Positions 1 to 35,724 of a stretch of 35,724 nucleotides of DNA are shown piece by piece. Every line of letters begins with the position of its first letter. Position 1 is the first letter of the stretch. The stretch is from positions 1 to 35,724 of the forward strand of contig NZ_ANOH01000361.1 of the NCBI RefSeq assembly GCF_000346505.1, written 5' to 3'. Origin of the DNA: Aporhodopirellula sallentina SM41. Its GTDB lineage: Bacteria; Planctomycetota; Planctomycetia; Pirellulales; Pirellulaceae. The notes under the pieces are model-generated. The model searched no databases, was not told the DNA's origin, and saw only the letters and a list, made by a program, of their open reading frames with translations. The position numbers and the translations under genes are program-made.

Positions 1-1728
1 CGTGATGGCTTGATGCAATCGATGGGAATGGATCAACTCCGCGAGGCAATGCTGCCGAAGACCCGAGGGGCGTGGAACCTGCACGAACAATTTGGTGAAA
101 CGCTTGATTTCTTCGTGATGTTTTCTTCGGTGGCGGGAACGATCGGATCTCCGGGGCAGGCGAACTATGCCGCTGGAAATGCGTTTCTCGACGCGTTGAC
201 ATTTCTGCGTCATCAATCCGGCTTGCCGGCGACATCGATCGCGTGGGGACCATGGGATGCCGAGGGAATGGCGGCGACTCCGGAAGTGCGTCGTCAACTC
301 GCAGAACGCGGAATGAGCCCTTTGGCGCCTAGCACGGCGATGCATGTCCTCGACCGAGCGATACGTCGGTCGACCACGCCATTCGCAGTCATGAACGTGC
401 ACTGGGATGCGTTGATCGGCAAAATGGCTGGTGGCGGTTCGAGTTTGCTCAGCGAGTTCCGGTCCGCCGTCGGTTCGAAAGGACAGACGCAGTCGGGCGG
501 GGGACGCGACGAAAAACTATTTTCGATGTTGAGTGCAGCGTCAGCTGACGAACGCTTGAAGGAACTCGAACGGTTTGTTGCCTCATCGCTTGCGGATGTC
601 ATGGGCATTGAAGTCGACGCGATTGAAACGGATCAATCGTTGGCGTCTCTCGGCCTCGATTCGTTGATGGGGATGGAGTTACGGTCCAAACTCGAAGCTC
701 AGCTCGGGATCGAGTTGCCGATGTCTGCTTTGTTTGACGATCCGAGTGTGGCGTCCATCGCTCGTGTTGCAAATGAAGCGTTCGCGTCCACGACGAAGGG
801 GACTGCGACAGCATCGGTCGCCGGCGATTCGGTTTCCGTCAATGGGGCCGCAGTCAAGGCGTCGCCTGCTCGAGTCGAACCGCGATCCAAACCGGGCATC
901 GTTTCGCTCGGAGGATCCCAGGGTGACGGTGCACCACTGTTTTGTTTGCATCCGGTGGGCGGCGATTTGCGTTGCTACGATTCGCTCGCACGTTCGATCA
1001 AGGGACGCCCCGTCTACGGTTTGCGTGCGCAGGGTTTGCACGCCGGCTCGACGGCACACGACACCATGGAGGCGTTGGTTACCGACTACACGAGAATCAT
1101 CCGAGAGACCTACCCGGAAGGACCGTACAGCTTGCTGGGGTGGTCGACGGGCGGTGTGTTCGCTTATGAAATCGCGAGACGATTGCAAGAGCAGAAGCAG
1201 GACATCCAGTCGCTGGTCATGATTGACTCGCCGTTACCGGTCGTCTTTGAAAGCGTGGACCTCGGCGACAATGCGATGTTCCTCGTCGACCTCGTCGAGT
1301 TTGCAAACTACTTTGCAGGAACTTCGATGGAGATTACGTACGAGCAATTGCATCGTCTAAGTGAGCAGGACGCACTCGACTTTGTGTTGCGACTATCGAT
1401 CGATCACGGAGTCTTGCCCGCAAAGACGACGAAAGATTATCTCGAACGACTGATCAACGTCTGCAAACAACACGTCAAGATTTTGCAAGGATACCAGCCG
1501 CCTCCAAGCTATCTGATGGTCGAAATGTTGCGGCCGGAGGTGACCGGATTGCTCACTCACGCAACCGGGCATTCTTTCGACGAAGATCTGGGTTGGGGCA
1601 AGTTTGTGCAACTGCGGTTGCATCAAGTCTCCGGTCATCACTTTACGATGATGACTCCGCCTAACGTCTATTCGATGTCCGAAAAGATCGCTGCCCTGCT
1701 CGGCGAGCCGAGTCTGCCTTCTCTTTGA
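1..1728 (+). CDS. Type I polyketide synthase, C-terminal part (KR end - ACP - thioesterase), 5' truncated by window
   Basis: The frame is open to base 1, so this is the end of a larger protein; residues are counted from base 10. Residues about 33-90 are the C-terminal half of a ketoreductase, with the SSVAG...ANYAAGNAF Ser/Tyr region and the IAWGPWD motif. An acyl-carrier domain follows at about 185-255, with phosphopantetheine site GLDSL (Ser218). A Ser/Ala-rich linker leads to a type I thioesterase at about 305-565. Its likely triad is Ser379 in GWSTGG, Asp406 in MIDSP and His544 in SGHHFTMM. The order KR-ACP-TE indicates the final module, or an iterative single-module enzyme, that reduces the beta-keto group and releases the chain as an acid, ester or macrocycle. 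KS and AT domains must lie left of the window. A GH3 enzyme starts 63 bp downstream in the same direction, so the released acid could be its substrate (inference). Confidence 0.92.
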   Translation, partial: RDGLMQSMGMDQLREAMLPKTRGAWNLHEQFGETLDFFVMFSSVAGTIGSPGQANYAAGNAFLDALTFLRHQSGLPATSIAWGPWDAEGMAATPEVRRQLAERGMSPLAPSTAMHVLDRAIRRSTTPFAVMNVHWDALIGKMAGGGSSLLSEFRSAVGSKGQTQSGGGRDEKLFSMLSAASADERLKELERFVASSLADVMGIEVDAIETDQSLASLGLDSLMGMELRSKLEAQLGIELPMSALFDDPSVASIARVANEAFASTTKGTATASVAGDSVSVNGAAVKASPARVEPRSKPGIVSLGGSQGDGAPLFCLHPVGGDLRCYDSLARSIKGRPVYGLRAQGLHAGSTAHDTMEALVTDYTRIIRETYPEGPYSLLGWSTGGVFAYEIARRLQEQKQDIQSLVMIDSPLPVVFESVDLGDNAMFLVDLVEFANYFAGTSMEITYEQLHRLSEQDALDFVLRLSIDHGVLPAKTTKDYLERLINVCKQHVKILQGYQPPPSYLMVEMLRPEVTGLLTHATGHSFDEDLGWGKFVQLRLHQVSGHHFTMMTPPNVYSMSEKIAALLGEPSLPSL

Positions 1729-1791
1729 AGCAGCGAGTCTACTCCGGTCGGCTCCCCACCGAACTTTGAAAGTCATTTCTGAGACCCGTTT

Positions 1792-3453
1792 ATGAATGCT
1801 CGCTGGGCGTACATCCAACTGCAGACAAGGATTGTCAAGAAGATGCTGGCGGATAGTGTCCGTTCGCACGAGATCCAGCGACAAGTCATGCTCCACAAAG
1901 TGCGCCTTTGCGCCGACAGTCGGTTCGGCCGCGAGCATGGCTTAGCATCGATCCGCAACACCGATGACTTCCGCCGCCAGATTCCGATCACTGACTTTGA
2001 ATATCTACGGCCTTACATGGATGAGGTGCGGAATGGGAACCCGGGTGCGATGTTCGGTCCGAGTACCCGGTTGCTAATGTTCGCGCTGACCTCGGGAACG
2101 ACGGAGAAGCCGAAACTCATTCCGGTGACGGATGACTTCATCAAGAGCTACAAGCGTGGATGGAAGATCTGGGGGCTGAAGACGCACATCGACCATATGG
2201 ATTTGGCACGAAAAGACTACGTGCATTTGGCGGGCGATTGGCAGGAGAGCCAAACCGACGCGGGCGTGTGGTGTGGCAGTATCAGCGGACTCGCTGCGGA
2301 AATCCGTCCGGCCGTTGTTCGTCGTCCCTTTATCGTTCCGCCTCAGGTCGGAAAGATCAGCGACTGGACGAGTCGCCAGTACATGACCCTTCGCCTGTCA
2401 CTGCCTTCGCGACGAGTCGGCATGATCGTGACGGCCAATCCGTTGACCCTGATCAGTTTGGCCAACCTCGCCGATCAGCATAAAGAAACGTTGCTCAAAG
2501 ACTTGCGTGATGGAACCGTCACGATGCCAAATCAAGATGTCGATTACGCGGATTCGTTGAAGAGTCGAGTGCGTCGTGTGAGTCGACGCCGATGTAATGA
2601 ACTCGAAGAGGTCGTCAACCGCACGGGACGACTGTTGCCTCGCGACTTTTGGCCGGAGTTGTCTGTTGTTGGTGTCTGGATGGGCGGTTCCGTCGGTGCC
2701 TTCATTCCCGATGTTCGGAAACTCTACGGTGATTGTGCCTTCCGTGACCATGGTTTATCCGCCAGCGAAGGTCGCATGACCATTCCGATGAACGATGAAT
2801 CCAATGCGGGATTGTTGGACTACACCTCGAACTACTTTGAATTTATCCCTGCGGCGGAATTCGGAAACGACAACCCAACGATTCTTGAGTCGCATGAACT
2901 CGAAGAGGGACAGTCATATTACATCTTGTTGACCAACTCCGGTGGATTGTTTCGCTACAATATTCACGATGTGGTGCAGTGCGCCGGATACGAGGGGCAA
3001 ACGCCATTGCTGACGTTCCTTCACAAAGGCGTGCATTGCAGCAACATGACCGGCGAAAAGTTGACCGAGTATCAAGTTGCCACGGCGGTGCGAGAGGCCT
3101 TCGTTGACTCGCAACGCTCGGTGGAAACGGTGATGTTGGTGCCGGTGATGGATAGCGTGCCTCGGTACATGCTCCTGATCGAATCGCAAGCAGATCAAGG
3201 AGTCGAACGTCTGGCTGAAGCGATTGATTCTCGTCTTTCGAATCTGAACTGCGAATACGAAAACCGGTTGAAAACAAAACGTTTGCTGCCGATCTTGCCT
3301 CGAACGGTTCCGTCGGGAACGTGGGAGCGTCTCCGCAACGAGAAAATCGCAAACCGCGGCGGAACACAGGAACAGTACAAGCACACGTTTCTCGGAACTT
3401 CCGATTCGGTTCTCGATCAATTGCCTGCCGGCACCCTGGCTAGCGGACGGTGA
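1792..3453 (+). CDS. GH3 family acyl-adenylating amide synthase (copy 1)
   Basis: This 553-residue protein belongs to the GH3 family, a branch of the ANL adenylating enzymes. Its plant members activate carboxylic acids such as auxin or jasmonate with ATP and join them to amino acids. Visible family marks are the nucleotide-binding loop LTSGTTEKPKLIPVT (residues 99-113), the HGLSASEG motif, the FEFIP segment, the FRYNIHDVVQ stretch (GLYRYxxGDVV in plants), and MTGEKLTE in the C-terminal hinge. Length is normal for the family. The start is an ATG 63 bp after the PKS stop, in a probable two-gene transcript. A clear paralogue lies at 9339-11027. The substrates cannot be read from sequence; the polyketide acid from the neighbouring synthase is the natural candidate acyl donor (inference). 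Bacterial GH3 proteins are little characterised, so the family call is firm and the reaction is not. Confidence 0.9.
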   Translation: MNARWAYIQLQTRIVKKMLADSVRSHEIQRQVMLHKVRLCADSRFGREHGLASIRNTDDFRRQIPITDFEYLRPYMDEVRNGNPGAMFGPSTRLLMFALTSGTTEKPKLIPVTDDFIKSYKRGWKIWGLKTHIDHMDLARKDYVHLAGDWQESQTDAGVWCGSISGLAAEIRPAVVRRPFIVPPQVGKISDWTSRQYMTLRLSLPSRRVGMIVTANPLTLISLANLADQHKETLLKDLRDGTVTMPNQDVDYADSLKSRVRRVSRRRCNELEEVVNRTGRLLPRDFWPELSVVGVWMGGSVGAFIPDVRKLYGDCAFRDHGLSASEGRMTIPMNDESNAGLLDYTSNYFEFIPAAEFGNDNPTILESHELEEGQSYYILLTNSGGLFRYNIHDVVQCAGYEGQTPLLTFLHKGVHCSNMTGEKLTEYQVATAVREAFVDSQRSVETVMLVPVMDSVPRYMLLIESQADQGVERLAEAIDSRLSNLNCEYENRLKTKRLLPILPRTVPSGTWERLRNEKIANRGGTQEQYKHTFLGTSDSVLDQLPAGTLASGR

Positions 3454-3623
3454 TTCGTCGCCTCGGACGAGAATAACCTCGTTCAATACTCATCTGCCGA
3501 CCGGCGTTTGACTCGGTTCCCATGAGACAACCGAGCGAACACCCGGCGAGATGATTTATTGAGGCACTCGGATCGGTCCTTAATGCCTAGCGTCACCTGA
3601 GCTTCGTTCGGCTGCGTATTGAT

Positions 3624-4460
3624 TCAGGCCGTTGCGATTTGTTTGCACCAATTGGAAAGGTCGCGGAAGTAAGCCCATGGGTCGTCTTCGAATTCGAGCG
3701 TGTGAGAGGCGCCTTCGTACTCAACGATCTTTTTTTGCGTCGAACCGAAACGCCGAACAAAGTTTCGTGTCGGTTCATTCGCGGTGATCGGGTCGGTCGT
3801 TGCGAGTGCCAACATCACGGGCGTTTTAATCTGCTCCGGTTGACTCGTCGCTTGTTGGAGCAATTCAAGGTTGTTGATGGCGAACCGTATCGTGATTTGT
3901 CGAAGCGCGAGTGGGTCCTGCTCAATGAACTTTTGCCAAGACGGTGAGTTGGTGAAAAGAGCGGGATCTTGAAGTGGGACCTGAACCTTTTTGTTCAACA
4001 GCCTGATCCGCTTGGCCAAACTCAACGCCGCACGCTGAGCCCGATTGGCAGCCTTGTTTGAAAAGAGGCCGGGGCAGATGAGAACGAGACCGCTCAGCAA
4101 CTCCGGATGTCGACGGGCGATGCACGTCGCGAGGATGCCGCCCCAACTGATTCCGGCGAGTATTTTGGGACGGTCTTGGGGAAGCGACTCAATATATGTC
4201 ACCACGTCCGAGACCCATGTCGTCCAATGGTCCACGTCGCCGGAACCTTCGAGGTTCAATCCCGACCCGCGTCGTTCGAGGAAATGCACCGCGAACCCAT
4301 CGCCGGCGAGGCTCGAACTACTGGCTTCGTACCAACCCCCGTGACTGACAATCCCATGTAGGAAAACCACATCGGCGATAGGCTCTTTCGTGCCCCAGTA
4401 GCGAGTTGCTAGGTTTCGCGAGTCTATTGCACGGTAGTATTTCAGCTCAGGGTAGATCAT
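3624..4460 (-). CDS. Alpha/beta hydrolase (lysophospholipase/thioesterase-like)
   Basis: A 278-residue alpha/beta-hydrolase fold protein of the serine lipase/esterase (Hydrolase_4-like) group. It shows the oxyanion strand VVFLHG (about 31-36), nucleophile elbow GISWGG with Ser105, acid Asp223 in TTDPIT, and His253 in GASHTLEFE, so a complete triad is present. There is no signal peptide, suggesting a cytoplasmic enzyme. It is the last gene of a four-gene reverse operon, starting 10 bp after the enolase-superfamily gene stops. In this context it could hydrolyse an ester, thioester or amide of the polyketide product, or act as an editing thioesterase; the sequence does not decide. It ends 170 bp from the end of the convergent GH3 gene; no strong terminator was seen in that gap. 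Confidence 0.82.
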   Translation of the reverse strand: MIYPELKYYRAIDSRNLATRYWGTKEPIADVVFLHGIVSHGGWYEASSSSLAGDGFAVHFLERRGSGLNLEGSGDVDHWTTWVSDVVTYIESLPQDRPKILAGISWGGILATCIARRHPELLSGLVLICPGLFSNKAANRAQRAALSLAKRIRLLNKKVQVPLQDPALFTNSPSWQKFIEQDPLALRQITIRFAINNLELLQQATSQPEQIKTPVMLALATTDPITANEPTRNFVRRFGSTQKKIVEYEGASHTLEFEDDPWAYFRDLSNWCKQIATA

Positions 4461-4470
4461 CGGTTGTTGA

Positions 4471-5652
4471 TCAAGTGATGGGATATGATCGTGATTGCAA
4501 TACCAAGCGAGCCAAACTGGATTCGTCGACCGTAATACCGAGTCCGGGTGCAGATATTGCCGGCGCCCATCCGCCTCGTCCGAATGTGATTGATTCGTTG
4601 ATGATAAAGTCTTTCAATAAATGGCCGTCAGCGGAACCTTCTCGGTAGCGAATGTTTTTGATGGAGGTTGCGAAATGGCGACCGGCTGCGGAAAGAATAC
4701 CTGACTCGCCGGGATGGCAACCTAGTTGATAGCCGAGGCCGGCGTGATGGGCCATCGCTGCGAGGTTCAAACTGCTCAAAAAGCCGCCGCATTTTGACAG
4801 TCGGATATTAAACAGGTCGCAGGTTTCGTCTTCGATCGCACGCTCGGCATCAAACTCGCTCGTGAGTGACTCATCGAGCATGATCGGCGTCTGGACGTTT
4901 CGTCTGACTTCTGAGAGTGTAGCGACGTTGTGATGCGATACCGGTTGTTCGGCGGAGGTGATCCCATACGGTTCCAATGCCTCGATACGTTTGGCTGTTT
5001 CTTCGGGCTGCCACGCTTCGTTGGCGTCAACCCGAAGATCCATGCGCGATCCGACGTATCGCCGCATCCGACCTAAACGCTCGGGGTCGCGATCAGGGGT
5101 CATTGCTACTTTGACTTTGCAATGACGAAACCCGTAAATCCGCATCGCCAGCGAGCTGAGTACTTCTTTTCGCGGTTTACCGGAGCTGATGGCACTCGAA
5201 TACTGAACGCGTTCAACAGGTCGATAGATGTCGGATGTCTTTGGGACCATCTTCGCGACGTCGCTCAGCGGTGATTGGAAGAGGCGTCCATATGCATCGA
5301 GAATGCTGAGTTCCACTGCGCACCGGTGAGCGTTGGTGAGACAACGTCGCGGGTTCGGTTTTCCGGCGTCGGGTTGATAGTTTCGGCACGTCTGAAGAAC
5401 ATCCTCCCAGTCCGAGCAATCCGCACCGAGTTGTTTGCTCAGATTTGTCGCGGCGATTTGTTCCATCGCGCCTTCGGGAGACTCTCCCGTGACGTACTCA
5501 CGCGGGATACCTTCGCCCCATCCGATCGTTCCATCCGCCAGTTCACATCGGACAATAAAATTGTCGGTGTAGGATCGTGAGAACGACGCGTGCTTGAACT
5601 CTTTTTTCAGCCGCAAGCGGACGATCATTGCAGCGAGCGAAACTATTCTCAT
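4471..5652 (-). CDS. Enolase-superfamily enzyme (muconate-lactonising subgroup: dipeptide epimerase / o-succinylbenzoate synthase / racemase-like)
   Basis: A 393-residue member of the muconate-lactonising branch of the enolase superfamily. Catalytic residues are all visible: the KxK pair Lys179/Lys181, metal ligands Asp209 (RVDAN), Glu235 (SAEQP) and Asp260 (MLDES), and the opposite-face Lys287 (LSKCGG). The N-terminal capping domain covers about 1-130 and the barrel the rest. This subgroup includes Ala-Glu dipeptide epimerases, N-succinylamino-acid racemases, OSBS and cycloisomerases, all of which abstract the proton alpha to a carboxylate. A two-base Lys/Lys arrangement favours epimerisation. 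Beside GH3 enzymes that may make N-acyl amino acids, an N-acylamino-acid or dipeptide epimerase role is attractive but unproven. Its start overlaps the upstream reductase stop by 4 bp (ATGA), indicating translational coupling. Confidence 0.85.
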   Translation of the reverse strand: MRIVSLAAMIVRLRLKKEFKHASFSRSYTDNFIVRCELADGTIGWGEGIPREYVTGESPEGAMEQIAATNLSKQLGADCSDWEDVLQTCRNYQPDAGKPNPRRCLTNAHRCAVELSILDAYGRLFQSPLSDVAKMVPKTSDIYRPVERVQYSSAISSGKPRKEVLSSLAMRIYGFRHCKVKVAMTPDRDPERLGRMRRYVGSRMDLRVDANEAWQPEETAKRIEALEPYGITSAEQPVSHHNVATLSEVRRNVQTPIMLDESLTSEFDAERAIEDETCDLFNIRLSKCGGFLSSLNLAAMAHHAGLGYQLGCHPGESGILSAAGRHFATSIKNIRYREGSADGHLLKDFIINESITFGRGGWAPAISAPGLGITVDESSLARLVLQSRSYPIT

Positions 5653-6749
5653 CGCTGTTTCCCGGTAAGTTCACGGAAGTGTTTCGCGATCTGTTCACGA
5701 CTGTGAAAGTGCTTTTCCGTTGCTCGTTCCAATTCGTGAACCATGCGAACAACTTTTGAGTTGTAAGGTGCAGGGACGCCCACTTCATCGGCCAATCGAA
5801 CGATCTCTCCGTTGACGTAGTCGATTTCGGTCGGTCGATTTCGCATCAAGTCTTGATACACCGAGAATACAAGTTTGGGCGGATGCAACGGGCCTTGCGC
5901 AACACCGCGAACAATGGTGTCCAGGCAAGGCAAGTTGAGTATCTTCATCAATCGGCGAAATCTCAGTACGTCGGATCCGCCACATGCGTTTTCAACGGTG
6001 ATCCCCGCGGCGTGGAGTACCCGAAATCCTTCCTCTAGGATCGGCATCGCGACGCTGTTTCGCCAATTCTGATTGAGTATCCCGTCACGCAAAAAGTCGG
6101 TCGCCGATAGGACCGAGGCATAGCCCATCGTGTTGAAGAGTAGCTTGTTGTACTGAACGCCTAGGATCGCGTCGGAAGATGCCACAGGGAGTCCTGACGA
6201 ATCCAGTAGGCGTCTTGCCTGCTCGACAACCGTGTGTGGTACCTCCGGCGATGCCGGTCCAATCACGCTCATCCCACGTCGGGTGCACTGGATGACACCC
6301 GGCGCAATGACACCCATGTTGGTCGCCGTCATGCCTACCAACAGTCGATCGGCTGGCAGTATCTGCGAGAGAATTCGTTGGTTGATCCCATTTTGCAGCG
6401 AGACGACGGTGGCGCTGCCAATGGAGGATGCAAATCGCTCGGCCGTCTCCCGCGTGTCTTGCGTTTTGACGGTGAAAAGGATCAAGTCGGAGCCTTCGAC
6501 TGCGTTCGGTTCAGACGATGCGGTGACGGGAACCGAAACGCTGCCCCATTTGCCTCGCAGTTCCACGGTTCCGTTCTGCTGCATCGTTCGAAGGTGTTCT
6601 CCTCGAGCAATCATGACGACGTCGATGTCGGGATGATTTCGTTTGATGAGACCGCCGAACATGCCGCCGATCGCGCCTGCGCCGATGATGCTGATCTTTT
6701 TGGCAGGCGTGGGATTGGGAGAAGGGCTCACGGACTTAATTCGGTTCAC
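5649..6749 (-). CDS. Ketopantoate reductase (PanE/ApbA) family dehydrogenase
   Basis: A 366-residue NADP-dependent 2-hydroxyacid dehydrogenase of the ApbA/PanE family. The Rossmann motif is GAGAIGG (Gly23-x-Gly25-x-x-Gly28), and the second-domain catalytic Lys lies in VQYNKLLFN. Family members reduce 2-oxo acids, classically ketopantoate in coenzyme A synthesis. This gene sits between an exporter and an enolase-superfamily gene, overlapping the first by 14 bp and the second by 4 bp, so a dedicated tailoring role, such as reducing an oxo acid or imine in the locus product, is more likely than primary pantothenate synthesis. That is inference from context. The start is a GTG at 6749; another in-frame GTG at 6731 would give a shorter tail before the Rossmann fold. 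The protein is somewhat longer than a typical 300-residue PanE. Confidence 0.85.
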   Translation of the reverse strand: MNRIKSVSPSPNPTPAKKISIIGAGAIGGMFGGLIKRNHPDIDVVMIARGEHLRTMQQNGTVELRGKWGSVSVPVTASSEPNAVEGSDLILFTVKTQDTRETAERFASSIGSATVVSLQNGINQRILSQILPADRLLVGMTATNMGVIAPGVIQCTRRGMSVIGPASPEVPHTVVEQARRLLDSSGLPVASSDAILGVQYNKLLFNTMGYASVLSATDFLRDGILNQNWRNSVAMPILEEGFRVLHAAGITVENACGGSDVLRFRRLMKILNLPCLDTIVRGVAQGPLHPPKLVFSVYQDLMRNRPTEIDYVNGEIVRLADEVGVPAPYNSKVVRMVHELERATEKHFHSREQIAKHFRELTGKQR

Positions 6750-9141
6750 TGTGTTGGTTGGTCGTTGATTGCGGCGAATCAGGATCCGGTAGGGGCGCCG
6801 TCAATGTCGCAAGAGACTCCCCCGTACGCTCGAGCAAGTCGCCGAGTTTTCCGGCCAATAAAGCGGGCAACAGCACGAGATCTCCGAACAACGCCGTCAC
6901 CAACATCATCAACAGGATCCAGGAGAAGTGACGCACCGGCAGAAAACCGCTGAACGAGTAGATCATCAATCCACACGCGCAGATTACGGTGGTTTGAATC
7001 AGGGCGCCTCCACAACGTTCGTAGGCGATTTTAATTGCTGATTCCTTCGAGGCACCGTTTTTGATGGATTGAATAAACCACTTCAAGAAATGAAACGTGC
7101 CATCGACGGCGATGCCCAACGCGACGCTCGCGGTCATCACGGTGCCAATGTCGATCGCAATCTCGAACCAACCCATTGCTCCGAACATGACGAGTGTCGG
7201 AAATATGTTTGGCATCATTGCAATGAGCCCCGCCGGGATGTTGCGAAGGGCAATCATCATCACCACCGCAACGAGAGCGAGTGCCGTAAGAAAACTGTAG
7301 AACAGGTCTTTCAACAGCATCTTTTGAATGCGGTAGACGAGCACGAGCATTCCCGTGCTCGATGAGGAGATGCCTTCGTAACCCGCGTCTTCTGCGTTGG
7401 AAAGAACGAAGTCGACTTTTGACTGCAGTGAGTCGAGAAATTGCCCGTAGTCGAATTCGGCTTGCCCTTTGACACGAGCACTGATCCGCCAGGATTCACC
7501 GGTTTCGGTTTCCGCGAGGAAGTGAGAATCGATCAGCTCATCTCGGCTTTGTTCGATCTGCCTTAGGAATACCGTTTTGCGAATCGTCGATCCGAGACCC
7601 GTCAACCGCGGGAAACTGGGGACGAAAGTGACCGCCGACATGGTGCCCTGCAGCACATCGATTTGCGACATTTGATTTTCAATCGCGGCGACGATCCGGA
7701 GTCGGTCGATCGGGTTAACGTTGCTGTCGTGGTCAAAGTGAATCACCACTTCGATTGGTACCAGCGGGCAAATGTTGTTCTCGACCCAATGGAAGTCCTG
7801 AACAACGCGGTTGTCTTCAGAGAGCAACGATACGACATCGATCGTGGTTCGTAGTCGCGTCAGCCCAAACCCGAAGGCAATCATCGCGGCGATGCAACTC
7901 ACCCGAATGATGACGCTGTAACGCGAGATGAAATTTGCGACGAAGGCGAACAACGGATGTCCAACGGACCTTTGATCGTCTTTTTGCGGCGAGTGGTTCG
8001 CGGGTGCCGCGTTGAGTGAGTCGGTGTTGCCGCGTTTCTCAGATACATGCAACCAAATGACCATGAACCCGGGCAGCATGAGGAACAACAAGACGACACA
8101 AACGATGACTCCGACCGCGCCGAGAAAACCGAATTGTCGAATCGGTTCCACGTCGCTGATGCATAGCGAAGCCAGCCCGATCGCGGTCGTGAGGGCGGCC
8201 AGGATGCACGGGCCGGTTGCTTTTGCGATCGCACGACTCGGGGCTTTGGCACCCGACCCCAGATCGACTTCCTCAAGGAAGTAGTTTGCCAAGTGGATGC
8301 CAACGCTGACGGCGAGCACAAAAACGAGAGCGGGCAGCACGATCAGGATGGCGTTCATCGTTTCGCCGCCGTAGTAGACCGAGGCCAACATGAAGCCCTG
8401 CGCCCAAGCCCCGACCGCGATGATCGGAATGGTGAGCCAGACCGAACGAAGGCAAACCCAACACAGGACCAACGAAATCAAGATCGAAGGGATGCTGTAC
8501 TGTTGAATCGATCGACTGCTTTCGTCATCGATGGCCATCCCGTCGATCGCGGGACCGGTCATGATGAGGTCGTCGATCGGGATGTCGATCGCATCGGAAA
8601 CGGCGTTTTGAATCAGAGGGATGGTTTCTCGACGTTTGAAAGCTCCGTGTTCGGTGAGTTCGACGACCAACCCGCTCGTCTGATCATCTTCGCCGACGAG
8701 GATCCCATTAATCCGATCGATGGCGGCTTGCCTCGGAAGATCAATCGGCATGGAAGTCAACGAATCGATCAGCGTGTTCCCGGAGAAGATGTTGTTGAAC
8801 AGCTGCGGTTTTCCGGCGGATTCACGTTGGGTTTGGATCTCGCGAACGGCGTCCGCCGCTTGGTCGAGACGTTCGTCATCGATGACGCATCCCTGCCAAC
8901 TGACAACGATCATGTCGTGCGAGCCGAAGAGATCGATAAATGCGTTGAACTCCTGCCGGGCGTCCGCGTCACGGTCGATCCACATCAGGGGCGCGTTGAA
9001 CATCGCCAGCAGGCCACTGTCCGATCCGTGCACCACGAACGGCGCCGAGACGATCAGGCCGAGCACCGTCAGGGCCGCAACGCGGACGTATGACGAATGG
9101 AACCAATGTGGAAGATCCGGGTCGAGCTGTTTGTCAGTCAT
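6736..9141 (-). CDS. RND/MMPL superfamily transporter
   Basis: An 801-residue inner-membrane protein with RND/MMPL architecture: a first transmembrane helix (about 18-40), a large extracytoplasmic loop, a cluster of helices from about 215 to 360, a cytoplasmic linker, a further helix near 410, a second large loop, and a final helix cluster from about 615 to 765. It resembles the patched/HpnN-type exporters that move lipids, hopanoids or other hydrophobic metabolites using the proton gradient. It is the first gene of the four-gene reverse operon and overlaps the next gene by 14 bp, so it is probably co-expressed with the tailoring enzymes and exports their product (inference). The ATG at 9141 is 197 bp from the start of the divergent second GH3 gene, leaving room for promoters in both directions. 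No separate adaptor or outer-membrane channel is nearby. Confidence 0.85.
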   Translation of the reverse strand: MTDKQLDPDLPHWFHSSYVRVAALTVLGLIVSAPFVVHGSDSGLLAMFNAPLMWIDRDADARQEFNAFIDLFGSHDMIVVSWQGCVIDDERLDQAADAVREIQTQRESAGKPQLFNNIFSGNTLIDSLTSMPIDLPRQAAIDRINGILVGEDDQTSGLVVELTEHGAFKRRETIPLIQNAVSDAIDIPIDDLIMTGPAIDGMAIDDESSRSIQQYSIPSILISLVLCWVCLRSVWLTIPIIAVGAWAQGFMLASVYYGGETMNAILIVLPALVFVLAVSVGIHLANYFLEEVDLGSGAKAPSRAIAKATGPCILAALTTAIGLASLCISDVEPIRQFGFLGAVGVIVCVVLLFLMLPGFMVIWLHVSEKRGNTDSLNAAPANHSPQKDDQRSVGHPLFAFVANFISRYSVIIRVSCIAAMIAFGFGLTRLRTTIDVVSLLSEDNRVVQDFHWVENNICPLVPIEVVIHFDHDSNVNPIDRLRIVAAIENQMSQIDVLQGTMSAVTFVPSFPRLTGLGSTIRKTVFLRQIEQSRDELIDSHFLAETETGESWRISARVKGQAEFDYGQFLDSLQSKVDFVLSNAEDAGYEGISSSSTGMLVLVYRIQKMLLKDLFYSFLTALALVAVVMMIALRNIPAGLIAMMPNIFPTLVMFGAMGWFEIAIDIGTVMTASVALGIAVDGTFHFLKWFIQSIKNGASKESAIKIAYERCGGALIQTTVICACGLMIYSFSGFLPVRHFSWILLMMLVTALFGDLVLLPALLAGKLGDLLERTGESLATLTAPLPDPDSPQSTTNQHSEPN

Positions 9142-9338
9142 TACCGCTCATTTGTTCAAATCGAGGTGTCGCCTTTTGGCGGCGACGGGGGCATCGGATT
9201 GCGAGGCGAAAACGCCGACACACGCACCCATTTTGGCTTCCCCACGTGAGCCAAAATGTTACGTGATAGCGACCTTGTACGACAGCCCAAGGGGATTACG
9301 ATACGACGCGTTTCGGCCGTACATTCGCGATCAAATAC

Positions 9339-11027
9339 ATGCATTCCATCTCCCACTATGTGCGTTTTGGCTACCTTCATTGGCGGCTGCGCCGTTTGAA
9401 CCGATACCTGCGGGGCACGGCCGAGTGTCGCGAGGTTCAGCGAACCCGTTTGATGGAAAAAATCAGGCTGAATCAGGACAGCGAATTTGGTCGCGAGCAC
9501 GGTTTCGACAGTATCCGTAGCGTGGCCGATTTCCGCAGCCGAGTCCCTGTCGCGAATTACGAGACCTACCGTCCTTACATCGAGAAGGTAAAAAGCGGAA
9601 ACCCACGAGCCTTGTTTGGCCCCGACACCAAGGTGCTGATGTTCTCGATGACGTCGGGAACGACTAGCAAGGCGAAGTACGTTCCGATCACCAACCATTT
9701 CTTCGATGAGTATCGAAGGAGTTGGAATTATTGGGGGCTCGCCTCGTACCGGGATCATCACGACCTGTTGTCAAAGCACACGCTCACCCTCGCCAGTGAT
9801 TGGGATCAATTTCGAACGTCGGGTGGGATCCCCTGCGGCAGCATCAGTGGCCTCGCGGCGGAGACTCGGCCACGCATTACGAACTCGTTGTTTATTTTGC
9901 CGAAATCACTGCTCAAGGTAAAAGGAACCGAAAACAAGCAGTATGCGTCGCTGCGTGTCGCGATCGAATCGCCTCGTGTGGGCATGATCATGACAGCCAA
10001 TCCGTTGACACTGGTTCATCTCGCACGGACCGCCGATGAGCAAAAAGAGCGACTCATTCGCGATGTGCACGATGGGACGTTGTCCGATCACATCGAGGTG
10101 CCGTCGGAGGTTCGCCAAACGCTGCGTCAACACGGTGGCGGCCCCAATCGCAAACGAGCGAAAACGCTCGAAGAAGTTGTGAACCGAACAGGCCACCTCT
10201 ACCCCAAGGACTTTTGGCCGGGACTGTCGGTTATTTCCGTTTGGATGGGCGGTTCGGTCGCTGCGTATCTCCCGTCGGTGCGAGAATACTACGGGGATGC
10301 GCCGATCCGGGATCACGGTCTGTCGGCGAGTGAGGGACACATGACCTCACCGATGCAGGATGAATCCTGTTCCGGTTTGCTCGATTACGACAGCCATTTT
10401 TTCGAGTTCATTCCACGTGATGAACACGGGAGGGACAATCCAACCGTGCTCGAGGCGCACGAGCTCGAAGAGGGGCAGGAATATTTCTTGCTGATGTCAA
10501 CGTTGAGCGGGCTGTATCGCTACGACATCCATGACGTGGTGCGTTGTGATGGATTCCTCGGGCAATGCCCGCGTTTGACGTTCCTCAATAAAGGAGCCCA
10601 CTATTCGAGCATGACCGGCGAGAAACTCAGCGAACTGCAGGTTACCCAAGCAATCGGCCAGGCGTTCCAGGACTGCGCCCTCAATATCGATCACTACAGT
10701 CTGGTGCCGGTTCCCGGCGATCCCGCCTACTATCGGCTTTTGGTCGAAGAACAACTCGGAGGCGAAAAATTACGCGAGGTTGCGGACGCGGCTGATCGCC
10801 GGTTGAGCGAAGTGAACTGCGAGTACGAGGAGCGGTTGCAAGGGCGCCGCATGGGCGGTGTTGTGGTCGTCAGTGTGCCTCAGGGAACGTGGGCGGAACA
10901 TCGCCGCATGCAGACCTCTGGCGAAGGCAATGATACGTACGCCTACAAACATCCCTTCCTGGCTGCCAAAGCGGAACTGGCTCAGCAATTTCGGAAATTG
11001 TCCGACGAGGCGATCTCGCGATCATGA
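9339..11027 (+). CDS. GH3 family acyl-adenylating amide synthase (copy 2)
   Basis: A 562-residue GH3 protein clearly paralogous to the one at 1792-3453. Shared blocks include the FGREHG segment, MTSGTTSKAKYVPIT loop (104-118), IMTANPLTL, EEVVNRTG, FWPGLSV, HGLSASEG, FEFIPRDE, LYRYDIHDVVR and MTGEKLSE. Differences in the loop (TSKAKYV against TEKPKLI) and in the stretches between blocks suggest different substrates rather than a recent duplicate (inference). The ATG at 9339 gives an N-terminus aligned with copy 1 plus a short Arg-rich extension. Its stop overlaps the stop of the convergent VTT gene by 6 bp. Two adenylating amide synthases in one locus could attach two amino groups in turn, or use alternative acyl or amino partners. 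Confidence 0.9.
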   Translation: MHSISHYVRFGYLHWRLRRLNRYLRGTAECREVQRTRLMEKIRLNQDSEFGREHGFDSIRSVADFRSRVPVANYETYRPYIEKVKSGNPRALFGPDTKVLMFSMTSGTTSKAKYVPITNHFFDEYRRSWNYWGLASYRDHHDLLSKHTLTLASDWDQFRTSGGIPCGSISGLAAETRPRITNSLFILPKSLLKVKGTENKQYASLRVAIESPRVGMIMTANPLTLVHLARTADEQKERLIRDVHDGTLSDHIEVPSEVRQTLRQHGGGPNRKRAKTLEEVVNRTGHLYPKDFWPGLSVISVWMGGSVAAYLPSVREYYGDAPIRDHGLSASEGHMTSPMQDESCSGLLDYDSHFFEFIPRDEHGRDNPTVLEAHELEEGQEYFLLMSTLSGLYRYDIHDVVRCDGFLGQCPRLTFLNKGAHYSSMTGEKLSELQVTQAIGQAFQDCALNIDHYSLVPVPGDPAYYRLLVEEQLGGEKLREVADAADRRLSEVNCEYEERLQGRRMGGVVVVSVPQGTWAEHRRMQTSGEGNDTYAYKHPFLAAKAELAQQFRKLSDEAISRS

Positions 11028-11588
11028 CCAGCGCATGATTCCGGCACCGATGCCGGACATCACCAACGATCCGGGAAGCGTACCGATCGCAGAACACCAC
11101 AGGAAGCGTTGCCACCGCACACCTGCTGCACCGGGAACAAACGATCCGATATGCATTCCCAACCAGGGAACTTGGCGAATGCAAATCAGATACAATGGGT
11201 GTTCGACAGGAACTCCTCTTAGCCAACTAGGAATCCGATCGGCTTCCTGTTCTAAATCAAAATCTTTCCGCGCTCGTCGTCCGAGTCCGAATTGAATCAT
11301 TGCCGCGATATACCATGCGATCCAACTCAAGACCGTGCCGATCGTCATGCCATACAACGCCCCGTTTGCGATCGAGAAAAGATCTGACGGAAATGGGGTC
11401 AATGCCATGAGTACATGGGTCGGCAACAGTATCGCGACGGCGCGAATGCCATACGTTTCTCGAATCTCCTGTATGTCGTGATCTGCCATCCACTGCATCG
11501 CAAACCATCCGGCCACGAAAATGAACACGATCGTGTAAAAGACCGGTGATCGGATCAGGCGTGCCGAAAATCGACGCGTAGTGGACAT
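11022..11588 (-). CDS. VTT/TVP38 (TMEM64, SNARE-associated) family membrane protein
   Basis: A 188-residue integral membrane protein. A first helix (about 14-32) precedes a re-entrant/helix region with the family-like segment LTPFPSDLFSIANGALYG (about 63-80). Another helix follows, then the conserved IRQVPWLGMHIGSFVPGAAG stretch (about 136-155) and a final hydrophobic helix. These features match the VTT domain of the DedA/TVP38/TMEM64 superfamily, whose members act as lipid scramblases or flippases or support membrane homeostasis. No catalytic function can be assigned. The start is the ATG at 11588, 79 bp from the divergent ATP-grasp start. It sits singly on the minus strand inside the metabolite locus and overlaps the GH3 copy 2 stop by 6 bp, so it may simply be a resident gene; a role in handling a lipid-like product is possible. 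Confidence 0.8.
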   Translation of the reverse strand: MSTTRRFSARLIRSPVFYTIVFIFVAGWFAMQWMADHDIQEIRETYGIRAVAILLPTHVLMALTPFPSDLFSIANGALYGMTIGTVLSWIAWYIAAMIQFGLGRRARKDFDLEQEADRIPSWLRGVPVEHPLYLICIRQVPWLGMHIGSFVPGAAGVRWQRFLWCSAIGTLPGSLVMSGIGAGIMRWS

Positions 11589-11667
11589 GGATTCGCACTA
11601 GGAGAGGGTTGGAGACCGATGCAGGAGGCTGTCATTCTAATGTTCGTTTACCAGTCCCACCATTGAG

Positions 11668-12939
11668 ATGAATCGAACCATCGAAAATCCTCGCATTCTT
11701 CTTTCGGAAGGTTCGAGCAACTCAGCCAGGCAAACACTGTACGGCCTTGCACGTGATAGCCACGTGGACATCCTGGACCCGTCTCCCTGGTGTCAGTGTC
11801 GTTTTTCCACCCGAGTGTCACGGCGAATCAAATGCCCGCAGATTGCGAAAGATCCGGTCGGGTATGTTCGTTGCGTTGCGGAATTAGTCCACCGTGAACG
11901 TTATGACGTGCTGTTTCCGACTCACGAACAGGTCTACGCGTTCTCTCGTTTTCGCAGCCAATTTCTAAAACAGGTCGGCCTTGCGGTTCCTGAATTTGAG
12001 GCGATTCAGAGGGTTCAAAGCAAAGCTGAGTTTGCCCTGCTGATGGAGGAACTCGTCCTTCCGACTCCGGTCTCGCGTGTCGTTCATTCCAAATCGGAGC
12101 TGTTCGCACACACTGATTTTCCGTGTTTTCTTAAGGTCGCTCATAGTACAGCGAGCCTTGGCGTGGAACGGGTTAGCGATCCGGTGGCCCTCGAGGAAAC
12201 GGTGAAGCGGTTTGAAGCCGCCGGGGTATGGCGAGAAGGATTGCCGATCGTGCTGCAGCAACCGGCGCCTGGAACGCAAGCAGAAGTGGGAGCGGTCTTT
12301 CAGGACGGACGGATGGTCGCGGTCGCCTGTGCGGATGTGTTGGCAACCGGGATCGGAGGCGGGCCCGCCCTAAGGATTACCGCGAACCATTCTCCGGTCA
12401 TCGAGCACGTCGAACGGTTTGGGAACGCGCTAAAGTGGCACGGTCCGCTGTCATTGGAATACTTTTATGATGCGCACGCCGAGCAGCCGTACTATATCGA
12501 ATGCAACCCAAGGATCGGTGAGAGTTATAACTCGCTAGCCGGTGGCGTGAACTTGTGTGATGCCACCGTGCGCATTTCGATGGGTGAGCAGGTGAATCGC
12601 GTGCCTGATGTTCGCCCCGGTGTGTTGACTCATAATGGATTCATTGTGACGATCGCGGATGCTTACAACGGCGCGTCTCGAATCGAGCTACTTCGCAAAC
12701 TTTGGGCCCACTGGAATCGCCGTGATGGTGGCCAAAGCGAGATGACGCGTTTGAAAGATGATTGGTTGAGCGCCGTGCCGGCTACCGCAGTGATTACGAT
12801 GCTGTTGGTGAATCCGAATGCGGCAAAAGGTTTGGCAAAAGGGACAGTTGACAACTATTCATTGCCTCATCATGCGGCGAGAATAATTGAGGATCTACCA
12901 TCGGAGACGATCGAAGAGATCGAAACGATCCTTTCGTGA
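11668..12939 (+). CDS. ATP-grasp domain protein (carboxylate-amine ligase-like)
   Basis: A 423-residue ATP-grasp enzyme. The N-terminal pre-grasp domain (about 1-115) includes the LFPTHEQVYAF segment. The grasp fold follows, with a nucleotide-binding Lys156 in PCFLKVAHS, an adenine-region LPIVLQQPAPG (192-202) and Mg ligands in LSLEYFY (Glu264) and YIECNPRIG (Glu278, Asn280). Such enzymes form an acyl-phosphate from a carboxylate and couple it to an amine, thiol or other nucleophile. The best-known similar layouts are carbamoyl-phosphate-synthase-like and L-amino-acid ligases. It begins 79 bp from the divergent VTT gene and is followed, 182 bp later, by the two-half aminotransferase on the same strand. 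An amide or peptide bond-forming step in the locus product is a reasonable inference; substrates are unknown. Confidence 0.85.
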   Translation: MNRTIENPRILLSEGSSNSARQTLYGLARDSHVDILDPSPWCQCRFSTRVSRRIKCPQIAKDPVGYVRCVAELVHRERYDVLFPTHEQVYAFSRFRSQFLKQVGLAVPEFEAIQRVQSKAEFALLMEELVLPTPVSRVVHSKSELFAHTDFPCFLKVAHSTASLGVERVSDPVALEETVKRFEAAGVWREGLPIVLQQPAPGTQAEVGAVFQDGRMVAVACADVLATGIGGGPALRITANHSPVIEHVERFGNALKWHGPLSLEYFYDAHAEQPYYIECNPRIGESYNSLAGGVNLCDATVRISMGEQVNRVPDVRPGVLTHNGFIVTIADAYNGASRIELLRKLWAHWNRRDGGQSEMTRLKDDWLSAVPATAVITMLLVNPNAAKGLAKGTVDNYSLPHHAARIIEDLPSETIEEIETILS

Positions 12940-13121
12940 TTCTTCGAACCAATCCGGAAACGGCCCAGTCCGGATACTACCCCATGCGGATACCAAGTGA
13001 ATCGCATAGCTGGCAGGCGTTAACGCCGGTTGTACTGCATTAGCGGCGGCGAACGCCGTTTGGCTGGTGAGGATTCAGAAATGTTTTTTGTCATATCGTT
13101 TTCTGTCCATTGCGTTGAGTG

Positions 13122-15269
13122 ATGATGATGCAAACCGCGGTTGAGCAAAACCTGTTGTCGAGAGCATTCGATGCGAGCGATCTCGAACGCATGCAGGAAA
13201 ATATAGCCGAGCGAATTCCATTTTATGTTCGCATGCAAATCTCGTCCTACGAAGCGTCCGCGGCATGTTTGTTACACGCGCTCGTCAATGGGCGTCGCCT
13301 CGAGCCCCAACCCTTTTATTCGTTCTTTTGCAGTTCGACGTCGGAATCACTTTCGGGCGCTTTGAAGGTCGTTCGGCACAACCATCATGTCGAAAACACC
13401 GGCACTCATTTGGTGACGGCGGTTTATGATCCGACGGATTGGTTGAAGGAACTGTTTGATCCTATGGATGCGGGCACTGATGAAGCTTTGGTGCCGGGGA
13501 TGGTCTATTTCAAAGACTTCGAGCGGTTTACCGATTTCGTCGCGAGCGAGTCACCTCGAAGTTTGCTAATCCGTCATGCCGGAAGCCTCACGGAAGATCA
13601 ACTGGGTGGGGTGATGCGGGAGGCGAGCGAGAATGGGCGTTGGACGATACTCGATGAGTCGACAACCGATTTGTCGTTGGGCGGGCCGATCGCATCGAAC
13701 ATGGAAGTATTGCCGGACGTTGTGGTCTTCGGAGAGAACCTTGCTGATCACAAGTTGCCTGTGGGCTGTTTCCTGATGTCGAAACGTGTCTTCAGCGTTT
13801 GGGACAATGTGAAAGACTACAACCTGCACAGCAACACGTGGGGCGGAAACAGTGCGAGTCTTTCGACGGCGTTGGAGTTCTTGAAGACGACTCCGGAATT
13901 TGGGTGTCTTCCGGATTTGGTGACTGATCAAATGCGTCAGGCAATGTCCTCGCACCCGGCCGCGACGAAACTTTATGAGACGCACTGCAGTCCCAAGATG
14001 GCGACGATGCTCAATGTCGGCGGAATGAACAAGAACATCCGTTCGGCCTACGAGGCTCGGATTACGACGTTGTCACGTCGAGGAAAAGAGAGCGTGATCG
14101 ATGCGTCGGGCACGTACGGTGTCAATCTCTATGGCCACAACCCACCCGATGCGATCGATGAAGTGCTGAAGAAGCACGAGTCTCATGGTGATTATTGGGA
14201 TGAGTTGCAATCGCGATTGCATGAGAAGGCCGGTTTCGCTCATGTCATTCCCGCAGTCAGCGGTGCGACCGCGAATGAAATTGGATTGACCTTATCATTG
14301 CTTGCGTTCGCACCTCGCAAAAAGATCGTCGTGTTGAAGGGGGCTTATGCTGGAAAGACCCTTATTACTCTTTCGGCCACCTCGCGAGATCGATTCAAGT
14401 TGCCGTTTGCTCCACTGTATCCTCACGCTCACTATGTTGACCCTTTTTCCGAAAGCGGCGAGGGGAAACAGCAGTTGATGGACTTGCTCGCGACCAGAGA
14501 CGTGGCGGTCGTCATCTTGGAAACGATTCAAGGGGAAGGTGGCGTGAAGCCGTGTCCGCAGGATTTCCTCGACCTTTTGGTGGTCGCCGAACGCGCGAAG
14601 CACGGTTTTGCGATCGCGGTCGATGAGGTGCAAACGGGCATGTACCGAACCGGTCGCTTTTTGAATCATCAAGGCAAGATCGATGAGCCCGATATCGTGA
14701 TGATTGGCAAGGCATTGAGCAACAACATGTTGCCGGTGTCAGCGGTGTTGGTGAACGAGCGAATTTATGAACTCGCTCGTCAAAACAATGAGCATTTGGT
14801 TCAGCGGATGGAAGCGATGTACCGGTGTCAGATCAACGCTCACATGGCGAATCATGCGATTCAAGTTGGCGAGGATCAAGATCTCGCGGTGCGTTCCCAA
14901 GAGACAGGGAACTACTTCCGAGACAAACTCAAAGCAACCTCGGGTGATTTGTCGCTCGTCAAAGACATCCGGGGGGAAGGATTGATGATCGGCGTCGAGT
15001 TCGAAGAGGCGAAACTGCCTCGTCTCGTTCGCGGCTCATTTGGCGGTTTGATCGCGTCGCGATGCGTGAATGATGCGAAGCAACCGGTGTTGGTTGCATT
15101 CAATCCGGACAAGCCTTTCCTGATTCGGTTTGTCCCACCTCAGTGCATTACGATGGAAGAGATTGATGCGGTGGTCGACACATTCGATCGGGCGCTTCGC
15201 AGTAGCATTCTGGGTTTGCTAAAGCCTGTCGTGGTAAACACCGTCAATTCGAAGATCGGCCGGTTCTAA
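13122..15269 (+). CDS. Two-half class III (PLP) aminotransferase: inactive N-terminal half fused to a catalytic C-terminal half
   Basis: About 715 residues; the start could be any of three ATGs at 13122, 13125 or 13128, or the GTG at 13119 (residue 1 in this numbering). The C-terminal half (about 310-700) is a class III fold-I aminotransferase: SGATANE (381-387), QGEGG (471-475), Asp502 in VDEVQTG, and PLP lysine Lys531 in IGKALSNNMLP. The N-terminal half (about 40-270) aligns to the same fold: CSSTSESLSGAL (71-82), LDES (Asp179), VFGENLADHKLP (204-214) with Glu206 where the lysine should be, and HSNTWGGNSAS (237-247). The usual T-x-GGN loop, which in these dimers contributes to the partner's PLP site, is kept only in the N-half; the C-half has YRCQINAHM there. 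The halves therefore appear to complement each other. The reaction is transamination of an aldehyde or ketone with unknown substrate. No clear ribosome-binding site was found. Confidence 0.88.
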   Translation: MMMQTAVEQNLLSRAFDASDLERMQENIAERIPFYVRMQISSYEASAACLLHALVNGRRLEPQPFYSFFCSSTSESLSGALKVVRHNHHVENTGTHLVTAVYDPTDWLKELFDPMDAGTDEALVPGMVYFKDFERFTDFVASESPRSLLIRHAGSLTEDQLGGVMREASENGRWTILDESTTDLSLGGPIASNMEVLPDVVVFGENLADHKLPVGCFLMSKRVFSVWDNVKDYNLHSNTWGGNSASLSTALEFLKTTPEFGCLPDLVTDQMRQAMSSHPAATKLYETHCSPKMATMLNVGGMNKNIRSAYEARITTLSRRGKESVIDASGTYGVNLYGHNPPDAIDEVLKKHESHGDYWDELQSRLHEKAGFAHVIPAVSGATANEIGLTLSLLAFAPRKKIVVLKGAYAGKTLITLSATSRDRFKLPFAPLYPHAHYVDPFSESGEGKQQLMDLLATRDVAVVILETIQGEGGVKPCPQDFLDLLVVAERAKHGFAIAVDEVQTGMYRTGRFLNHQGKIDEPDIVMIGKALSNNMLPVSAVLVNERIYELARQNNEHLVQRMEAMYRCQINAHMANHAIQVGEDQDLAVRSQETGNYFRDKLKATSGDLSLVKDIRGEGLMIGVEFEEAKLPRLVRGSFGGLIASRCVNDAKQPVLVAFNPDKPFLIRFVPPQCITMEEIDAVVDTFDRALRSSILGLLKPVVVNTVNSKIGRF

Positions 15270-15314
15270 TCTTAGAAGGCTGTTTGCGTCCTGCGGTGAA
15301 GTCAGCGACTGTCG

Positions 15315-17996
15315 TTAGTATGCCGACGAGGCCTCTGTCAGGTGCGCGTTTTGAGTGGCTCGGCACAGGTCCATGAGGATTTGTGTTTCCTTGAAGAGGT
15401 CAACCCACTGCACGTCTTCCTCGGAGTTGTTCACGACCTCACCGATCCGCGCGGTCGATTCCGCAATCGGCATTAGGAAATTGGATTCGGCAATTTCACC
15501 GAGTTCGAACGCGAGTTCCTTGAGCGAGTCGATGTCCTGTGAGTCGATCGCATCGGCCAATTGTTCAATCTGCTGACCAATTTTGAGTGCGGTGTGTTTG
15601 GGCATCGCAAGAGCGATTCCACGAGAGGTTGGGAAACCGAGCCCCTGGTCATCGGAATCGAACACGGTTCGTTTCAGGAAGTGTTCTACCAATTCGGTAT
15701 CGAATTGAGTTCCGGCACATCGTCTCAATTCGGCAATTGCCTCGTCGCTCGTGCAGCCTTTGCGATAGCTGCGGTCCGAAGTCATGGAGTCGTAGGTGTC
15801 GGCGATTTTGAGCAGTCGCGAGGAAATCGGCGTGTTCTTGAAATCGATCGTTCGGTTGTTACCGGGGTCGCGGGTCATGCTGTGGTGGTAGCGAATGACC
15901 GACTGGAGTTCTTCGCAGTGGAATGTACCGGCGACAATGTCCAGGCCGACGGTGTTGTGCCGTCGCATGATTTTCCACTCGTTGTCATCGAGCGGTCCGG
16001 GTTTATGCAGAACGGTATCAGGGACGCCGATCTTGCCGATGTCGTGCAACAACGCGGCAATTTCGAGGACATACGTTTCACGCTGGCATAGCAAGCCGTC
16101 GGAGGCTTTCACGCAGAGGTCGGCGACGCGCCGGCTATGTTCCGCGGTCGCCGGGTCTCGATACGCTAGTGCCGATACGAGCGCCGTCACGGCATGGAAC
16201 GGCAACTGAGCCAAGTCAGGATCGGCAATGTCGGACGTCTGAGGTTCTTCCTCGCCGAGTACCGAGATGCGTTCGGGGTCATAAACCACACTTTGGTTAC
16301 GACCGCCTCGTTTGGCCACGTACAGGCACTCGTCGGCTTGGTTGATGAGGTCCTGCGTTTCTTCTGCACCGAATCGTGTTTCGCTGACGCCGATCGACGC
16401 GGTCAGACGCAGCGATTCCGGATCGCTCAATCGAACGTTCATGATCGCCAAACGGGTCCGTTCGGCTTGCTCGAACGCTTGATCGAGATCAAACCCGGGC
16501 AACATGACGCAGAATTCTTCACCACCGTAGCGACAAACGATGTGTTGTTCTTCGAACATTTGACGCAGGACTGCCGAAACCGCACGCAACACCTCGTCTC
16601 CGGTGTGGTGCCCGTAGGTGTCGTTGACGCTCTTGAAGTGGTCGACATCGACCATGAAACAAGACAACGGCCTCGCCTCTCGACGGAATTGTTCGAGCAT
16701 CGGCTCCATGCGTTCGAAGAATGCCCGTCGATTCAAGCAACCGGTGAGTGCATCGCGGGTAGCGAGGATCTCGAGTTCTTGGTTCTTCTTGGTGATCTCG
16801 TCTTTGCTCTTTCGGAGCATCGTCAACATGTTTTCCAGTTCGACGCGGTGTTTCTCCACGTGCGTGACATCCTGGAAGGTAACGAGTGCCCCTTTTTGTT
16901 TGTCATCTTCACCGATGGGGCCGGCGTTGACGCTGAACACGCGGTGAACACCGTCGCGTCCGGTCATGCGGAGAATCTCCGCGGTGACGCTTTGGCGTTC
17001 CTGGATCGCACGGCTCCACGGGAAGACACGCCCGGTCTTGGCACTTTCGGTGGATTGACTCGGGAAGAACCAAGGCAGATCGGAGGCCAAGCGGTCGATC
17101 AGTTCGTCCATTTCGAAGCCGTTGATCGTCAAGAAGTTTTCGTTCGCGAGAACGATCTTCTCAGACGCATCGAGAACCAACAAACCTTCGGCGAGTGTGT
17201 CGAGTGCCTGACGCACGCGATCGGGAACGACCTGGGTTCGAGAAAACACGCCCATGATTCGCATCATCAACAGCGTGTAGGAGCCCATCCCGCAGGCGAT
17301 GAAAAAGACGATGAACTTCGTGATGCCTGCATCGAGCACGCCACCGAACAGACCGGCGGGTGGTTTGCGGAAACAGAACTCGAGATTTCCCCAATGCTGA
17401 TGCTTCAGCATGATCGGGATTTCCAGGCACAGGGTATCGTTCTGTGATGGTGTCGCGTCTGCCGAGGGTGAATCGTCGGGGGCGTCGTCCGAACCGGTGA
17501 ATTTCTCCGTGAGCGATCGGAGTTTGGCCCGTCCGTCTTCGGCAAAATTCAAACCGGATGCGGGGCGTGGTGGTGCCGCTTTTTTCTGTTTGGCGAGCGA
17601 GGGGCGTGCCCACTCCGGGATATCGTCGACGACAATCGGACGGGAGCCGTCTGGCGAAGTGAGTTTTTGAACCGTTTCAGGTGATGTCCAGCAACGCGTG
17701 TGATCGTCGGTGGCGATCCGCAGTTCCCCGAGTTCCGTACGAACCCCGATCGATAGCAGTTGGTCGTCTTTCTTGACGATGGTTTTTAGCATCGAATCCA
17801 GGATCGGCCACCGCTGGTTTCGGATGTCGTCGAGCGTGCTGATCGCGATGTTTTGGCACGTTTTGCGGCGCGCAGCTTCCTGCTCGATGCGTGAATCCGG
17901 AATGAATCCGAACCACTGTGCACCGAGGATCAGTCCGATACCGACGCACACCAGTGCGAAGGCGAGTCGGAGCGATGCGAGGACAGCTTTAAACAA
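15315..17996 (-). CDS. Membrane PAS-GGDEF-HD c-di-GMP signalling protein with degenerate HPt-like tail
   Basis: An 893-residue sensor. Helix 1 (about 9-30) and helix 2 (about 223-248) bracket a periplasmic domain with a low-complexity Pro/Asp segment near 138-187. A PAS domain (about 262-380) and coiled coil (382-410) lead to a GGDEF domain with intact GGEEF (491-495) and the FMVDVDHFKSVND segment, predicting diguanylate cyclase activity. The allosteric RxxD inhibition site is replaced by EEQH (482-485). An HD phosphohydrolase-type domain follows with HDIGKIG (651-657), but the HHExxDGxGYP signature is replaced by YHHSMTRDPGN, so phosphodiesterase activity is uncertain. The last 90 residues resemble an HPt bundle whose phospho-His is Phe (KELAFELGE). 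The gene is convergent with the aminotransferase (45 bp apart) and stands alone. Confidence 0.9.
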   Translation of the reverse strand: MFKAVLASLRLAFALVCVGIGLILGAQWFGFIPDSRIEQEAARRKTCQNIAISTLDDIRNQRWPILDSMLKTIVKKDDQLLSIGVRTELGELRIATDDHTRCWTSPETVQKLTSPDGSRPIVVDDIPEWARPSLAKQKKAAPPRPASGLNFAEDGRAKLRSLTEKFTGSDDAPDDSPSADATPSQNDTLCLEIPIMLKHQHWGNLEFCFRKPPAGLFGGVLDAGITKFIVFFIACGMGSYTLLMMRIMGVFSRTQVVPDRVRQALDTLAEGLLVLDASEKIVLANENFLTINGFEMDELIDRLASDLPWFFPSQSTESAKTGRVFPWSRAIQERQSVTAEILRMTGRDGVHRVFSVNAGPIGEDDKQKGALVTFQDVTHVEKHRVELENMLTMLRKSKDEITKKNQELEILATRDALTGCLNRRAFFERMEPMLEQFRREARPLSCFMVDVDHFKSVNDTYGHHTGDEVLRAVSAVLRQMFEEQHIVCRYGGEEFCVMLPGFDLDQAFEQAERTRLAIMNVRLSDPESLRLTASIGVSETRFGAEETQDLINQADECLYVAKRGGRNQSVVYDPERISVLGEEEPQTSDIADPDLAQLPFHAVTALVSALAYRDPATAEHSRRVADLCVKASDGLLCQRETYVLEIAALLHDIGKIGVPDTVLHKPGPLDDNEWKIMRRHNTVGLDIVAGTFHCEELQSVIRYHHSMTRDPGNNRTIDFKNTPISSRLLKIADTYDSMTSDRSYRKGCTSDEAIAELRRCAGTQFDTELVEHFLKRTVFDSDDQGLGFPTSRGIALAMPKHTALKIGQQIEQLADAIDSQDIDSLKELAFELGEIAESNFLMPIAESTARIGEVVNNSEEDVQWVDLFKETQILMDLCRATQNAHLTEASSAY

Positions 17997-18154
17997 GAGT
18001 TTTCACGAAAGTTCAGTCGAGTTGACAGTAAAACAGTGAAATTCCCCGATCGATACCGAGCCATCGCTGCCTGTTTTTCAGGGCAGACATCGCACGGCTT
18101 CCGGGTTTGTCCGCCAACAATCCTGGAGTCGAGTTGAGAATATCTGGCAAACTC

Positions 18155-18183
18155 TTGGTCACAATTGCGGGTTTGCGTAAAAT
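18155..18183 (+). promoter_or_regulatory. Candidate sigma70-like promoter for uvrC
   Basis: TTGGTC (18155-18160) and TAAAAT (18178-18183) are separated by exactly 17 bp. The -10 matches 5 of 6 consensus bases but the -35 only 3 of 6. It lies in the 360-bp divergent gap 17997-18357 between the c-di-GMP gene and the uvrC frame, which otherwise shows no gene, tRNA or obvious repeat. A match of this quality can arise by chance. Confidence 0.3.
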
Positions 18184-18399
18184 GCATGGTCATCCAATCC
18201 TTTGAGTGGATTAGCGAAGGGATTTTGAATCGATCATTCGGGTTAAATCGATTGCCGTATCCAATTTCCGTGGCTAGTCGGCTCGATAAACTAAAGACGC
18301 CGAGCGTCCGGTTTTCCGGAATATCCAGTGCGACCCGTCATGTTGGTTTCACCGTGAGAGTCGACGCGACCCCGATTATTTGATCTTTCTTTTGCTACC

Positions 18400-18417
18400 A
18401 AGGACGGAATCCCGATC
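18400..18417 (+). promoter_or_regulatory. Possible ribosome-binding site and non-canonical ATC start of uvrC
   Basis: AAGGA at 18400-18404 is followed after 10 nt by ATC (18415-18417), which opens the uvrC frame as I/M-S-T-P-P-P-P-K. The frame is unbroken from the stop at 18355-18357 to the UvrC core, yet contains no ATG, GTG or TTG before 18613, only CTG at 18493 and ATA at 18502. An eight-C run at 18426-18433 is the other possible explanation, through a sequencing or slippage frameshift. Another in-frame ATC lies at 18409. Confidence 0.35.
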
Positions 18418-18612
18418 AGCACGCCGCCCCCCCCAAAGTCCACGAAAGCCAATTCCAAAGATTCCACCGATGGCGGTACGCCGCGAAGCGACCTGCCGGA
18501 TGCGATAGCGTCCGATGCGACCGGAGTAAACGACGCCGGTGCAAACGACGCCGGTGCAGCGCAGAAAGATGCGAGCTTTGAAGTCAAAGGTCTCGAGCAC
18601 GCGGCGGCGAAA

Positions 18613-19893
18613 GTGAAAACGTTCCCGCAGGAACCCGGCGTGTACTTGATGAAGGACGCTGCCGGGGTGGTGATCTACGTCGGCAAGGCGAAAAATCTGC
18701 GGAGCCGCGCCGGCAGCTATTTTCTCAAAGCGGCCACCGAGGACGCTCGCACGGCGGACTGGATCCATGACATCGCTGACATTGACTATGTGCAATGCGA
18801 GAGCGAAGTCGATGCCTTGTTGATGGAGTCGCGGTTGATCAAGGACATTCAGCCACGCAACAACAAGGACCTCAAGGATGACAAGACATTCCCGTACTTG
18901 ATGATCACCACGCGGGAAGAGTTTCCGCGCGTCGAAGTAACAAGGGAACCGAAGACGTCGGGCGTCAAACTCTACGGGCCGTTTACAAGTGCCGGTGCAC
19001 TTCGCGGCGCGATCCAGGTGATGCAGCGAATTTTCAAATTCCGAACCTGCACGCTCGACATCAGCGAGTCCGACGAAAAGTGGAAATGGTTTCGACCGTG
19101 TCTTTTGGCAAGCATTGATCAGTGCACGGCACCATGCAACTTTCGGATCAGCAAGGAAGACTATCGCCGCGACATCAAGAGATTGCAAACCTTTCTCGAG
19201 GGAGGCAAGACGAAGTTGCTTCGCGAGATGAAGTCCGAGATGACCGAGGCGAGCAAGGCGTTGGATTTCGAACGCGCAGCTGTGCTACGTGACGAGATCA
19301 AGATGCTCGATCGACTTTCCGAACGAGGTGAGCTCGATACTCATGCACAACCCGAGGTTTTCTACATCGATCCTAGAAAGGGGCTGACCGGATTGAGAAA
19401 GGTGCTCGGGCTGTCCGAGACGCCACGGATTATCGAAGGCGTTGACATTGCGCACCTGGGCGGAAACGAAACGGTCGCTTCGTTGGTTCAATTCATCGAC
19501 GGGCTTCCGTTCAAACCCGGATACCGCCGATACAAGATCAAGGACGTCAAAGGTGTCGATGACTTCCGCAGCATCTACGAAGTGGTCTCCCGTCGGTTTC
19601 GGAGGTTGAGTGACGCGGGAGATCCGTTTCCCGACATCCTGTTGATCGACGGAGGAAAGGGGCAGCTCAGTTCGGCGATGGCGGCGTTTCGGGATCAGGA
19701 GATCACTCCGCCGACAGTCATTTCACTCGCGAAACGCGACGAAGAGATTTTTCGCCCTGGAAATTCCGAGCCCCTGCGGCTCAGCAAAAACGCGTTCGCG
19801 TTGCGGTTATTGCAGTATGTTCGCGATGAATCCCACCGTTTTGCTCAACATTATCACCACATTTTACGTAATAAATCTACTTTCGAACGTTGA
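18613..19893 (+). CDS. uvrC: UvrABC system protein C, without the C-terminal HhH domain
   Basis: Excinuclease subunit that cuts on both sides of a UvrB-marked DNA lesion. Residues from the GTG at 18613 show the GIY-YIG 3'-nuclease (EPGVYLMKD, IYVGKAKNLRSR, LLMESRLIKD). The four cysteines of the UvrC iron-sulphur-type cluster follow (FRTC...RPC...DQC...APC, with 7- and 3-residue final spacings). A UvrB-binding UVR motif (ALDFERAAVLRDEIKML) and the RNase H-like 5'-nuclease (GVDIAHLGG, LLIDGGKGQL, DESHRFAQ) come next. The start at 18613 is only the first common start codon: the frame upstream (18541-18612) encodes residues that align with the normal UvrC N-terminal helix, so translation probably begins earlier. 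The protein stops just after the 5'-nuclease core, where other UvrC proteins carry a tandem helix-hairpin-helix DNA-binding domain. The next 224 bp do not encode one in any forward frame I could read. Confidence 0.92.
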   Translation: MKTFPQEPGVYLMKDAAGVVIYVGKAKNLRSRAGSYFLKAATEDARTADWIHDIADIDYVQCESEVDALLMESRLIKDIQPRNNKDLKDDKTFPYLMITTREEFPRVEVTREPKTSGVKLYGPFTSAGALRGAIQVMQRIFKFRTCTLDISESDEKWKWFRPCLLASIDQCTAPCNFRISKEDYRRDIKRLQTFLEGGKTKLLREMKSEMTEASKALDFERAAVLRDEIKMLDRLSERGELDTHAQPEVFYIDPRKGLTGLRKVLGLSETPRIIEGVDIAHLGGNETVASLVQFIDGLPFKPGYRRYKIKDVKGVDDFRSIYEVVSRRFRRLSDAGDPFPDILLIDGGKGQLSSAMAAFRDQEITPPTVISLAKRDEEIFRPGNSEPLRLSKNAFALRLLQYVRDESHRFAQHYHHILRNKSTFER

Positions 19894-20117
19894 ACCTTTC
19901 TGGGCATCCGAATGTCCCTTCGGGAACTAAAATGGTACCTTGCAGGCATGCGGACGCACGCGGAGGTGCATTCGAATCTCATTGAATCGTTGCGGTTTCG
20001 CTGGTCGTTCTGCGACGGTGCCCGGTTTGCGTTAGTCCTTTTTGACAATGCCGACTCAAAATACCGTCGTTCCATTCGCTCTGCTCGAACCTCTTTTTCG
20101 GAGTCCCAATCCACCTC

Positions 20118-21593
20118 GTGTCTCATCAACACAAATCATCGGACTTAATCTCTCTCGTTGATGATGGTCCTGAACGTAGCATCTTGGCGCGTTTAATCTT
20201 GCCTGGTTCCGTCGTTGAAGACGACCCTCTTGAAGAACTTCACGGCCTCGCCACAACCGCGGGAACAGAAGTCGTCGATGAATTGACGCAGCGGCGCGGT
20301 ACCCCTGATCACTCGACCTATCTCGGCAAGGGAAAGGTCGAGGAGTTGCGTTTGATGGTTGAACGCCATGATGCGCATGTGATCTTTTTCGACAACGATC
20401 TTTCACCGGCCCAGGTTCGCAATCTGGAAAAGGCTACCAACGCCAAAGTGATCGATCGGACCGAGTTGATCCTAGACATCTTTGCGGCGGGGGCGCGGAC
20501 TCACGAATCGAGACTCGCTGTGGAACTAGCACAACTCGAGTATTCGTTGCCGCGTCTCAAACGCATGTGGACTCACCTGTCGCGACAATCAATGGGGGTG
20601 GGGATGCGTGGTCCGGGGGAAAAGCAACTCGAAGTCGACCGTCGTTTGGCACAGAAACGCATCCACGATCTCAAGGTGGAGCTCGAGAGAGTCGAAGCCC
20701 GTCGAGAACGCCAGGTTGCCAGCCGCGACGAGTTGCCGACCATTTCGTTGGTGGGATACACCAACGCGGGAAAGAGTACATTGATGAACGCGCTGACCGA
20801 GGCCGAGGTTCTCGCGCAAGACAAACTCTTTGCAACGCTCGAGACACGAACCCGTCGTTGGCATTTGCCAAATTGGGGACACGTGTTGTTGAGTGACACG
20901 GTGGGGTTCATTCGAGACCTGCCGCACTCTCTCGTCGCTAGTTTTAAATCCACGCTCGAGGAAACCCGTCAAGCCGATTTGTTGATGCATGTCGCCGACG
21001 CGAGTAGCCCGAACGTGTTCGAACAGATCACGGCGGTTTATCAGGTGCTCGAGGATCTCGGCATTCAGGAGAAGGATACGCTGTTAATCCTTAACAAGAT
21101 CGATTCGATTCGCAGCCCGCGGGTTCTCAATCGCGTGCTCGATCGTTACCCGCATGCGATCCCCGTGAGTGCTAAGACGGGGAAAGGCTTGGTGCCGCTT
21201 TGCGAAGCAGTAGGCGAAGCGCTCTCGCGTGAGTTTCTCGACGTGGAAGTGGATGTGTCGCATCAAGACGGAAAACTGCTCGCCTATTTGTCCGCCAAAG
21301 GCAAAGTGGAATCGCGTGAATTTCACGATTCTCACGTGACGGTTCGCGTCCGGATGCCCGCCGCGGCGATGGGCGAGGTGAAACGCTCTGCGATGCGAAT
21401 CACCCCAACGCGTTTGACTCTCGCGGACGAACTCGGCAAAACAAACGGTCAACCGCAGTCGAACGACGCGTCATCGGCAAGTGAACCCGATGCCGATCGT
21501 TCACGCGAACCCGAGCGACAGACCGGTGTTGCGGAAAACGACAATCAGCAGAACGTCGATGTTCGAGACAGCCCGTCGAGTGAAGTGGCCTGA
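20118..21593 (+). CDS. hflX: GTPase HflX
   Basis: A 491-residue HflX, a translational GTPase that binds the large ribosomal subunit and splits stalled or 100S ribosomes. The N-terminal HflX domain (about 20-195) includes STYLGKGKVEEL and the Gly-rich MGVGMRGPGEKQLEVDRR segment. The G domain has G1 GYTNAGKST (213-221), a G2 threonine at Thr240, G3 DTVGF (260-264), G4 NKID (326-329) and G5 SAKTG. An acidic, low-complexity C-terminal tail of about 50 residues is lineage-specific in appearance. The start is GTG at 20118, 224 bp after uvrC. The following dehydrogenase gene begins 5 bp after the stop, so the two are probably co-transcribed. Confidence 0.95.
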   Translation: MSHQHKSSDLISLVDDGPERSILARLILPGSVVEDDPLEELHGLATTAGTEVVDELTQRRGTPDHSTYLGKGKVEELRLMVERHDAHVIFFDNDLSPAQVRNLEKATNAKVIDRTELILDIFAAGARTHESRLAVELAQLEYSLPRLKRMWTHLSRQSMGVGMRGPGEKQLEVDRRLAQKRIHDLKVELERVEARRERQVASRDELPTISLVGYTNAGKSTLMNALTEAEVLAQDKLFATLETRTRRWHLPNWGHVLLSDTVGFIRDLPHSLVASFKSTLEETRQADLLMHVADASSPNVFEQITAVYQVLEDLGIQEKDTLLILNKIDSIRSPRVLNRVLDRYPHAIPVSAKTGKGLVPLCEAVGEALSREFLDVEVDVSHQDGKLLAYLSAKGKVESREFHDSHVTVRVRMPAAAMGEVKRSAMRITPTRLTLADELGKTNGQPQSNDASSASEPDADRSREPERQTGVAENDNQQNVDVRDSPSSEVA

Positions 21594-21598
21594 GCGAA

Positions 21599-22471
21599 AT
21601 GGAGTCTCCCTCGAAAGCCAAGGCGAAATCGTGGATCGATCGCCGACGGTGGATCGCCGATGGAAGTGTTGCCATCGTTACGGGGGCGAGCAGCGGTATC
21701 GGTCGCGAACTCACATTACTGCTCGCCGAAAAACGCTGTCGCGTGATCGCGGTTGCGCGACGACAGGAACGTTTGGATGCATTGGTTGCTGATGCATCGA
21801 AGTTGGTGCCCGAACGTTTGGTCTATCCCGTTGTTGGTGATGTGACTGACATGTCGGTTTGTGATGAGGCTCTCGCGCAGGCTCGCACTCTCGCCCAAGG
21901 GCGGTTGGACTTGCTCGTTAACAACGCGGGGATTGGTGCGATCGGACGGTTCATGGATGCCGACCCTGATCGTATGCGTCAGATCATGGAAGTAAATTTT
22001 CACGCGCCGGTGCAATGGACGCGTGCCGCGATGGGAATGCTCCGCCATGCCGCGAAGGATTTTTCAACGCGACGCAGCACACCGGTAATCTGCAACATCG
22101 GCAGTGTGCTCGGGCATCGTGCGGTTCCCGAGAAGAGTGAGTACTGCGCGAGTAAATTCGCACTCCATGGCTGGAGTGATTCGCTGCGTGCGGAGCTGAC
22201 CTCCGAGGGGATTGCCGTCGTGCTGGTTAGCCCGAGTACCACCAAGAGCGAATTTTTTGATTCGTTGGTAGGGACCGAAGCCGGACAAAAGTCAAAGAGT
22301 TTCGGCAGTTGGCCGGCCGACCGGGTCGCCCGGGCGACGTACTCGGCGATCGCAACATGCCGGTCCGAAGTCATTCTGAGCCTCGGCGGAAAGGCACTCG
22401 TTTACTCTGACCGGCTGACTCCGCCACTGGTCAACGCGATCTTGGCAAGGACGGTGGAGACTCCCGATTGA
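21599..22471 (+). CDS. Short-chain dehydrogenase/reductase (classical SDR)
   Basis: A 290-residue NAD(P)-dependent oxidoreductase of the classical SDR family. Cofactor motif TGASSGIG is at 28-35, NNAG at 108-111, and the catalytic set is Ser169 (NIGSVLG), Tyr182 and Lys186 (YCASK). Basic residues after the second strand (ARRQERL) favour NADPH. A short Lys-rich N-terminal extension (1-22) precedes the fold. It starts 5 bp after hflX and probably shares its transcript. Substrate cannot be inferred; SDRs of this type act on many alcohols, ketones and acyl-lipid intermediates, and position next to hflX does not narrow it. Confidence 0.88.
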   Translation: MESPSKAKAKSWIDRRRWIADGSVAIVTGASSGIGRELTLLLAEKRCRVIAVARRQERLDALVADASKLVPERLVYPVVGDVTDMSVCDEALAQARTLAQGRLDLLVNNAGIGAIGRFMDADPDRMRQIMEVNFHAPVQWTRAAMGMLRHAAKDFSTRRSTPVICNIGSVLGHRAVPEKSEYCASKFALHGWSDSLRAELTSEGIAVVLVSPSTTKSEFFDSLVGTEAGQKSKSFGSWPADRVARATYSAIATCRSEVILSLGGKALVYSDRLTPPLVNAILARTVETPD

Positions 22472-22808
22472 ACGCCGGGCGGATGTTTGAGCGAAGCCGC
22501 GCTCGAATTAGATGCCATGAGGCGGGCAAGACCTCTGCGGTTCAAAACGAGCGTTTGCCGTTTCGCATTGAACGGTTTGGCTGGGCGACGACGAGATAGT
22601 GCAAAATTTGCAGCCGCTAAGCAAACCGCTAATGCAAAATTACAAGACTTTTGGCGAACTTCGGGGTTTCGTCGGGTATAAACGGTTTGCGAAGGAGTTT
22701 ATCTCCCTGATAGCTATCCTGCTCCCGTTTTTCCCGCCTATTTTCATCGCCGAGTAGACCGCGCGTCGATCGCTGTATCGACATGTTTCGCTCGGTTGAT
22801 GCTAGAGA
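22472..22808. other. Intergenic region upstream of the DUF1549/DUF1553 gene, with short repeats
   Basis: No convincing gene is seen in these 337 bp. An AT-rich stretch at 22601-22642 has a perfect palindrome GCAAAATTTGC (22601-22611). Two tandem near-copies of CCGCTAA(T)GCAAA follow at 22614-22625 and 22626-22638. A TATAAA (22677-22682) could be a -10 element, but the nearest -35-like TTGGCG is 20 bp away, longer than usual. The repeats may be an operator for the downstream secreted-protein operon; this is suggestive only. Confidence 0.35.
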
Positions 22809-25655
22809 GTGAGTGTCGCGATGAGACCTGCGCAATCGCCTGTCCTTGGAATTGTCACCTTCGCCGTGGTGTGGGGGTATGCCGGATTCTCTTTAAGGGC
22901 GACTGCTGAATCGCCAACGACGAGTGTCTCTTCACGTGTGCAGAGCGAGCAGTTTCAAGATGTCCTCGAGCCTCTTTCGCAGCGATTTGCAGATCGCCAG
23001 ACCGCCGAGGTTCCCGACTTTCAACGTCACGTGATGCCTTTGCTGGGGCGTTTAGGATGCAACGGACGTTCCTGTCACGGATCGTTTCAAGGACGTGGCG
23101 GGTTTCAGTTGTCACTCTTTGGATATGACTTCAAAGCGGACCACGCCGCCTTAACGGATGAAAACGCGGGCCGAGTGGATGTCGACGATGTCGCAGAAAG
23201 TTTGATACTGGCCAAGCCAGTGGATGCCGACATGCACGAAGGCGGCAAGCGTTTTGACCGAGAAAGTTGGCAGTACAACACGCTCGCACGATGGATCGAG
23301 TCAGGGGCATCGACTTATCGATCGGTTCAGACGTTGGACCGACTGGAGATTCAGCCGGACGCGATTCAGTTTACCGGAGACGACCAGCAACAGCAGTTGA
23401 CCGCGATCGCGCACTGGGCGGATGGGTCGAAGGAAGACGTTACGGAACTGTGCCGTTTTTCGACCAACGATGACTCCGTTGCAACGATCAACGAGCTCGG
23501 ACGCGTCGACAGTGCATTGACGGGCGATACGCATGTGGTGGTCGCGTATGACCGTGCGGTGGTGCCGATTGCTGTGACACGGCGAATTGAATTCGACGGT
23601 AATGTTGCCGAACCACCGGTATCGGATCACGTCGTCGATCGGTTGATCGCTCAAAAGCACGAAAAGCTCGGCATCGTGCCGTCGCCGCTTTGTACGGATT
23701 CGGAGTTCATCAGGCGAGCGAGTTTGGACATCACAGGAACCTTGCCCGCAGCGGAGGAAGTTCGGCGTTTCCTAGCCAATGAGGATCCGAACAAACGCAA
23801 CGAACTGATCGAGGATTTGCTCGACGCCCCCGGCTATGCGGCGTGGTGGGCAACTCGAATTGCCGATTGGACCGGCAACAACGAGCAGGAACTCAACAAC
23901 GCGTTGCCGGTGCGCGGGTCGGCGTCACGCCTTTGGTACGAATGGCTTCGTGTGCGACTGGATGACAATGTTCCTTACGATGAACTCGTCGAAGGCATCG
24001 TGACTGCGCAGAGTCGACAGGACGGCGAAGATTACCTTGAGTATTGCGAATCGATGACCGAGGCATGCAAGCCCGGGAATGAAGGATTGTTCGCGTCACG
24101 TGACGGCATGCCCCTGTTTTGGGCCCGCCGAAATTTTCAGAAGCCTGAAGAACGCGCGATCGGATTTGCCTACGCCTTCCTCGGAATTCGTATCGAGTGT
24201 GCTCAGTGCCATAAACACCCGTTCGACCAATGGTCAAAAGATAACTTTGATCAGTTCGCAAAGCTTTTCGCGAGTATCAATGCGAGGCCCAATGCCGTCG
24301 CCAAAGATGCCACCGCGATACGCAAGGAACTGTTAGATGACATCACCGGTGGCGAGAAACTGAACAACGGTGAACTTCGGAGGTTGATCTACAAGCGGGC
24401 CAACGAAGGTGGCATCGTTCCGTTTCCGGAGCTGACGTATGTGAATCGCGCCAACACGGCGCGGCAACGTAAAATGAAGGGCAAAAAACGTGGTTCGATG
24501 CCCGCCAAAGTCAACGCCCCGAAGGGCTACCTGTTGGGTGATGCCGAGCCGATCGTGTTGGACAAAGATCCACGCGAGAAGTTGATGCAGTGGTTGCGAG
24601 ATCCGGCGAATCCGTATTTTGCTCCGTCGATCGTGAATCGAGTTTGGGCGAATTACTTCGGTGTTGGGATTATCAATCCGACCGATGACATGAATCTCGC
24701 GAATCCGGCGAGCAATCAACCGTTGCTCGCTTACCTATCCGATGGCTTTCGCGAGAGTGGTTTCGATCTGCACTGGCTGCACCGCGAAATAGTGACCAGT
24801 GACGCGTATCAACGTAGCACGCAGACCAATCCGACCAACGCGAAGGATCGGCTGAACTTTAGCCGGCATGTTCCTCGGCGATTGCCCGCCGAAGTGATTC
24901 GGGATGCTGTTTTGTTGGCAACCCAGTCGAGCGTGCAAACTGAAAAAATGCGGACAACGTTGTCGGATATGGCGATCGCCGCTGATGTTCCACAGGGACG
25001 AAATCAGAGAAATTTTGCGTTGCAGGTTTTTGGTCAATCAGCTCGAGAAAGCAACTGCGACTGCGATCGCAGCGATTCGCCGAGTTTGTTGCAGTCGATT
25101 TACCTGCGCAACGACATGGAGATGTATCAACAACTCGCGTCCAAAGACGGATGGGTGGCGCAGGCGTGTGCGAGTCTCGGCGAGGCCGGACCGGGCCAGA
25201 GGAACAACCCGCAGCGAGATCAGATCGAACGTAAAGCCGACCAGACTCGCGTGCAGATGATTGCCCGCGTGAAACGTTACCTCGCACTGAATGATAAGAA
25301 ACGAAAGGGGCAACAAGAGAAGTTTGAGAAAAACTATCAAGCGATGCGGAAACGTTTCAAACAATTCGGGTACGTCACGCCGTCGCTGAAGAAACTGTTA
25401 GCCGACCCCGATTCGTGGCAGTTGCGGAAGATCAGCGAACGCGACAACGCGAGCCTAGGTGGTGGGAAACCTGTCGCCTCGTCGCTCGATGCGATTGTCG
25501 AGGATGCATACCTGCGAGCGTTATCTCGAACGCCTGATCTCGAAGAACTCGAGATTGCGAAACAATATATCCGTGAGTCGGAATCGGTCGCGGACGGACT
25601 TTCCTCCGTGATGTGGGCGTTGGTGAACACGAAAGAGTTCATCATCACGCACTGA
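22809..25655 (+). CDS. Secreted DUF1549/DUF1553 protein with cytochrome-like N-terminal domain (planctomycete type)
   Basis: A 948-residue exported protein typical of Planctomycetes. A signal-peptide-like hydrophobic segment lies near residues 10-30; the start is GTG 22809 or, equally plausible, ATG 22821. A cytochrome-like domain with a CNGRSCHG motif (Cx4CH rather than CxxCH) follows, then an Ig-like (Big_2-type) segment, about 175-265. The DUF1549 domain begins with VDRLIAQKHEKLGI and includes CAQCHKHPFDQW, a classical CxxCH haem-type motif. DUF1553 occupies the C-terminal part (DPANPYFAPSIVNRVWANYF, FRESGFDLHWLHREIV). These proteins occur in large families next to DUF1501 proteins, as here, where the partner starts 35 bp downstream. 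They are widely suspected to act in polysaccharide breakdown or redox chemistry in the periplasm, but biochemical function is not established. Confidence 0.9.
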   Translation: MSVAMRPAQSPVLGIVTFAVVWGYAGFSLRATAESPTTSVSSRVQSEQFQDVLEPLSQRFADRQTAEVPDFQRHVMPLLGRLGCNGRSCHGSFQGRGGFQLSLFGYDFKADHAALTDENAGRVDVDDVAESLILAKPVDADMHEGGKRFDRESWQYNTLARWIESGASTYRSVQTLDRLEIQPDAIQFTGDDQQQQLTAIAHWADGSKEDVTELCRFSTNDDSVATINELGRVDSALTGDTHVVVAYDRAVVPIAVTRRIEFDGNVAEPPVSDHVVDRLIAQKHEKLGIVPSPLCTDSEFIRRASLDITGTLPAAEEVRRFLANEDPNKRNELIEDLLDAPGYAAWWATRIADWTGNNEQELNNALPVRGSASRLWYEWLRVRLDDNVPYDELVEGIVTAQSRQDGEDYLEYCESMTEACKPGNEGLFASRDGMPLFWARRNFQKPEERAIGFAYAFLGIRIECAQCHKHPFDQWSKDNFDQFAKLFASINARPNAVAKDATAIRKELLDDITGGEKLNNGELRRLIYKRANEGGIVPFPELTYVNRANTARQRKMKGKKRGSMPAKVNAPKGYLLGDAEPIVLDKDPREKLMQWLRDPANPYFAPSIVNRVWANYFGVGIINPTDDMNLANPASNQPLLAYLSDGFRESGFDLHWLHREIVTSDAYQRSTQTNPTNAKDRLNFSRHVPRRLPAEVIRDAVLLATQSSVQTEKMRTTLSDMAIAADVPQGRNQRNFALQVFGQSARESNCDCDRSDSPSLLQSIYLRNDMEMYQQLASKDGWVAQACASLGEAGPGQRNNPQRDQIERKADQTRVQMIARVKRYLALNDKKRKGQQEKFEKNYQAMRKRFKQFGYVTPSLKKLLADPDSWQLRKISERDNASLGGGKPVASSLDAIVEDAYLRALSRTPDLEELEIAKQYIRESESVADGLSSVMWALVNTKEFIITH

Positions 25656-25689
25656 TTTATTTCTTTTCCTTTGCTGTCCTGGATCAAAC

Positions 25690-27009
25690 ATGCGATTTCA
25701 CAAAACCTGTGATGGCGTTCGTCGCCGAGACATTATTCGATTGGGTGCGCTCGGAACCGGTGCGGTCGGGATCGGCGGATTGTCGATGCCGAACTGGATG
25801 CAGATGGCGAACGCGGGAGAGGTGGCACCTCACGGGGCGCGGCGAGCGATTTTCATCGAACTCGTCGGCGGTCCGTCTCACATGGACACGTTTGACCTGA
25901 AGCCAGATGCTCCTGATGCGGTGCGGGGTGCGTTTCGTCCGATCAATACCAACGTCCCGGGCGTTCAGATTTCGGAGCATCTGCCGAAACTCGCTACCGT
26001 GGCGGACAAGTATGCGATTCTCCGCGGTGTGTCCCATACATTGGCCGCGCACCAACTCGGTCGCGAATACGTCAACTCCGGTAGCCGGCCGATTCCAGCG
26101 CTATCGTTCCCGAGTTTCGGATCGGTGGTTTCGGCGGAACGGCTTGCCGATGTGAATATCCCACCGCATGTCGCGATCCCCAAAGCCGGTCACGGGCCTG
26201 GATTCTTGGGTTTGCAAAACGCAGCGTTGGAGACGAAGGCGACGCCGCAATTTGGCAAGCCATTCTCGGTCCGTGGGATTGCGTTGCCAGGCGATTTGAC
26301 GGTTGACGAAGTCTCACGGCGCCAGGAATTACTCAAGCGTCTCGACCGGCGATTCGCGGACCTCGAAGCCGACGACCAATTGCTGCAAGGCTTGTCTCGC
26401 TTTGGCGAGCAGGCGTACGCCATGATCACGTCCCCTCGAGCCAGAAAGGCTTTCGATATCAGCAAGGAACCCGAGAGCTTCCGTGCCCAGTTCGGTGAAG
26501 ATGCGTTCGGCCAAAGTTGTCTGTTGAGCCTTCGATTGGTCGAATCGGGAGTTAACTTTGTTTCGCTGCAGTTGGGCGGGTGGGATACGCACCAGGACAA
26601 CTTTACAAAGCTGAAGACGAACCTGCTTCCCAAACTCGACAATGGTTTGAGCGGACTGTTGAACGGTCTGGAGCAGCGTGGGTTGCTCGAATCGACGGCC
26701 GTCATGGTGACGGGCGAGTTCGGCCGGACTCCGAAGATCAATTCGCGGAGCGCCGAGGGTGGTCGAGATCACTATCCACGTTGCATGTTCATGTTGATGG
26801 CCGGTGGGAACGTTCGGGGCGGGCAGGTCATCGGCGAAAGCGACGATACGGCGGCGGCTCCGCGACACGATGCGATTTCGCCGGATGATGTGGCCGCGAG
26901 CTTCTATCACAACCTCGGCATCGATCCGACCAAAGAGTTCCAGTCTGACACCGGTCGTCCGATCACATTGGTTCGCAACGGCAAGGTGATCGACGCTCTG
27001 TTCGCATAG
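25690..27009 (+). CDS. DUF1501 protein (sulfatase-like fold, Tat-exported)
   Basis: A 439-residue DUF1501 protein. The N-terminus carries a twin-arginine signal (RRRDIIRLGALGTGAVGIGG), predicting export in folded form. Family marks include IFIELVGGPSHMDTFDLKP, ILRGVSHTLAAHQLGREYVN, WDTHQDNFTKLK and the metal-site-like TGEFGRTPKINSRSAEGGRD segment. Together these resemble the alkaline-phosphatase/sulfatase fold, to which DUF1501 is distantly related. It starts 35 bp after the DUF1549/DUF1553 gene and almost certainly forms an operon with it; the two families co-occur in Planctomycetes. The substrate is unknown. The region after the stop (27010-27153) has short direct repeats but no clear terminator. 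Confidence 0.9.
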   Translation: MRFHKTCDGVRRRDIIRLGALGTGAVGIGGLSMPNWMQMANAGEVAPHGARRAIFIELVGGPSHMDTFDLKPDAPDAVRGAFRPINTNVPGVQISEHLPKLATVADKYAILRGVSHTLAAHQLGREYVNSGSRPIPALSFPSFGSVVSAERLADVNIPPHVAIPKAGHGPGFLGLQNAALETKATPQFGKPFSVRGIALPGDLTVDEVSRRQELLKRLDRRFADLEADDQLLQGLSRFGEQAYAMITSPRARKAFDISKEPESFRAQFGEDAFGQSCLLSLRLVESGVNFVSLQLGGWDTHQDNFTKLKTNLLPKLDNGLSGLLNGLEQRGLLESTAVMVTGEFGRTPKINSRSAEGGRDHYPRCMFMLMAGGNVRGGQVIGESDDTAAAPRHDAISPDDVAASFYHNLGIDPTKEFQSDTGRPITLVRNGKVIDALFA

Positions 27010-27061
27010 CTGATCGGAGCTGCAGCGTTTCTGAAAATGACGTAGCCGATGTCGCGAGGCG

Positions 27062-27105
27062 TCGGTGGCGTGAATTCGGTGGGCGGGATTTCGGTGGCAT
27101 GAATT
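27062..27105. repeat. Short imperfect direct repeat, period 29 bp
   Basis: TCGGTGGCGTGAATT at 27062-27076 recurs as TCGGTGGCATGAATT at 27091-27105 (14 of 15 bases). Two units only, between the convergent DUF1501 and ABC-permease genes. It is too small to be a CRISPR and has no assigned role. Confidence 0.5.
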
Positions 27106-27153
27106 GTGGCGAATTCAGATACAGGGATCGGACACGTCGGATCCCCAAATGCT

Positions 27154-28422
27154 CTAGAAAAGGCTCGCCGGTTCTGCTTTGAGCAGTTTGCGTAACGCGA
27201 ACACACCGGCGGCGTTGCACATGAATAGCGTTAGCGCGAGTACGACTCCGATCCACGTCCACGTCATTCGGATCGGAATGCTCGAGTAGTACGACGTTGC
27301 GTAGTAGAGCAGGCAGGCGAGCAACAGTGAGGGCGGGAACGCGAGCAACGCGAGAAGCGTTGATTGGGTCAACAGTGTCTTTACGAGAAAAGAATTGCTG
27401 TACCCGATCGCCTTGAGAGTCGCGTACTCACTCAGGTGAGCCATCACGTCGGACGCCAACACCATGTAACTGATCACGCCACCGACGACGACGCCTAACA
27501 CGACCCCGATGCCAAAGATCATGCCGATCGGTGTTTGATAGTACCAACGTTGCCTTTCGGACTGCATCGCGTCATCGAGCGTCATCGCTTTGGCTTGTGA
27601 TGCGGGACCGCCAAGCGATCGCAGACGCTGCTCGACCGCATGGAGACCTTGTTCGAGGGCCTCTGGATTTTCGAGGGAAAGCAATACCAGAGAAACGCGG
27701 TTTCCTCGTGGGCCGGGGGTCAGTGCATCGAAAGTTTCGCGGGTTCCGAGCAACGCCCCGTTTGCGGCTAACCCCGTGCCCATGAAGAACGTGCCCTTGA
27801 TCGTTGCGGGACTGCCGGCGACATCAGTTGTGGTGCCAAAATCGAGTTCCCCAAACTTGATCTTATTCTTAGGTCCAAAACTCTTGTGGCTTGCGTCGTC
27901 GATCAACACGGAACCCTGGGGCCGCAATTGAGACCGTACCTGTGGCGTTAGTTCGGGAAGGTCGAAAGCCGGATCATCTAGATCGATTCCCATCAATGCA
28001 ATCGCACGAAAGGACTCATCCTCTGGGCTCTGCCATACGGTGACACCGATGTCGAGTGGCACGGCGGACCGGACTTCCGGAATGCTCTCGAGCCACTGCG
28101 GCAGATCGCCTGGCACCGAGGTCGGGTCATAGACGTTGAGGTAGTCCTTTGACCGCACGATGATGTCGCACTTCATCCGGCTCAAGACGACCGTGGCGGT
28201 GTCACCGACGCTGCCGAGAAAGCCCAACTGCATGAACATGAGCAGGATGGCGAATCCGATTCCGCCGATCGAGACCGCCGTTCGAACCGGAGCATCCGTG
28301 AGGTTTTTCCACGCGAGCGAGGTCCGTCGGCCGGGCCTTCCCCGATGTTTAGTCGTCTGGGAAGACGCAGCGGTCGTTGCACCGGGAGTTACTTTCGACG
28401 TTGCCGACGCGTCCGCACTCAT
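27154..28422 (-). CDS. ABC transporter permease, DevC/MacB-like (FtsX fold)
   Basis: A 422-residue permease of the FtsX superfamily, closest in layout to DevC of cyanobacterial DevBCA exporters. A disordered N-terminus precedes the first helix (about 50-70, VSIGGIGFAILLMFMQLGF). A periplasmic domain extends to about 300, and three C-terminal helices follow (about 302-325, 350-375 and 385-410). The segment SEYATLKAIGYSNSF is the coupling region typical of these permeases. The ATG overlaps the stop of the membrane-fusion protein gene by 4 bp (28419-28422), so the two are translationally coupled. With the divergent ATPase at 29843 it forms a tripartite-style export system. Cargo is unknown; DevBCA moves glycolipids in cyanobacteria, but no such link can be read here. 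Confidence 0.87.
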   Translation of the reverse strand: MSADASATSKVTPGATTAASSQTTKHRGRPGRRTSLAWKNLTDAPVRTAVSIGGIGFAILLMFMQLGFLGSVGDTATVVLSRMKCDIIVRSKDYLNVYDPTSVPGDLPQWLESIPEVRSAVPLDIGVTVWQSPEDESFRAIALMGIDLDDPAFDLPELTPQVRSQLRPQGSVLIDDASHKSFGPKNKIKFGELDFGTTTDVAGSPATIKGTFFMGTGLAANGALLGTRETFDALTPGPRGNRVSLVLLSLENPEALEQGLHAVEQRLRSLGGPASQAKAMTLDDAMQSERQRWYYQTPIGMIFGIGVVLGVVVGGVISYMVLASDVMAHLSEYATLKAIGYSNSFLVKTLLTQSTLLALLAFPPSLLLACLLYYATSYYSSIPIRMTWTWIGVVLALTLFMCNAAGVFALRKLLKAEPASLF

Positions 28423-29675
28423 GTCGATGTCGGTTCATCGTCGCTCGCCGCAGCATCAGAGACGCTGTCATCGACCGGCGTGTAGATGGTTACTTCCACC
28501 TGCATACGGATCCGTTCGGCGGCGATGGCGTTGTGTTCCGGCGAAACCTGAATGGTGACTTCTGCCGTGTGACGATCAACCGGTTCCATCGGGAACGGAC
28601 TCGGCATGGACGGTTTGGCAATCAGGGAATGCACCCGCAGCACCGTGCCACGGAGGTCGTTTGCTAGTCCAGAGCTTTCAATTTTGGCTTCTTGTCCGAC
28701 TTCGATGCGATCGAGATCTGCGACGTTCACTTCCGCCGTGCAGATCATTTGGCTGGTATCGGCCATGTGCATCAGAGGCATGGTCGTGGTGGCTTGCCCC
28801 GGCATCGTGTCGATCTTGAGAATGCGACCGGAGATGGGGCTGACGAGTTTTGCCGTTTCGAGGTTCAGACGCAGTAACTCGATTTGCTTCTCGAGTGATT
28901 CCAGTGAGGCCGACGCCTGGGCCGCCTGAAACGCTTTCTCGGCAGCTTCGATGTCCTGCTTGGCCGCCGCAACGCCCAGTTCTGCGTTCTCGATTGCATT
29001 GCGGGCGTCGATGCGTGCGGCCTCGTATTGGGCACGGGTTTCGCTGATTTTTAGCGATTCCTCTTCGAGCTTATCTGCCGAAACGAGACGCTGGGTCGAC
29101 GGATTGTCGGACGCGTTGCGAAGACGGTCGAGTTTCCGTTCGCCGAGTTCCGCGGCACGTCGAAGTAGGTCCAAACTGCCACCGGGGCCTTCCGCAATTT
29201 CGAGTTTGGCTCGCGCCTGCTCGAGTTGGGTTTGCGCCTGCTGGAGCTTCATCTGAGCGACTTTCAATCGAGCCTCAGCGGCCGCCTTTTCTGCTTTCAG
29301 GCGGGCTTTGCCTTCGGCGAGTTTGGTCTCGGCGACGTCGAGTTCGATGTTCTTCGCCCGCAAACTCTCGAGACGAACGAGCAAATCGCCTGCGCTTACC
29401 TGGTCACCTTCGCGAACCGCTAACTCCGCAACACGGTCACCGGGAGGTGCGATGACCGAAAGAACACCGCCGAGCGGTTCGAGTTGGCCTTGGGCGTGGA
29501 CTTCGGAGGATTCGGACTGGCTAGCCTGTTCAGCGGAAATCGCGGTGTTTGCGTTCGACCGGTTGCCGGAGATGATTTTCGAGAATTGGGAATCGCAACC
29601 AACATGCGCCAACCCGCAAAACACGGCGAGCAGCGAGCCGATCAGCAGAGAGCTGGGAGTGGTGGGAGACCGCAT
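28419..29675 (-). CDS. Membrane-fusion/adaptor protein of the ABC exporter (HlyD/DevB-like)
   Basis: A 418-residue periplasmic adaptor. A hydrophobic N-terminal segment ends in a Cys (GLAHVGC), so it could be a lipoprotein, although the lipobox is imperfect. Lipoyl-type half-motifs (GVLSVIAPPGDRVAELAVRE, PISGRILKIDTMPGQ) flank a long alpha-helical hairpin coiled coil (about 105-280) rich in Ala, Glu, Lys and Leu. A beta-barrel region with MICTAEVNVADLDRIEVGQ follows. This is the standard HlyD-family layout, which bridges the inner-membrane ABC permease to the outer membrane. It is the first gene of the reverse devBC-like pair, with an ATG at 29675 facing the divergent ATPase gene. Confidence 0.88.
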   Translation of the reverse strand: MRSPTTPSSLLIGSLLAVFCGLAHVGCDSQFSKIISGNRSNANTAISAEQASQSESSEVHAQGQLEPLGGVLSVIAPPGDRVAELAVREGDQVSAGDLLVRLESLRAKNIELDVAETKLAEGKARLKAEKAAAEARLKVAQMKLQQAQTQLEQARAKLEIAEGPGGSLDLLRRAAELGERKLDRLRNASDNPSTQRLVSADKLEEESLKISETRAQYEAARIDARNAIENAELGVAAAKQDIEAAEKAFQAAQASASLESLEKQIELLRLNLETAKLVSPISGRILKIDTMPGQATTTMPLMHMADTSQMICTAEVNVADLDRIEVGQEAKIESSGLANDLRGTVLRVHSLIAKPSMPSPFPMEPVDRHTAEVTIQVSPEHNAIAAERIRMQVEVTIYTPVDDSVSDAAASDDEPTST

Positions 29676-29757
29676 GGAAATTCAGGGGACCGGAAGAAAA
29701 CGAGTGGAATCAGAAAAAGCCCATACCTAACCGGATAGATTAATTCAGAATGGGGAC

Positions 29758-29825
29758 AAGCGGTGCAAAATGACGAAAAGTCTGTACCGTATGCTCCTAG
29801 GTAAATTAACGTAGTCGCACCGCTT
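29758..29825. promoter_or_regulatory. Inverted repeat in the divergent promoter region of the ABC exporter
   Basis: AAGCGGTGC (29758-29766) and its exact reverse complement GCACCGCTT (29817-29825) are separated by 50 bp in the 167-bp gap between the divergent adaptor and ATPase genes. The second arm runs into TTTTT, 18 bp before the ATPase ATG. This could be a paired operator that co-regulates both transcripts, or an RNA stem in the ATPase leader. Nine matching bases could occur by chance. Confidence 0.4.
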
Positions 29826-29842
29826 TTTACTATTCCCGTTAC

Positions 29843-31096
29843 ATGAAAGACAGCGTGAACCGCGAAAACGGCAAGACTGACCCTGCTGAAACAGTTCGAT
29901 CGGCCCGCGATTCGGCGACTGGCAAGCTTTTTCAACGCTTTAAATCAAAAAGTGTGGAAGCTGATCGCAGTTTTGACGGGTCTGCGCTGATTGACGTCTG
30001 CGGGCTCAACCACTACTTCGGGTCCGGTGACGCTCGAAAACAGGTTCTCTACGACAACAATTTGCAGGTTCAGTCCGGCGAAATCGTCATCATGACGGGC
30101 CAGAGTGGCTCGGGGAAAACCACGCTTTTGACGCTAATCGGTACGATCCGGCGGATTCAAGAAGGCCAGATTCACATTCTCGGCGAGCCGATGAAGGGTG
30201 CCAGTTCCACCGAAATCAACGCGATGCGGAAACGATTGGGCTTCATCTTCCAGGCTCACAATCTGTTCGGATCGCTCACCGCGCTTCAGAACGTGAGGAT
30301 GGCGTTGGAACTGCAGAATGACGGAACGCCCCGCAAGGAACAGAATCGGCGGTGCGAGGAAATGTTGGTCGCGGTCGGCCTCGGCGAGCGAATTCACTAC
30401 AAACCCAAGAGTCTTTCAGGCGGTCAGAAGCAACGCGTGGCGGTTGCCCGCGGGTTGGTGCACCAGCCCGAGATTCTGCTGGCCGATGAACCAACCGCGG
30501 CCCTCGACAAAGACTCGGTACGCCAGGTCGTCAAGTTGTTCCAAAGAGAGGCACGCGAACGGGGAACGGCGATCGTCATCGTCACGCACGATAACCGGAT
30601 TCTCGACGTGGCCGACCGGATCGTGAAGATGGACTTCGGGAACATTGCACAAGACACTAACCTCGATGAAGCCGCGTTGCTCGGCAAGATGCTGCATCGT
30701 TGCGATTTGTTTTCGCTCGTCTCAGTCGGCACGTTGACCACCATCGCTCGAAAGATGAAGCGGGAAGAACATGCGCCGGGCGATCGAATTGTGACCTATG
30801 GCGACGTGGGAGACCGTTTCTATCTGATTCGCGAAGGCGAGGTCGTGGTCCGTCGCCCTCCCTTGCCGAGCGACCCTGCTGGCCAAGGGAGCAAGGAATT
30901 CACGGAGGTGGCACGGCTGACAGAGGGCGATTTTTTCGGGGAAACCGCACTGCTGACCGGCGATACCCGAAACGCTCACGTCGACGCGACAACCGACACG
31001 GTGACGTACAGTCTCGATGCGGCGACGTTCCGAGAGGTCATGGAGAGCCAAAAGTCACTCGAGGAAGAGGTCCGCAGCAGTCTGTTCGCAGAATAA
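29843..31096 (+). CDS. ABC transporter ATPase (DevA/LolD-like) fused to a C-terminal cyclic-nucleotide-binding domain
   Basis: A 417-residue protein. After a polar 45-residue tail, residues about 48-275 are an ABC ATPase of the MacB/LolD/DevA class. Walker A is GQSGSGKT (86-93), with a Q-loop in FIFQAHN, signature LSGGQ (191-195), Walker B ILLADEP (211-217) and switch His in VTHD. Residues about 285-415 form a cNMP-binding beta-barrel with the phosphate-binding cassette FFGETALLTGDTRNAHV (364-380), keeping the Glu367 and Arg376 that normally contact the cyclic nucleotide. The fusion suggests export gated by a cyclic nucleotide or a related ligand (inference). It is transcribed away from the permease/adaptor pair, with which it presumably assembles. 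Typical DevA-type ATPases are about 230-250 residues, so the extra domain is the unusual part. Confidence 0.9.
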   Translation: MKDSVNRENGKTDPAETVRSARDSATGKLFQRFKSKSVEADRSFDGSALIDVCGLNHYFGSGDARKQVLYDNNLQVQSGEIVIMTGQSGSGKTTLLTLIGTIRRIQEGQIHILGEPMKGASSTEINAMRKRLGFIFQAHNLFGSLTALQNVRMALELQNDGTPRKEQNRRCEEMLVAVGLGERIHYKPKSLSGGQKQRVAVARGLVHQPEILLADEPTAALDKDSVRQVVKLFQREARERGTAIVIVTHDNRILDVADRIVKMDFGNIAQDTNLDEAALLGKMLHRCDLFSLVSVGTLTTIARKMKREEHAPGDRIVTYGDVGDRFYLIREGEVVVRRPPLPSDPAGQGSKEFTEVARLTEGDFFGETALLTGDTRNAHVDATTDTVTYSLDAATFREVMESQKSLEEEVRSSLFAE

Positions 31097-31109
31097 AGAG
31101 GTTTTGCAG

Positions 31110-31128
31110 AAGACGGCCGCCCCGTCTT
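31110..31128 (+). terminator. Hairpin after the ABC-ATPase gene, without a T tract
   Basis: AAGACGG (31110-31116) pairs perfectly with CCGTCTT (31122-31128) around a 5-base loop, 14 bp after the stop. There is no downstream T run, so it may slow or protect transcript ends rather than terminate on its own. It lies 60 bp before the tRNA. Confidence 0.35.
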
Positions 31129-31187
31129 GACGATTACGAAGACGACGTCAAAATACGTCACTCCCTCCGACCACGGACGGGAGCCAA

Positions 31188-31270
31188 GGAGGATAAGCGA
31201 ATTGGCAAGCAGGTTGATTCGAAATCAATTGCTCCGTAAGGAGTTGCGGGTTCGAGTCCCGTGTCCTCCG
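31188..31270 (+). tRNA. tRNA-Ser (anticodon CGA)
   Basis: An 83-nt class II tRNA without encoded CCA. The acceptor GGAGGAT (31188-31194) pairs with GTCCTCC (31263-31269) and the discriminator is G31270. The anticodon stem is GTTGA/TCAAT with loop TTCGAAA; anticodon CGA at 31220-31222 reads UCG. A long variable arm (CTCC/GGAG, loop GTAA, 31232-31243) and T-arm GCGGG-TTCGAGT-CCCGT (31246-31262) are clear. The D-arm region is less regular, and the two bases after the acceptor are AA rather than the usual T at position 8. Downstream is a strong terminator. Confidence 0.88.
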
Positions 31271-31275
31271 CTCAG

Positions 31276-31316
31276 AAAAAGCCTCTGCGAGATCTTGGAT
31301 CCGCAGAGGCTTTTTT
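31276..31316 (+). terminator. Rho-independent terminator of tRNA-Ser
   Basis: AAAAAGCCTCTGCG (31276-31289) pairs with CGCAGAGGCTTTTT (31302-31315), making a long stem with a 12-base loop and a T tract through 31316. It starts 5 bp after the tRNA and should isolate it from the downstream genes. Confidence 0.9.
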
Positions 31317-31410
31317 CGTTTGAGTGTGTCTTTCGATGGGGCGTGCTGTGAACCCGCCGGAAACCTTTCTGTTATCCTGACGCCAAAAAATTTTCCGACG
31401 GAGGATATCG

Positions 31411-32748
31411 ATGTCTGATCAGAAGTTCGCGACCGTCGAACGGTTGGTAAACCTATTGGATCCGGAATCGAATGTTATTTTTAATATGTCGATCGACGAT
31501 GCAATCGAGCGGGTCGGAACGGGCGAACCTGACCGGGTGCGTGAGATCGATGGGCAGTTTGCTTTGGTCCATAAAAACGGCAAGATCGTCCGTTTGGCTC
31601 GGTCGATCGGGCGTCCGATGCGGTACTTTTTGGCCAAGCAAGCCGCCGGCCCCGTGCTGGTCATTGCCGAGCGGATGGATGAAATTCGCGACTACCTTGA
31701 AGAAGAGGGAATCGTGGACCAGTTTCACCCTTCCTATACCCGGATGGTTCCGGCCCACTACGTGACGGAATTGTCGCTGGTTGGTTGCCCCGACCCCAAT
31801 CCGATTTACACGAGATACCTGACTCAGTACCCCAACGAGTTACCTGCCGACATCGATGAAATCGGCCGCGCATACATCGGGGCTCTCTCGAACGAGATTG
31901 ATCGGTGGATCGATTCGATCCCTGAGGATGCACCGATCGGTGTGCTGTTCTCCGGTGGCGTGGACAGTGGTGCGGTTTTGACGCTCTCGTATCACTCGCT
32001 TCTCAAACGAGGGCAGAACGCCCAACGATTGAAGGCGTTTACATTGACCGTCAACCAGAACGGCAGTGACCTGGTTCAGGCATCCGAATTTCTGAAGAGC
32101 CTCGACATCGACTACCTGCTCGAACCGGTCCAGGTAGATGCCGCGAGCCTCGATTACAAGGATGCGATCCGCACGATCGAGGATTACAAACCGCTCGACG
32201 TGCAGGCGGCAACAATGGCGATCGCAGTTCTGAGAGAGATCCGAAATCAGTTTCCCGATTGGAAATATCTTTTGGATGGCGACGGCGGCGACGAAAACTT
32301 GCGGGACTACCCGATCGAGGAGAACCCGGAGTTGACGATTCGCAGCGTGCTCGGCAATCCGTTCTTCTACCATGAGGGATGGGGAGTGGACAAAATCAAG
32401 CACTCGCAAACGTACTCCGGAGGACAAAGCCGCGGGCACGTTCGTACTTATGCCACCGCTGCTCGTTTTGGGTTTGAAGGATTCAGCCCCTTTGCAACAT
32501 CGAACGTGATCGAGGTCGCCGAGAAGATTCCATTTATCGATTTGACCAATTGGGATCACGAAAAACTTTATGCGTTGAAGGGCAGCGTGACGCGTGCCGG
32601 CGTGCATGCGATCACGGGCTTGAACATGCCGGTATTCGAGAAGAATCGTTTTCAACGTGGGACGACATCGGAAGACGATTTCTCAGCGGTATTTCCTGAG
32701 AACCCCATGGCGTACCGACAAGCGTTCGCGGAAATCTTCAACAGCTAG
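31411..32748 (+). CDS. Asparagine-synthetase-like ATP-dependent ligase lacking the glutaminase nucleophile
   Basis: A 445-residue protein with a degenerate N-terminal Ntn-type domain (about 1-145). Segments IDGQFALVHKNGKIVRLARS and LVIAERMDEIRDYL correspond to the AsnB glutaminase strands, but the N-terminal catalytic Cys and the first strands are missing. The C-terminal synthetase domain (about 146-440) has the PP-loop LFSGGVDSG (179-187) and LLDGDGGDENLRDY (287-300), matching the ATP/substrate loops of the family. Without glutaminase activity it should adenylate a carboxylate and use an amine supplied in another way, as beta-lactam synthetase and lasso-peptide cyclases do (family knowledge). 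A clean ribosome-binding site GGAGGA (31400-31405) sits 5 bp before the ATG. It is the first of three same-strand genes. True substrate unknown. Confidence 0.83.
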   Translation: MSDQKFATVERLVNLLDPESNVIFNMSIDDAIERVGTGEPDRVREIDGQFALVHKNGKIVRLARSIGRPMRYFLAKQAAGPVLVIAERMDEIRDYLEEEGIVDQFHPSYTRMVPAHYVTELSLVGCPDPNPIYTRYLTQYPNELPADIDEIGRAYIGALSNEIDRWIDSIPEDAPIGVLFSGGVDSGAVLTLSYHSLLKRGQNAQRLKAFTLTVNQNGSDLVQASEFLKSLDIDYLLEPVQVDAASLDYKDAIRTIEDYKPLDVQAATMAIAVLREIRNQFPDWKYLLDGDGGDENLRDYPIEENPELTIRSVLGNPFFYHEGWGVDKIKHSQTYSGGQSRGHVRTYATAARFGFEGFSPFATSNVIEVAEKIPFIDLTNWDHEKLYALKGSVTRAGVHAITGLNMPVFEKNRFQRGTTSEDDFSAVFPENPMAYRQAFAEIFNS

Positions 32749-32778
32749 CCGCGCTCGTGTCCTCGTTTTTGATCGCGG

Positions 32779-33747
32779 ATGATTCAAAATTTCTCCGAAA
32801 CGACAAAGCTAACGACCGCGGAGATCTTGCGTCTTCGCGGATCAAAAAACGTTGTTTCATCATCGCGGCCCTACACATTCATGGTGGAGCAGGAGCGATC
32901 CGCGAACGGTGAAATCGAAGATGTGGCCACCGTGTTCTTGGCCAACAGCGAGTGCCCCTATCGGTGCTTGATGTGTGATTTGTGGAAGAACACACTTGAT
33001 CATCCGGTTCACTCCGGAGCGATCGCAGAGCAAATTCGATACGCGCTAAAACGATTGCCGAGTGCAAAGAGTATCAAACTGTACAACAGCGGTAACTTCT
33101 TTGATGCCAGAGCAATTCCTAGAACAGACTATCGCGAAATCGCGGAACTGTGCTCGCCGTTCGATAGGGTCGTCGTCGAGAATCATCCGGCGTTGTGCAA
33201 CCAAAGTTGTGTCGCTCTGAATGAGTTGCTCGATGGGCGTTTAGAAATTGCGATGGGGTTGGAGACCGTACACCCGGAAGTGTTGCCGTTATTGAACAAA
33301 CAGATGACGTTGGAGCGGTTCGCGGAAGCCTGTGACTTTCTCGTTAGTAATTCGATAGCCATTCGCGCCTTTGTCTTGCTGCGTCCGCCCTATCTTGATG
33401 AGGAAGAGGGGATTGAGTGGGCAGTCAAATCGATTGAATTTGCCGCGGACTGTGGTGTCGGGTGTATCGCTGTGATTCCTACACGTGCCGGAAACGGTGC
33501 AATTGAGTTCCTGGCCGAGCAGGGTGCGTTCACGCCACCTCGTTTGTCATCGCTTGAGTCGGTTCTCGACAACGTTTTGAAGGAACCGAAAGCATATCGG
33601 GTGTTTGGAGACCTGTGGGACGCGGGTCGTTTTTCTTCGTGTGACCGATGTGTTGATGTTCGCGTGCAACGTATTCAAAACATGAACCTGACTCAGACGT
33701 TCCAAGCCCCCGTTGTGTGTGACTGTACCGAACCGGTGAGTGGTTGA
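32779..33747 (+). CDS. Radical SAM protein, RaSEA/YhcC/Elp3-like
   Basis: A 322-residue radical SAM enzyme. The cluster motif CPYRCLMC (Cys59, Cys63, Cys66; Cx3Cx2C) binds the 4Fe-4S cluster that cleaves S-adenosylmethionine. The following blocks KLYNSGNFFD, EIAMGLETVHPEVLPLLNKQ and RAFVLLRPPYLDEEEGIEWA match the RaSEA/YhcC-type branch, some of whose members modify tRNA bases (RaSEA in archaeosine synthesis). The last part has four further cysteines (288, 291, 314, 316; Cx2C then CxC), which could hold an auxiliary cluster or zinc. It starts 30 bp after the synthetase-like gene, and its TGA shares one base with the ATG of the flavoprotein gene, so these two are translationally coupled. Substrate is unknown; tRNA or small-molecule modification are both possible. 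Confidence 0.86.
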   Translation: MIQNFSETTKLTTAEILRLRGSKNVVSSSRPYTFMVEQERSANGEIEDVATVFLANSECPYRCLMCDLWKNTLDHPVHSGAIAEQIRYALKRLPSAKSIKLYNSGNFFDARAIPRTDYREIAELCSPFDRVVVENHPALCNQSCVALNELLDGRLEIAMGLETVHPEVLPLLNKQMTLERFAEACDFLVSNSIAIRAFVLLRPPYLDEEEGIEWAVKSIEFAADCGVGCIAVIPTRAGNGAIEFLAEQGAFTPPRLSSLESVLDNVLKEPKAYRVFGDLWDAGRFSSCDRCVDVRVQRIQNMNLTQTFQAPVVCDCTEPVSG

Positions 33748-35285
33748 TGCGTGTCGATTCAGACGTCCTGGTGATCGGTTCGGGGTTTGGCGGCGGTTTA
33801 GTCGCGACGGTTTTAAGCCAACTCGGCTATCAAGTGACGGTCGTCGACAAAGCCAGCCACCCGCGGTTTGCGATCGGTGAGTCTTCAACCCCGTTGGCTG
33901 ACCGTACACTCAAACGCATTGCCTCCCGATTTCAGTTGGACTGGCTCGCACCGCTTTGCGCGTACGGCACCGCACAGGACCTTCGTCCTCACGTGACCGT
34001 GGGATTGAAGCGTGGTTTCAGCTATTTTCAACACTCTGCCTATTCGGATTTTCATCCTCGTCAGAATCGATCGACGGAGTTGCTGATCGCCGCGAGTACC
34101 GACGATCGCATTGCGGACACCCATTGGCTGCGTTCGACAACGGACGACTATATTGCTGCGAAATTGGTTGACTCTGGGGTGAGGTTGATTGAAAACTTTC
34201 GGGTTCACCGGATCGAGCGATCGGAAGATTGGGTTGTGTCCGGATGCATCGCATCGGATGCTGAGCCGACTCGAGATCGTTCATCCGTTGAGTTGTCTGC
34301 TCGGTTTCTCATCGACGCCAGCGGTCCGGGGTCCGTGTTTGCACGCGACTTTATCAGCAGCGATGAAACCTCTCGACTCAAGACTCATACCGCAGCGGTC
34401 TACGGGCATTTCAAAGAACTGCAGGACTGGAACGATTTGTACGTCCGGGCTGGTGGCGATGATCAACCGCACCCGTACTTGAGCCATCGTGCTGCGGTGC
34501 ATCATTTGATTGACGAAGGTTGGGTTTGGCAGCTCGGTTTCGACAACGGAGTAACGAGCTGTGGGATCGTCTTGGATCGTAACTCGCTTGTAGCAAATCC
34601 GCTGGCTAACGGTAGTGGCGAGGATGCTTGGCAGGCGATCCTGCGACGGTACCCGACACTGCAAAAACAATTTGCGGACGCTCATCTGGTCGCACCATCG
34701 AGATTGGTCGTGCGTGAGCGGTTACAGTTCCTGCGATCCGTTGGGGCTGGTTCACAGTGGTTGGCGTTGCCGTCGGCAATTGGATTTGTGGACCCGCTTC
34801 ACAGCACCGGGATCGCACATACCCTGGCGGCAGTGGAGAAGATCGCCGAGATGTTCTCACGCTGCTCACAGGACGATCCATTTCCCTCGCATCAATCTCT
34901 CGGTGCCTACGCAGACCAGGTGCGTTCAGAACTTCTGTGGATCGATGAACTCGTTTCGATGTGCTACGCGGCGAGGTTCGATTTTTCGTTATTCACAGCC
35001 GCGACGTTGACCTACTTCGTGGTAGTGACTTCGGCCGAGAAAGACGAACGCGACGGTTTTCTGAGTGTGAATCATTGCGAGCTGGTCGCGGGCGTTGCGA
35101 GTGTTGCTCAACGCGTTCGTGATTTGAGAAAGAAGCACGAGAGCGAAGGGACTTCCCAGGACGAGATTCGTGACGCTGTCGATTGGATACGCAAGACGGT
35201 GGCACCATTCAATCAAGCCGGTCTACTGAACCCGGAAAAGCAGAATCTCTACCACCATACGGCTCCGTCGGACAAAACCGTGTAG
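33747..35285 (+). CDS. Flavin-dependent halogenase-like FAD oxidoreductase
   Basis: A 512-residue flavoprotein from ATG 33747. FAD-binding GSGFGGG (11-17), HPRFAIGESSTP (38-49) and LIDASGPGS (188-196) place it with the tryptophan-halogenase-like/geranylgeranyl-reductase-like flavoproteins. Halogenase-type marks include Lys88 in LKRGFSYF, near the position of the catalytic lysine, and FVDPLHSTG (347-355), matching the FxxPxxSxG motif of flavin halogenases. The WxWxIP motif is only half kept: GWVWQLG (258-264) has LG instead of IP. It may therefore be a halogenase or a related monooxygenase/dehydrogenase. Coupling to the radical SAM gene (TGATG overlap) implies a shared pathway. A frame extension to TTG 33744 exists but the ATG is the better start. 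The C-terminal 150 residues are helical and not diagnostic. Confidence 0.83.
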   Translation: MRVDSDVLVIGSGFGGGLVATVLSQLGYQVTVVDKASHPRFAIGESSTPLADRTLKRIASRFQLDWLAPLCAYGTAQDLRPHVTVGLKRGFSYFQHSAYSDFHPRQNRSTELLIAASTDDRIADTHWLRSTTDDYIAAKLVDSGVRLIENFRVHRIERSEDWVVSGCIASDAEPTRDRSSVELSARFLIDASGPGSVFARDFISSDETSRLKTHTAAVYGHFKELQDWNDLYVRAGGDDQPHPYLSHRAAVHHLIDEGWVWQLGFDNGVTSCGIVLDRNSLVANPLANGSGEDAWQAILRRYPTLQKQFADAHLVAPSRLVVRERLQFLRSVGAGSQWLALPSAIGFVDPLHSTGIAHTLAAVEKIAEMFSRCSQDDPFPSHQSLGAYADQVRSELLWIDELVSMCYAARFDFSLFTAATLTYFVVVTSAEKDERDGFLSVNHCELVAGVASVAQRVRDLRKKHESEGTSQDEIRDAVDWIRKTVAPFNQAGLLNPEKQNLYHHTAPSDKTV

Positions 35286-35507
35286 CCAAACGACGCTGTG
35301 TTTCCATCGCACGGTACCTCGGCGATCAAATATGCGTTCAATGCGTTTCTGACCCCTTGGAAGTTCCGGGCATCTGTTCGCGGCCGGTGTCAGAACATCT
35401 ACACCGCATCGATGTACCATAACCGTGTCCCACTTTCGCGTATGGGCAGGCTATCATGTAGCGATTCTTCTCCCGCGAGCGTATTGACCCGCTAGGACAA
35501 CCTTTCA

Positions 35508-35724
35508 ATGACATCACTGCGTAATTATCAACTTGGCTGCGAATCGAAATCGCGGCGAAGCGACTTTAGGCCGTTTTTCATCGTAATGTGGGTACTGGGC
35601 ATCGTCTCCGTAAGCACGCTGGGCAGTATATTGCGTGCCGATGAGCCGAAGAAGGAATCGCTGCCCAAAGATCAAACGGCCGCACCGGAGTATCCGCTCG
35701 CAGTCGCGATTGATGGAGAAGACC
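35508..35724 (+). CDS. Start of a secreted protein, probably beta-propeller type, cut by the window end
   Basis: An ATG at 35508 opens a frame to the window end (72 codons). It has a long N-region (residues 1-24, with the basic stretch SKSRRSDFR), a hydrophobic core FFIVMWVLGIVSVSTLGSIL, then a likely cleavage region LRADE. The last visible residues, PEYPLAVAIDGED, resemble the first strand of secreted NHL/WD-like repeat proteins common in Planctomycetes, but too little is visible to name a family. The preceding gap (35286-35507) shows no convincing gene or terminator. Confidence 0.65.
   Translation, partial: MTSLRNYQLGCESKSRRSDFRPFFIVMWVLGIVSVSTLGSILRADEPKKESLPKDQTAAPEYPLAVAIDGED

Follow-up and report, generated by a model that had tools for sequence, protein, structure and literature searches.

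The window analysed here, a 35,724-nucleotide stretch of the Aporhodopirellula sallentina SM41 genome (contig NZ_ANOH01000361.1), carries a gene in which two stretches related to class III aminotransferases are joined in a single chain, preceded by genes for polyketide synthase (PKS), GH3-family and ATP-grasp-like proteins (Table 1). The cluster at positions 1-12939 is conserved in Rhodopirellula rubra and Aporhodopirellula aestuarii and includes two GH3 genes, enolase-superfamily and ketopantoate-reductase-like genes, and an MMPL transporter. Its counterpart in R. rubra (G003) begins with an AMP-ligase with an acyl carrier protein (ACP), presumably FAAL-like, followed by a PKS (KS-AT-DH-ER-KR-ACP-TE), GH3, a hydrolase and an enolase-family gene, and continues through ApbA-like, MMPL, GH3, VTT and ATP-grasp-like genes to the tandem aminotransferase. 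Toward the other end of the window, asparagine-synthase-like, radical-SAM-like (a sub-threshold match) and tryptophan-halogenase-like flavin genes lie consecutively at 31411-35285.

Table 1. Features of the window; residues are numbered from the ATG at 13122.
Feature	Coordinates	Strand	Basis or remark
Type I PKS 3' end, KR-ACP-thioesterase	10..1728	+	Cut by contig start; 2511 aa in a relative's locus (L060)
Second GH3-family gene	1792..3453	+	Pfam
GH3-family acyl-acid amido synthetase-like gene	9339..11027	+	Pfam
ATP-grasp-like gene, directly upstream of tandem gene	11668..12939	+	NCBIfam matches below cut-offs
Tandem class III aminotransferase gene	13119..15269	+	GTG at 13119 (716 aa) or ATG at 13122 (715 aa), plus stop
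N-half, residues 1-283, degenerate class III large domain	13122..13970	+	HMM, phmmer and profile-profile matches
N-half residues 73-74, own phosphate turn (YgjG Gly150/Thr151 equivalents)	13338..13343	+	Unconserved
Glu205 at N-half PLP-lysine position	13734..13736	+	Glu in 41, Asp in 1 of 42 tandem proteins
N-half loop HSNTWGGN, residues 236-243, with Thr239 (YgjG Thr332* equivalent)	13827..13850	+	Alignment
C-half, residues 284-715, complete class III aminotransferase	13971..15266	+	
C-half SGA turn, residues 380-382, own phosphate binding	14259..14267	+	Ser380 and Gly381 invariant in 41 rows
C-half Asp501 (YgjG Asp271 equivalent, pyridine nitrogen)	14622..14624	+	41/41
C-half Lys530, PLP lysine	14709..14711	+	41/41; aligns with YgjG Lys300
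C-half MYRCQINAHM, residues 566-575, in place of lost T-x-GGN loop	14817..14846	+	T-x-GGN-like matches in 0/41

Aminotran_3 (PF00202) is the sole Pfam family matched by the tandem protein (E up to 0.001), and the match (E 1.8e-55; 188.7 bits, above the cut-off of 30.5) falls into two stretches, the best of which covers residues 324-692. The C-half (~284-715) is fused to an N-half (~1-283) that lacks the N-terminal segment and has no small domain of its own. Taken alone, the N-half gives a weak but real class III match to a putrescine aminotransferase model (E 1.3e-9) and a phmmer match to PDB 4uox (E 1.6e-7). Its profile matches that of ordinary aminotransferases over residues 17-256 with 99.2% probability (E 5.8e-20), so that the profile comparison finds the same fold in the N-half and not a different one; the profiles of the two halves match each other weakly (51.6% probability, E 1.5e-4). 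The assignment of the N-half fold is based on these profiles together with the full-chain model described below. A preliminary description of the locus had proposed two aminotransferase halves, and the class III kinship of the N-half stands, but the N-half is a large domain only and not a full second subunit. All of the motifs quoted in that description are present, in the N-half CSSTSES (70-76), LDES (177-180) and WGGNSAS (240-246), and in the C-half SGATANE (380-386), VDEVQTG (500-506) and YRCQINAHM (567-575).

The best match in the PDB by sequence is YgjG, the putrescine aminotransferase of Escherichia coli (4UOX), which differs from the tandem protein in being a homodimer whose chains each carry both the PLP lysine and the phosphate-binding loop. 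In YgjG, PLP sits on Lys300, Asp271 contacts the pyridine nitrogen, and the phosphate is held by Gly150, Thr151 and, from the partner subunit, Thr332* (PMC4244111). Counting equivalent residues by hand along pairwise alignments, we found that Lys300 aligns with Glu205 in the N-half and Lys530 in the C-half, and that Thr332 aligns with Thr239 of the N-half and falls, in the C-half, into the MYRCQINAHM stretch, which is predicted to be mostly helical (DSSP on the AlphaFold2 model). Because this alignment puts the lysine in the C-half and the loop in the N-half, the complementary active-site losses described earlier are correct, with residue numbers shifted by one: the Glu206 and Lys531 of that description are real, counted from the GTG, and are Glu205 and Lys530 from the ATG. 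Read by eye, the N-half has nothing that clearly corresponds to the YgjG Phe180 region or to the ILEPIQGEGG strand.

A search of 98 related genomes returned two close full-length orthologues in the genus (69% and 65% identity) and two distant full-length homologues at 28-30% identity, to which an order-level search added two; within the genus the tandem gene occurs in 3 of 13 genomes, the window's included. Of 392 genomes from the phylum searched by profile, 111 had a match at E 1e-3 or better, and among the listed matches of those 111 the N-half was matched strongly only in the window, G071 and G670, and weakly in the others. A named scan with the full-length protein as query found no relative; repeated with an N-half alignment it kept 80 of 90 relatives, comprising 40 tandem proteins and 40 single-domain enzymes. 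With the window and G080 added, the tandem set comprises 42 proteins from Planctomycetota, Actinomycetota, Cyanobacteriota and one Bacteroidota MAG.

Across this set the N-half position of the PLP lysine is occupied by Glu in 41 proteins, by Asp in one (L114) and by Lys in none, so that lysine in both halves, which would speak against specialisation of the halves, is found in 0/42. The N-half HS[NT]T loop is kept in 42/42, reading HSTT[FY]QPN in the planctomycete/cyanobacterial clade instead of T-x-GGN. The C-half retains the lysine and lacks the loop in all 41 readable cases; L106, which ends before the C-half active site, is left out of the C-half counts and of the 41-row alignment. A row for L186, for which a wrong reading frame had been picked, was dropped. 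Among aminotransferases not selected by loop, 16 of 16 keep both the lysine and the loop threonine (the exact T-x-GGN in 12), and the single-domain hits of the named scan, whose loop was selected by pattern, keep the lysine in 40/40. Since the 16 controls keep both elements and the 42 tandem proteins keep the split, the pattern is not a matter of chance. The C-half thus has the lysine and the pyridine-nitrogen aspartate that a class III enzyme requires (41/41), and the T-x-GGN-type loop expected in the same unit lies in the N-half; because loop and lysine sit in different halves, we do not file the protein as an ordinary class III member.

The patterns of the named scan included the loop, and all 40 of its tandem hits match it, so the loop count above is partly a product of selection. 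The search was repeated for this reason with an N-half profile, no match to the loop pattern being required, against 397 genomes of the window's class, Planctomycetia. Matches at E 1e-10 or better came from 40 genomes; 34 were strong (E 1.4e-67 or better), and 30 of these gave loci, of which 29 were readable, the window included (24 seen before and 5 new). All 29 show the split pattern, with 27 Glu and 2 Asp at the N-half lysine position and lysine in both halves in none. The concern that loop retention is purely a scan artefact, partly conceded for the named scan, is answered within the window's class.

Conservation along the 41 aligned tandem proteins is reciprocal, falling on the partner loop in the N-half and on the catalytic residues in the C-half, with the mirror elements variable. 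Entropy is 0 at W227, H236, S237, T239 and N243 of the N-half and at S380, G381, D501 and K530 of the C-half; it reaches 2.8 and 2.4 bits at positions 73 and 74, where the N-half would have its own phosphate contacts, and 1.8-3.3 bits at 562-571, the place of the lost C-half loop, next to which Gly572 is kept in 38/41. At the dead N-half site, 31/41 still have Asp178. Compared with L093, its nearest relative, the window is 65.7% identical in the N-half and 70.3% in the C-half; synonymous changes are near saturation, and purifying selection acts on the N-half (pN 0.23, pS 0.73) about as it does on the C-half (pN 0.18, pS 0.72).

In a quick tree of 165 shared columns, from which the lysine and loop columns were left out, the N-halves of 26 of the 42 tandem proteins form one clade (SH-aLRT 100) and their C-halves another (99), with similar sub-clades, beside 27 single-domain rows. 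The split looks like one old event that has been retained since, and because the losses probably happened once, the 42 proteins represent one conserved event and not 42. Long branches were flagged in the tree, and we take from it no view on the ordinary aminotransferase from which the N-half arose. A recent local fusion was rejected, as distant homologues share the tandem form and each half is one clade. Other long frames of 800-950 aa in related genomes, among them L007 (932 aa) and L018, contain an ordinary class III domain and are possibly PigE-like fusions; both the lysine and the loop threonine are retained in L007 and L018.

A further homologue, found by tblastn without selection on the loop, is encoded on the Methylorubrum extorquens AM1 megaplasmid (NC_012811.1) in a PKS locus that we take to be the one linked to toblerol. 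There the tandem pair (~18.2-20.2 kb) is part of a 1674-aa protein (L173:7402-12423) with ACP, alpha/beta-hydrolase and flavin monooxygenase domains, and shares 29.5% identity with the window protein across 93% of the latter. In the N-half, Glu stands at the lysine position and the loop is lost, reading RHPMANLGF; the C-half has Thr at the lysine position and no SGA turn. Such a joint loss, of the lysine in the C-half and the loop in the N-half, is what intramolecular coupling of the two would predict, in one case. Three more queries in plasmid searches gave no further plasmid records covering 80% of a tandem protein. The AM1 tandem part is doubly dead, with the lysine in neither half, and perhaps has a PLP-free role.

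AlphaFold2, run on the whole chain with a 41-sequence alignment, gave a mean pLDDT of 91.6 and a pTM of 0.93 over both halves, from which the halves are predicted to lie in a fixed arrangement; halves without fixed packing should not reach such a pTM. Residues 231-240 are among the less confident in the model (mean pLDDT 72). By homology, the arrangement would be that of the usual class III dimer interface. In the lists of 50 matches from VIA and from Foldseek, every entry either aligns with the C-half or belongs to class III, and no glycine decarboxylase P-protein appears among them, which excludes nothing.

Taken together, these results make it very probable that the tandem protein is an intramolecular pseudo-heterodimer whose chain has a single active site, in the C-half, completed by the Thr239 loop of the N-half. 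In such an arrangement the C-half would bind PLP on Lys530 and carry out the chemistry, and the N-half, a large-domain-only pseudo-subunit with its own PLP site dead, would pack on the C-half in place of a partner subunit and bind the PLP phosphate at the C-half site through Thr239 of HSNTWGGN. The mirror-image site, made up of the N-half lysine position and the C-half loop, would have been lost on both sides, leaving a single site per chain. The pseudo-heterodimer interpretation, first put forward in the preliminary description, draws support from the shared fold of the N-half, from the finding that no homologue has lysine in both halves and from the joint loss in AM1. What the data show directly is the residue split, its conservation in several phyla, the two half-clades, the N-half fold seen by profile and a confidently predicted rigid body; packing at the usual dimer interface, contact between Thr239 and the phosphate, and aminotransferase activity are inferences.

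Alternatively, C-halves of two chains could form an ordinary homodimer, as the catalytic domain of PigE reportedly does, leaving the N-half as an accessory dock for a carrier protein or neighbouring enzyme. Such a dock would suit the carrier-protein domains encoded near the tandem gene in two clades, and PigE, whose N-half is a separate reductase domain, is the best-scoring NCBIfam model for the tandem protein, if far below its cut-off (NF053554, 196.9 against 850 bits; the putrescine aminotransferase equivalog, NF008570, reaches 183.1 against 612). Yet the C-half has no threonine loop to offer a twin (41/41) and the N-half keeps precisely that loop, the planctomycete/cyanobacterial clade has no match to PKS and NRPS seeds in the up to 10 kb surveyed on each side, and the pTM favours fixed packing, so we regard a docking role as improbable. 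PigE itself (4PPM, prodigiosin biosynthesis) shares the C-half type with the tandem protein and differs in its N-terminal half, which is a thioester reductase-like domain (PMC8341465) and not an aminotransferase domain. A PigE-like reductase was ruled out for the N-half of the tandem protein, whose model matches, in the 25 listed of 27, are all to aminotransferase models, the PigE model being matched in its aminotransferase part.

Still less probable, in our estimation, is a chain with two different sites, in which the N-half pocket retains a ligand or non-covalent cofactor of its own and Glu205 is functional. The near invariance of Glu205 (41 Glu and 1 Asp of 42) and the retention of Asp178 are in keeping with such a role, and in glycine decarboxylase a PLP-binding role was proposed for the N-terminal half, which lacks the lysine (PMC7259800). 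However, the N-half's own phosphate turn is unconserved, the YgjG Phe180 and ILEPIQGEGG segments lack clear counterparts, the partner loop that an N-half site would need is gone from the C-half, and Glu205 may be structural. That the gene is a decaying fusion or an assembly artefact with no working partnership, as the somewhat greater divergence of the N-half and the presence of the gene in only 3 of 13 same-genus genomes might suggest, has next to no probability, being already contradicted by conservation: orthologues with the same neighbours occur in two related genomes, the tandem form is kept in several phyla, and pN is well below a near-saturated pS in both halves.

The closest working analogue of the pseudo-heterodimer that we propose is the P-protein of glycine decarboxylase (GcvP/GLDC), which has two aminotransferase-like halves per chain with the lysine only in the C-terminal one. 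The N-terminal half of GLDC lacks the PLP lysine, having glutamine there, the C-terminal half has it, and the enzyme is described as having an unusual make-up for fold type I (PMC7259800). The tandem protein has this design, a lysine-less N-half and a lysine-bearing C-half in one chain, and gives no match to the P-protein family in Pfam (E up to 0.001). The P-protein differs in belonging to a decarboxylase family and in being a chain of >1000 aa or separate alpha/beta subunits, and the dead half of the tandem protein, unlike that of the P-protein, is a large domain only. Another asymmetric fold type I pair is LCB1/LCB2 of serine palmitoyltransferase, in which one subunit is without the lysine; these are separate subunits of the alpha-oxoamine synthase family. 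Among the matches listed from the openly licensed PMC literature, none deals with a tandem class III aminotransferase, which is no proof of absence, and the portion of a review of aminotransferase evolution considered here describes no such case (PMC9309667).

The genes around the 42 loci, surveyed up to 10 kb on each side, differ among clades, which are distinguished here by loop type, by neighbouring genes and, in 26 loci, by the tree. Clade A, to which the window belongs, has an ATP-grasp-like gene in 4/4 loci and GH3 in 3/4 (the fourth contig is 6.5 kb). Clade B consists of 28 loci from planctomycetes and two cyanobacteria and has an unknown 620-aa protein in 28/28, an unknown 177-aa protein in 27/28, and phosphatidylserine decarboxylase-like and GMC oxidoreductase genes in 24/28 each, some of these contigs being short, with no match to PKS and NRPS seeds within the surveyed span. 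The set is exemplified by L112, L109 and L025; the 620-aa protein has no Pfam match in L112 and L025, and its L024 version has a sub-threshold FAD_binding_4 match. Clade C comprises nine actinomycete loci with NRPS-seed matches in 9/9 and P450 in 8/9; its seed NRPS (L107:12374-18475), which follows the tandem aminotransferase, is dimodular (A-T-C-A-T-reductase) and ends in a thioester reductase. In one actinomycete locus, L104, a fatty acid desaturase gene lies upstream. The remaining locus (L096) is from a Bacteroidetes MAG. The expectation in the preliminary description that homologues would lie beside GH3 and PKS genes thus holds in the window's clade, with GH3 as above and the PKS in two close relatives, but not in the other clades, which have different clusters.

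These different neighbourhoods suggest different substrates, and their common thread is probably the amination of a pathway-specific carbonyl compound. The candidate is plainest in clade C, in the aldehyde that the NRPS reductase should release; in clade A neighbourhoods no aldehyde-forming gene was recognised. In the window's clade the tandem gene is accompanied by an AMP-ligase-ACP gene, a reducing PKS, two GH3 genes and an ATP-grasp-like gene, a setting that suggests that an amine is supplied or modified for a lipid amide.

In fold type I PLP enzymes, active sites are usually shared between the subunits of a symmetric dimer, and class III aminotransferases are much used as biocatalysts. If the pseudo-heterodimer reading is true, it adds a further asymmetric fold type I case beside glycine decarboxylase, within the class III aminotransferases. 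Tentatively, and with rather less than even confidence, we extend this to a class III lineage that would be obligately asymmetric across phyla, its dead half freed to fit different pathways (with PKS and GH3, in an operon with phosphatidylserine decarboxylase-like and GMC genes, or with a reductase-ended NRPS), in which the Methylorubrum pseudo-dimer may later have lost PLP chemistry and gained a PLP-free role in a PKS-locus protein. The family also allows a direct test of why a dead pseudo-subunit is kept: a single invariant threonine, with the loop that carries it, in a protein from which most other traces of a second active site are gone. More broadly, the tandem form points to a set of uncharacterised genes, probably amine-forming, in gene clusters of planctomycetes, cyanobacteria and actinomycetes.
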